Shown here in pieces: positions 1-64,000 of a stretch of 64,000 nt of DNA. The notes under the pieces are model-generated. The model had not been told where the DNA came from. It did no database searches and saw only the letters and a program-made list of their open reading frames with translations. The position numbers and the translations under genes were made by a program. This DNA is from Tubulanus polymorphus (lineage: Eukaryota; Nemertea; Palaeonemertea; Tubulaniformes; Tubulanidae): positions 6,011,175-6,075,174 of the forward strand of contig NC_134032.1 of NCBI RefSeq assembly GCF_964204645.1, given 5' to 3'. Each line of letters begins with the position of its first letter. The stretch's first letter is position 1.

Positions 1-1021
1 ACAGTAAAGCTCAGTACCGGTAGGCCTAAAGCCGCGTCAAACTCGATAAACACTTCAAGCGACACAGCGAACGATCCCTTTCCCCCACAGCGAACGCTTA
101 CTCCGAATGTCAAGTGTGAGTCCAGCATACGGATAGGAGTGTGTTATATACTTGTATTTAGTAAACACCTTGTGCATTTGACAATGATCGGTATGTACTG
201 TAAGAAATATAGAGTATTGATGGTATTGATATAGAGGTTGAAGCCCGCGGCCGAATAAAGTAATATATTCTTTTATTTTGATACCTCGTCGACATAACAG
301 TTTTTCTCCGCTATATCTCTTCGGCGTGTTTAGTTTAGGCCTACGATTCCCCGGTACACTAAAGATTTATCTTAGTAAATACACGGTTAATTCGGTAAAG
401 AAAAATAGAAATTGTTGTACTAACTCCTTGAAACCCGCAGCCAAATCACTGGTAGTAATAAATTAATTTAATACTCGATTTGATTCTCATGATGAGGAGA
501 AACTCGCAGCTGATCCCCGGAACGACGTAACACACGTCGATTCGTCGATGTTTACGGCTCGACAGTGCTTTTAAAATCTAAAGTAGTAAATTTCCAGTGT
601 ATCGGTAATATGATTTGATGAGGAAAATGGGCTATTGTAAAAATCACTGTTTGAAGACCGCGACTGAATTTGAAGTCTGCGGCAATAAATTAGTTCATTT
701 ATACTTGAATTGATAATCGAAGTGACAGTCGGCCTGCGGGTTGATTTCGGGATGATGACTCGAAAAACATGTCGCCCCATTGAATGGGGCTAAATTTTCG
801 ATGTTTACGGCCCGACAGCGCTTTTGTAACGATGATTCGTGAAAAAACACGCGGGCTATTTGTAGATCTCAGTAAGCTGAACGATATTATATGGATTGTA
901 TATGAAACAGCGGTAAGGTAACAAAGCCTATGTTCTTTTGGTAAAAATAGTGTGGAAGAAATAATAATAATAATAATCACGCGGATATCAATAGGGTTTT
1001 CTGTGAAATAACAGAAAACCC
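1..1021. mobile_element. Helentron-like non-autonomous element (HINE type), 3' part
   Basis: The right end shows three features in order: a degenerate internal tandem repeat, an (AAT)n microsatellite at 961-977, and a terminal hairpin at 994-1021 with GGGTTTTCTG pairing with CAGAAAACCC over an 8-base loop. This layout is known from Helentron-associated elements (DINE-1, oyster pearl/CvA). A second element at 5294-5797 ends the same way. The left end is outside the window or not recognisable. The element cuts into the N-terminal zinc-finger codons of the Polinton DNA polymerase, so the Polinton's left terminus lies beyond it. The class is inferred from structure; no Rep/helicase gene is present. 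Confidence 0.55.
241..880. repeat. Degenerate ~250-bp tandem repeats inside the 5' element
   Basis: The block CGATGTTTACGGCYCGACAG occurs at about 546 and again at about 800, 254 bp apart. The block beginning near 'gaaacccgc / gaagaccgc' followed by 'aataaatta' occurs at about 241, 428 and 651. The units are diverged, and no coding frame is shared between them. Confidence 0.5.
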
Positions 1022-2544
1022 AAAATATGACACATGTAATCAATCATTCAGTAACAAAAGATATTATAAAGAACATTTAAAGTCTAAAACGTCATATTAG
1101 AAATATGAATAATGATATTTTAGGTGAAGATTATTTTGATAATGATAATGATAAGAAACAGAAGACAATTAAAAGAATAGAAAATAAAATAAACAATAAA
1201 AGGCTATACATGGAAGATGTAAGAAATTACATTAATTCATAAGATAATAGAAAAGAAATAGAAATAACCGAAGCATTTAAAAGCGATATTGGACCAGCTG
1301 CTAGTGCATTTAAATTTCATAAAGGTAAAACATTAGAAGAAAATAAAAAATATTTTGAAAATATGAAAAATATTAAAAGAATAATTACTGATGTTGAATA
1401 CCCTAAAATTAGTATATCTTCTAAAGTAAAATTTTTAAAATCTGAAGATAAACCAAAATATAATATGAATTCCCATCCACAACATATCATATCTAAACAA
1501 CACATAGATGATAGATTAAATAAATGTTATAATGAAATAAAAAGTAAAATAGAAGAGAAATATTTTGAAGGATCAGGTTTAATATTTGATGAAATAATAT
1601 TTATGACTTAACAAAGTTAACTAAATCAAAACCAATTGATGAAAATAATTTATCATATTATATAAAGATGATAATATAAATGGATCAAGTTATATCAAAT
1701 TACCATTTAAAACTAAAGCTGTTATAAATGTACAAAATGAAGATGATAAATGTTTTCTATGGTCAATTATAAGTTGCTTACATCCTGCAACTGATAATTT
1801 GTAGAATATCAAATTAGAAATCATTTGAAAATAATTATAAGATAGACAATTATCCTGTTAGAATTAAAAATATCCCAAAAATAGAAAGAGATAATAATAC
1901 ATTGTATAAAGATAAATGTGTTTGATTAATCAAATTACCAAAAACAAAAGGCAATAAAATTGAACATTTTACATTAGAGCCTTTATACCTATCAAAAGAT
2001 TATGATTCAAATGGTGTTATAGATATATTATATTATGAGAAACATTATATGTGGATTAAACAAATTATTAAACAATTTATTTTTAGAACAGAAAATGATC
2101 ACCATAAAATATATCTATGTAGAAAATGTATAACTAAATTCAATAATGAAAGGGCATTATTAAATCATAAGCAATTATGTGATAATCATGATTATTGTAA
2201 AATAGTTTTACCAAATGAAAAGGATAAAGTATTAGAATTCAAAAATATAATTACAAGAATAAAGTGCCATTTGTAATATATGGAGATTTTGAATCATTAA
2301 ATAAAGAATTAACTGATCAAGATTGAAAAGAAATATGTTATAAAAGAAAGAAATTAAATTCTAATGAAAATGATGTAATTGATTATTCAGATCCTCTAAT
2401 AACAAATACTATTAAAAAGATTCATCAATCAGCTGCAGCCTTTGGATTATATATAAAATCTGATTATCCAGAACTAATTAAAAGTGAATATTATCATTAT
2501 AGAAATGAAAATGTTATCAATCATTTTTGTGACTTATTAATTGA

Positions 2545-2695
2545 CGGTTCCTGAACTTCGCTGAAAAAGCTGAAACGCTGAAATGCCGAAAATAAAACGC
2601 TGAAATTTCAGGGAATTTCCGAAAAACGCTGAAATTTCAGGGAATTCCCAAAAAATGCTGAAATCGTGCTAGGAACCGACAATACACCTTTTGAA
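2545..2695 (+). repeat. Left terminal inverted repeat of the MULE-like element
   Basis: It matches the reverse complement of about 4712-4859 with scattered differences. It contains two consecutive copies of a GCTGAAATTTCAGGG block and ends in ATCGTGCTAGGAA, which also occurs complemented at the right arm. Confidence 0.8.
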
Positions 2696-4711
2696 TTTTT
2701 TCCGGGCCGGAACCGCTGCCGGGTCCTGAACCTTTGCTTTTGTCTCTACCTAAATTTTGGTTATACAGACATGCATAAACAGTATGTATCAAAACCCTAT
2801 CACAACCGCACAAGCCAACTTCAAACACTATGCTGAATATTCCAAGAATGTGGTTTACTTCTACAAGACAAAAAAATCGTATTTGAACATTTCAATGTAT
2901 ATAAAATATGATTAGGAGAACCACTTTTCTTTTGTCAACACGTCACACATGACTATGGGCGACTGTGGTGTTCTCTGTTGGAGACTGAAGGTAAGTTAAA
3001 TTTGATAGCTAGTTATAATGATGATACGGCTTTTGGACAAAGGGGATCTTACTTAATTTCTTTTTAATTCATAGTGCGCATGGAATAGATTTAACAATTG
3101 CAAATAATGTATTTGCTGTGGAGAGAAAATCATCAGGTTTTGTTAAAGAAATGACATAGCATCTGTTAGATACATTTTTCTATCTATAAAAGGAGGAATC
3201 ATGGACCAATTAAGTTGATTTGCTAAGATGGACATGCAGATACCGAGAAAAGACTTCTTGTAGCAGCAGTGATTATATTTCATGCAATCAGATGCCACCA
3301 GTGAACTTCAACTGTGAAATTTGCAGCAGGGATAGCTAAACGACACAATTTTAAAAAATAAAATAAAACGAACGCTATTTCAGTAATAACTTGATTCAAC
3401 CAGAGAAAGATAAGTCGACAGCTGATGTACAGTAGTACCCCGCCTTACTTGGTTTTCCTGGGACAAAATGTGTAGTCTTTAAAAGTTAAGCGATATTCCG
3501 AGGTAACAAAGGGGATTTCAATAGAATACCAAGCAATGGACCCAGAATTCAAGCCCAAGCTAAGCGAATCTGTGGCTTTAACGCTTGATTCGGATAAAAT
3601 GTAGAACTGATTTCTTTTATGTATAATGTATAATGTATAACTTAAGCTGTTAATTAATATAGTTAGATAAGCGTTCAATCATTGGATCTTTCTTGTTGAC
3701 TCGTTTTATTTTGAGAGTTTAGAGTTCCAGTTAATCAACAATGTGCAGTGCCTAGCCTTCATCTACACTAAAGCCAAGCCTGTGTATGGAAAAATGTTGT
3801 TCGACTCTCATAGGCCAGACAAATCGGGGTATGAATGCAGATGGTAGTCTCCAGCAACTTGAGAAAGTTGCCCAAGTTTTGACCTCTACCCGGGGACGAT
3901 CCTTTAAGGCCTCCCAGTAGAAAATGTAGAAATATGAAACCCAATCAAAGCTATGCTGAGTACAATGACAGTTGAACCTTTATTTACGAATTTCAATGAC
4001 ACCGATAATAAAATCGAAATAACCAAATTTCGATGCTAGCACTTATTATGGGTTGTCAGGTTCAGCCTAACTGTACTTTCATTCAACTACTTCTTGTATG
4101 AAACGTAGAAATGAGAAGTTGCAAGGAATACAAGGGTTGCAAGGAGTACCAAACAATAATAAAAACAATTGAGAATTAGAATTACTGTAGTTAAGTGTTT
4201 ATTCAAATGAAGTGAAAACTTCATTGTTAGCTCATACAACATACATGCACATAAAACAATAACAACAATTTATATCATGATGCACAGACAAATGAAAGTA
4301 AAATATTATTTATTTATTTTCCATTTTGGGGAAGCATGATGGTAGTTTTTGGAACTGCAGTTTGAACTAATTTTTGGCTAGTAAGTATCCTGTTATACAG
4401 TTTGTCCTGAACAATTATTGTTCCTCCTGATTCAACTGATGATTCCGGCTCTTCTTGTCAATGAAATGAGGTCCTCCATCAATCGATCAAAAGTTGAGCT
4501 CAGACCACTCTTCTTCGCTCTAGCTACTTGGTCCGGCCATACGCATTTTCAAGCTACTAACCTATTAATTGTGGTCTGATGCCAGTTGAAAATGTTGAAG
4601 GGAGCCGAAGACAACGACCTTGTAGGCGTATCTGTATAACCCGAAAAAATCGGTAAAGACTAAAGCACGGTTTAGGTCCCGGCAGCAGACATCGGGCCCG
4701 AAAAATTTTTC

Positions 4712-4859
4712 AAAACGTGTATCGTCGATTCCTAGCACGATTTCAACGTTTTTCGGGAATTCCTTGAAATTTCTTCGTTTTTCTGGAATTCCCTGAAATT
4801 TCAGCGTTTTATTTTCAGCGTTTCAGTGTTTCAGCTTTTTCAGCGAAGTTCAGGAACCG
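4712..4859 (-). repeat. Right terminal inverted repeat of the MULE-like element
   Basis: This is the complement of the arm at 2545-2695. It ends ...CAGGAACCG next to the 9-bp duplication ATTAATTGA at 4860-4868. Confidence 0.8.
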
Positions 4860-5293
4860 ATTAATTGAGTATGAAATAAAATTTAATGAAAAGTTAAATG
4901 AAAATAAAGAAATAATTATGACAGAAGAAGAGAATGAATAATTTGAGTTTGCTGATAAATGTTATTATTGTGAAAAGACATTTAATTTTAGTTAATAAAA
5001 AGTTAGAGACCATGATCATTTGAATGGAAAGTTTAGAGGTTCAGCACATGAGAATTGTAACTTACAAGCTAAGAAAATTAACTTTTTTCCAGTTATATTT
5101 CATAATTTATCAGGGTATGATGCACATTTATTCATCAAGCAACTGTGCCATAAAATAGAAGAAATCAATAATGAAATAGAAAGAGTAAATTCAAATAGAT
5201 CAAACGATAAAATACCAACATATAAATAGTTCATTAGATAATTTATCAAAATCATTAGTTGATGATGAATTAAAAATATTAAAACAACAATAT

Positions 5294-5797
5294 AGCTGCA
5301 AAGCAGCGATAACGGGTTTTCTGGATGCATGTGATCGAAAGGAAAAATTAATTACCGGGTATTCGATGGAAAAAATAAAATGAGATGATTTTGATATTAT
5401 CGGAGCAATCCTCTTTTTGGTTGAATGGTCTAACCCCAGTATAGTCCCCCGTGATTTGGAAATTCTCGGAGCCCTCCTTTATTTACTTACTAAATGACGT
5501 CACAAACTGTTATTTCGCCGGTGCTTGTTGTCGAACAATTCTATTCAATTCTTTATTTACAGTAACCTAATAAGTAATTTTAAGTTTCAAATAGGATGGA
5601 AAGTACATTCAGACAATCTGTTGGTTCAGAGAGACCGTTATTACAGTATCAATTTATACATTTCGTTTCGAAGCTGTCAGTTGCCGAATCTGAATGAAGA
5701 TGAATTTTATTTGACGAAATCGGCGGAAAATATATAATAATAATAATCAACAGAATTTCAAGAGGGTTTTCGACGAAAGTCAGAAAACCCTAATTAT
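5294..5797. mobile_element. Helentron-like insertion in polB
   Basis: About 504 bp starts with GCTGCAAAGCAGCG and an early GGGTTTTCTGG. It ends with an (ATA)n stretch at 5737-5749 and a hairpin at 5765-5790 (GGGTTTTC pairing with GAAAACCC). The same terminal arrangement is seen at 961-1021. The exact ends are ambiguous by a few A/T bases. Deleting it joins two polB segments in the same frame. No rolling-circle replicase is encoded. Confidence 0.6.
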
Positions 5798-7109
5798 CAA
5801 AATAATGATGATTTTCAATTAATGAGATATAAAGGAGCAATTCCATATTCATTATATAAAAATCATAATTATTTCAATATAACTAAATTATTAAAAGAAC
5901 AATTCTACGATGAATTAAAAAATGAATATATTGAAGATGAAGTCTATGATAGAACATTGAATATTTGGAATCATTTTAGAATGAAAAATCATGGAGAATT
6001 AGTAGATTTGTATCTAAAATCAGATGTGTTATTATTAACAGATATATATGAAAGGTTTAGAGATGTAAATCTAAAATATTTCAATATTGATCCTTGCCAT
6101 TGTTATTCTAGTCCGGGTTTAACTTGGGACTGTGGTTTAAAATTTACAGATATAAAAATGGATTTGTTAACAAATATAGATCAATGATTATTATTTGAAA
6201 AATCTATAAGAAGAGGAGATGCGGGTGTATTAGGTGATAGATATTTCAATGTAAATGATAACGCTGGATATAAATTATTATATATAGATGCAAATAATCT
6301 ATATGGTTGGGCAATGATGGAACCAAAACCTTATGGAGTATTTGAAATAAGTGAAGTTTTACAACATGAAAATAATGATAAATTTGATTGGAAGAAAAGA
6401 ATTCTAGATATTGCAGATGATTCAGATACTGGTTACTTCTTTGTTGTAGATTTAGAATATCCTGAAAATATTAAATTTAAATCTAGAAATCTAGCATACT
6501 GCCCCGAACATAAAACTGTTACGCATGAAGAATTATCAAATTATCAAAAAAGAATTAAACCTGAAAATCATATTCATACAGAAAAGTTAATGGTTACTCA
6601 GGAAGATAAATATAATTATGTAGTGCATTATAGAATGTTGAAGTTTTATCTAAATCAAGGAATGATTCTAAAAAAAGTACATAGATATATTTCATTCAGT
6701 CAATCTAAATGGTTAGAAAAATATATAGATTTTAACACCAAACAGAGAACTAAAGCTAAAACTGATTTTGAGAAAGATTTCTTCAAGTTAATGAATAATG
6801 CATTCTATGGTAAGACTTGTGAGAATATTAGAAATAGAAATGATATCGAGTTAGTTAGTAATGGTAAAAGAATTAGGCATTTACAAACATATCCTAAATT
6901 TATAGATAACAGAATATTTGATAAAAATTTAGCTGCAGTTAAAATGAGGAAAACTTCTATGAAATCTAATAAACCAATTTATGTTGGTGCTTCAGTTTTG
7001 GAAATATCAAAATTATTGATGTATGAATTTTACTATAACGTATTACAACCTCATTTTGGAGAAAAGCATATGGAAATCTTATATTTTGATACTGACAGTT
7101 ACATATTAA

Positions 7110-7743
7110 CCCTTTAAGACTTTGATACATATTTATATGTATCATATTCAAATTGCGTTAAAACTTTGATACATATAAATATGTACTTTGGCAAATGAGT
7201 AATTTTCTCTGGTAGGAACAACATTATTCAAACTCTGGAGATTCAAGGTCAATGTAAAGCATCAGGAAAACATTTTTATCAATATTTTTTTGAGTTCTAC
7301 AGGATTTTGAAGGATAATATCATATAGTAGAACTACATCTCATGTGACAATAAGTGACCCTACATTCTTCGACTCAGACACTAGTAATTTAGACAGTGAT
7401 AGTGATGATATTATGCATTTTATTGATGGAAATAGCTGTCTAGTAGTCAAAATAAACATTCTACACCTTTTCTTAGTATATAAATTTTCTAATGATAATG
7501 TCCAGACCCAGGTTTTGCTCGCTACCCATACATGCCCAATTTTGCTTTCAATAACCCTAAAAAACAAAGGGCGCCCCTGCTAGAAAAAAAGTAAACAGAA
7601 ATAAAGTAGATCTATATATTACATCTATTTGCAGATATCCTATAATTTATAGAACTTTATTCATAACAGGTGTTTTAGAGCTTTGTTTGGACTTGTTCCG
7701 TGAAAAAATATCTAAAAATGTCCATGATAAAATTATTAAAGGG
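7110..7743. mobile_element. piggyBac-like element in polB (TTAA target)
   Basis: The element is flanked by TTAA on both sides (7106-7109 and 7744-7747). It begins CCCTTTAA and ends TTAAAGGG, the canonical piggyBac target and tip. The insertion lies three codons after the DTDS catalytic motif of polB, and removing it with one TTAA restores the frame. Near the left end are paired TTTGATACATAT repeats. A short acidic frame (from about 7344) resembles the acidic N-terminus common in piggyBac transposases, but at 634 bp the copy cannot encode a full transposase. Confidence 0.8.
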
Positions 7744-8289
7744 TTAAAGATAAAAACTAATAACGTAACAGATGATTTAAAAACATAAAAACATCATTTT
7801 GATTTCAGTAACTATCCAAAAGCTGATGAATTGTTTAACAATGATAATAAAAAGGTGCCCAGGAAGTTTAAGGATGAACTAGGAGGTGAAGAAATGATAG
7901 AGTTTATTGGAATTAGATCTAAAATGTATTCATATAAAACTAAAACTCATGAAGCTAAAAAGTTAAAAGGAATTACCAAAAGTGTAGTAGAAAAAAATAT
8001 TCATTTCAAAGATTACATCAATTGTATATTTAATGAAGAAGTCAGAAAACATAAGATGAAATGTTTAAGATCTGAGTACCACGAGATGTATATTGTAGAA
8101 ATAGAGAAGATAAGTCTAAACCCATTTGATGATAAAAGATATATTTTAGATGATGGAATTCATACAGGTGCTTATGGTTGCAATTTAGATGAATACTTAA
8201 AATTTAAAAGAGAAGAAACAAAAGAGAATGAGATTATGAAAAGGTTTATTACATGTTAATTCAATTTTAATAAAAAATATGTTATTAAA

Positions 8290-8643
8290 ATGTAGAGTAA
8301 ACAAGCACACAGTGAGAACAACAAATCATTTCTAGATAGGATAAAAGATATCACAAATGCTAAATCTGTAGATTATAAATTTTAGAAGTTAACAGAATTA
8401 ACAATTCATAAGAAATATCTAATTACAAATATTGATACAGTTTCTAACAAATATGGAGATAAATTAGTTATTCACTTAGAATATGAAGGATTGAAAGGAA
8501 ATAAATATAAATTCAGAACATATTTACCAGATAGATTTCATAGATTATCAAGTGAAGATTTAGAAGAATTATGTTCAGGTGATTTCTATTTCATATACAA
8601 AGGTAAGAATGAAAAAGGGCACCATGAAATAGATTTCGAATAA
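8290..8643 (+). pseudogene. Small conserved Polinton protein, about 117 aa
   Basis: The frame directly downstream of polB opens at ATG 8290 but is followed at once by TAG, and has a second TAG near 8382. Otherwise it is continuous to TAA at 8641. The C-terminal half alternates beta-like segments (KYLITNIDTV, DKLVIHLEY, KFRTYLPDRF) and ends acidic. That pattern could be a compact beta-barrel such as an OB fold, which is inference only. The position next to polB would suit a replication accessory protein. I do not recognise a named family. Confidence 0.5.
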
Positions 8644-8657
8644 AATATGTAAAATAA

Positions 8658-9414
8658 ATGGTAGAATTAAAAGAATACAGAATATTTGTTGATTCTAGAA
8701 GACTTACAAATTATAAATCACATAATTTACTAGTACAATTAGATAGAGAATTTAAGAATTGTGTAGATTTAAATTAGTAAATGTAAGTTTATGTAATTCT
8801 TTTTATAACATATCGAATAAAACTATTGAACATGGAGCCTTTTTAATTTTTGATAAAAATAAAAATGAATGGTCCTATATAATATTTAAAACGGGGTTAT
8901 ATATTTTAGATACATTATCGCAAGAAATAAATAGAAAAGTCTGGCACAAGTTAGGTAGTAATTCCGGGTTTAGTATTAGATTTTTAAAAAGTGAGAGTTC
9001 TGATTAAATAAAGATAAGGTTGTCTAATAGTGAAAAACATAAATTTATGGTAAAAAACCTATAGCTAAACTGTTAGGAATTCCACCAGATAGATCTTTTA
9101 CACATATTGATGCTACAACAAACTTAATACCTTACACACATTTTTATATTTACTGCAATTTAATTGACCCTTTAAAAACTTTCGAAGCAACTAAAGATAT
9201 AACTAGTAATTCTAGTATATAAAATATTTTACCATTGAAGAATGTTAAAGAATTTGGAATGCAAATAAATTAAAATTTAACAGAATGTGATTTCAAACCA
9301 TGCATTCCTCAATTTAATAATTTTAGATTAGAAAATAGAAATCACAGTGGATACTTAATTGATTTAAAAAACTTTCCTGTAATTTATGAATTAGTTATAA
9401 GTTGTAAAGAGTAA
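8658..9414 (+). pseudogene. Candidate penton / minor capsid protein of the Polinton
   Basis: The reconstructed length is about 250 codons from ATG 8658 (context ATAAATG) to TAA 9412-9414. One frameshift lies near 8755, another near 9050, and in-frame stops near 9005, 9219 and 9272. The N-terminal part reads as a beta-rich domain containing KLVNVSLCNSFYNI, and the C-terminal part has THFYIYCNLID followed by more beta-like strands. Size, beta-rich character and place among the structural genes suit a single jelly-roll penton protein. This is inference from position and general sequence character, not a firm match. Confidence 0.42.
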
Positions 9415-9431
9415 TTTTTCACTATATAAAT

Positions 9432-9765
9432 ATGAATATAACTGTTGGACCGAGTATATGTTTTGGGTTTGATTTTAAACATGGTAAAGAAATGAGAATT
9501 AAACTAAATGATTACTGATATTAAACGTAAATCATTTAATAATGCATCAATGATTAATAAAGGAAATTATAATATAGAAAAGGTAATTGATTTAATTAGA
9601 ACACCATTAGAATATTATGAATTAAATGAAGATGGAATTATCGATGATATTAAAAACATATTAACTGAAATATATGATAATCATAAAAGTAGTAATGAAA
9701 TAAATGTTGAAATAATCATAAATAAGATAACTAAATATTTTGAAGATGGTAATTTTTTTGATTAA
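9432..9765 (+). pseudogene. Small unknown Polinton gene, frameshifted
   Basis: A short frame from ATG 9432 (after TATAAAT, with a T-run seven bases upstream) runs 28 codons to TGA. An overlapping frame from ATG 9508 to TAA 9763 encodes 85 residues, largely helical and charged. They are either one gene with a +1/-1 slip or two tiny genes. No family is recognised. The downstream gene begins four bases after the stop. Confidence 0.4.
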
Positions 9766-9771
9766 TAAATG
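9752..9771 (+). promoter_or_regulatory. Late-promoter-like site: T-run, 6 bp, TAAATG
   Basis: A seven-T run (9753-9759) is followed by six bases (GATTAA) and TAAATG at 9766-9771, whose ATG starts the next gene. The stop of the upstream gene lies inside the six-base spacer. Confidence 0.5.
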
Positions 9772-9989
9772 AGTGATAATAAGTGGATAATAAATGGATT
9801 ATATAATCGTGCCTTCCTATCATTTGGAGCTGTTGGTTATTCAATGGTATTAAAAAAGTATTTAAAATGGGAAGTGTTAATGTTGATAGATTTGATATCA
9901 ATGATATTTTGAAATTAACATTAGCAGTAACTTTATCTAATTTAACAATTGATTATTTGGAAAAACAAAAATATATTCCTCCTATATAA
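9769..9989 (+). pseudogene. Small hydrophobic Polinton protein, about 73 aa
   Basis: The frame starts ATGAGTGATAATAAG and ends TAA 9987-9989, with one frameshift near 9855. The product would have two hydrophobic segments (about residues 10-28 and 48-62) and end KYIPPI. Its stop codon forms the TAA of the next TAAATG. A small membrane protein of this size fits the virion-gene block. Function unknown. Confidence 0.45.
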
Positions 9990-9998
9990 ATGCGTAAA

Positions 9999-10014
9999 TT
10001 TTGTTAAATAAATG
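9999..10014 (+). promoter_or_regulatory. Late-promoter-like site before the 10012 gene
   Basis: A four-T run (9999-10002), a six-base spacer GTTAAA and TAAATG at 10009-10014. A second TAAATG lies just upstream at 9987-9992 and opens only a five-codon frame. Confidence 0.45.
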
Positions 10015-10435
10015 GCATCTGCAATTATAACTATTATAGGATCGGCAATTGTTAACGCTTTGGCATTTACTGGTGGTGGATATTTATTTAAACATATTGA
10101 TTAAAATGGATCATTATCAGAACAAAAAAGACATAATTTAGCATTAGAGAAATATAATATAGCTGCAGAAGAATACTGAGAAAAAAGATAAAACTATATG
10201 GATTACATTAACAAAGAATTACATAACCAGAAAATTACACATAGAGATTTTCAATCAGTTGATGAAGCTATGAGTTTATATAATGCAGTAACAAATAAAG
10301 AAAAATTTTATCTATACAAACCTAAATTATCAGATTATTATACACCAAGTAAAGAACAACAACAATATGAAATAATTTGGATTTATAGGTGGAACTGTTA
10401 TTGTATTATTTGTTTCATATAAATTTACTAATTAG
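10012..10435 (+). pseudogene. Polinton membrane protein, about 140 aa, broken
   Basis: From ATG 10012, an N-terminal hydrophobic segment (SAIITIIGSAIVNALAF) is followed by a glycine-rich turn and a charged helical region. A PKLSDYYTPS stretch follows, and then a C-terminal hydrophobic segment reached after a frameshift near 10378. In-frame stops occur near 10102, 10177 and 10189. The layout is a membrane anchor at both ends with a helical middle. I recognise the arrangement as recurring in animal Polintons, but no function is established. It lies between two other small membrane proteins. Confidence 0.5.
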
Positions 10436-10438
10436 TAA

Positions 10439-10457
10439 TTTCTTTTCTAAATAAATG
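10439..10457 (+). promoter_or_regulatory. Late-promoter-like site before the 10455 gene
   Basis: A pyrimidine tract TTTCTTTTC (10439-10447), whose last T-run ends five bases before TAAATG at 10452-10457. Confidence 0.42.
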
Positions 10458-10889
10458 GATGATAAAGTTGATAATATTGATATTATTCCTCATGATATAA
10501 ATAAAACTAAATTAAAATTATATTTAGAAAAACAAATATTAGAATTTGAAAATGACTTAAAGATAAAAAAGAAAAAATATTTAAAATCTAAAATTATATA
10601 TAATTTTATTATTAGTGGATCGGTTACAATTAGTTCTGTAATAACATTTCTAGCATTATTCTCACCATTAACACCTTTAGTTATCTCAATTGGAGCTTTA
10701 GGTTTAAGTTCAAGTGTATTAACCGGCATAAGTTCAAAATTAAATATAAAAAGCTATAAAGAAAAAATAAAATCTAATATAAAAGAAATTAATAAATTTA
10801 AAAAAAAATTAGATTATATAATAAGTTAAAATGGTAATATAACAGTTGAAGAACAAGATAAATTATTTAAAGAATTAATAAATTATTAA
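10455..10889 (+). CDS. Two-TM coiled-coil Polinton membrane protein
   Basis: The frame from ATG 10455 is open for 124 codons to TAA 10827. The same frame then continues to a second TAA at 10887, so the ancestral protein was probably about 144 aa. The order is an acidic N-terminus with SDS-like IIPHDI, a lysine-rich coiled coil (about residues 20-50), two transmembrane helices (about 52-75 and 77-92), and a second lysine-rich helix. The arrangement resembles SLATT-type two-TM proteins, but that is only a topology comparison. It is one of the least damaged genes in the element. Confidence 0.6.
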
Positions 10890-10908
10890 TTTTTTTATTA
10901 TATAAATG
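10890..10908 (+). promoter_or_regulatory. Late-promoter-like site before the 10906 gene
   Basis: A seven-T run (10890-10896), a six-base spacer ATTATA and TAAATG at 10903-10908. This is the clearest example in the window. Confidence 0.55.
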
Positions 10909-12292
10909 GGGTTTCCAAAAGCTTTCCAATATAATAAATGAATTAAATATAATATTCCAGCAATAGATTTCAATAAAGATATTTCATATGGAAATGAAGT
11001 TTTAAATTCATTAATTAATTTAGATATTTATGTTACTGAAAGTAATCATTTTAATGTAAAGATGGAAAATATATTCAATGTTTATGAAATTAATTTTGAA
11101 AAAGAATTAAGTAAAGCAAAATTATGGATGTTAAAATCAAATATGCAATTCTGGCAAAACCAATTAAATTTTGCAGTTTATTGTGCAACAGCAGGGTGTG
11201 GTATGAGTTGGAATAATCATTTAAATGAACCAAATTTACCATTGATATTATCGCTCTTTAGATTTCATACATACTTAAATAAGATTAATATTAAATGAAT
11301 TAGAGTGTCCTTTACCAGGATCTAGATATTTTAAAGAATTAGATAATAGTATTAATTTATCAAAGTATTATAAGATATGTAATGAATTTAATATAGATAT
11401 AAATGATTCTGATTTTAGATCAAAGATGGGAACAATTACAGTGGGAGATTTATCTAAAGTAGAGAAAGCTATGGATGCAATGAATAATTCATCATTTCCA
11501 ATCGGAGGTTTTGCTGTCCCTTATACTAAATAATATAGAAAAACAATAAAAAATATTAACCAAAAAACGTTTAAATGGAATGAAATACCAAAATATTATA
11601 TCTATATCAAACAACAACAAAATAATGATGGTTGGATTAATTTCATTTTAGAAAATAGTGAAGGTTTTACAAAACCAGGTATACAAAGAATAAATCAATC
11701 TATTAGAACTTATTTGATTTGTATATTAGGATCACAGGTTGAAACAAGATCCCCAATAATTGGAAATTTAAATACTTCATTTGACGCGCAGAAACAATTT
11801 AAAGTTTTATTTGAAGATTCCATTCATAATGATAAAAATAGATCGATTCCAGAAAATATAGTCAGGTACCAAAATTATTTAGATGAATCACATGTAAGAT
11901 TGAATTATTGTATAGGGCCCAATTTATTAATTATTTCTAATGATTTAATATTACAAATGGGAAATATAATTGGTTATAATAATCTAATTAAAACTGCAAC
12001 AATACATAATAAGTTTCGATTAGATGACATAAATAAAACGATTATTACTGCTCCAAAATTAATGGAAGGTGAAAAAAAATTAAAGAAATATTCAATCCAC
12101 TGAAACTAAAACTAAGAATATTAAATTAAATAATGATTCTAAAATAAAAGATTACATACATCAGAAAATATAAAAACTGATATTATTCAGCATGATATAA
12201 TTAAAACTAATAATGATAATAAATCACATGAAAATACTAAATTAGCTATAACTTGTATAGGAATTGTAATTGTAGGAATATTATGTTTTTAA
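10906..12292 (+). pseudogene. Large conserved Polinton protein with C-terminal TM, about 460 aa
   Basis: ATG 10906 opens MGFPKAFQYNK, then a TGA. The frame resumes with a conserved-looking block containing LWMLKSNMQFW and YCATAGCGMSWNNHL, followed by a frameshift near 11280, ECPLPGSRYFKEL, and one TAA near 11531. It then continues into FAVPY, TKPGIQRINQ and NYCIGPNLLIISNDLI. After another frameshift near 12090 a low-complexity Asn/Lys linker leads to a C-terminal transmembrane segment (AITCIGIVIVGILC). Cys and Trp in the central block look structural. I recognise this as a protein that recurs in animal Polintons, but its role is unknown. Its size and tail anchor suggest a virion or membrane component. 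Confidence 0.6.
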
Positions 12293-12299
12293 ATTTTAA

Positions 12300-12317
12300 T
12301 TTTTTATCATATAAATG
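12300..12317 (+). promoter_or_regulatory. Late-promoter-like site before the 12315 gene
   Basis: A six-T run (12300-12305), a six-base spacer ATCATA and TAAATG at 12312-12317. Confidence 0.55.
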
Positions 12318-14019
12318 GATGAAGAAATTCCATTGGATGACATGGATCCTTTAGATGAACCTGGTATAAGTGATGAACCACAACCTGATTATAATGAAAC
12401 TAATATTGATAATGAAGTTGGATCAGCATATAATACTAATTTAGGTGAAGATGATTCTAGTGGGCCTATATTATATGATTTTGATGAATTTAAAGATGAT
12501 ACTATAACAGATAAAAAATCAAAAAATTATTTAGAATCCCACTATGAGATGATAATTAAAACTTGACCAGAAAGAAAAGATTTAATAAATAGATTAGAAA
12601 GAACAGAAAACCCTGAATTGAAAAAAGAATTATTATACATAAAACATAGTGTAACAAATACAGTTATTGAAGAATTATTACCAAAAAATATAACAGATAA
12701 CATTGAACCAGAAGATATTTCAGAACAAATTAGAGAAGATGATCCACATTTCATGAATAATTTAGAATTTAAAAATGATTCATGGAATTATAATGTTGAA
12801 TTAAATAACAAAACTGTATCAATTCAATTATCTAAAATGGGACAAGAAGATCTGTACCATCCTGAAATGCGTGCAGGATCTTCAATTGAACGTTGAAAAG
12901 GTGGTTCAGAATTTCTCAGAATTATATGGAATGCACTCGATAGAATACATGAAGGAAAACCAAATCCGAATATTGATATTAACAAATATTCACCATTTAA
13001 AAATCCAAATTTAAATCCTACTTATGTTGATCCAGAAATGGAAGAGTATGGAGATCGATTAGATAAATTATGAACTTCAACACCAGAAACATCGAGAAGA
13101 GATATTCAACAAATTGATAATGATTCAAGACAATTACAATTAGTATTAGAAAAACAAATTGATAGATTAAGAGATTCAGAAGAAGAGATGAATAGTACTT
13201 TAGATACATCTCGTACTGGAACAAATCAAATACAACATTTATTAGAAAAAGGATTACTTCATTTAAATGAAGAACAATTAAAAATATTTCCAGAACAAGC
13301 ACGTAGAGAAATTAAAGGTATGCAAGAATCAGCTGGTGAAATTGCTAATATTAAGATGAGATTTTCTAAAATAACCATGTTAGAAAAAGAATTAACTGAT
13401 GCAAATGAAGAATCAAAACAATTAGAATTAGATAAAGATCTTCAAGTAATTGATGAAGTTGAATATGAATGCAGAACGTTAGCTTTAGAAAAAGAAATTG
13501 ATGATTTAAAATATAACAAAGAATTACAGGAAAAAGAAAGAGATGTATTATTGAAATCATATGATCTTAATCATATTAAAAAATTTAAAGTTATTTTTAA
13601 AGATTTAATAATAAAACCGGATTCTAAAATATCATTAAAAGATAGAATAAGATTATTATTTAAATTAGAAGGTATAACAATTCTTTCAATTCTAACAGCG
13701 GTAACTATGATATTTACAACAATTGGTTTAGCTATTTCAAATTCATTAAAATCTACACCAAATGATAATACTACCAAATGATAATAATTCTATACAAGAT
13801 AAAGTGAAAGATGGTTTAAAAAAATTAGCAAAATATCTATGGGAACTATCTAAAAAATCTGCTGCATCATTACTTGGAATTATTGCATCAATTGTTGGTT
13901 TTATATTGAAATCTGCTGGAAATATTCTTAACTTTGCTGCTGAACATATTATTTTATTTTTAATTACTGTTGCAAGTGCAATTATTTTTGGGTTAGTGAA
14001 TATGATCAAAAATAAATAA
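12315..14019 (+). pseudogene. Coiled-coil membrane protein of the Polinton, about 565 aa
   Basis: From ATG 12315, the order is an acidic N-terminus (DDMDPLDEPG) and a helical region, then the well-kept block ending SPFKNPNLNPTYVDPEMEEY. A long coiled coil follows (about 13100-13560), then KFKVIFKDLIIKP and a transmembrane helix (about 13675-13745). After a frameshift near 13780 two more hydrophobic helices follow (about 13850-14000). The first 1.46 kb is a single frame broken only by three TGA codons (12564, 12894, 13070). The multi-TM tail suggests a membrane-active virion component. This is inference; the family recurs in animal Polintons without a known function. The tail repeats ACCAAATGATAATA at the frameshift. 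Confidence 0.6.
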
Positions 14020-14025
14020 TTAATA

Positions 14026-14042
14026 TTTTTGTTAAATAAATG
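14026..14042 (+). promoter_or_regulatory. Late-promoter-like site before the capsid gene
   Basis: A five-T run (14026-14030), a six-base spacer GTTAAA and TAAATG at 14037-14042. Confidence 0.52.
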
Positions 14043-15230
14043 AGTGGGAGTTACATGAATCCTTCTAAGAATTCTAGAATATCTAATGCTATTAAAGCAG
14101 AGAGATCGCATCATATTATTACTCATAATCATTCTAATATTAATCCCGATGAAACTTTATATGTTAGAATCCCTCGATTAAAACAACATACTTTTTATGT
14201 TCCAAATAGTATTTATTTATCAGCTGATATAAAAGTAACTGGCCATGATAATAATTATGTTGTAGATAATGTTGGGAGATATCTAATTAAAAAATTAACC
14301 ATAAAGATTGGACCAGAAATAGTTTTTTCATTAGATGATTATAATTTATTTATGCATTAAGATTTATGGTTAACAAAAGAAAATAGAAAAAAATATGATA
14401 TTTCGAGGCATCCAATCAGAAAACATAATAAATTAAGATCAGAAGCTAATAATGCAATAATAACTAATGCTACAGATAATTTGATTAAAAAGATTTATGG
14501 AAGCAAATATAAAATTCCATAAGACTTTGAATTGATAAATAATAATGCACCTTTGTATAAATATGCAATTCATGAAGATATTATATTCGAAATAACATTT
14601 GCTCCCGTTAATGAAATTGTGCTATCTAGCGTTGTTAAAGATATGGGTTATAAATTATCGAATATATGTTTAGAATATGATACAGTAACTGATGAAAATA
14701 TTGCTAGCATAATTCAAACTCAATACAATCAAGGATTTTCTTTATTATGTGATTTTATTGATAAATTTAAAACTGTAACTATTAATGCAAGTGATGAAAT
14801 AATTAACTTCCCAAGAAGATCTATTAAAGGTATATTAATATTTTTTTACCATTGCAACATATTCTTTTCGTGCAATAAATGTTGATAATTATTACAATCC
14901 GGAAATAACAAAAGTAGAAATAACTATCGAATGTATAGAAAATAAAATATTTTGCCAAGGAATGAGAATGATTGATCAGTGGCCAGAAATTAGAAAACAT
15001 TTTATGAATGAAAAAATAAATATAATAAATATGCATTATGGTTAGATTTTAGAACAACTGAGGATAATTTATTACATGGTTCTGGGGAAAAACTACAGAA
15101 CACTAAAGATGGAATACAACTATTCATGACAAAGGAAAAAGGAAGCTTAAATTTCAAAATGCACATTTATATTATATATGACGCGCAATTAAATATTGTT
15201 GATTCTCAATTTAATAGTGTTATGTATTAG
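14040..15230 (+). pseudogene. Candidate major capsid protein of the Polinton
   Basis: The frame from ATG 14040 reads about 395 codons with TAA at 14358 and 14520 and frameshifts near 14845 and 15040, ending at TAG 15228. It is beta-strand rich. Landmarks are the N-terminal block ETLYVRIPRLKQHTFYVP, a DLWLTKENR helix after the first stop, NFPRRSIKGI before the first frameshift, and the C-terminal block IYIIYDAQLNIVDSQF. Position among the late genes, length and strand pattern suit a double jelly-roll capsid protein. The call rests on general resemblance and not on a structural comparison. Confidence 0.6.
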
Positions 15231-15262
15231 AATTTCAGTTTTAATAAAAAATTCTATAATAA

Positions 15263-16422
15263 ATGGATGAAGGTAAGTTATATGAAAGAATAAATGCTGA
15301 TAAAGAAATCAATGATGATTTGTATTATGTAATACCTTATAAAAGAATAAATGAATATATTGGAACATTTTTATTAAATGAATTAAATCAATACAAAGAA
15401 TATCTAATTGAACGTAATAATGATATAAAAAAAAGATAATATAGGTAATGATAATATAGATATTATACCTTCTACATCTAATAATAAGAATATTGAAACT
15501 AAAAAAAGATGATAATATTGAAACAAAAATAGAAAATAATGTTGAACCTAAAATAGAAGATAATATTGAATCTAAAATAGAAGATAATATTGAAACAAAA
15601 AAAGAAGGTAATGTTATACCTTCTAAATTGAATGATGATAAGATTGAACCTGATATTAAAACCAAAAAGACAAATGAAAAATATTGTGACGTATGTAAGA
15701 AATATATATCACATAAAAATTGGGCAACTCATAAGAAATCAAAGAAACATGTAGAAAAAGAAAAGAATAATAATATCATAGATAAAGTTAATACAATTGA
15801 AACTAATGATACCATAGATAATATAACAGATAATGTTGATACAATTGAAAATAATGATAATGAAACAATTGATGATTCTAAAAAACATTATAATGTTTGT
15901 AATTTAGATATTTCTAAAAGTAATTTTTCTAAGCATAAAAAATCTCAGGGACATATAGAAAATGAAAGGGAGTTAGAAGAACATGAAAAGAAATTGGAAA
16001 GAAATAAAACGTGTCAATATTTTAATAAGAGAATTGAACCTGTTGATGAAAATACTCATTATAAATCAAAATTACATCTAATTAATGTTTATAAAAATGA
16101 AAGTATGATACCATTGTTAAATAACCCAATGAAATGTATCAAATATTTTGATCCTAAAACTAAACAATATTATATATTCTATAAGTTGTTATTTGAAAAA
16201 TTATTAGCTTATGCAGAAGATAATCCTAAACAAATATATAAATTATCATATTCGAGAAAAATAGATTTAAGTTATCTAACAAAAAATTTTGGATATCATT
16301 TTGATTTCTATTTTGATGAATACTTTGAAAAATTAAGAAAAGAAGGTAAGATACATACTAATTATTATTATTTGATGGCTCAACTGAAATTAATAAATCT
16401 ACCTAAGCATTATTATGGATAA
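15263..16422 (+). pseudogene. Asn/Asp-rich protein with C2H2-type zinc fingers
   Basis: ATG 15263 (context ATAATAAATG) opens a frame that shifts near 15430. The main part from about 15493 encodes a repetitive acidic linker with recurrent KIEDNIE units. It then has a finger CDVCKKYISHKNWATHKK...H (about residues 65-85), a second linker, and a degraded second finger in which the first Cys is replaced by Tyr-Asn (HYNVCNLDISKSNFSKHKK). A helical C-terminal domain of about 150 residues follows. A third CQYF...H remnant follows the second finger. It ends the + strand block and could be a nucleic-acid-binding virion or regulatory protein; that is inference. Confidence 0.55.
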
Positions 16423-16504
16423 GATATAAACCAAGATGACTTTATAAACTTACTAGAAACAAAATTAGAATAAAAATTGTTAATAATAACTATTTATATA
16501 TCTA

Positions 16505-16573
16505 TGTAGTAGACGTACGTAAGAATCCAAGAATCCAAGAAAGTAAGAAAGTACTCATACGTCTAGTACATAC
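16505..16573. repeat. Palindrome 1 in the convergent spacer
   Basis: The arms GTAGTAGACGTACG and CATACGTCTAGTAC face each other around a core of tandem AAGAATCC and AAGTAAGAAAG pieces. It is related to the longer palindrome at 16879-16975. Confidence 0.6.
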
Positions 16574-16878
16574 ATATATAAATTAGTTTTCTTAAAAATT
16601 AAAAATATAAATTATTAATTGAAGTATAGAAATAGTTATAACATAATCTATTTTTATTTTATTGAGTGAAAACATATAATTTATTCATTTTTATATACTT
16701 CATTTAATAATTGATATTTGTAATTATCATAAATATAAATTATATATATAAATAATTTATATAATTTATATATTTGTACCCCTGTGTAAACATAAATTAT
16801 AAACATAGTTTTAATATATAATTTATTCATTATTATATATTTCATTTAATAATTTTTAAAAAACTAATTTATATATCT

Positions 16879-16975
16879 ATATACTAGACGTATGAGTAAG
16901 AATCCAAGAATTCTTACTTTCTTACTTTCTTAGCAAGAATCTTGGTTTCTTACTCATACGTCTAGTACTTAGATA
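16879..16975. repeat. Palindrome 2 in the convergent spacer
   Basis: The arms begin TACTAGACGTATGAGTAAGA and are mirrored at the right end (TCTTACTCATACGTCTAGTA). The stem is about 30 bp with few mismatches, and the loop contains TTCTTACTTTCTTACTTTCT. It could act as a bidirectional transcript-end hairpin or be a small fold-back insertion. Confidence 0.65.
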
Positions 16976-16984
16976 TTTAAATAG

Positions 16985-17596
16985 TTATTTTATAAATTTA
17001 TATTCATAAGGAAATTGAAGCCTCAGTAATAATTTTGAGCCTTTATTACTTTTTAATGTATTCATATATTCATCATGTAATTCAGTAGGTATAATTTGAT
17101 TTTCTTCCAGAGATTGTTGCATAGATTTTCCATCTTTATTGTAGAATAAAACTAAAAATCTAATGTTTTCTCTAAAGGGTTTAACAATTGAATTATATTT
17201 TTGATTTAAAACCCATGTTGTTATCCCAAAATGTCTACCAGAGAAAGCTAAATAACATAACTCACTTTCTCTAACTTTTGAATCATGTAAATTAGCACAA
17301 TCATCTATAATGAATAATGTATTTGATACTTTATAAATATCTAATGCTATTTTAATACAATTATCTAAATTTTCTTTTACTGTTTTAGGATCTAATATAA
17401 TAAACTTTTTTATCTTAACTATATCTCTATTATATGTTTTATTCATTTCATACGTGGGGCAGAATAATATTATATTATCAAAATGATTCTAATAAATAGT
17501 TTCTAACAAATCTAGTATGAAATGTGTTTTACCACAATTTGTTACTCCAGTAACTAACATATTATGTGGTTCAAATATAAATAAATCTTTATTCAT
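16985..17596 (-). pseudogene. FtsK/HerA-type genome-packaging ATPase of the Polinton
   Basis: This P-loop ATPase is expected to pump DNA into the capsid. ATG at 17596-17594 (context AATAAATG) gives an N-terminal Walker A motif GVTNCGKTH near residue 18 and an in-frame TAG about 15 codons later. Then come FCPTYE, Walker B LFIIDDC, a SGRH motif and WVLNQKY, with the C-terminus at 16985. At about 203 codons it is slightly short for A32-like ATPases (usually 220-260). All nucleotide-binding motifs are visible, and a single stop inactivates it. The integrase stop codon directly abuts its ATG. Confidence 0.88.
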
Positions 17597-18627
17597 TTAT
17601 TCTTTTAATTTTACTAAATTAAATTTATCATCATACCCTTTATATTTCACTAAAGAATACTTTTTTCCTTTAAGAGTTTTTGTTTTTATTACCTTTTTTG
17701 TATCCTAATTCATCTGGATTTGGTACAAGTGATAATTCTTGTTCATAAAAATAACCTAATATTTCTTCATCTTTTAAATTTTCTAATTTATAAACAAATG
17801 GTTTAGTTAATATTATCTTTTTGATCTTGAATATTTCTTCGGTAAAATTTGGAGGTATAACCTTTATAAAATGTTTTTCGATATTTAGATATTCTAACAT
17901 GTTGTCCAATTTTAAATTTAGGTTCACCGAAATCATGTGTAACAAATGCGTTATATAAATTATTCCAAACTATTTCTGAATTATCTTCTTTTCTTGCTTG
18001 TATAAGTTTCATACCAATACTTGAATGTTTAGAATTATTATAACCTTTAACTAAATCATCTAATACATCGATATATTTATATGTTTCATTTGCTGTAAAA
18101 TATTTCCACATTCTAGTTTTCAATGTTTTATTAAATCTTTCTATAATGGATGCTTTTTTTATCTGAGTGCATTGAAGAATACTCTACATCGTTTTCAGAT
18201 AATAGTTTTTTAAAATGTTTATTATAGAATTCCTTACCTTCATAAAATTGTATCTTACCTGGAATAGCTTCTTTAAATATTGATTTAAAGGTATTAGTAA
18301 CTTCTATACCAGTTTTATTTTTTGATTGGTATACTCCATGCTTATCTACTGAATATATCTATAACATATATATCTATTCATGTTTATTAAATCTGCTTGC
18401 CATTGTTGATCAATATATGAAACCATAACTTTTCTTGTTAAATAATTCTTATCCATTTTCTTATGGATTTGATATGTCGGTTGATTTTGCAACCACAATT
18501 TTGATTCACTATATTTTATATTTTCTTTATCAGATTTAATTTTATCCCATAATTCTGAAATACTAGAATATGATACTTCACTCTCTGGGTTATAATATAA
18601 ATCTCTTAAATATTGTTCTTTGTTCAT
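17597..18627 (-). pseudogene. Polinton retroviral-type integrase with chromodomain-like tail
   Basis: This DDE integrase (rve fold) inserts the element. From ATG 18627 there is an N-terminal helical region, KKMDKNYLTRKVMVSYIDQQWQADL with the first Asp, then a deletion/frameshift that removes the stretch before IDIFSR. The segment GKIQFYEGKEFYNKHFKKLL follows, in which the second catalytic Asp position reads Tyr. A third frameshift precedes the ERFNKTLK block carrying the Glu. The C-terminal region ends in a chromo-like KYKGYDDKFN piece. An upstream in-frame ATG at about 18713, broken by TAA near 18637, may be the true start. Multiple frameshifts plus D-to-Y make it inactive. Confidence 0.85.
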
Positions 18628-18706
18628 CTTCTTTTAATCCATTAATAATAATCTTGGTTTATTTTCAATGGTTTTATCATTTGACTTATTTTCTGGTATA
18701 ATAGGT

Positions 18707-18997
18707 TTAATCATCGGAATCATTATTATTAGATTTGGATTTATATTTATTTATTACGCCAGAAAATATAATAACTGTTACTAATCCAATTGTAATATAT
18801 AATTTACTATTACTTCCAGCATTAGAAGAATCAGATGGATTATCATTCGAATTAATAACAGATAATTTCTGTGGTTCATTTACATCAGTTAATTTCTTTT
18901 TCTTAGCTCTTTTTAACTCTGAAGATCTTTTACCGAATTCCCTTGCCCATTTAATTTGTTTTTCAGATCTAGGCTTCTTCTTAACATCATCACTCAT
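18707..18997 (-). CDS. Small tail-anchored Polinton protein, 96 aa, intact
   Basis: The frame is uninterrupted from ATG 18997 (context AATAAATG) to TAA 18707. The N-terminal half is very basic (KKKPRSEKQIKWAREFGKRS, RAKKKK), followed by an Asn/Ser linker and one transmembrane helix (about residues 68-84, LYITIGLVTVIIFSGVI), ending NNNDSDD. The basic-then-TM design suits a small DNA- or membrane-binding virion protein. The start overlaps the end of the upstream gene. Function unknown. Confidence 0.6.
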   Translation of the reverse strand: MSDDVKKKPRSEKQIKWAREFGKRSSELKRAKKKKLTDVNEPQKLSVINSNDNPSDSSNAGSNSKLYITIGLVTVIIFSGVINKYKSKSNNNDSDD

Positions 18998-19558
18998 TTA
19001 TTTTAGTTAATTTTTGTTCTGATTCAATATCTTCTGATTTATTTTTATCTTTGTATTCTATAGGTTTGATACTAGAAAATGTTATAACTCCAGTGGAAAT
19101 CAATGTCATTATTCCTCCTAATTGGAATGAAGCGTATCCAACCTATTTTTGAAGTTCTGTCATAACTAAATAATCATTTTTTAAATCACTATATAATTTA
19201 TTTTCATCATCAATTGGTATAATCCGGTTACATAACTTAGAGTAATATTTAACTATTCCATCACTAATAGAGTCATTTATTCTAGCTAATCTAGCTTCTT
19301 CATATATTTTGAAATGTTTGATTACTTTATCTGGTTTCATGGCATCTAGTTCTTGAAAAGTTAAAATTTTTCCGATAAACATTTACCACTAGCAATTAAT
19401 AATTCTAGATGGTGCTTACATGTTAAATAGTATTCAAAATCAATATTATTATCAACTTGAGCACAATTAGAAACAACTGTATCTTTATTATCTGTAATAT
19501 CTAAATCCTCAATTGTCTTTTCAATATCGGTATTATTCTTATTAGATTTCTTTGACAT
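18990..19558 (-). pseudogene. Conserved small Polinton protein, about 185 aa, broken
   Basis: ATG at 19558 is preceded by TATA and a seven-A run on the + strand (a T-run in sense). The frame covers an Asn/Asp-rich N-terminus and CKHHLELLIASGK, shifts near 19375, and resumes with TFQELDAMKPDKVIKHFKIYEEAR and DLKNDYLVMTELQK. A TAG follows at 19143, then a hydrophobic helix (GIMTLISTGVITFSS) and a charged tail overlapping the next gene by about three codons. The helical core plus C-terminal TM is a pattern I have seen in animal Polintons, but no function is known. Confidence 0.52.
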
Positions 19559-19572
19559 TTATATTAAAAAAA
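19556..19572 (-). promoter_or_regulatory. Late-promoter-like site on the - strand
   Basis: Read on the - strand, a seven-T run (19572-19566) is followed by four bases and TAAATG (19561-19556). It is the - strand counterpart of the + strand sites, with a shorter spacer. Confidence 0.4.
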
Positions 19573-19599
19573 GCGCAAAGAAATATTATAAGTATTCTT

Positions 19600-19960
19600 C
19601 AGATGATACTAATAACTCTTTGGGTTAATACTAGTGTCTCTTTGGGTTAATACTAGCTATTTGAAGTCATTGTTTTTTAGTATTTTTTATTTGTGATATA
19701 AAGTATTCTCTTTTTGAAAAGAAATGCAAAAGAAAATATAAAAAATATAATAGAATTCACTATCTATTTGAAGATATGTAATTTTTATTTAAATCTTATC
19801 AAAATCTATTCAATCTTGTGCCAATTAGAATTGCCAAAAGAAAATATTAAAAATATAATAGAATTCACTGGCTAGTTGAAGTAATTGTTTTTTTAAATAC
19901 TTCTTATTTAAATTAGGATTCAATATCTCATTACAATTGTCTATCTATTAGGAGCAATTT
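19600..19960. repeat. ~108-bp direct repeats beyond the last Polinton gene
   Basis: The unit CAAAAGAAAATATWAAAAATATA followed by GAATTCACT occurs at 19727 and 19835. A shorter related copy (AATACTAGCTATTTGAAGTCATTG) begins near 19647, and GGGTTAATACTAG is duplicated at 19622 and 19641. Subterminal tandem repeats are common in Polintons, so this may lie near the right end, although - strand genes of similar character continue beyond it. Confidence 0.55.
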
Positions 19961-20098
19961 AATTGTCCAGATATTTCGGATCCTCGATAAAAAATCCTCA
20001 ACTGAAAATCAATTCAACGAAAACACCGGGTGGAAATACTATTTCATAAACACATATATTTATTATGCAAATTTTAGCGATCGAAGATAGAACAATGA

Positions 20099-20124
20099 AA
20101 AGCGGTCCTAGAAGACCGCTTTTG
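20099..20124. repeat. Perfect 10-bp hairpin AAAAGCGGTC..GACCGCTTTT
   Basis: The stem AAAAGCGGTC pairs perfectly with GACCGCTTTT across a 6-base loop. It is followed by GCTTCTGCGCATGCGCC, which holds the palindrome GCGCATGCGC (an NRF1-type site in animals). It may be a promoter or a small mobile-element tip; no gene start is tied to it. Confidence 0.4.
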
Positions 20125-20327
20125 CTTCTGCGCATGCGCCAATTATATAATTTATTCCGTAAACTACAACATTCAAACATAGAACAGTAACCAATCAATA
20201 CAGAACAGCCGTCGCCATCAACAACGACCGAACGACTAATGCATAACAATACAATATTAAAGCAGATATACACAATCAAGAATACACTTTTTGATATCTA
20301 TATTACAAAGATCTTCAGCGTTATAAT

Positions 20328-21074
20328 TTATAATTTCGTCCAGAAATCTTTAATTACTAAATCGTTTTCAATCATTTCTTCAATTTCTGGTAAATAGTTG
20401 ACAACTTCACTAAATGTTAAACTTAATGATTGGAATTTTTCATATTCTATCAATCTTCCCTCTCTTCTCAGTTTTCTTTCCTAACCGGTGCTGATTTCTA
20501 TGTTCTTTTTTACCCAAGCCCCCCAAGAAATCCCCTCAGTTTTTTTGTCGAACATGTTAAACCCTATAATCAAATAACTCCCGAAAATGATGTGATCCCA
20601 TAAGTGATTTGCTTTTCTTTTTAATATTGTCTTATAACTTATTTTTAATATATTAGTAATTTTTTCAAATGAAATAACTTCACCAATTTGTATTTCTGGA
20701 AAGTTTAAATGTTCTGTTTCAATAATTAATTTTGATTTTAAAAACTTATTCAACTCTTCTCCACTCATTTTCAATTTCTCGAGTCCCGACAGCAATTCAG
20801 ATTCCTTGAGTCCCAACAACAATTTCAGGTTTGTTGTTGGTAATTTTGGTAATTGTGGTTCGCGTGGTAATTGTTTATTATGAATTATGTCACCCAACAT
20901 TTTCGTCATTTCTTTATGATAATCCAAATGTTTTTATAATTTGTTTAAAGTTTGATTGTCAATAACTTGAGTTCCTTCCTCCATTTCTGTTGAATCCTGT
21001 GAATAACTATCCATCGGCATTGGTTCCTCTTCCGATGGTTGCCTTGGAATTTCTGGTCGATCTCTGTATTCCAT
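20328..21074 (-). pseudogene. Unknown protein, about 248 aa, two in-frame stops
   Basis: One frame runs from ATG 21074 to TAA 20328, interrupted only by TAA near 20935 and TAG at 20481. There are no frameshifts. The N-terminus is acidic and Pro-rich (RPEIPRQPSEEEPMPMDS). The middle has leucine-rich helices (LKLLLGLKESELLSGLEKL), a block EVISFEKITNILKISYKTIL, and the well-formed KRKANHLWDHIIFGSYLIIGF. The C-terminal part is helical and acidic and ends IKDFWTKL. It is read in the same direction as the integrase genes and may be Polinton cargo or an unrelated element gene. I do not recognise the family. Its base composition is less A/T-rich than the genes to its left. Confidence 0.5.
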
Positions 21075-21482
21075 TTTAATCTAAAAGATGTCGTGAAAAT
21101 GAATACCTTTACTTAAATATGTTTAAAGGTTTCCCTACTTCATAATAACTACAAAAAACGGTACTTACATTTCGATTTAGAACTGTTAACTGTGTTTTGA
21201 GAGAGAATATCCAATACGTCCTGCATGCGCGATCGAGGATGATGTAATGTATGTCTCAATACGTCAAGGCACTGTCTGGCACCATGGAAACGCTTGATAG
21301 CTGCTCTTTTATAGGCTTAATGAGATTAATTAATTCTTTACAATTTAAATGTAACAGAAGTTTACTAAAACACCCGATAATACTCAACCAGCAATATAGT
21401 TGAGTATTATAAGCGCTTATAAAGATTCAGTATGTGGGCAATTCTGCGAACTACTATTCCATAATTCAACAAATGTCTTTGT
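21075..21482. other. Spacer with CpG-containing GCATGCGC site
   Basis: No reading frame is present. TGCATGCGCGATCGAGG near 21221 and the hairpin/GCGCATGCGC near 20130 flank the 20328-21074 gene on both sides. They could be promoter elements, but nothing fixes a transcription start. Confidence 0.3.
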
Positions 21483-22085
21483 TTAATCTAATTGCTCCAA
21501 ATATAACTGAAAATCTAGTTTGTTCGTTTTAATTTTATTTTCCTTCTTTTCAAGAGGCCTTAAATTTCTCCAATTCCATACCAATTTCTTATTGCGTTCA
21601 TCATTCATGTTAAATTTAGAAATCGGCAACACATGATCAATATGAAAGTATTCGTCATAATTATTTATATTCATTTCACCTTTAAACTGATTTATAATCC
21701 ATGATTTTAAGAATTCATCTGTACAACCCAACAAATTAGATAGTGTGTATGAGTGTTTGTCTTTACTGAATAATTGTGATAATCTAATTCTTAAACATTG
21801 TTTCAATTTAAAATTAAAATCTGTATGCTATTTTTCTTTATAATAATTTCTATTATACACTTTAATATGTTCTAAATGATTTTCTTTCCACTGCTTATGT
21901 TTATCTTTGCGTGTTTCAGTATTATTTCTATAATTTTGTTTGTCACTTAGTTTACTACAAGTTTTAAAATAACTTTGCTTACCATCTTTCTGAGTTTTAT
22001 GATTATAATAATCTGTAAATGCCTTATTCAATTCACATTTTGAACATTTCTTGTAGTATATATTTAGAGAATATATTTTTCACTT
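21483..22085 (-). pseudogene. HNH endonuclease with N-terminal zinc-ribbon, one stop
   Basis: The reading frame on the - strand begins with KKCSKCELNKAFTDYYNHKTQKDG, half of a zinc ribbon (the second CxxC pair is degraded to FKTCSKL). A Lys/Tyr/Asn-rich repetitive linker and a TAG at 21828 follow. The C-terminal HNH nuclease carries YFHIDHVLPISKF and NWRNLRPLEKKENKIK, with the His/Asp and Asn positions of the metal-binding core visible. No ATG is seen upstream, so the start is lost. This ribbon-linker-HNH layout is typical of homing-type nucleases in phages and giant viruses and is unusual in an animal chromosome. It may be Polinton cargo. Confidence 0.72.
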
Positions 22086-23253
22086 TTATGAACTCGACCT
22101 CTCGACCAGAGGGCTATTAAGAACGGACACCTTGCACCCAGGGTCGGTACCGTAGCGGTCTTATACTCCATGGTTTGTGCTAGGAAAGTCAGTGGGAGTC
22201 TTTAAATTTGAAAAGTTGACAGACAATATCCTTGAATGCCTTAAATTTTCACAGTTGAACCGAAATTATCGCCGAGTTGTATGGCAGTTTGGCGTGCTTT
22301 TGTTCATTCACTGCAGACGTATTGCGTAGCAACAGTCGGCGCCTGTGGATTCCTCATTAACGGAGTTAATGCATCGCAACAATCAGAGCTGCGCGCACCT
22401 GCTACGGAGTCCCGTCGATAGACTGTTTAGTAACACATTTTCCTTTCCAAACATGTATAATTCTAAATCCATATTGTATGAAAATAGAAATATTAATTTG
22501 AAAATATTTTGCATTCTAAAATTTTTGGTGCAATAGTTATTTGCATGAAAAAACACCGAACAGGTGAACTAGGATATAATCGTCATTCTTAATCACGATG
22601 CGGCTTATCCGTAGCGATCCCGTCTTTGCATGGGCATCGTGTGGGAGAATGAGCAATGTGACTGCATGTCGTCATGACGCTCTAATTTCCGCCTCCGGCT
22701 GTGGCAGTGGCAGCGGCAGCGGCGGTCTGTATACGGGTCAATTCAGAAAAAGTGGCAAGATCTATGTGATTGAATTTGCTCCGTGACCAGGCCTACACTA
22801 AATTTGAAAATCTATATTAATGGAAACCTCAATGTTGTAGATAATTTGATAATGTATTATAACCAGTTAAATAATATTTGGAGAGGCATATTTAGGGAAA
22901 ACAATTATCCGAAACCACTAACCCTCTTAAAAATATTCATGTAATGGGCTGAGTTACATAGGTTTATGGGCTGATAATTTTACATAGAAGATCAATTTTG
23001 GTATTATTCCATGAAGTTGGTTTTATAATGATTAATACTTTTTAACTTTAATATTTTAAGATTAATATTTTATGATACCTAAATCACTTTTTGAGAAATA
23101 TTTACATTTATCATTGTAATGCGTTTATTTGTTAATTCTGCAACAGTCCCCTTTTTGTCCACTACCAGCAAGTGGTGACATCTGTCCGATTAGTGAGGTC
23201 TCCAACCAAAATTGATTGCAACAATGAGATCGGTTACGTGATTCCCATTCACC
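22086..23253. other. Unassigned sequence
   Basis: No convincing gene is present. A short Gly/Ser-rich open frame (22598-22786) is explained by GGCAGC-type low complexity. GTTAATTCTGCAACAG at about 23138 is the first of several copies of the motif found through 26.1 kb. Confidence 0.4.
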
Positions 23254-23606
23254 CCAGGGAGGTAAGTTTTCTATTTGACTTAAAATAGTCCGTTTCTAGG
23301 CCGTATCACTCAGAATTGTCAATTCTCCAACGATCCTTAGTATCTTCAACTTGTCACAATTTCATGAGAAGTGGCAATGTTTTAGGTTAAATCAATGACA
23401 TGTCAATTCTGCAACATTGGTCACAATAGACTTTGTTGCAGAATTGACTCTGCGTGACAGAATTGACAAAATGTTCTTGAAAATGACAGTAATGAAGTAT
23501 CAGATCCATTATCAGTATTTCAAAATGATGTTGAGGCAATGTGTAAGATACTTTTTGCCGATTCAACAAGTTTATTCAAGTATACACAAGGGTGTTATAT
23601 GTCGTA
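23254..23606 (+). repeat. 353-bp tandem duplication, copy 1
   Basis: It begins CCAGGGAGGTAAGTTTTC and ends ATATGTCGTA. It is nearly identical to the adjacent 23607-23959, and I see only two differences (TTCTATT/TACTATT and TTTATTC/TTTTTTC). It contains AATTCTGCAAC and its complement, GTTGCAGAATTGAC. The start AGG/GTAAGT resembles a splice donor. Confidence 0.9.
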
Positions 23607-23959
23607 CCAGGGAGGTAAGTTTACTATTTGACTTAAAATAGTCCGTTTCTAGGCCGTATCACTCAGAATTGTCAATTCTCCAACGATCCTTAGTATCTTC
23701 AACTTGTCACAATTTCATGAGAAGTGGCAATGTTTTAGGTTAAATCAATGACATGTCAATTCTGCAACATTGGTCACAATAGACTTTGTTGCAGAATTGA
23801 CTCTGCGTGACAGAATTGACAAAATGTTCTTGAAAATGACAGTAATGAAGTATCAGATCCATTATCAGTATTTCAAAATGATGTTGAGGCAATGTGTAAG
23901 ATACTTTTTGCCGATTCAACAAGTTTTTTCAAGTATACACAAGGGTGTTATATGTCGTA
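23607..23959 (+). repeat. 353-bp tandem duplication, copy 2
   Basis: Second copy of the adjacent unit. The very low divergence implies a recent duplication. Short frames inside appear in both copies and are not evidence of coding. Confidence 0.9.
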
Positions 23960-24261
23960 CGTACGCCATCCATTTTTGTTTTTTTTAACTATAGAATGGC
24001 ACCTCCACTGTCAATGAAAGAACGATCGAAAAGACATTTTCAAAAACTAAAATAGGATCCAGCTTAGTATGAAGAAAAAAAAGCGGACAAATTGCGAGCG
24101 GTATTATAAACGGAAAACCTGAGGTGAAATCAAGCTCATCGATCATCTATCAGACCGTGAAAAAAGAACTAAGCGTAAACACTGGATCTTTAGTATCAGA
24201 AGTGCGTTTAGAGGAATACGCTCTTTACGACAGAATGTCTCGGAAAAAGATGTTATAATCC

Positions 24262-25685
24262 ATATGGATTTTAGTGAAAACTGGACTTGCAAGTATTACT
24301 CAGAAATAACTACCGCCCATTTCGATGCATCGACGCAGCACGCATCGCTCCATGATGGAATCTACATGTCAGACGATATAGTGCCATTCTGTACAATATT
24401 GGATTTCTACACAGAATGACACCCCAGCAATTTGGGCTCACTTGGAACCGGTCTTAAACTTTATTAGGACGAAGTACCCTGGAAAAACATTGCTGCACTG
24501 TATTAGTGATTCGCCAACCTCACAGTACCATGGCAGGAAAACCTCTGTATGATTACCAATGTGCCATTTCCATATGGGTTCGAAAGAACTACCTGGAATT
24601 ACTTGGAAGCTGGACACGGCAAAGGAGCTGCAGACGGAATTGGAGCCAGCGTCAAACGAACGGCGGACCGAATTGTTTCTAATGGCAAGGATCTACCCTC
24701 AGCAAAAGATCTATATGAGAATCTACCTGAAACATCAAGTATCAAATACTTCTATATGTTGATGAAAAATTGGTTAAGAAATACAAGACGCTCATTACAG
24801 ATGAGATCACTACCATACGTGGGACTATGAAAATACAACAGGTAAGCAAAATCAGAATCCTCAAAACTATTGGGTTCGAATCACTTAACATTATGATGAA
24901 TCTGTATAAACCAATCCCAGGGTCAACTCCCCATATTCAACGAAACTTTTAACCGGTTTGTTGACCGTGGTCAAGCGAGTAGCTAAAAGTTTTTTTAGAT
25001 GATACATGCTAAATGTCCAATATACATGTATATTCTAGGTATTCACATCGACCAGGGAGCAACTTCATTACAGACTAGTTAGTTGTTACTGTAAAGGCAC
25101 AACAGACTTCTGCCCATGTTTTTCGCCCAAGATCGCAAAATACCCGCTGGTGTGTGATGGAGCTTCAACAGAAGAAGAAAATCAGTTGGTACTAGTATTT
25201 TGGCAAATATTCCCATGTCACTTGTTTATCAACGAATTTATCGTAAACTGATAATACCTTAACCTTTCTCTGTTTCTGTCAATGCTTACGGAGATTGCCC
25301 AACTACGAGTACACCTGCTGTTACTGATGTGGACATTGGAAAATGGTGCATTGTATATTATGAGCATGATGACCAAGCGTATCCAGGTTTGTACTTAGTC
25401 ATGTTCATATGTTGTACATTACATGCCATGGAAACATATATTTATTTATTAATCCTTTTCAGGGATCATAAAACAGGTCAGGAGTTCGGAGTTACAAGTG
25501 AGTGCCATGCGCACCGTAGGCACTTACAAATTCCTCTGGCCAAAACGAGACAGTTTATCAAACCTGCATCAGAAAAAGGCCGACACTACTTACTTTCCAA
25601 AGAGGACTGGAATGAAACCCATATTATCAATTCTTAATGCTTGTCGTGCCGGTACGAAAAAATGTAGCTGTTTAAATATTTTGTG
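24262..25685 (+). pseudogene. Multi-exon DDE-like transposase, decayed
   Basis: Exon 1 (to 24841, donor GTAAGC) carries HMDFSENWTCKY, then a frameshift, CISDSPTSQYHG, and WNYLEAGHGKGAADGIGASV. The Asp, Asp and Glu of these three blocks could form a DDE triad, which is inference. Exon 2 (25039 to about 25190) is Cys-rich (CYCKGTTDFCPCF). Exon 3 (about 25295-25386) ends WCIVYYEHDDQAYPG at a GT donor. The last exon (25463-25685, acceptor TTTTCAG) continues with an SH3/Tudor-like tail ending in WPKRDSLSNL. Frameshifts and stops in exon 1 inactivate it. I recognise this as a repetitive gene family of fish and invertebrates, without a firm superfamily name. Confidence 0.6.
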
Positions 25686-26422
25686 ACCTTAAGTGGAATG
25701 AGACTTAAAGACATGGAAAAATGCATAATTTTACATGATTTTTAACTCAATTGCTAATGTTGTAAGTTAAATTTGTTATAATGAGGTTTATGTTTTGTTT
25801 TGAAGATAAATGTTATAGTGTTTAATAAAGAATTTTATATTTTAGATCAGTAATAAATGTGTTCTGAGTGAAAAGGCTGGCATTGTCATTTCTGCAACGA
25901 GAATGTCAATTCTGCAACACGCCTTCATTCAATATCATTTGATCATAATTACTTTCATTTTAATCATTTCCATCATTTTCATCATTGTGAATGAAATTGA
26001 TAACACAGTAATGTAGATTGTGTTATCTATGAAATTTAGCTCTCAATTGTTTAGGAATAAATGATTTTTCATGCTACTGATTTAACTTACAGGATCGTTG
26101 CAGAATTGACATTTTATAGTTAAAAACGTAATAATATGGAACTGGCTGCGAAATTCTCAAAATGAAAGCGATGGTAAATGTAAAATAGGCATAGTCAAAT
26201 CGACCTCACGTATCTGTTCCTGCCTACCACTGTCCGAGGCGTATCACCGTAATGCCCAGGGCAGTTGTTAAAGCAAACAGATCTGCACCAATTCAAAGAG
26301 TAGTAGAATGGACAATGTAATATGTATTCATTGATATCATTAAAAAAACGGTACCTCGAGACCACAGGACCTTTGGTCCTCTAGTTGTAGACTTCACTCA
26401 GGTCGCTTACAACAAGAACTAG
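25686..26422. other. 3' flank of the transposase-like gene
   Basis: No gene is visible. TGTCAATTCTGCAAC occurs at about 25903 and its complement GTTGCAGAATTGACA at about 26098. Together with copies at 23.1-23.8 kb they bracket the gene and may mark element ends. The last bases before 26423 are CTAG, the target site of the LTR element. Confidence 0.4.
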
Positions 26423-26846
26423 TGATAGTTGACTAGGGTTAACCAAATAATGAAATAAATATTAGTAACGTCTGGGAAAAAATAATGATTTAATGGGAAC
26501 AGTTGGGTTTAACGAAGCAAACAAGAAATATCTTAGTCTAAGGGAATAGTTCAGAAAACATGATTCAGAAACTTGGTATGTTGTGTTGGTGGTTGGGAAT
26601 ATATTTCTAGTCAGAGAGTGGTTGATGGAGGCTGCAGATTCTGTAGAAACCATACTAAATTTGGTAGGGAGAGATCACGTGGTTGAAACTTGGTAGAGGG
26701 AGATACTAGTTAAGTTGGGGAACAAGTAGAGAGGGAGAGTTCAGTTTTTGGCAGCCACTAGGACAGTTGTCAGCAGTAGATCCTATGAGATTGCCTGGTC
26801 GTTAGTTTAATTTTTGGAGAGAAGACATCTTAGAGGCAATCGATCA
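26423..26846 (+). repeat. 5' LTR, 424 bp
   Basis: TG...CA ends. Compared with the 3' LTR I count four clear substitutions and one complex change (AATTT against CA near 26657). Confidence 0.95.
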
Positions 26847-26847
26847 A

Positions 26848-26865
26848 TGGTGGAGAACCCGGGCA
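26848..26865 (+). promoter_or_regulatory. Primer binding site
   Basis: TGGTGGAGAACCCGGGCA begins two bases after the LTR. TGG complements a tRNA CCA end, and the rest would match a T-arm/acceptor with 5' GGAGAAC. I cannot name the tRNA. Confidence 0.7.
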
Positions 26866-27008
26866 ATTTTTGACAACTATTAAGAGGAAAAGTGAGCACA
26901 GAAGAAAACTATAACAACAGCGAACTCGGGAAAATTCAAGCGCGAACGGAAGACTCAAATACTTTGACCTTGGACGTGAAGAAAATTTGACGTAAGTTGT
27001 GAAAATGA

Positions 27009-28106
27009 ATGTGCCGGTCTTTAGTTTGGAAAACAGTCAAGCTACATCACCACTTTGTGAGTAAAATTAATCAGTTGCAGACTCAAATTGCTACTTTGGA
27101 AGCGGGGACAACGGTAACCCCAGACGGGCTAGCTTTTAGGCCCGATATTCACTTTTCTGGGGATGCAGATGAAGATATTGTAGATTTTTTGCGGGATTTT
27201 CAAATAAGAGTTGAGTTTGGGGGGTGGAAGAAGAGTAAAGCGCTGGCCGCTTTACCGATGTACTTGAAAGGGCGTGCCCGAGAGTACTATTACTATTTAC
27301 GATAAAACCCTCCGCTGGATGCGGAAAATAAGATCATAGAAAGATCTTTAGAGGAAATTTTAGATTTGTTTGAAGAAAAGTTTAAGAGTAAGGACATGCA
27401 ATTTGTGACTCGGCAACAATTTTACATGTTGAAGATGAATGAAGGTGAGTCACTTGACTCGTATATTAGGAGGTTACTTTACTTGGCTGGTAAACTTGAG
27501 AAGTCGGGTGAGGACCTGTTGCAGCCATTTCTGCATGGGTTGCTACCAGCCACAAAGGCGTTTGTAATTGGGAAATGCCTAATCAATTTTGACCAGGCGA
27601 TAACTTATGCCAGATTATCGCAGGAACTTGAAAAAATATCGCCGGCACAGGCATCAATCAGGTCATTGAATATAGATTATTCCCGCCAGATAGCCTTAGA
27701 GCAGGAAGTAAAAGGTTTAAATGAGAAAATGACTGAGTTGTTGCAGTTACAAAAGGGTGAAACGAGTCAAAACAAATCTCGACCGATTAGATTGTCGGAT
27801 GGTCGGCCATACTGCGAGTATTGTCAAACGGTAGGGCATACAACATCAAGATGCCGAATATGCCATAATTGTGGTCGTCGTGGTCATATCGCCCGACAAT
27901 GTCGGAGTCCACGGCAAAACTATAATAATCCGACTAATTCCAACCGTCTACCGCAACGACAATATTCGCAAGTGAGGCAACCAGCTGATAATCGATTTGA
28001 TCGTTTCCGGGGAAGTTCAGTTTATCAGGATAATTCACGTGAACCGCCGCCTCTTAGACAGCAAGCTCAATCATTTATACCACGAGATAGAACGCACAGT
28101 GAATAG
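27009..28106 (+). pseudogene. gag: Gag polyprotein with two CCHC zinc knuckles
   Basis: The capsid/nucleocapsid precursor runs in a single frame from ATG 27009 to TAG 28104 with one TAA at 27303. A predicted coiled coil (INQLQTQIATLEA) opens the protein. The capsid-like core holds FSGDADEDIVDFLRDFQ, KGRAREYYYYL and DSYIRRLLYLAGKL. The nucleocapsid has two CX2CX4HX4C knuckles (CEYCQTVGHTTSRC and CHNCGRRGHIARQC), followed by an Arg/Asn/Gln-rich tail. An alternative ATG at 27005 in another frame opens only 19 codons. Length, about 365 codons, is normal for Gypsy Gag. Confidence 0.92.
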
Positions 28107-28121
28107 TTTATATGAATTTGA

Positions 28122-29471
28122 GACCCCGCCTCCGGGAAACGAGTAAGGGCCTATGATTACGGGGTGAATCAAGGTCCTATAGCCACATCGGCATTTACGA
28201 ACGGACATTTAGGTAAATGTAATTATGATGATAGATATGATTATTTACGATGCTATAATGAATTTAGAGAAAGAAACTTCCCTTCAGAATATGAGCAGAA
28301 TTATTTTGAGCCTTATGCTTACGATAAGACAGACGATCTGTATGGTAATGAGTTTATTTTAACGGACAGGTGCGATGGGTATAATATGTGTAGGTCTGCT
28401 GGCGAGGATCCCAGACGAAATATGAATAGTTTAGTGTATACTGATGAATCTATGGGGGTATCCGCACTTAGTGAAAATAAACCGTTTATGAAAACAGATA
28501 GTAATTTATCGGAAAAAGGTCTGTCAGAAGCAGAAAGTAAATCTGAAAGAATTGAATCGAATAGCCTATTGAACTTAAATAGAGAAGATATTACATTGAG
28601 TTATGATGGTATGAATAATAAATTTGATAGTAAAATTAGTAATGATTGCGATGGTCAGATTGAATCTACCGCAGTAAATGACGGAAAGATAGATAATGAA
28701 AATGTTTCTAGTTTTAGCTCATACTCTGAAGGAGAGGATAATTCAGAAATCATATCAAATAAGGAATTAGAAGAAAAGTGTATACAAAATCAGTTTGAAA
28801 TTGAAACTAAGAAAATTAAAAAACGTGTAAGTTTTGATAAGATGTCCGACGTAAATGCGGAGGTTCAAATTGCCTCAAAGATAACTCGTGAACCCAGATG
28901 TTGTGACCCTGGGGAGAATGACAAAAGGTCCGATGAAGATTTAGTAGATACATGTACGCGAAATCAATGTGAAATGGAATCGGCGAAGATTAAGAAACAT
29001 GTAAAATTCGATGAAATGTCTGAATTAGACACCGAAGTACAAAATACCTCTAAAATAGCTCGTGAATTTAAATTGTGGGACCCTGGTGAAGAAATTATTG
29101 AAATGTGCAAGTGGGCAGCAAATAAATTACAGAAACTTCAGTGTCGAAATGTAGGAACGAACGATATTAATTTTAGGAAATGCGAAAAATCATATTCAAG
29201 GTCTGGAAATGAAATTCTAAATGATGTGTCTGAATTTTTGATTGATGTTTCTGCTGGAACTTATGCTGTATCTTCTAACTATCCCAGGTTAGAATTCCAA
29301 AATAAATGCGAGGCAGCTGTTACCGATCTCCAACTAGTCGAGTGCGAAGATTCCTTGTCTCAAGCCGTTATAGGCGAGGTTTCGGAATTTTTACGAGAAC
29401 AGTCACCTCTGAATACCCTGCAGAGGATGCTTATTTTAGTACCGAGAATGATAAACATCCAATCATCTTAG
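28122..29471 (+). CDS. Extra acidic open frame between gag and protease, no ATG at its start
   Basis: The frame is open from just after TGA 28119 for 450 codons, in the same frame as gag, but the first in-frame codons contain no ATG. The first clear Met is near residue 88. It is Glu/Asp/Ser/Asn-rich with few hydrophobics. It contains two related internal copies of about 45 residues, with cores KKIKKRVSFDKMSDVNAEVQ (about 28810-28870) and AKIKKHVKFDEMSELDTEVQ (about 28983-29043), each ending in a DPGE motif. It overlaps the protease frame (-1) at its 3' end. It may be a Gag-Pol spacer made by readthrough or frameshift, or a spliced product. No family is recognised. Being free of stops for 1.35 kb argues that it is real. 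Confidence 0.6.
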   Translation, partial: DPASGKRVRAYDYGVNQGPIATSAFTNGHLGKCNYDDRYDYLRCYNEFRERNFPSEYEQNYFEPYAYDKTDDLYGNEFILTDRCDGYNMCRSAGEDPRRNMNSLVYTDESMGVSALSENKPFMKTDSNLSEKGLSEAESKSERIESNSLLNLNREDITLSYDGMNNKFDSKISNDCDGQIESTAVNDGKIDNENVSSFSSYSEGEDNSEIISNKELEEKCIQNQFEIETKKIKKRVSFDKMSDVNAEVQIASKITREPRCCDPGENDKRSDEDLVDTCTRNQCEMESAKIKKHVKFDEMSELDTEVQNTSKIAREFKLWDPGEEIIEMCKWAANKLQKLQCRNVGTNDINFRKCEKSYSRSGNEILNDVSEFLIDVSAGTYAVSSNYPRLEFQNKCEAAVTDLQLVECEDSLSQAVIGEVSEFLREQSPLNTLQRMLILVPRMINIQSS

Positions 29472-32400
29472 CATCTGTAGCCAGTACAGTTAATGGGAAG
29501 ATAGGAAACACCCCTTATAATGTTTTAATTGACAGCGGAGCCATGATCTCCGAAATGGATAATAGAGTTTATCATTCATCTTCTCTACTTAATAAATTAC
29601 CTACCAAAGAAGCATCGTTAACCGTGGCGCATTCAGCAAATGGAACCCCTATATCTTTAGATGGAACGGTAGATATACCTATTCAAATAGGTTCTGAGCG
29701 ATTTTCTCAAACAGTATTTTTAGCGAGCCCTATACAACAAACTTTGAATTGGGATTAGATTTCATGAATGAGAAAAAGGTTGTGTTAGATTTTGGTTCAG
29801 GAAATATGTCTATAGATAATGGACACCCAATAAAATTACAAAATCAAGTTGGTTTGGGTCATCAGGCTAAAGTGAGAACTGTTAATGAAATAGTAGTACC
29901 ACCGAAATCACAGTATGAAATAAGGGGTAAACTCTCGAATTATCTTTCTGACAGCAACCAGGTTCTTTTAGAACCAGATCGCAATCTTGGATCGAGGTAC
30001 AGTATTCATAGTGATGAGTCAGTAGTCGAGGTGCGCAATAAAACAGTGCCATTTACACTATACAACTTTACGAATGCCCCGATAAAATTACATAAAGGCA
30101 CATCTTTAGGTTTTGTAACGCTGAATTATATGATAGTTCCCGAGGCTAATCAATCAAGTGACTCGGAGGGTGAAAAATCAAAGAACTCGGGACCTAAAGA
30201 ATTTAAAGTCTCTGATGGTAAACGATTTTTAGAAAATGACACTGAAAATATCAATTTTCAAGATATTAATATAACTGATACAGGTCTCAGTCCAGAAGGT
30301 AAAATTAAACTGTACAATTTATTAGTAGAATGTAAAGATATTTTTGCGAATGAAACGAAGGAATTATCGAGAGCTAAGGTACCCTGGGAGCATCGAATAC
30401 ACACTGGTTCATCTCCCCCGGTAAGGTTAAAACCCTATAGACCCGCTGTTGCACTCAGAGAAGTTGAAGATAACTTAATTATAAATTAGCTGATAAAGGA
30501 ATCATTCGGGAGTCAACTTCCGAATGGGCGTCTCCTTGCATACTAGTACGAAAAGCTTCATTGAACCCTGATAAAACACCAGCTTATCGCTTGGTTCATG
30601 ACTACCGCCAGCTCAATAAAGTAACAAAAATTGACACATTCCCTGGACCTACATTAAATGAGATATTCACTAACATTGGTAAAGGGAAAGGCAATATATT
30701 TACAACACTAGATTTACATTCGGGATATATTAAGATTCCTATGCATTCGGATTCTATAGACAAAACAGCTTTTGTTTGCAACAGTGGAAAATGGGAATAC
30801 ATAATGATGCCGCAAGGGTTAGGAGCACCCGCCACATTTTGGCGGAATATTACATATGTTTTAAAAGATCTCCTTCACGACATTTGTGAAGTGTTTTTGG
30901 ATGATATTATTATATACTCTGAGGATGAGGAATCTCACTTAGCACATCTGAGACTAGTGTTTGAACGACTGCGTGAAGCGAATTTGAAATTAAAACGACT
31001 TAAATGTCATTTCTTTTCTAATAAAGTTAAATATTTAGGTTACTTAGTAACTGAATTTGGATTGCTACCATTGAAAGAGAAAATTCATAAGATTGAAGAA
31101 TGTGCTACTCCAAACTCTCTTAAAACGCTGAGAGGATTTCTTTGTCTGACAGGATTCTATAGATCATTTGTAAGAGATTATGCCACGATTGCTTAACCCC
31201 TAACGTTACTACTTCAAAAGGATGTTAAATTTGAGTGGTCTGATGAATGTCAGAAATCGTTCGAAAATTTGAAGATGGCTCTTCAGTCAGCTCCGGTATT
31301 AGAATTTCCTGATTTCGACAAACCGTTCATTCTGCAGTGTGATGCTAGTAACTTTGCTTGCGGTATGGTTTTAAGTCAAATTTCAGACGATGGCAAGGAG
31401 CATCCTATTTCGTATGCATCAAAACAGTTTACAAAAGCCGAACTTAATTACAATACCACTCGCAAGGAATTAGCCGCCATACTGTACGGTGTCCGTCATT
31501 TTCGGCCATTTCTTTATGGTAAACCGTTTGTCATTCAAACTGATCATGCGGCATTGTCTTACGTTAAGCGAATGAAAAATCCTACCCCACAGGTATTACG
31601 AGTGTTAGATGAGTTATCGGAATATGATTTTGAAATAAAACACAAGCCCGGTAGGATTCACGGTAACGCAGATGGGTTAAGCAGAATGAATTTCGGATCC
31701 AACACCAAGATTTATGAGTTAGCACGTGTTGATGTAGATAATATTCGCAATGAGCAATTAAAAGACAGGCATTTATCTGACATGATAAATTATTTAGAAA
31801 ATGGTACTCTACCTGATGACGAGTCGGAAGCAAGATTAGTTCTACTAGAAGCTGATCATTATACCTTGAATGAAAAAGGGGTTTTATATCATATCCCAAG
31901 GCCGTCGAAGGATGAAAACGGAGATTATTTCTTACAATTAGTAGTACCCGAATCATTGAAACAAGAAATTCTGCAATTTGTGCATGACGAGAATATTTCT
32001 GGGCATTTTGGTATACCTAAGACTTATTCTAGAATATATCGAAACTATTTTTGGAAGAACTTGTATCGAGATGTATCTCACTTTGTATCCAGCTGTTCTA
32101 ATTGTTATCAGCGAAAGAGGTCTAATAGACGTGGTCATGCACCAATACAACCACAGGAGATTCCCGATGGTCCTTTTGTCAAAATATCAGTAGATTGTGT
32201 GGCCCCCTTGACAAGGTCTAGTGATGGGATGAACCAAATTATGGTCTTTGTGTGTAATTTTACACGAAATTGTGAAGCATTTGCGGTTCCTGATATAAAT
32301 GCTCCTACTATTGCTAGAATCATGTACGATGAAATTTTCCTAAGATATGCTTTCCCTAAAGAATTATTAAGTGATCGCGGAAGTAATTTCGTAAGTGAAA

Positions 32401-33293
32401 TTGTGGAGGAAATACTTAAATTCTCGAATATTACACATAAGAAGACTGCTTCATTCAATCCTAAATGCAATGGTCTCTGTGAAGTTACGAACAAGTCAAT
32501 TAAATCCTCATTATTTATGATGATTTCTGATAATCAAACCGATTGGACTACTTACTTGCGTGCTGCAGTCTTTGCTTATAATACTAGTCCAATGAAGTCA
32601 ATATCAAATTATAGTCCATTTTACTTAATGTTTTTAAGGCATCCGAACACGCCGCTAGATAGTGCGTTATTGGAACCTATGTATAATCCTCTAAAGATAA
32701 ACACACATGTCAGACTGGCCCAAGATAAATTACGGTATGTTTACAAGATAGCTAAAGGTGCGATCCTTACGGCACAAGCTGCATTCAAAAAGATCAGCGA
32801 TAAACATGCTACCCCGGTCAACTTTGAAGTTGGGGACCACTGTTGGGTTTTCTTTCCAAATTTTAAGAAAGGGTTGACTAGGAAGTTACAAAAGCGTCAT
32901 CGTGGACCGTTCCAGATTGTAAAGTCAATAGGTCCTTCTACATTTAGAGTCAAATGTGTTAAAACTGGTAAATATATGAAAAGTCCTATAGCAGCAGATA
33001 GGTTGAAGAAGTTTGTTCACAGGGACGATCTTCCAATAGGAGATCAAGACGCTTGTTTTGGCAAACCTTTAAGATCGGATTTAGCAAATCAGGAAGATGA
33101 GTTAGTTGATATTCCAGATGACATTCTTATAGTTAAAGAGATTTTAGATGATAAAGCTATTAATGGTAAACGCCATTTTAAGATATGGTGGGAGGGTTAT
33201 ACGAAAGGCGAGTCTACTTTCGAACCTGAGGAAAATATATTAAACCCGAGTTTAATTGAGAACTATTTTAAAACGAAGAAACTAAAGGAATAA
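29420..33293 (+). pseudogene. pol: Pol: protease, RT, RNase H, integrase, chromodomain
   Basis: The order of domains is: aspartic protease with LIDSGAM (about 29527); RT with RLVHDYRQLNK (about 30589), TLDLHSGY and the catalytic FLDDIIIYS (about 30894); RNase H with LQCDASNFACGM (31332) and IQTDHAALSYV; integrase zinc finger HDENISGHFG...CSNC (31984-32110); integrase core with D in ISVDC (32189), D in LSDRGSNF (32370) and E in NGLCEVTNK (32470); a GPF motif (32909); and a C-terminal chromodomain with KIWWEGYTKGESTFEPEENI (about 33181-33240). Frameshifts occur near 29740 and 30480, and TAA at 31194 interrupts the RT/RNase H junction. All catalytic residues are still present. Confidence 0.93.
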
Positions 33294-33346
33294 GTTTGGT
33301 TCACGGAATGTAGTAACTATATTTCGTTCTCTTTTAGGATACTACC

Positions 33347-35355
33347 ATGAGGCTTTACATTTTATTACTGGCTGTTTACATGACGACGTTGGAACCGGTT
33401 GACACTTCGGCGAATTCAGTTGTTATGTTGAATTGGGGAATTGTCTTCAATAAGTTCACAAATATTCTTAATGGTGTTTCCAAGTATAGGCATACCTTCT
33501 GTATTCCCTGGCCTAAATTTGACCTAGATATTATAACCCCTCTATCATGCCCTATAAATTATCATTTTCACCCGTATAACGGTTGTAGGATGTTAAATAC
33601 GATTATTGAGCGATTAAATTCTCAGATTAAAGAAACACGAACACGGCTTAACGCTAATATGAATACCGTTAAATCTTTGATTCCTGTTAGGGCAAGTGGT
33701 CGTGGGAAAAGAGCTTTATTAAACTTTGTAGGGAGTTTTGCGAAATCGCTATTTGGCACGGCTACTGAAGAGGACGTGGACGCACTTAGGCAACATGTCC
33801 TCAAAGTGGAGTCAGGGGTAACTGCCTTGGCTGATCAGGTTGTACAAGACGGCAAGTTGCTTAATTCATTCATGAACACAACTAACGAAAGAATTGATAA
33901 TGCTATGGTGGCCATCAAAGAGAATCATGAAACAATTAAGAGGTTTGCCGATTCTTATAATATTTTGACTGTAGAGTACCGAAATTCTCGGAAGGAAATA
34001 TTTTATAAATTGGATCGTTTAAATGTCACAGTTTCGGCTTTGTCCATTTTAATGAGGAACTTGGTTGACTACCAATACCGTTTTGGGGTAGTAGTTGGCC
34101 AGTCGGAGAAATTTTCTACAGGCAACTCAGTTATTATTGGATGGCTTTTTGCCTATTTCTCTCGTGGGTCCTGAACAGATCAATAAAGTAATTAATAATG
34201 TACAGGATATTCTCAGCGATCATTATCCTAGTTTTAAGGTAACGCATAGTCAGCCTAGTTTTTATTATCAAATGCGGGATATCACGTTCACGTCGACTGA
34301 AAACGTATTTATATATATAACGATCGCCATTCCCATCCATAGTTTGGCTGGTTTTATGGATGTTTATCATATTGATACATTACCTGTACCGTCGAATGCC
34401 ACTAGTGCTAATACGACTCAAATTTTTGGTTTACCTCAGTATATCGCCGTTACAAGTGATAACGAATATTATACCGAATTCGATTGTGATTTTTTACTTT
34501 CCTGCAATGGTAGAGACCTTAAAGTGTGTAGTACAACTAAATCTCTCAATTCCCGTCATAAATTAACGTGTGCGTCAGCGCTATTTTGGGACCAACCCGA
34601 GGCTATAATGAAATTGTGTGACATTAGATATGAGGAAGCGTTACTGTTTGAAGGTAGTTATGAATTAGCGGATGGGCGTTATTTACTGTCATCTGCTGAC
34701 GAAGTTTGGACTATGCATTGTTCTGACCGACAGGTTAAGTCTATCAATGGTTGCAGGTTGTGCGTAATGACAATCCCTTGTTTTTGTTCTATAATTGCGT
34801 CATCTTGTCGGATCCCTTATAAACTCACAGGTTGTCATATTGGTAAGGAGGATAAAACTGTTTTGCATGTAGTAAATTTACCTGTGCTGCATTCGTTGTT
34901 CTCTAATGCTGCAGATTTGAGAAAGATAAGGGGGAATGAGTTATCGAAAGCGCCCATGGTTGAGGTTCCACCCTTAAAACTGAATAAAGAATCATGGGAT
35001 TAGCGGCGCTTGCTATGTCAATTTATTCTTCATGATAAGGTATAATCCAGGGGGTATTTTTCCGGTTGCAGCCTTGGGTGCAGCTCATGCAGCACCACTT
35101 GCTGGGGCAACGGTTATACAGTCTAATAGGACTATTTCATTTTTAGAACAGTCTTCGCGGGTTGCTCAATCGCTAATTGACGACGATTCCAATTTTCTAG
35201 TTGACGCGATAGTTCTTCTGGCTATTATCTACTGTGCGTTGCATTTCCTGTGTTATGATATTAAATACCTATTTACCTTTCTAAGGGGCAGGCGTAATAT
35301 GGTTCAACGGTGTAAATCACAACTACTTTTAGAGAATGTATCTTACTTCCATTAA
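33347..35355 (+). pseudogene. env: Errantivirus/baculovirus-F-type envelope glycoprotein, frameshifted
   Basis: This encodes a membrane-fusion envelope protein. An N-terminal signal peptide (about residues 1-22) precedes a short extracellular subunit with paired Cys. A furin site RGKR (residues 119-122, near 33701) is followed by an ALLNFVGSFAKSLFGTA-type segment, the hallmark fusion-peptide region of F-like proteins, and an amphipathic coiled coil. The frame is lost near 34130. The next frame holds a Cys-rich ectodomain up to TAG at 35001, and the third frame from 35032 holds a transmembrane helix (about 35200-35260) and a basic tail. Two frameshifts and a stop mean no functional envelope can be made from this copy. 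Confidence 0.85.
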
Positions 35356-35762
35356 TTGATCTTAATGCCTGTGCGGGCAGTATTTCCTTACTTGGATCCC
35401 CTGCTTTACGTAAGCTACATTGTAATTCTCATTTCTTTAAATTGTTTATCAATCTTGATTGGGTTACACCTTGTAAAATTCAGTATGATGGAATTGCTAT
35501 TGATTTTCCGGATAAAATTCCGGTCAAGCCTTCTCTATATAGGCGAATTGAAAGATTGATTATGAGCTCATCATTTACTTTACGCATATATGTAAAACAT
35601 CACGATCTTTTGGTTCCTTTGTCGATCAGTGAAGATAAAGGAATACCTCATGAGATTCAATATTCTCAAGACATGATTCGAAATATTGATGCATCTAGTT
35701 TAGCTGGGAGACCAGGTGGGAGGTCAGGTCTTTATCCGGACTTGTCACTTTATCAGCCTTAA
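35356..35762 (+). CDS. Possible open frame after env
   Basis: From about 35442 a frame of 106 codons ends at TAA 35760 with residues such as WVTPCKIQYDGIAIDFPDK, KPSLYRRIERLIM and a Gly/Pro-rich end. It overlaps a shorter frame. It could be an extended env cytoplasmic tail reached by a third frameshift, or chance. No family is recognised. Confidence 0.25.
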
Positions 35763-36913
35763 TTTTTGAAAATTTTATGAAATCATTCATATTTGGAATG
35801 TAGTTGTGTTGCTGTGTTCGTTTGGTTCTATAGTCACTAATTGCAAATTCCTTTATTATTTATAAAAGATATTACGTTCATTTGGAACTATATAACGTAT
35901 GTTATATCGTATATCGTTGCATAATTATCATTTATCGTGATCTTTTGGTTTAGCATTGGGGATGAATTGTACCTTATCTATTTACTGAAAATCTCATATA
36001 TTATTGCTATGCTATCTTTATCTGCAAAACCATGGGGAGTGTTTTGGGTTTGATTGCTTAGTTTGTTTGGGTTGTTTCATGTCACTTTCGTTCCGGCCAG
36101 AGTCGAACTCGTCGGGAGTGAACTGTACTGTTTCGAGATCGTCGTGAGACCGTAGCCGTCGCCGTCTTCACATATACTTGCAGTCGCCGGATTCGCTTTA
36201 CGTGACCTCAACTTAGCGCTATCGTCCGTATCATGGATCTGAATGCCGTTGTTCGGACTTCGCCCAATTCGCTGTTCGTGCAGATTGTCGAGCGTTCGGT
36301 CGCTTGTTCCGTTATACCGCTGCTGAATCGTTCTGGAGAGTGATTCTCAATATGGTCCCGTCGTTCTTGCGATCCCTGGAAGTCACGTAAATTATGGCAG
36401 GTGTGATGGATAATTATATTCAGGATCGTAGTATGGTCCATCCGAAAAAAAAAATAAAACCGAAACGAGCTGTGAGACTGTGCTAGGTTGTTCGTTAACA
36501 CCTATGGCCGTCATTCTGTATTATTAGCTGTCAGTTGTTTGTTCGAAAAAGAAAAGAAAACCGCTTCGTCATCGATCAACTTTTGTTTTGCGCGTTGTAT
36601 GCTGAACTGCTGCGAAAGTGAAAATAGAATCGTGAAAAAAAATATTTACATATTTAATAATGCATTAATGAATAAAATAATGATAAAATAATGATAAATG
36701 AATAAATAAATTGCCATGTATAATGATAAATGAATGATGATATTAATTATGATAATATATACTACTGATGATTATTATGTTAAATTAAGTTCCTTAAGAA
36801 TGCTGTCGTATCTGTATTGTATTGTTTGTATATTGTTTTATCTTATATTTAATCTGGTTGAATAAAGTTCATGTCTGGATGGTTGCCATTTGTTTTTCGG
36901 GGCGAAAAAAATT
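35763..36913. other. 3' untranslated region of the retrotransposon
   Basis: No credible gene is present. A GC-richer part at 36080-36480 is followed by low-complexity ATAATGA/AATAAA repeats at 36640-36770, including possible poly(A) signals (GAATAAAG at 36860). Confidence 0.5.
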
Positions 36914-36926
36914 AAGCCTGGGGGGA
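36914..36926 (+). promoter_or_regulatory. Polypurine tract
   Basis: GCCTGGGGGGA directly abuts the TG of the 3' LTR, the expected plus-strand primer position. Confidence 0.7.
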
Positions 36927-37347
36927 TGATAGTTGACTAGGGTTAACCAAATAATGAAACAAATATTAGTAACGTCTGGGAAAAAATAATGATTTAATGG
37001 GAACAGTTGGGTTTAACGAAGCAAACAAGAAATATCTTAGTATAAGGGAATAGTTCAGAAAACATGATTCAGAAACTTGGTATGTTGTGTTGGTGGTTGG
37101 GAATATATTTCTAGTCAGAGAGTGGTTGATGGAGGCTGCAGATTCTGTAGAAACCATACTACAGGTAGGGAGAGATCACGTGGTTGAAACTTGGTAGAGG
37201 GAGATACTAGTTAAGTTGGGGAACAAGTAGAGAGGGAGAGTTCAGTTTTTGGCAGCCACCAGGACAGTTGTCAGTAGTAGATCCTATGAGATTGCCTGGT
37301 CGTTAGTTTAATTTTTGGAGAGAAGACATCTTAGAGGCAATCGATCA
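36927..37347 (+). repeat. 3' LTR, 421 bp
   Basis: Three bases shorter than the 5' LTR because of the change near 37162. It is followed directly by the target duplication CTAG (37348-37351). Confidence 0.95.
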
Positions 37348-37351
37348 CTAG

Positions 37352-40000
37352 CAACGACTGCCGGCAACTGATTAAAACGTTCAGCTGCGCGCTCCGGTTG
37401 CCTACGACCGTTGCTGCAACGCACGATGCAATTGATCACGTGATCTGTTCAAAATAGCGCGCCCATGTTTATCAGCGCGTATTTTTGTTTCCGACTGAAT
37501 ATTTAGTTCAAATATTTCTTGATTTAAGCAAATTAAGCAACGTCTCATTGCGGGGATTCATCAATTCAATTCGATTCAATCTGCTAATGATAAGGCGATA
37601 AAATATTTTGTCGTTTTCGCTCAAAAATCACTTTTTAGAAAACCAGTCGCTGACGATCGCTGCCAGTTGCTCGAATCAGTCGTCCAGCGGCTTATATTAC
37701 ATCATTTTGTATCTATTCTTGCTACTTCAAATTTTGTAATTTAAATCGCGAATAAAACATATACAAATGGTTTTATACATCAGTATGTGTTGGTGAAGTG
37801 ACCAACTGCTAGAACTTTGCGATATAAAAGGCCTTCATTTATGTTAAACTTGTTTTTATTGACTACACAATATGTGGTTACACAATTACATGACGTTTAT
37901 ATATCCAAGCTTATTCATCAACGATTCTATCTCTCCTAGGAACTGGTTGATTGGATGTTGGGTAATTGAATCGGTAGTTAGAATAGCCTAGCTTGAGCAA
38001 GCTTGAATATTTAACATGTGTGATTAATCCTCAACAAAATCTTCACCACTGGAAACAATATGATGATCTATCATTATTTGAATATACACCTGATTTCACA
38101 CACCTGATACTGAAATGTGCCTGGTTACATCAGGGTTTTTCGTTATTCATACGGATAGTACCAAAACCTATCAGTAGTTCCTTAGTTCTTCAAATTCTAG
38201 GGCAGTAAATATTGAACCTGGCCGGTTACTGGCGACCTCACGTTTATCGACTGACTGTGGTTTGATAGTTTGACGATAGGATTTATTTTCTTCTTTGCAA
38301 AATGTTCCCTGCCAAAAATACATAAATAGGCCTCATATCAAAAAATGAGAGCTACAAGGACTTTGTAGCTACATTTAAGTTTAAAGGTTAAAGCTACAAA
38401 ATCGTGCATTAACTTGGTGATAATAGGCAGTTAAACCAAGGCAGCGGGTAGCAAAATGGATCGTAATGTGTTCATAAAAAGTCCCAGTGATTACCACTTG
38501 CTCTTCACTATAATCCATTGCTTCATGAATAGTAGTTGCTTTACAGTGGTACCGAGTCACTGGACAACGCATTGGTCATCAACCAATCAAATGCTGTTTG
38601 CTTACTGTATTCGAGAATGCTCACGAAGTGACGACGTCCGGCTAGGTATATCAAAACGAAGATGTATCAGGATACTGACTTCAAAGCTTCCCAGTTTCGA
38701 AACAAGCCAACCGATATCCATCAAATTAACATTCAACGACCAAGAAGAGAGTACATTTTCACATATATAATGCACACGAATATCCGTGCCGCAAAAACCT
38801 GCATTTTAGGGGTCTGACCGCATTATATCAAAATCCCTGAGTGATAGGATTATGAACTCTACGGCCAATTAAGAAAATATAATGTGATACAGTATCATAC
38901 AAAGAATAGCATAATTCGTCAATCGGGTCTAAATCTGGAGGCACGTACGCACATAGTATTTCATCGTTGTACGTACTAAAATGTTTCGATTTATTGAAAG
39001 AACTAATTGAAATGTGGCTTAAACGGTATTTGGAATAAATCATCAAACAAGTATTTCATGTAGGCGAAAGATTTTCCAGACAAAATCTTTATCCCTGCCA
39101 ATGAAGATGTACGTACGAAAATCCCTTTAACGGATTTTTGCGCGATGCTTTCTAAATAGTTATCCCCCCAAAAGGGCCTCAAAATCTAGAATGCTCTAAA
39201 TGAAATCATCGTTGATATTCATTACGATTTAACATCTAAGACCAAAAAATGATCGTTTCTCTATTAAGGACAGCTGTATGCTCAACAGTGACCTGGCAGG
39301 CAGCATTTTATTTTCATTTTTTTCCTTAAAAAAAGTATGAAATTTGACATATTTTCATCAGGCCGGCCTCTTTTTATTTTATTTAAAGAACAGTCTCCAC
39401 TGAAAACTTTTAAAATAAAGGAATAAAAAGTACAGGATATGGTTTTCAGAAGTTCTTATCGTTTTTCAAATACCATACCATATGAGTAGGTCTATTTTGA
39501 TTGCCAGATGTTGGATCATTCCTACTCTCAAGTTTCCCCAATTTTCGAGGGTACGTCAACTGTTCAACTATTTTTCGAAATAGCTTGATCATAAACTTTA
39601 GGAAAGAGACTCTGCCTAGTTAAGCTGTCAGACCTTGGATCATTCCTTACTACCGTGGTTTTTTTCTCCCGTGGCTACAAAGCATTCTATAGAATAAGCT
39701 TTAGTATCAAAGAAACGCCATTAGAATGGGAAGTTGCCGCGATTCAATCTAGCGAAAATACTAATTAAGTGCTATGAATTAGAAACCCTAAAGTAAATGC
39801 AAATATATTCTCCAAATCCTAGACAAGAATCATGATCAACAGCATGAACCAAATATTAATTACCTTATATCTACAAGCTGAATATGATTTCTAAATCACA
39901 ACTTCAAAAACAATGAATCTTTTTGAGAAACAAGAGTTCAAGTTATGTAATTTTTAGTTTGCCCCGTTTGCTTACTGAAATACACATCATTTTGACCGGA
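37352..40000. other. Unassigned sequence between LTR element and nested TIR elements
   Basis: No gene supported. The stretch is GC-poor apart from 37352-37460. A 73-codon frame on the - strand at 38828-39046 has no recognisable motif. GGCCGGCC-type sites near 39362 resemble those at 53.03-53.13 kb on the far side of the nested elements. Confidence 0.4.
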
Positions 40001-40574
40001 AACGCAGTCTCAAATGTTTTGTGACTTTCTCAAAATGTATCAAAAATTTAACTAATTTTTAGTTCATAAGTCCTCAAATATTCATAAATGAACAGTTAAA
40101 AATTGTTGAAACATGTCGACTCTGCCGTAAAATCAACCTATTAACAGTCCGGAATTTGGGATAATATTGGGCTTTAGAGAACATAATGCCCCGAGGTCTT
40201 CACATTTACAGAAAATATTACGTAAGTGATTCACGCGCAGCGCGCGATAGGAGCACAATAGAAATCTGAGCCGCGCGTTCTTTGAGTGTCACCAATTAAG
40301 AGGACCGCTATTGTGAAAATTGACTGCGGGAGGAATGTTCCTCCCAATGTCAATCGATGGAAACTTGACCATGGGGTCCAATATTTTAACAATTGACTTT
40401 GGGAGGAATATTCCTCCCAAGGTCAAACGAAGAGAATTTGACCTTCAGGTCTGATATTCAAAGTATCGACTTCAGGAGGAATGTTCCTCCGAATGTCAAA
40501 CGAAGGAAACTGGACCTGGTCTGTTATTCGAAATATAGACTTTGGGATGAATGTTCTTCCAAACCACTAAACGC
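40001..40574 (+). repeat. Outer left arm with four spaced palindromes
   Basis: Palindromic cores lie at 40328, 40401, 40474 and 40544, with spacings of 73, 73 and 70 bp. The best is a perfect 18-mer, GGGAGGAATATTCCTCCC, at 40401-40418. Each core is flanked by TTGAC..GTCAA-type half-sites, which lengthens the dyad. Confidence 0.9.
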
Positions 40575-42228
40575 TTAAACCTGAGCTTTTAGAATGATAG
40601 GTATATATATATATATATTAATTATATTGGTGTAATAATTGTTTTAATAAGTAGTATACTATAGCGACGACACCAGACATATTTAGGCAATTTGAGTGAT
40701 AATGTACACGGTATTTGAGGGTCTGCGACGAGTGATTTATAGAAAGTTGAATAGCTATAGTGCAGGTTCTAATAATAAGCCTAATATAGTCTTCACATCG
40801 CAATCAGTTGTTAGAATGCATCTTCCTTTTTCTTTACTTGATCTTGAGTCTTTGACTATAATTAACTATAATCAATATTACTTATTTCATTATATAGCGC
40901 ACTGCTGCAAATTGTAATTAGTGTGCTTTGCATGAGTATAAAACTAACACAAGCTGAAAGAATCGAAATTTAAATACGTGGATGATAAAAATCAAGTTAA
41001 AAGGTGTAGGGACGGAGAGATCTGGCGAAAAAAAAAAACAGTAATGGGCGCAAAATGGACCCGTACCTAATCGCCCGACCAAAAACTACGGACCAGACCT
41101 GAGTCAAATTAAGCGTGTTGATTTAAACTGGTTCTGGAAGTCAGTCACTTCGCTTGGTTTAAGTATGGACTCGTTTTAGATTCCATGGTTTAAGCATTGT
41201 TTAGTAACGAATGAATGGGTTTGAATTTGAATGTGAAATGAATTTGAACATGAAAATCTGCGCGCTCTTTGGTAAGCCATGCGTAAAATTTAAGTCGGAC
41301 CTGATTCGAGCCAATTTAGCCCCGACAAATCGTCTCTATAGCTGCGATCACACGTGTATTTTTGGCCAGGGCCAAATTCGAGTGAATGGTTTGCGTGTGA
41401 TCGCGCTGTCTAATTACCAAATTTGGCCCGAACCTGATCGGTGCTTATTTGGCCCGGGCCAAATCGTCTCCGTGTGATCGCGGCTTATGTGGGTCATGAT
41501 TGTTGGGAGCAATCTTTCCCTTTATGTTTGCAAATTAGCCATTGTCCTAGTTTTAACTTCTGATTTGTACCCTGTAGAGGGTTTATATTTCTGTTTGTAA
41601 TCTTTCATAGAAATACGACAGATATCAAATGGAATCTTTGATTAAAGACACTGTAGATCGGTACACACTAATATGTCCATCCATCCGACCTACGAGCGAT
41701 CATCTCATTAATGTGATAATTGCTCGAAAATCCGACAGCTACATTTTGCAACTAGAAATATATTAGATCAGATTCCTAATAATAAAATCATTACTATTAA
41801 GAATATGTTATTGATTATGAATAAATTCAAAATGAAATGACAAAATATATTGCTTTGAATGGCCTTTAGATATTGGATAGGGCGATTTTGAATTATTTTT
41901 GGGGAATTTTATCGAGAAGCTCAAACTCCCTAAGGCGATAAAGTGTTTAAGGCAGATCTTTCCCGATTATGATCCCACCATATGAATTCTCATATATATT
42001 CCCACCTCACGAAACTATTATGTATAAACACCTCACAATTAACGTAATGACTCAGTGACGTCCTGTTGCACAAGCTATATTACACCATGATAAAAAGCCT
42101 ATTATAGTCGAGTAGGATTTCTCGATGTATAAATGCAGGGAGGGTTGGGAGCTTTATGTTCAATAACATTAGGTTCCAATGTTTGCTCTATGGATTTCAA
42201 AATAAAAGAAAAATCTACGTTTAAACGT
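40575..42228. other. Outer element interior, left
   Basis: AT-rich and non-coding except for the MITE at 41338-41489. A dispersed CGTTTTAGA.TCCATGGTTTA motif occurs at 41172. Confidence 0.4.
41338..41489. repeat. Small inverted-repeat element (MITE-like)
   Basis: The ends GCTGCGATCACACG and CGTGTGATCGCGGC are inverted copies, about 150 bp apart. The interior has TTTGGCCAGGGCCAAAT and TTTGGCCCGGGCCAAAT palindromes. The short coding frame across it is incidental. Confidence 0.55.
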
Positions 42229-45200
42229 GATATAACGCGTTCTCAAATGTTTTGATACTTTCTCAGTTTGTATCAAAAATATTGCCGATTTCTGGTCCTT
42301 AAGTCCTGAAAAATGATAAATTTACAGTGTAAAATCGTACAAACGTGTCATCTATACCTCAAAACACTTTATTTCCTGACCAATTTATGATGTTATGTGT
42401 GGGCCATAGACCTCAATATCTGCCTGTGATCTCAACTTTCAATTAAGATTACGTAAGCTACTCGTGCCCAAAACGCGGCAGGCGCACAATAGAAAGAAAG
42501 TTACGCGCAGGGTACTTTTATTGTCGCCGACATAGAGGACCGATATTTTGCTAATTGGATTCGGGAGGTTTAAACCTCCCAAGGTCAATTTACTAAAATT
42601 GTGACCTTCAGGGAGATTCTACGAAAGGCCGATCGTTATCAATTTTGGTTGAACTTGATACCATAATGCTCGCTGGTTTTAATGTCAAACCATGTAGTCC
42701 ATATTTGGTAAGTTGTAAATTACGTAAAACCGAAAGAAAAACCAATTATTGGATCGAGTTTTTCCTAATTACACGAATTACGTGAAATATCTAATAAATG
42801 AAATGTATACACAATACCAATAAGAACAACCTGATTTGATTCTGTTCAGAATTCATTCCTATATTTTCGTCATAAAAATCGGAGGCAGTATTTCTCATTG
42901 ATTTTTTCAATAGCGTCATTTCAGCCATGGACTGTAAAAAAACGTTACTGATTCCGTGGTTAAGCTCGTTTTCGAGTAAAATATTGCATTTGATTCATTT
43001 CTCGTTGTGGTTTTGTCAAAGCTATATTTTCACAGTCCGATCAGTGATACAAATAGCTAGTCAGTTACCAACGGTATAGCCAATAGTCTACAGAACCACC
43101 CGAACAGCGAAAATTAGCAAATTGTACCAGTGATACCAGTTTTTGTCATGATTTTATCGAACATGTCATTCAATAATCGATGTGATCGGGTAAAAACTCG
43201 CCCCGTAAAGGTCCCTTTCAGTAAAAATCCCCTTGTTAAATATACCCCAAGGTAAAGGCCCCAGGTAAAAAACCCGAATAAAGATTTTTTAGTGTCTAGT
43301 TGGATGTTCTTTTCTTGTTCCTCTGTATACCTGTATACCTTCTCTATCAGATAGAAATGTTGTTAACTGCAACTATCCGTTAATCAAACTGTTGAATTAT
43401 ATTTGATAATCGGGAGTGATGAAAAGTTAGGAATGAAAATTAACGGTTTAGCTACTTATATATAGTTTAAAATCATGTGTTCTGCTTTAACAAATGCACT
43501 GTTTTATCTAAAAATATTATCTGACCCGAGTGCCTCAATCACAGTCCATCTCACTGATTACTTCATCACAAATAATCACCAGCCATTGAAATGTTTAATC
43601 CTCATACAATACAATACAATTATCTCAAATCTAAATTTCATGAGATAAATGCCCCTAGATTTCATAGGTTTTATTCCAACTGTTGCGACAGTCATATCAA
43701 AACTGGACCATTCATATCAATAGACGTTAAACTGGACTGTTAATATATGAAAAGTCTTTAAGGCCATATCATATATCTGAAGTGCGCTATGTTTTGCCTT
43801 GCAGTAACAATTTGATTTGTCACATGATTACTCCATATCTTCATATAATTTCCAAATAAACGAATACATTTCCATTGTTATGTTAAATGACATCAGCAAA
43901 AGCAAATAGACACAAACTACTACACTACTGTGTTTAGGATGGTTTAAGAGATTGGACGCCGATTGATACGAAAAGTAGATTTCATGCAATCATTTTCTTT
44001 CTTTAAAATCGTTGCGAATTAACGCGCGAGTGTTCGACTCTGGACGAACGGTTAATAGAATTTTATCGGGTTAGTCTTTCTATAGCCGACTAGCTATTGA
44101 ATACCAGTGATTAAGCCATAAGTAAATAAAGAAGTTACTTGGGATGTTTAATCAATTGATGACAATGTACAAGTAAAACCAGGCCTATGAGACACCCGTA
44201 ATGTAAAATGATATCATGCAAGATATCCATATAAGCGTATTTTAGTCCTGATTTGAATGAATGTACCCACATTTTAGGCAATGAATCGAGACTTGGTTTT
44301 ATCCCATAGCGTCAGCGCTAGTACATGCTTGAGATGAGATTGTTGGTTTATATTTTGAACTCTGTAAAGAAGTTTTGTACATTTAAGCGTGAATGACGCA
44401 CTGTGATGAACTATGTACGAAATACATTATTAAATTCAATGAAAGAATCTTAATGTTCCAAAAGGAATATAAGTGTAGTTAAGATTAATAGTTGTTTTTT
44501 TTTTCTTAATGAAAACCGATGATATAAAATAATTTAGCTTATTATCCCCAAAGTTAAAATCCCCCGGTAAAATATTCCCAATATTTGATTTAACTAACAT
44601 AAAATCAACACAATTTATTATGTTCAAAAAAACTCAACTCATAGATTCAAGATTTTATTGCACTTCTATTAACTGAAGATGATAGTAATGATGTATAGAT
44701 GTATAATATGATGAACGAACGTTTGATGAGGAATAACTACTGTGGTTAGATACAATTCTCATTCTTAGGATACGAATCGGTTGATTGAATTCGGTCGTTG
44801 AAACTACTGGCTAATTTACAGTGGTCACTATTGAAACGATTAATTGAAGTGCCCTTGAAATCAAGATAGATTCCTGTTGCGTAAATTAACTAATTTTTAA
44901 GCGACCACCTTCTATTGTCGGTATTCGGTTAGCTCTTGGTTAGCCAGAGGTTTTACCATACAGACTCGGACTAGATGATTGAATTAAATCTTTGAATCAA
45001 AATATTGTCACTGGAGTAAATATATATTCCTTATTACACTTTCAGCAGTGATCATATTTTACATGTAAATTGAAGGTATTACTGTCATCTAAAGTTAATA
45101 AGGGATTAGAATCGCAAAATTTAAGTTGTTCAAAACCAACATGAAAATGAGAAGAAAATACACAATATCCGTGTATGGTGAATAACGAGACAAATCCCAC

Positions 45201-48200
45201 AATGAATTCAGCTAAAAATCAAATGTTCTACGAGCAATGTTTCGGCTAATGCTATTAGCCATCATCAGGCCCCCGTCAACATGAAAATATTGATACGTAA
45301 ATCGAATCCATATCATAAGCATACTATACCACAAGTTAAAAAGAGTTATTTAGTTCGAATTAAAATATAGTAGGAATAAGAATATGAAAAGATAGTATGA
45401 ATAAAAAGTTCATTAATTTCATTTATTCTATGAATTTATTTAAAGATTTATTTCATCAAAAGAGATCAATGCACAGTTAAATATATTGCAGTTGTATTGT
45501 GGATGAATATGTTTGAATAAATATCGTGCTTTCAAATGTTCTTGAAAAATCGCCAAGTGAGGATTTTACCAAGATTTTACCCCAGGCCCTAAATCCAGTA
45601 GGTTAATGGCGAAAGGTTAAGATTAGGAATGTATTAGCAATATGATTTTTTGAAACAGTATTTTGTCTCCCGATGATTTGATTTGCAGGTCAGACTTATT
45701 GTTGACCAAAGTTCTTAAAGTGAATCGCTTTAAAGTAATAAATATCAATGAAACAATATCATAAATTTTGAAGTGAGTTATTTTGTAATAATCCAATTTA
45801 AGTGCACTCCGATGCATGCTAAATTCTTATAAATTCATTTATAAATTCAATTTATACATTTTCCCTCCTCACTTGTAATTCTATATTAGTTTTACTAATG
45901 AACATAACAGTGACTTGTGCCTAATGTCAATAAGCAGCGATTGGGTGCCGCCTTTCTGTGTTAATCTATCACGAAAGATTTAACTCGATTAGAGCCGCTG
46001 AATACGTATTTCTTTGCAGCCTAGAGTTTATGCATACATGTTCTAAATCAAGACAATATGCTCTATATCAGAGCCTATACTAAAGCATGCACTCATAATT
46101 CGTTGAAGAGTCCGAGGCTTAATTGTGAGAGTTGTTATACAATGAGTAATTAAATGGTGGGATTACAATGGGAGAGATCATTTCATCAGCCACATCGTTG
46201 CCCCAGGGAGTTAGTTATATTCGTTATAGCCAAAATACCTTGACCATGGACTCTAAAACGTCCATGACTTGACAGAATATAGAAATTTGCCCAGAAAAAG
46301 TTATGCATATTCCAACAAAAAAAGAATCAATAAAGACTTATATTATTTGAATTTAAATGAAGAGACGAGTAGTACTTTAAAGGTTAACTATTTATTTCGA
46401 CGCACGAGCTTTCGCTTCTGATGTATAGAAGCTTCAATGAGTGAATTATTAGAATTGGTACATTTAGTAAATTCCGGAAACAAAACCTAGTCTTAAGAAC
46501 TACCATTAACCAAGTTTCAAAGAATTTTGTTCCCTTATGATATTGAATGGTGTGAAATTGAAGTGTCCCTAATGATATATCTTTATGTAAGTTCAACTAA
46601 CTTACCCAGTTAGTGATGATAGTTGAATAATTAACAAAATAATAGTTGGAATATCGTTTAGGACAAATTAGGATTTTACCGGATAAGTTTTTTCCTAATA
46701 GGCTACCTTTTTGAAGAGCATGCATCCTGAGATACGTATACAAAAATTCGTTTGACGCTAAATGCAGAGTTTTCACGGTAGAACATATTTGGACATCAAT
46801 TAATCACGTGAAGGAGATGAAATGACAATTTGTCACTGCTGAGCTTATTTTCCTTCACTGAACTTTTTCTAAGTTTTTTCAATATTCTCTAATCCGACAT
46901 TATATACGCTGCGTACTAACTGTACACAATTTCGGGTTTGGGTTGTTTTTGGAAAAAACAGATTCCCAGAAAATTGTAATTTTTGGGTTCTTGAAAACGG
47001 TCAATATGTTATAGCAGGTTAATGTATAAACCGCATAGAATAGCTACAATAAACAAAATGTATCCAGGAAAATATATATTTCAGAACACGATCGATTTCA
47101 CTGAATTTAGCCTCATCATGTAGGATAAAATGAACTTCTGTTGATATTGCGATTGTGCTGTCGTTAGCTGTCGCATAGCTTATTCGAATCGCTATCGAAA
47201 GTAACAAAACAATGGTCACATGTGTCAATGAACTTATCGCTATTCGAAGTAATGGGCGTATTGAAAAATTTCTCAAGCACTTCGAATTTCCGATTGCTTA
47301 ATCGCCAAATTTGCATTCGAAATATTAAGCCAATCTATTCTAATTCATACCTGGTCGTGTTATAAGCAATTCAAGCGTTTAGTTTGTACTTTAAAATAGA
47401 ATGAAATAGATTTATTGATGAAATACAAAACAAGTCAAACAAACTCAACTAACTGACTACTGCTGAGTTATTTATATTTGATGAAAGAACATATTCTAGT
47501 TACTGACATTGGCTCGCACCTTGATTATTGTCTAAGTTGTACTATAACTTACATGCCAATGGATGTTTGCATGCGCCTCTCTGATTGGCTAGAATCCTTG
47601 CATTCGATAGAAACTGACGGCATCAGTGAACTAACGGGGAAATTAGAATTGTATGTTTGACCACGGATTCTTCGTTTTTGAGTCCATGGTTTTGGCTCTG
47701 GTTTTATCGTGAGTTTGATTAACGTACATTGTAGAGAACAATGGTGGGGATTCGAATAACGTGCATCCTTTATTCAGAAAGAGTATCATTACGTATATAC
47801 ATATAGAAATTAATACAATAACTTTAATCAGAATTATCTCATCACGCAGAACCAGTGAAATAGCCGTTGTAAAGCCGCAAAGTAAATTGAATGAAATTGA
47901 CATAATGTCAACGTCTTACGGTCAACAAATGAAACATATTGTACAATAATGAACGAATCAATGAGTAGTGCTCACGCATTTGTTTCCATTTCATAAGAAT
48001 CAATTCCAAACAGATGAATCAGATTCGAATTTTTGCTTCTTCGTTATGCAAAGTTTTTTTTTTATACCAGGGACTCTTAAACGATTTAGGTTTTAGAGTC
48101 CATGGTTATATGAATATCTTATGATTTCTCAACTTTCATCAAATACTTAGGAATGCCATTGAAAGATTTTCAAACCATTAAACGTTTGGGTAAAAAGTTC

Positions 48201-48616
48201 TGCTAAATTTGATTACCATCGGCTTTTTAGATAATCTCCACGAAGGTCACAATTTTAGTGATTTGACCTTGGGAGGTTTAAACCTCCCGAATCCAATTTG
48301 CGAAATATCGGTCCTCTATGTCGGCGGTAATGAAAGAATACATAGAGCGAAGTTTCTATTGTGCGCCGGCCGCATTTTGTTCACGAATAGCTTACGTAAT
48401 AAATTGAAAGTCGAGATCACAGGCGGATATAGCGCTCTATGGCCCACGCTCAATTCATAAACTGGTCCGCAAATAAAGTGTTTAGAAGTATAATTGACAC
48501 GTTTGTACGATTTTGCGCTGTAAATTTATCATTTTTCAGGACTCAATGACCAGAAATTGGCAATATTTTTGATACAAACTGAGAAAGTATCAAAACATTT
48601 GGGAACGTGTTATATC
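42229..48616. mobile_element. Inner long-TIR element, ~6.4 kb, non-coding
   Basis: The arms 42229-42657 and 48195-48616 are inverted copies. The tip GATATAACRCGTTCYCAAATG resembles the tip of the outer element. Each arm holds one palindrome, GGGAGGTTTAAACCTCCC (42563-42580, 48271-48288), with the same GGGAGG arms as the outer family but a different centre. No transposase is seen. Interior sequence near 46100-46190 is similar to 51150-51235 of the outer element, so the two are one family. Confidence 0.75.
42658..48194. other. Inner element interior
   Basis: No gene in 5.5 kb. It holds scattered GGTAAAAATCCCC-like motifs (43187, 43221, 44550, 45565), CCATGGACTC motifs, and a fold-back family fragment (TTTCGGCTAATGCTATTAGCCATCATCAGG region, 45237-45272). 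Confidence 0.4.
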
Positions 48617-51600
48617 TGTTTCATTACTCGTGATATATCGGGGAATCTCTGCAATGAAATTGGACGATTTCAAAAATATTACAAAATGAGCAAATTGCGA
48701 TTCTTAGTGATTTTTGCTAACAGTATGGATTCTAGCGTATACGCGGATTTGTGTGTTATGGATAAGTATCGTAGCGAATAATCAAAGTATCTACTGTAGC
48801 TAGATATGACAATTAAAAATCCCCCAGAATATCTCCTTCAAAATACCTTAATCCGTTCAAAAAAGATAACCTGGTAAAGATTTCCTATGTAGAAATCTAA
48901 AAAATCTAAACCCTACGTAAACATACCCTGGGTAAAAATCCCCCAAATATTCATACTTGGTGATTGTCAAGAACATGTCAAAGCATGATGTTTCTCGAAT
49001 TTGCAATGAGACTGAAATATGTTTGAACTTGAAATCTTTCGTTCTTACGGATAAAATAAATTGTAAGAATTAATAAGAGTAATAAACTTTTATTTGTAAT
49101 ATCTTAAGATTCGAACTGGAATATTTTTGAATTTAAGCTGTGCGATGCCATGAATTATTAGAAATAACGTTCTTTTGATATTAAATATTTTAGATTCAAG
49201 CTAGTGTAATATATTTGAAATGTGCGATGAACCCCTTCACTAAGCTGTGCAATAACTACATGTATATGTACTAATTTAGTATCAATGAAAGGTTAATTTG
49301 TAGTATGTTTTAATTTAAATAGCATAGTTTGTATGGGCATATTGATATCCTTACGGTGTTCGACAGTAAAATATGAATAAATTGGATATACGTATCAATA
49401 ATACGAATTAATTGACCTTAAGATTGTATCTACTTATAATCCCTTCAAAGGGAGGGGATTACCTAATTTGAAGAATTGGGGATTTTTACCGAGGGGATTT
49501 TTACTCGCTTACTTAGATGTTTTGAATTATTGACTTAGTTATTTTATTAAGTTTAAGTTAATCACTAGTAAGTTTATTCATTGACCACTTGCATGATAGT
49601 TCTCGATATATTCATTATATGCAATGAAATGAAATGTAAGTTCATCACATTTCTGAATTCATTAATACCGATTTTAATTGTTTTAAGCCCCATGAAAAAT
49701 ATGTGATGTCATTATATTGAAAGCTTAATGTTTTATTAACATTGGCAGTAGTTCTCATAGATTTTCCTTGGCCTTTTTTTCCGTGGCCATTTAAACCTTG
49801 GCCATTTTTTCCTGGACAAATTACCTTGGCCATTTTTTCCTTGGCCATTCTTTCCTGGCCATTTTTCCTTGGCCATTTTTCCTTGGCCATTTTTCCAACA
49901 TTCTGGGTTTTTTTTACAACTAACCCTTAGCAATGCACTGTAATGAACAATTTACTTTGTTTTGCTAAATTAACTACTTGTAATCAATTCACTATAGAAC
50001 TGTGGTCGATCCTAACAAAGAGTCCGGCGTGCTATTCTAAACTTCAGTGGACAAAAATCTCTTTCTAAAAATTATATTGCTAAGATATTCTTAGTCTTCA
50101 TCCTTCAGCATGAACTCTAGGCCTGAATATATTTCGGATTCATTAAATGGTATCATGTGTGTGTAGAACGTTTGGGCGAAGGTATTATCCCCCTGGATCA
50201 CGCGTAAAACAAACAGAAAACATCTTTTCATACATAGGTCATCGCATTATAGAAATTGAACTGATGACAAGTTGTATTAAATCTCTATAGATCAAACACT
50301 TTTAAGGAAAATGCATTATGTGTGTTGTTTCTATATAACTACTATCGACTTTGCGCCTCGGGCTCAGTCAACTCGCCATCTTCATGATTGAAATATTTGA
50401 TTCGGCAGTCCTATCAAAAGTGGCGTAAATTCATACAAGCGAATAATTTGTTGTTTCCAAAGGTTTTTGTTACCGGCTCGTCTACACGGTAATGGTCGAA
50501 ATTCCCCGGTAAAAATCCCCTAAGAATACCAATTAAAGAGCTTATGATTTGCTGCCGCTGGTATGTTTTCGTTTGTATTGCAAAATTAAGTCCAAAATAA
50601 CTGGAATCGTTTTAAAGGATTTCTGTGAAAATTTTCAATTTTTCTCCACACGTCAACAAGTGCCTTTCAAATCAAGATCGATTATTTTACCAGTGCGATA
50701 ACTTTTAGTATTAGTTTAGTACTAATGAAGTATTTCAATCTTTGGATAAACGTTGGAAAAATGGCAAGGGGAAAATTGCCGCTAAATAAACATTAGAATT
50801 TGCAAGTTTTGTAATAACTTTGAATTGTTAAATTTTACTGGACATTGGTGTATGCTGAATATCACGAACAACGAAACATATATCTCATAAAAACGTTGAT
50901 TGTCTTTTTCAACTTTCATCATTTCAATAACAATCAATCGATTTTTAAGTCGATTTGATTACCAGGATAGCGACTATATGCGTTTGTGCTTTTAATCAAC
51001 TAGTTTCCGAATCCGTGGTATGTCAATCAAATAATAATTTTTAAGTCGAGAAAAAGTAAGATGCATTCTATCAACTAATTTCAATGTAAAGACTATAATG
51101 CTTCCTATATGAATCAATACTAAATCATTCATACCGCAGGCCACTTAATCTTAAGCTTGATTGTGAGAGGTGTTTAAACATAATGGTCACATGAGTAATT
51201 AAATGGTTGTGTCACAAAGGGAGAAATCTGCCTTAGACATAACATCCCGATATCTGGAGTTCTGGGCTTAGTAACGCATGTTTAGAATGAATTTTATCCA
51301 ATATTTTTGTAACATAATGTTTTCTCTCTGCAAATTCCCGACGTTTTCTGGGTGCTAACGTTCAGTGGCTAGTAGGCTGGATTGTATTTTCCCTTATTTC
51401 ATAGATCTCCATGCATATAAACTTGAACTGAACTGAATGGGAACTGAGTTCGGTTAGGAGTAAAAACCTCCTTATCAACTCCTATTTCTGAATTGTATAT
51501 AAAGGAGTGAAGAAAGAAACAAACCCTCATACCGAATACACTTTTACGTATAAATGAGAATAATGCCCACTAGGACAATGGCTAATTTGCGACCGTAAAT

Positions 51601-52210
51601 GAAAGAAATACGACTCGAATAATTTTCTTTTATCATGCGTGACACGCGAATCTCCTATTAACGCTAGTAATGAGAGAAGAATCCACACGAATGAAATGTA
51701 TCAGCTTCATAATGATCTTTAATCCTTGAATGACCATTCTTAATTAACACAAAACACTTAATATAAATGATTTGTATCGATTACTATAGAATTTCCATTA
51801 AAAGAATGCATTTATCAAATTACGTCCATAGACTCTGAAAATGAACCTTTAAACCCGTAAATTAGCTAAACTCGTGCCGTTAAGCTATTTAGATTTATCG
51901 CAGTCTAGTGAAAATTTGTAAGCAGTCCTAATATATTCCCTGTATAATCAAAACTTAATTTCTATGTTATGCACGTGTTTTAATTACGATTTCCCCTCTA
52001 CATGTTTATCGGGAAGGGCCTGATTACAATCTGATTACAATTGATTGTCAATCTATTTAGTTTTCTAAAATTGTATGTATGTCTCATACCGTCTCATTAC
52101 CTCGAACACTGTGTATCGTATCACTCGAAATTCATAAATCTACCTGGCTTTATGGCTTTAAAAAAACTAATTACACCCAAAACACCTATCTTTCTAAAAT
52201 TTCAGGTTAT
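48617..52210. other. Outer element interior, right
   Basis: No gene. It contains more GGTAAAAATCCCC-like motifs (48814, 48931, 49480, 50506) and the minisatellite at 49765-49905. Sequence at about 51150-51235 is homologous to the inner element. Confidence 0.4.
49765..49905. repeat. Minisatellite of CCTTGGCCATTTTT units
   Basis: Eight or nine variable units of about 15-17 bp (CTTGGCCATTTTTTC, TCCTGGCCATTTTTC, etc.). Open frames on both strands here (Gly-Gln-Lys-Lys repeats) are products of the repeat and not genes. Confidence 0.85.
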
Positions 52211-52879
52211 AGCGTTTAGTGGTGGGAGGAAAAATTCCTCCCTAAATCAATATACTTTGAATCTAAGACTCGGGTTCCTTTTCCTTCAGTTGACAAATGA
52301 CAATATTTCGAATATCAGACCAGGTCCATTTTCCCTCGTTTGACCATGGACGTATGAACTAGATTATACGTCCATGGTTTGACATAGGGAGGAACATTCC
52401 TCCCGACGTCGATACTTTGAATATCAGACCTGAAGGTCAAATTCTCTTCGTTTGACCTTGGGAGGAATATTCCTCCCAAAGTCAATTGTAAAAATATCGA
52501 ACCCCATGGTCAAGTTTCCATCGATTGACATTGGGAGGAATATTCCTCCCGCAGTCAATTTTCACAATAGCGGTCCTCTTAATTGGTGACACTCAAAGAA
52601 CGCGCGGCTCAAATTTCTATTGTGCGCCTATCGCGCGCTGCGCGTGTATCACTTACGTAATCTTTTCTGTAAATGTGAAGACCTCGGGGGCATTATGTTC
52701 TCGAAAGCCCAATATTATCCCAAATTCCGGACTGTTAATAGGTTGATTTTACGGCAGAGTCGACATGTTTCAACAATTTTTAACTGTTCATTTATGAATA
52801 TTTGAGGACTTATGAACTAAAAATTAGTTAAATTTTTGATACAATTTGAGAAAGTCACAAAACATTTGAGACTGCGTTC
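52211..52879 (-). repeat. Outer right arm with spaced palindromes
   Basis: Palindromic cores lie at 52224, 52387, 52460 and 52533. The last two are the perfect GGGAGGAATATTCCTCCC. The position expected for one more unit, near 52315-52385, instead holds a hairpin (ACCATGGACGTA facing TACGTCCATGGT, 52344-52380). Confidence 0.9.
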
Positions 52880-53514
52880 GGAGTGGATTAGTCTGGACGC
52901 CAGTCGATGTTACGGTTTCCGGAACAACATCTTGTAGTAGGTTCGAGTCCCGACCTCACGCTATTCGGCATATGATTCTAATCTATTAAAATCGTTACCA
53001 TATACTACTTATATTGACCCGCCCGGCCGGTTTTTATTTTCATCATAACAAGAAGATAAGGTATCAATTCTAGGCCCGGCCGGTAGCATTTTATTTTTAC
53101 GATTTTCGCCGTTAATTTATCTGACCCGGCCGGAAATGAGAAACGAGGTATCATTTTGGCTTGAAATTGTAGAGTTTGAGACGGAAAAAATGGTTAAAAT
53201 TTAAAATGCGGATACGTATAAATATAATCATATACTCGACATACGGTTTCAAGGTAACAGCTATCAATATTAAGATGAATATCGACTTGTATGTTGATCG
53301 TATGATAAGCAATATTCGGTGACATATTTCACCAGTATGAATACTATCCGGACCGAAAGCTTGCCAAATATTACTAATAAACGGATTGAAATTGTCGCTA
53401 GAAGGGAATAATCATAGCGTAAATCCATCGGTAGGTTCTAGTTTTGGACATTATAAATCCAAACATAATTGTCGTAATAACCAGAACTGTTGAGAAAAGT
53501 GCCAAAAATCAGGC
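52880..53514. other. Right flank with tRNA-like sequence and CCCGGCCGG repeats
   Basis: 52873-52968 includes a good RNA polymerase III B box (GGTTCGAGTCC) but no cloverleaf that pairs well. Three CCCGGCCGG sites lie at about 53030, 53074 and 53126. Nothing coding is seen. Confidence 0.35.
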
Positions 53515-53590
53515 CTAAATTCCTCATGCTCTCCCACGGCAGGGATTCGAACCTGATAGCATCGCTACACTCAGCCACGGCACGAACCAC
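53515..53590 (-). repeat. tRNA-derived SINE-like fragment, - strand
   Basis: Read on the - strand, TGGCTGAGTGTAGC resembles an A box, and GGTTCGAATCCC is a perfect B box, followed by TGCCGTGGGAGAG. The A-B distance is shorter than in a tRNA. It shares its B-box region with 53775-53860. Confidence 0.4.
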
Positions 53591-53774
53591 CTGCCACAGA
53601 AGGCCGGTTGCGCGTGCACATGCGCAGCTTTGCCACGCGAAAAATGCGGCACCAATCAGATCGTCGTATAATCGCTGAGGTAAATTTCACGGTAGAACTA
53701 TAAATGGGAAAACCCGGGCTAAAATAAAACGGGATATCTGATTGGCTGATAATGACATCACCTAAGCTGTAGCT

Positions 53775-54010
53775 ATGCACTCGGTCAAGTGTGCCAGAGT
53801 TTTGTATCGTGGCAATCTCGATGCCATCAGGTTTGAATCCCCGCCGGAGAGGATGACATTCCTAGGAAATTCAGTAATTAAAACCTTCATGGTCACCTGT
53901 TTGCCGTCCAATGATTTATTAGGAAGTTGTTGTAGGAAATCAGTTGTAGGAAGTGAGGACGATTACAAGTCGCTGCAATTACATAAGATACGACGGAGAC
54001 TGCATTGAAA
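53775..54010 (+). repeat. tRNA-derived SINE-like fragment, + strand
   Basis: CGATGCCATCAGGTTTGAATCCCC followed by GCCGGAGAGGATGA matches the - strand copy at 53515-53590 in opposite orientation. A diverged relative lies at 61925-62030. Confidence 0.38.
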
Positions 54011-54577
54011 CCGTGAGCAGTACACCTCTTTTCTTCCAGTGACTTCGATTTATAGACAGTGTCAATCGCATAATACGGGCCGCTATCCCTGCCAAAGAGA
54101 CGTTAAAGTCATCATGTGAAGGATAACCCATAACGTGAAGTATAATGTAGTAACGTATAAACTCGTAACGTGAAGGGTCAACTCGCGTCATCGAGACTTG
54201 CTGTGGATTGAAGGATACGAGCTTTGCTATGTTCAATGCCGCCATGTTCAAATTCGTCTAATGAAATATCACAATTAAGCAGAACGTCGAGGAAGACACC
54301 TATTCTTTACAGCCAGGCTCTACACTTTCTAATACACATCTTTCTAATACTCACAGTTTTCGGGCCTACTGCCCAAACGTGACATGAAGAATAATGTTAT
54401 TCCTATGGATATGGAATTCCAGTCTATCACAAACTTCACTTAAGGTTATTTTCACTTTAAAACATTCACAAAAAGTATCACTTATGATTACAATTACCTC
54501 GTAGAAGGAAGGAGGTATAAACAAATATATCAAATATAAGATAGCGATGCTTATAAATATGGCTGTATACCCCACGT

Positions 54578-54835
54578 ATGGTTCCTAACCAGTCAACGCC
54601 CTCCTCACAGTCAGCACTCGGCCAAAGTACGATGTCAGCATTCGCAACTCGTCAGCCTTCAGCCGCCAGTCAACCTAACCAGTCAACGCCCTTCTCACAG
54701 TCAGCACTCAGCCAAATAAATGGAAGTTCGAATTCAGCATTTCTTTTCTCATCAGACGAGTTTTACCTTCCTGGAATTCATCAGATGATGGAAGACCAAC
54801 AACGCAGAATCAGTACATTCAGATGAACCAATTAG
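54578..54835 (+). pseudogene. Ser/Gln/Pro-rich exon-like frame with 91-bp duplication
   Basis: An 82-codon frame contains two copies of a block starting AACCAGTCAACGCCC (54587 and 54678, 91 bp apart). The encoded protein is low-complexity (NQSTPSSQSAL). It may be the N-terminal part of the HECT-domain gene whose remnant follows at 55.0 kb; this link is inference. Confidence 0.35.
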
Positions 54836-55019
54836 CAGTTGTTTGTACTTCTCAACATTCTGCGACTTTCTCAGTCCAATAACAGGCTCGGTTTAAGATC
54901 AGGATTCTATTATTGACGGTGCTAGTAGTATAGTTATCATTCGTGACACGAACGATGTCATGACACTCAAATATATATTGAACATGCTTCAGCCCGATGA
55001 ACATGAAAATGGGATAAAT

Positions 55020-55275
55020 TTGATACATTTAGGGGACCGCAGTGAGGTACTCTATGTCGGATTTCGAGCTGCTTTTAAGAACAAAATAGTGGTGGGCACG
55101 AAAGAGATTAAATGTATTGTTTGAGGCGGAATTTGCGATTGACGGAGGAGGTCCAACGAGAGAATCTCTGACTTAATTCTTTAAACAGCTGAGTAATTCT
55201 TGTCTGTTCACTGGAAACGAAGGCAGAAAAATCTTGGCTCTAAGCGCATCAGGTGAATATTTATCAGCACATCAT
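55020..55275 (+). pseudogene. HECT-domain remnant (G2E3-like)
   Basis: Reading through one frameshift and stop near 55122, the sequence gives VLYVGFRAAFKNKIVVG, then AEFAIDGGGPTRESLT and LFTGNEGRKILALSASGEYL. The 'D-GGP-RE' core is the conserved start of HECT ubiquitin-ligase domains. The catalytic Cys region is absent. Such truncated HECT genes are common in invertebrate repeat-rich DNA. Confidence 0.5.
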
Positions 55276-57089
55276 CATCATTTCATCTAAAGAAAACTCA
55301 TACAGCTCCCCAAAAATTTTGCTTATATAATCACATAGTAATTGTGTTCATTCGACTTGCACTTGGCATCATTCAACAGCTTATTTGTAAGAATGATAAT
55401 CTTTAGTTTACCATCGCGAAACTCTGAAAAAATATCATTATTTGATGACACATGTCTTAAACAAGGTCGGCTCTGTATGCATTATGCCTGACTGACAGAA
55501 CACAGGGGCTTGTAAACCGCTAAATTTAAACTGCAAATAAATTCAAAATATCACAGAAATACATTCAGTTGATGTTGTTTATTTATCCACTATAGAGTTC
55601 CGATAAACAATTGGCTGTTAAGGATCAGTAAGGCGCGACGCCTTACTATATAACAAGGTATATATTTATAAAAGGAAATATACTGCGACAGGTGGTTTTG
55701 CAAAGTCATTAAAAATCAAGAACAAAAGCCTCTAAGGATACAATTCTTCCGATTTTGGAGGGAGGAGTCATAAAGAATGAATAAATTAATGAAGATTAAA
55801 AAATCGGAAGTAATAGACGAACAGTTTAAAAGCGGAAGCACCCGTTGCGATAAATTGAAGATTTAAATTTTACAAAATCATTATGAAAAACGGAATGAAA
55901 AGAAACAAATGCTACCGTTGATAGTATTCACGTACAAATTGTAAAATGAGAATAGAAACTTTAATTGAATACAAGTCACGAGAAGAGCAAAGAGATTTAG
56001 ACAATCAATCCGGCGGCTTGAAATAAAGATCTTAAAATGAATAAACTCGAATACAAGATCTTTGCTTTCGAATAATTTGTTAACTAAAAGGGTTGACCAA
56101 AGGTTCATATAAATCTATATTTTTGATTATTGAATTTTGAAATCAGGGGATCTAAAAATAGTATTCATCATTAGCGGGACGTCGATTCAGCAATTAATTT
56201 TTCAGGGAAGAGCCGATCAGCCTTCCCGAAAGGGAATGCGCATCATCCGTGAGTGTCTCATTGCTCTAATTAAAGTTGAAAAATAAGATACATGTACGTT
56301 GTTTTCTGAATACTAAAAGATTCTTAATTTTTATTTGTGTTCTGTCTACTTAATTGCGGAAATCCGATGTATTTGCAGTACTGGGAACAATAAAGTATAT
56401 TCGAATAAGAATTAAGTATATTTGAATAAGAACTAATAATGTATAGTCGAACTTGAATTGAGCCCACTAGGTGGTGGTATTGGAAGGCACCAGGTGGTTT
56501 GGTCATCTTAATGTGCTCCAGCGCCGTGGCGGAATACATATTCAATAATTAATAGCAAATATAATTCTATCTTTACCTGAAATAATGTTAGGAATAGCAA
56601 GATATAAAATAAATTTATTTTCGTTGCAAAAAAAATTGGCGGTTATTTCAAATCACATCGACAGCGAGCAGTACGGTCCACTACTACTACACAGTCCAGT
56701 ATCCTACACAATAGTTGGTCCAGCAAGCCACAACGGAATCTTCTTTGAAAATATCCCCGATTAAACTTCAGTAATTGGCAAGAGGTAGCACAATGGTGTA
56801 GGAAAACAAAAACACCGTCCTTGGTGCTTTAAAGAAAGTTTATTCCAAAATCATAAATGAGAAGAGAGGCGTGTGGATTCAGTTCCTAAAAAATATGACA
56901 ATACTTTTATTGACTCACAATTAAATGATAACATTTTTATAAATTGAGGACGAGATCATTAAAAACTGACTTTAATCACGAGACAAGCTGTCGCCTCACA
57001 ATAATATTGATGGTTGAGTTTTTGATTGAGTGGGCCCACTTCCCAGTAACCTGCTAAGTCTGGCTGTAGCAACCACAAACTTCAAACTA

Positions 57090-57242
57090 AAGGGCTTGTC
57101 ATGATAGCTGGGGGTTAAAACATCAAACACCTGACCCAGTATCCTAGGTACCGGTACTACTTATTAATTAGGCCTATAGTTGGTAACTAGGATACTTGGT
57201 CAAATCTTTGAATTTGGACCCCAGCAATCCTGACAAGCCCTT
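57090..57242. repeat. Fold-back repeat, AAGGGCTTGTCA tips
   Basis: AAGGGCTTGTCA at 57090 and its complement TGACAAGCCCTT at 57231. The inner arms CCCAGTATCCTAGGTACC and GGTAACTAGGATACTTGG also pair. Typical of a small MITE. Confidence 0.65.
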
Positions 57243-57258
57243 ATGGTAGTAACCTGCT

Positions 57259-57365
57259 GGCCCGGTTTCAGGCCTATAGACTAGTATTAACTTTAACCAA
57301 ATTGATAATGAATTGAGTTAACCCCTAGGTTAAAGTTAATACCAGTCTATAGCCTTAACCGGGCC
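57259..57365. repeat. Fold-back repeat, GGCCCGGTT tips
   Basis: The left arm GGCCCGGTTTCAGGCCTATA continues to AACTTTAACC. The right arm is its complement, ending TTAACCGGGCC. The stem is about 40 bp around a ~20-bp loop. Confidence 0.7.
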
Positions 57366-59410
57366 CCTGAGTAATAGGCCTACCACAGTAATAAGACACT
57401 TCCTAAAAATTCCTATTTAGGCTAAATTACAATTGATAACGAGTTAAGTGATAAAGTCTAAGTCTAAAAAATAGTCATTTTCTAAAATCGACATCAAAAA
57501 AGGCCCTACATATTTGAATCTTAGGCCAACCTCATAAAGAAATCTTTCTTTGCTCTAACGCCCTGTAGGTTTACAGTAAATGTACAACTAATAAAACGGT
57601 TTTTTTCAGGTAGATCAAGACAACTATTCTGAAGCAATGTCAGTTATATTATTCACATAATTTAAAATGACTGCACTTTAGGCTACTCATAATTCTTCAA
57701 TTACCATTTAAATTAATCTCGAAACATTAGAGGGCATACATTTTATATATCATTAATTGTTGTATTGCTTAGGCCTTTACGTCCCAAGTGGGCTAAAAAC
57801 ATGTCCCTCACATCAATTAATAAATGAAAGAACCAGTTACGCAGAACTGTAAAATAACCTGTGGAACCTATGCTAACTGTAATCATATCTAATTTTAGGC
57901 TGGTGCAAATACAGGAAGACATTCTGAAAACACTTCCTCCTGAATGGAGTATTACTAAAAGAAAATTATCGGACACTGTAAAAGCTGTTTTTCCTGATGT
58001 TCGAATAAAGCGGATCTACGATTGTCGTAACGGAAGTACCGTTTATGTTGGTTTGCAGGGGAGATTATCTACCGATGCGGTTTCAATTCCAGAAAAACTA
58101 TTTTAAAATTACAGACAACCCTATGTTAACAACATACGGTTGTTTCGACGACAGTGTGTTCAATCGTGATCGTATTTTGAAAGAAGTCACTGTTAAAATT
58201 GGTCAAGTGACTGCTGTTAATGTACTTGGAAGAAGTTTTAAACCAGCGGATTTAGATCTTGTAGCTACAATTTTAGAAGTTGCATTGACTCAAATCAAAT
58301 CGTTAAAACTATGTCAAGGATTTTCTGTTCATTGTAAGCAGTGCAACACTGAGCACCTGAAAAGATTTATGCTCAATGTTGATGAAAATCAACGTGAAAT
58401 TCGGTTCCGATCGATACATTGCGCGATACTCAACAATTATAGGGATTCTACATGTTCCTACTGCAAGAAATATAAATACAGTCTGCACAGGAAATGTATA
58501 CAATCTTCCATGATTGAAATCGGCGGCACGGATCACAACGTCTTATCAAAACTTCTCGAAGACTACAGAGACCAGCTACAGTATAGCGAAGAATATAAAA
58601 TGCTGTTGGACATGCAAAATGAAGCCATCTTTGAAAAAACATAAACCGCGTTCATTAAGATGGCACCCAAAGTAAGTCAAAACCATATATCTGAAATCTT
58701 GAAGACATTAAATTAATCATAAATTTTAACAAGAGGTATCCAATTTATTTTGCAGGCTAATTTCTTTTAGCTTGAAAATTTGGTGCTAATCACCAAAGTC
58801 CTACAATGGACTCCATAATTCGAATTTGCTCGGGTACTATAAACATCAAGTTCGACACGATGGACGATTTTCTGCGTATATCTTCCAGTGGATGTCGGCA
58901 GAAGCAGACGGTATTAATTTGCCCAGCGCTGGAAGAGAAGGAGGTAATATTATTCGACGAAATTACATTTCAGGTGATTTCCAGTCAGTGAACGAACAAT
59001 GATGTAACTAAACCTATCATTTAAATAGTAATTAACATAAATTCATTTTTATAGGAGGATCTGCAGATAACGTATCGTGACGGCATCGGGCGATTGGTCG
59101 GTTTTGTTGATCATGGTGATACTGGTAACGAAATTAGAAAGCTTAGTAAAGGTATGGCTCATCATTCCACGTGATTGTTGAAAGTTGATGTCCTGTACTA
59201 AATTTCCTGTAAGAGTGGGCGTTTTTGTATTGCCTCCAATATCATTCAGGCAAATTACTGTATTAACTTATCTCTTATATTCATATTATTGAGCATTTTT
59301 TGAATTCCTAACACTCTGTCACTTGAGTATTGATAGTCCCTATAGATGGTGTCGCTACCTGTAGTAATCATGTAACGAAATAGGTGGCATGTCTATCAAT
59401 AGATTTACTC

Positions 59411-59574
59411 AGGGATCATTCATTTATTACGTACGCATAAAATTTGAATATTTCAATCCCCTCTCCCCCTGTACGCAAAATCGACCATTTTTTCATATAC
59501 ATTAAGCATTACACTACGCAATTGCACGTACCCCTCCCCTCCCATAATGCATACGTAATAAATGAATGACCCCT
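59411..59574. repeat. MITE in the P-like transposase intron
   Basis: AGGGATCATTCATTTATTAC at 59411 pairs with GTAATAAATGAATGACCCCT at the right end. About 164 bp, no coding. Confidence 0.7.
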
Positions 59575-60430
59575 CATGTTTATAAGCAGAAGCAGTCTTA
59601 AGTGGTTGCTAGTGGCAACCAACTAGTTTGTATAAATAAGTTGAGAATTTTTTTTTAAATCTACTAAAAACAGTGCTTGGAGTAGTTGGTATTGTAAGAT
59701 ACTGGTGTAGATACTGGTGTAAATACTTTCCTAGCTAATAAAAACAAAAATGTTAACGTGTTGTTAACGTTGAATCCTAATAAATTCAAACTGCAACCGA
59801 AAAAAATGTTACTTCAGTTATGAGATTTGATGCCACTTTGATCTGATCACACATTTCTTTTTCGGAGTGAAGAACGAACTTAGCAAGTCATGTGCTTCAG
59901 TTCACTTACCCCGGCAACACGGGATTCAAGTTTCCATTCGCACACATCCCAACTCGGGAAATGACTGCTCCAGAGCTGTACTTTCTTTTGTGGGAGGCAA
60001 TCTGCAATATCAAATACTGGTGTGGGGCTCTTCTCATTTCAAAAAGCATCTCATCAAAAAGATGAGAAACAATATACTGAACATTGGAGTGAAAGAAAAT
60101 CTAAGGAGATCACTGCAACACGGAGGTCATATAATCTGGCAACACTGGATCGCAGCGTACGAGTGGGACAGTGAGAAGTCACTACCGCTGCACCAAAAAC
60201 TAACGGGAAGCCATTTGGCACCGACGTCTGAAGAAAAGATGAGAAATCATCTGCACAAAAAGGTGATAGATGCAGATATGCTTAATTTAATGAAGGTAGG
60301 AGAATTTAATTTTACCAGAAAAACTGGAGTAAATATTCACTAATTTGTTAGGACTTATTGCGTGATTAACTAGGCAACCTAAACTTTGTAGCCATATTAG
60401 TGAAACTCTTACTGAAGGATATTCTAGACG

Positions 60431-60540
60431 TTCATTTTGCAAGTCCAACAGCATTTTGTATTCTTCGCTAGATAGTAGCTGGTCTCTGTAGTCTTCGAGA
60501 AGTGTTGATAAGACGTTGTGTGACGTAATATCTTGCAAAA
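60431..60540 (-). repeat. Inverted partial copy of transposase exon 1
   Basis: On the - strand it encodes HNVLSTLLEDYRDQLLSSEE and KMLLDLQNE, closely matching 58531-58620 of exon 1 on the + strand. It lies between exons 4 and 5, so a second copy or an inverted duplication entered the gene. Confidence 0.75.
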
Positions 60541-61513
60541 GGAACATGTAGAATTCATACAATTTGAGTACATGCTACTTACAGTTGCATATCTGGGATT
60601 TCTATGCTTAGATTTTCAAAAATACAACTCCCGGTTATCAGCCACCATCGGGACCTCCACAATTGTGAAATTTTAATTGTGTGGCGAATGGCGGATATAT
60701 GGAATTTGATGGAAAATTGGAAGCTTAACGCATTAATTTATTCGGGACTAAGCTTGGCGGCAGCCGGGAGTCGAAGATAACCGGGAGATGACTGTATTTC
60801 AAACATTTAAGCGTAGAAATTCCAGATTTTAGCTGAATTAAATCTTTGGCCAGAATATAATGAATCGAAATGTCACTCTCAATTGGATTTTCAGATGTTT
60901 CAGAAATATATTGGACTAGAGGAAGGCCAAAAATTGGATTCTACAATTCGACTTTAGGAGGCAACAACTTCCATAGTTGCGATATTTTGCGACAGAAGAC
61001 CAATCAAAGAGAAATCCGACATCAGAATATTTGATCTCAAGAAATCGTAACAATTCTTTTTTAGACTTTGATAACCATATTGACAGTGAAATCAAAAAAT
61101 TGGACAAAGAGAGTAACAAATCCGAAATCGATGTCCTCCAAACGAAAATGATGTCAGCGCAAACGAGATACGACATCAAAAGCTGCAGAGAAGGATTTAT
61201 AGAACTCGTGGAGATCACCTTGCAAAACGGAACAAGTACGATTCAACCGTATTTGATTAACACTGATCAAGCAGAAAATTGGTTTTGCCAACAGCAGGCC
61301 ACATTTAATGGGGCTAATGATAACCCTAATTATCAACAGCACTGTGCGTCAGCCACTTCAAACATACTTTGTAATCCGTCCGTATCAAGAAAATCAAATG
61401 CCTTTACCACAAAAACTGACAATCCGTCCATAGAAATAGACAAAAAGCGGCAGAGGCTGAATACTTGTAAGCCGTTGAAACTGTGAATACTTATACGGCG
61501 TAGTAAAAAGAAT

Positions 61514-61733
61514 GAAATGCCACAATATTTCAGCCAAAAGAATGAAAAATTCTATAGGCGAATCGTATTTATTAGGAGCAACATTTCGGCTAAATACAAT
61601 TAGCCATCATCATGCGTACTGTTTGAGTACACCTGATGATGGCTAGTGGTATTTATCCGAAAACGTTGCTCCTAATAAATACGATTCTACTACTGAATTT
61701 TTCATTTTTTTGGCTGAAATATTGTAGCATTTC
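61514..61733. repeat. 220-bp palindromic fold-back element
   Basis: The outer arms GAAATGCCACAATATTTCAG and CTGAAATATTGTAGCATTTC, and the inner arms CGTATTTATTAGGAGCAAC and its complement, pair over nearly the whole length. The centre has TAGCCATCATCA facing TGATGATGGCTA. A fragment of the same family is at 45237-45272. Confidence 0.8.
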
Positions 61734-62051
61734 TCTCGTACTTCATCTTACACGGATATTGTGTATCTTCTCGACTCGTTGTAAATAGTTAAGAAGCATC
61801 AATTTTTGTGCTGATTGGGCGATATGAAAAATTAATTACGTCGGACTTGACTATATGTAAATATAGCTTAGACTAAGTATGCATTTAATCAATGAAAGAC
61901 CGGCTAGTCACTAATTGCTGATCATTTTTTTCATCCTCTCCCGGCAGGGATTGCATGTACCTGCGCACCCGGTTTAGTGTGGCAGGGGTTCGTGCTGTGG
62001 ATATCTTGCAATGGGAGAGGATAATGATTTTTACTATGATCTTAAGTCAGT
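61734..62051. other. Spacer with SINE-like piece
   Basis: CTCTCCCGGCAGGGATTGCAT near 61935 resembles the SINE-like fragment at 53515. No gene. Confidence 0.35.
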
Positions 62052-64000
62052 TCAACCAAAAATGAAATGCAAGCACGCAAAGATGCAAAAGGGTAAAAAG
62101 ATAACGGTTTGACTATTGCAACAAATCTTACACTTCCATTCTGTATCATCAGCTGAACCTGGCACAATGCCAGTACAAGCAGGATCTATCCTTTGCAACC
62201 AATTAGTACACTCCAGCCAGAGTGCAGAATCGGAATCGTTTTCTAGCCATTCACGATTACAAATATGACAAGTGTATAAACTAGTTCTACTGCGTTTGTT
62301 TACAACCTTACGGGTTTTTCGAGATGTTCGTTTCTTCTTGGAAGTAGATTTGGAAGGTAAATCCTGTATTGAAACTGTGGGTATATTGTCTGTAATATTT
62401 GATGTAGATGGATGTCGAATTGTATGTACTGTTTCATTGATATCCGTCTGTTGGGGTAGGGCTAGATTGTCAGTCAAAATGTCTGGGAACGGCATATTCT
62501 GCTGCTGGGGTATACTTTCAATTAATTGCTGAATGAGCCTATGTCTCCTTAGCTTTGTATTAACTGGCAATCCATATGCTCTGTTAACTAGACGTACGAA
62601 TATCTTTAATATTAAAGCTAATGAAATCAAAATTATCTTCTGTGATAGCTTTAGCTAGAATCGTATGTATATCAGCTTTATGTTTGAATAACAACTTTAC
62701 AGAAATAGGCGTTTCTGCCTTTTTTCTCTTTTGATCAACGCTTCGCCTCAGTGTTTGAGTTTTCTCTTTACCCATAATGAATAAAATTTGCTTCCTGTAT
62801 TGGTTATTTACAGCTTTTATGAAAAATCTCACAGCATCTTCACATAAATCACTTATGCCAATAGAAACTAGAAACATTGAATTAATTACATTATCTACAT
62901 CAGTTATTTTCAAAACATCGATAAAAGTCAATCGTATTGAAAAGACTGACCCACATACTCCGCAGAGTTTTATCCTGACCAACATTTTCAAGAGTTTCTT
63001 GTAGTTTATACTCTGATGGATTAACACTAGGATTTTGCACTACAATTCTACAACGTTCAACTGCCATAAAGAAATCAAAGCATTTGTCTGATATATGAAT
63101 CAAACTTTCTCGATCGTTTTGCTTTCGAACTACATCATGCAGAGAATATGTGTTTGAAGAAAGAGCTAAAACTTCAAATTGGCTTAATGTAAGAGACCTT
63201 AGAAGGTCCAATTTAATTTTAACAGCCGAAAATGATTGGCTGATCGGCAGAAATATTCCTGTGAAGAAAATTTGCACTCGTTTCAAACACTTATGAATGC
63301 TATACCCTCCAACAACTGACTGATTTATCCACATTAAAAATGAAGCATGAAGTTTGAAAGTAAGTTCAACACAAAATGCCATTTTGTCATCACTAGCTGG
63401 TTCCCGCTTGCACAACCCTGATGATAAATCTTTAAACGAATCGGATGAAATGTATTGATGCAAAAGACGGGTATGAGCCACCCAATGTCTTGATTTCGGT
63501 TTACCAGAAATATACGATGTCTCAGAAACCTTGAGAAATTCCTGCCAAACAGAAAGTGAAAAATTATTCAAACTTTCAAGGTCAATTGAGATATTGTCGC
63601 AGACTGCATTTATGTGACTTAGTACTAGTACTAGGAATTCTAATAGAATCGAGAATTTGGCTTGGGTTCACTGAGCCTGGCAGTTCTGAATCGAATGAAT
63701 CAGGTAAATCGATGTCCTGTTCAAAGAAATTCATTGCTCTTACAAATTCGTAATCATCTTCATTATGATCATCTTGACTATCGCTGTCATCTTTTGTTGA
63801 CATAGGGCTATGAGGAAAATATATCATTCTACAACAGGTTAAGTCAGGTGAAAATCTGTTTCAAGTTGCAGGTGAGTAAAAGTTTCCAACACTAGTAGGA
63901 TGTTGTCTGCAATGTTGTAAAGTTAAATTACCTAGCAAAAACAAATCATCTGCTAATCGAGCTCGATTAAGAGCAACTCCTAGCTGTCCTGGAGAAAATA
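62052..64000 (-). pseudogene. Unknown gene with degenerate C-terminal PHD finger, incomplete
   Basis: The gene enters from the right edge and is readable to TAA 62052 through about four frames. Block 1 (64000-63590) has GQLGVALNRARLADDLFLLG, a TGA, then PHSPMSTKDDSDSQDDHNED and MNFFEQDIDLP. Block 2 (63571-62905) is helical, with SRHWVAHTRLLHQYISSD and WINQSVVGGYSIHKCLKRVQ. Block 3 (62990-62590) has VNNQYRKQILFIMGKEKTQT. Block 4 has a basic linker and YTCHICNREW...WLECTNW...DPACTGI...EWKCKIC, a PHD finger lacking part of its middle ligands. At least three frameshifts separate the blocks. I do not recognise the family; it is probably from a mobile element, since its neighbours are. Confidence 0.5.

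Follow-up and report, generated by a model that had tools for sequence, protein, structure and literature searches.

Start signals resembling poxvirus late promoters in Polintons of Tubulanus polymorphus, and a VLTF3-like gene in sister elements

Most virion genes of a large group of Polintons in the nemertean Tubulanus polymorphus start at a common signal with the fixed register TAATTTTT-N7-ATAAAT, in which the T-run opens immediately behind TAA, always at the same distance, and is variable at its 3' end, and sister elements carry a VLTF3-like gene. Judged from sequence, these signals are probably compact late-type promoters served by an element-encoded VLTF3-like factor that acts in trans. 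A preliminary description of this DNA had likened the gene starts of one copy to poxvirus late promoters, and the likeness is real: it extends over the virion-gene cluster and persists from copy to copy.

The window, i.e., the whole 64,000-nt stretch of DNA analysed (contig NC_134032.1), holds one copy of these elements, which have a G+C content of about 21–25% and form a very large family in the host animal genome. From their predicted genes they match the Polinton/Maverick gene set of rve integrase, A32-like ATPase, double jelly-roll capsid gene and, weakly, PolB (Table 1). The hallmarks are clearest in the sister copy L061 (rve integrase, 1.7e-10; Pox_A32, 2.7e-13); the Capsid_N match reached only 0.0065, and the capsid call is backed by homologs, among them relatives from other animals at 36–76% identity. 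No inverted pair of at least 40 nt frames the window copy, to which this search was confined, and since that copy is decayed the missing terminal inverted repeats count little. Rfam gave no match in positions 5000–23000, and PHROGs and NCBIfam added nothing on the promoter or its factor. Neither IMG/VR (queried with the capsid protein, two capsid alignments, the ATPase alignment and the VLTF3-like alignment) nor the prokaryote genome contigs (queried with the capsid alignment) yielded a confirmed relative. The motif itself occurs in at least 120 IMG/VR stretches, with one match each among the 80 stretches listed, and these look like chance.

Table 1. Genes and start signals of the Polinton copy in the window (positions in the window).
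Feature	Positions	Strand	Details
PolB-like gene, in pieces	5822..8259	+	DNA_pol_B_2 16.7 bits, below cut-off, on 5822-6184
g2 start signal	9415..9434	+	T5 9415-9419, 7 nt, TAAAT 9427-9431, ATG 9432
g3 start signal	9750..9771	+	TAA 9750-9752, T7 9753-9759, 6 nt, TAAATG 9766-9771
g4 start signal	9999..10014	+	T4 9999-10002, 6 nt, TAAATG 10009-10014
g5 start signal	10443..10457	+	T4 10443-10446, 5 nt, TAAATG 10452-10457
g6 start signal	10887..10908	+	TAA 10887-10889, T7 10890-10896, 6 nt, TAAATG 10903-10908
g7 start signal	12300..12317	+	T6 12300-12305, 6 nt, TAAATG 12312-12317
Major capsid gene start signal	14026..14042	+	T5 14026-14030, 6 nt, TAAATG 14037-14042
Major capsid gene, 5' part	14040..14360	+	First open frame (106 aa); metagenomes and animal genomes contain homologs
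A32-like packaging ATPase gene	16985..17598	-	Pox_A32 1.2e-05 on frame 16985-17446; start 17596

Seven of the 13 gene starts of the window copy have a T-run 5–8 nt before a TAAAT at the ATG, compared with 1 of 594 other ATGs. The set comprises the 12 starts given in the preliminary description together with 9427 (as ATG 9432) and 8290, less 9990, where the TAA proved to terminate the gene that starts at 9769, with a frame of 5 codons behind it. Among the starts for which the description had given TAAATG, 8658, 15263, 17596 and 18997 have it but are without a T-run, while the start at 19558 has a T-run at a gap of 4 nt. The spacing that it had given, a gap of exactly 6 nt at five starts (g3, g4, g6, g7 and the capsid gene), of 7 nt at 9427, where the word is TAAATATG, and of 5 nt at 10452, is exact. 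Across positions 8250–16450, four or more Ts stand exactly 6 nt before TAAATG five times, as against a mean of 0.10 in composition-matched shuffles, a comparison that the description had proposed and in which none of 500 shuffles reached five; the opposite strand of this interval, and both strands of positions 36001–64000, have no such site.

The signal is sharper in sister copies and over the whole genome. Eight virion-cluster starts of L061 share the pattern in fixed register, and the motif is found at 8/11 starts vs. 1/367 other ATGs in this copy and at 7/9 vs. 1/408 in L062. With a final G, the pattern occurs 4231 times in the genome and its reversed control 14 times, and variants with one base less or one base more number 422 and 698, respectively. 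The copy in the window is worn in comparison, with two sites that fit the 21-nt pattern without mismatch and a further two near a start that have one mismatch. Chance in AT-rich DNA is refuted by the shuffle and genome-wide counts and keeps a negligible probability, even though the element is poor in G+C and TAAATG by itself exceeds expectation only about twofold (24 vs. 12.0 in positions 8250–16450).

Comparison of upstream regions over copies of the same genome, likewise suggested in the preliminary description, recovered the motif in 51 of the 54 combinations of gene and copy, spread over 8 of 10 loci, with 5–7 nt between T-run and TAAAT in 47 of the 51 motif cases and 8 nt in four; the copies are close kin, so these counts are not independent, and the independent units are the roughly nine gene starts. 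In the 30 copies of the capsid gene that were read, the 16 bases before the ATG are nearly invariant, with minor-base fractions of 0.010 in the T-run, 0.017 in the spacer and 0.000 in the TAA against 0.065 at third codon positions, and positions -32 to -17 are also fairly conserved. The signal is distributed over the virion-gene cluster g2–g7 and the capsid gene, and in sub-family A1 also over g1. The integrase, the ATPase and a 117-aa gene beside PolB are without the T-run. In L035 and similar copies the TAA before the ATPase start also terminates the integrase gene, whereas L039 has an integrase frame that continues beyond it; L035 and L039 are both without a T-run at this start.

The place of the signal between genes could also suggest a 3'-end or termination signal of the preceding gene (AATAAA-like, with T5NT-like runs), as several intergenic gaps are just 15–20 nt long and contain AATAAA or TATAAA. 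However, g1 and the A1 gene for the VLTF3-like protein, which start divergently with no same-strand gene directly upstream, have the signal as well, the T-run of g3 falls within the end of the preceding frame, and the signal is locked to the TAAAT adjoining the start codon. On these grounds we reject a 3'-end signal alone, which we regard as very improbable. Still less credible is that the signal acts in translation alone, as a start context or through stop-start coupling, and has no part in transcription. This reading would account for the TAA directly 5' of the ATG, which doubles as a stop codon in some genes, but in five copies of g1 the register is tied to TAAAT and is unchanged when the ATG lies 3 nt further on (TAAATAATG), and most preceding genes end before the T-run; both observations lead us to reject translation context alone. 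To our knowledge, moreover, a T-run 12–16 nt upstream has no part in start choice, which also speaks against it.

The motif might also be read by host Pol II independently of viral factors, as an initiator of unusual form or a TBP site, given that TATA-like AT-rich words lie at each start and that vaccinia late elements are reportedly TBP targets. With a TATA box directly at the ATG, a usual Pol II start would fall inside the gene, which clashes with capsid N-termini conserved from the signal's Met (the starts of 33 of 33 rows fall within four columns), and the reversed control indicates that the pattern is rare outside the family. We reject a usual TATA box, and reading by Pol II in general appears improbable.

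A candidate factor for the putative late-type promoters is encoded by sister elements of the same family (family A). The VLTF3 profile PF04947 matched 81 places in the host genome, 72 of them over the Pfam cut-off (four pass only 'with its neighbours'), and none of 14 control genomes. Pieces of the L072 gene scored 28.0 and 29.2 bits in hmmscan against a cut-off of 25; the best family A matches cover model positions 83–164 of 168, with no match to the whole model. The protein combines zinc fingers, a CPxC..CxxC ribbon and the VLTF3 domain, and in NCLDV VLTF3 a zinc ribbon precedes the domain. In A1, the gene itself starts at T5-N6-TAAATG in five of six copies. An intact 422-aa reading (L075) was over the cut-off in the genome profile search, went unreported by hmmscan and had no homolog at E 0.001 in the homolog search. 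The structure search placed VLTF3 entries among the top ranks, none at E 0.001 and with low TM-scores (models of pLDDT 60 and 74), and in the Protein Data Bank no VLTF-named chain was found by sequence or among the best 50 structure matches listed. None of the 81 places lies in the window, and the sub-family of the window copy must thus obtain the factor elsewhere or use another one. The window has a zinc-finger gene of its own at 15263, a possible alternative factor. Searches of the host genome for the poxvirus partners VLTF2 (PF03295) and RAP94 (PF03294) gave no match; both are weak tests, and the one for RAP94 does not show absence. A general Pfam scan of the frames gave no polymerase-subunit gene.

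The preliminary description had raised a co-infecting virus or a cytoplasmic phase as a possibility. In the helper reading, the element would mimic a late promoter belonging to a poxvirus or a different NCLDV that co-infects the cell and transcribes the element, as has been proposed for mavirus and CroV. The fit of the motif to poxvirus late promoters and the window copy without a VLTF3 match would agree with such a helper, and virophages are described in the cited portions of two studies as sharing a late promoter motif with their giant virus, with distinct motifs in different EMALE types (PMC8547959, PMC10945749). Against it stand the VLTF3-like factor of the sister elements, the VLTF2 and RAP94 searches and the fact that no helper is known for these Polintons; we consider it rather unlikely. 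An own late factor is at least as likely as a helper because the sister elements encode the VLTF3-like protein.

A second Polinton family (B) has a VLTF3-like gene and a different start-proximal motif, [A/T]ATAG, noted post hoc in that it was first spotted by eye in the same single copy in which it was later counted, and TAAAT is found at 0 of 10 of its starts; the factor thus does not dictate the TAAAT motif. The VLTF3 match of family B in P0121 is below the cut-off (21.1 bits), and among its relatives P0122 and P0123 are over it (26.5 and 29.5 bits) and P0124 is below. The best of these matches cover model positions 76–142, and the 172-aa protein has no zinc ribbon.

Poxvirus late promoters, in the part of the source cited, consist of a T core, a spacer of 5–7 bp and TAAAT followed by G or A (PMC5294985). 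The Polinton signal resembles those of vaccinia in its T core, spacer of about 6 bp and TAAAT plus G/A over the start codon of virion genes, and differs in lying in an integrated element and in a shorter T core after a fixed TAA (PMC5294985), namely a T-run of only 4–8 compared with about 20 bp. Mavirus/CroV and the EMALEs offer the parallel of a lineage-specific motif upstream of genes in a small integrated Polinton relative, although theirs is TCTA and is common to the giant virus helper (PMC8547959, PMC10945749, in the portions cited). Yeast cytoplasmic virus-like elements have a TAAAN initiator and 5' poly(A) leaders and were likened to poxviruses, but they have genes for an RNA polymerase and a capping enzyme, and their upstream element is ATNTGA; the same source, in its cited part, states that NCLDV-like transcription genes are not reported in Polintons (PMC6211774). 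Mriyaviruses similarly unite VLTF3, A32-like ATPase and capsid genes in a small genome, theirs including VLTF2, in contrast to the host genome here, where a weak test did not find it; the cited part of that work describes VLTF2 and VLTF3 homologs as so far undetectable outside Nucleocytoviricota (PMC11253617). Adintovirus-like elements of Amoebidium, also Polinton relatives, are compact and reported to carry VLTF3 alongside PolB and capsid genes, although in a protist relative of animals and with no promoter motif mentioned in the portion cited (PMC11244446).

The preferred reading of compact late-type promoters can be outlined as follows. Each signal would be a late-class core promoter with a built-in initiator that usually overlaps the ATG. 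By analogy with vaccinia, the RNA would begin within the AAA of TAAAT; the T at -3 would then be absent from the mRNA, and the leader would be of near-zero length or a short oligo(A). The integrase, the ATPase and the 117-aa gene would be expressed by another route. The specificity factor would most likely be the VLTF3-like protein of A1 elements, supplied in trans to copies that are worn or lack the factor, like the one in the window, and the polymerase would be that of the host or of a helper virus.

In the literature as far as covered, we found no account of what activates the virion genes of Polintons in animals, and what is new beyond the signal itself is the VLTF3-like gene in sister elements. 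A candidate promoter and a candidate specificity factor together make the pairing testable with reporters and bear on whether giant-virus late transcription originated in Polinton-like ancestors, and the motif provides a quick handle to find and annotate such elements. With this signal, and with a VLTF3-like gene in many copies, these Polintons may run their own poxvirus-style late programme. It is quite possible, though somewhat short of an even chance, that animal Polintons possess a late switch of the VLTF3 kind with lineage-specific late promoters, TAAAT in family A and [A/T]ATAG in family B. If so, they would be viruses whose late programme is self-contained, and late control by VLTF3 would extend beyond Nucleocytoviricota, perhaps predating its split from Polintons.

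The Polinton in the window is a decayed copy lying in an animal genome, whose assembly has 56 matches to the nuclear-receptor zinc finger, a family that marks animals. In the window copy an A32-like packaging ATPase is recognisable with Pfam; in L061, another copy of the same family (family A), both this ATPase and the rve integrase are recognisable, and PolB is a weak match only. For the capsid gene, 928 protein homologs were found (120 listed). A search of the host assembly (G000; 268 Mb, 77 contigs) with the capsid N-terminus gave 1176 candidate places, and 150 of 150 scored places match. The capsid start codon is right, as 33 of 33 alignment rows begin within four columns of its Met. Comparison of L061 and L062 with the window shows two gene orders. 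In A1, the VLTF3-bearing sub-family of family A, the capsid gene is followed by integrase and ATPase genes of equal orientation, and the VLTF3-like gene lies upstream of g1; in the window type, integrase and ATPase are encoded on the other strand, with a 117-aa gene preceding g1.

Features of the window and of copy L072, with their positions
Feature	Location	Strand	Remark
Gene starts without T-run	window 8290, 8658, 15263, 17596, 18997		
Gene start with T-run	window 19558		gap of 4
Overlapping inverted repeats	window 16552-16998		arms 64 and 59 nt; between convergent gene blocks
Frame presumably resembling HNH endonuclease	window 21483-21674	-	judged by its motif
gag-, pol- and env-like frames	window 27366-35003		adjoin the Polinton; apparently those of a Gypsy-type retroelement
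Intein-like insert in A1 PolB-like frame	L072:23-1285	+	Intein_splicing 8.1e-06, LAGLIDADG_3 2.6e-04, both under cut-off

The preliminary description held that genes of this element begin at TAAATG behind a T-run, and the five exact 6-nt gaps that it gave are confirmed, as are the two other gaps, of 7 and of 5; its gene start at 9990 is actually a stop codon followed by ATG. Five exact-gap sites were observed vs. 0.10 in dinucleotide shuffles of window 8250-16450, of which 0 of 500 reached five, and the motif, defined as T4+ ending 5-8 nt before a TAAAT at or just before ATG, occurs in the window at 7 of 13 gene starts but at just 1 of the 594 remaining ATGs (Fisher's test, 2.3e-12).

The motif is also found at 7 of 9 starts vs. 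1 of 408 other ATGs in L062 and at 8 of 11 vs. 1 of 367 in L061. When g1-g7, the virion-cluster genes upstream of the capsid gene, and the capsid gene itself were sought in ten loci, eight loci had matches, and the motif was present in 51 of the 54 combinations of gene and copy. The gap was 6 in 30 of these cases, 7 in 12, 5 in 5 and 8 in 4; in the other three, all of them g1 (that of the window, of L062 and of L066), the upstream DNA is unlike that of other copies. In L061, with g1 aligned on its TAAAT, eight starts have in common TAATTTTT at -19 to -12, seven free bases and ATAAAT from -4. Followed by G, TAATTTTT-N7-ATAAAT has 2247 + 1984 sites genome-wide, and the reversed control pattern 7 + 7; versions one base shorter and one base longer gave 422 and 698 sites, many of those listed resembling T-run length variants. 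On contig C1 (32 Mb), the first site among the matches listed (first 100, in order) lies at 12.55 Mb, so the family seems to be missing from the first third of this chromosome. Over 30 copies, the region before the capsid gene shows a minor-base fraction of 0.010 within the T-run, 0.017 within the spacer and 0.000 in TAA. Third positions in the 49 codons that follow have 0.065, and -60 to -31 has 0.374, a figure inflated by indels since the columns are ungapped; positions -32 to -17 are likewise fairly conserved. The copies being close kin, all these figures amount to some nine gene contexts observed repeatedly.

Judging from sequence, we infer that the signal is a promoter with an initiator, likely of late type. 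It is bound to TAAAT rather than to ATG, since g1 in five copies reads T6-7, N6, TAAATAATG. Were it instead the 3'-end signal of the upstream gene, its presence before the divergent g1 and VLTF3-like gene would not be accounted for. In copies such as L035, integrase and ATPase starts carry TATATAAATG without a T-run. The preliminary likening to poxvirus late promoters holds for anatomy, as T core, spacer and TAAAT fit the core with T residues, 5-7 bp and TAAAT followed by G or A described in PMC5294985; membership in that class is putative. No promoter motif for animal Polintons was found in the literature searched, with few subscription papers covered.

A profile search for the late transcription factor VLTF3 (PF04947; 150 of 228 candidates scored) found at least 81 places in the host genome, of which 72 pass the curated cut-off; the best has 30 bits and E 5.8e-5. 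None of the 81 lies inside the window, and 0 of 14 control genomes had a match. Open frames of at least 410 aa contain 46 of the 81. On the - strand of L072, the gene is flanked by a PolB-like frame and by g1; its product combines C2H2-like fingers, a U1-type finger, a CPxC..CxxC ribbon and the VLTF3 domain, pieces of it scoring 28.0 and 29.2 bits (cut-off 25) against the second half of the model only. The gene starts with T5-N6-TAAATG in 5 of 6 copies. Such half-model coverage counts against the VLTF3 assignment, as does the 422-aa reading from L075: over the cut-off in the genome search, it was not reported by hmmscan for PF04947 and had no homolog at E 0.001. According to PMC11253617, VLTF2 and VLTF3 homologs had been undetectable outside Nucleocytoviricota. 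PMC11244446 mentions VLTF3 in adintovirus-like elements of an ichthyosporean, so its occurrence in a relative of Polintons has some precedent.

Most likely, A1 elements would supply a VLTF3-like factor that, late in the cycle, guides RNA polymerase to the motif; transcription would start within AAA, leaving each virion gene with almost no leader. Pfam found no polymerase subunit among the frames scanned, which came from partly read copies in a general scan, and a helper virus is possibly involved.

Family B (L063/L064, one copy read) has an ATPase 46-47% identical to that of family A and a 172-aa gene scoring 21.1 bits to PF04947, under the cut-off; three metagenome relatives of its product scored 26.5 and 29.5 bits (over) and 22.1 (under). 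AlphaFold models of the VLTF3-like proteins had mean pLDDT of 60 (A) and 74 (B). Neither matched the viral structure library at E 0.001; late-factor or VLTF3 entries took ranks 1, 3, 4 and 5 with A, at TM-scores of 0.08-0.21, and ranks 2, 3, 4 and 7 with B, at 0.24-0.53, and no VLTF was among the PDB matches listed. Rank 1 for B was an unnamed protein (BFVD M4QPM5, E 6.9e-03) of Tetraselmis viridis virus S1, presumably a Polinton-like virus; this best structural match suggests that such a virus may carry a VLTF3 domain too. The family B loci have a GC content of 41-49% and an Endonuclease_7-like frame, and the element has pieces of family A genes beside it, as well as a retroelement-like frame with DUF1759.

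TAAAT occurs at 0 of 10 family B starts, and [A/T]ATAG within 14 nt of the start, a post hoc count, at 7 of 10 vs. 4 of 108 other + strand ATGs. Because family B thus couples a VLTF3-like gene with another motif, the pairing of this factor with a TAAAT-type motif becomes more doubtful, and we regard it as putative. The same difference means that start-proximal motifs differ between Polinton lineages within one genome, as they do, according to PMC8547959, between lineages of endogenous mavirus-like elements.
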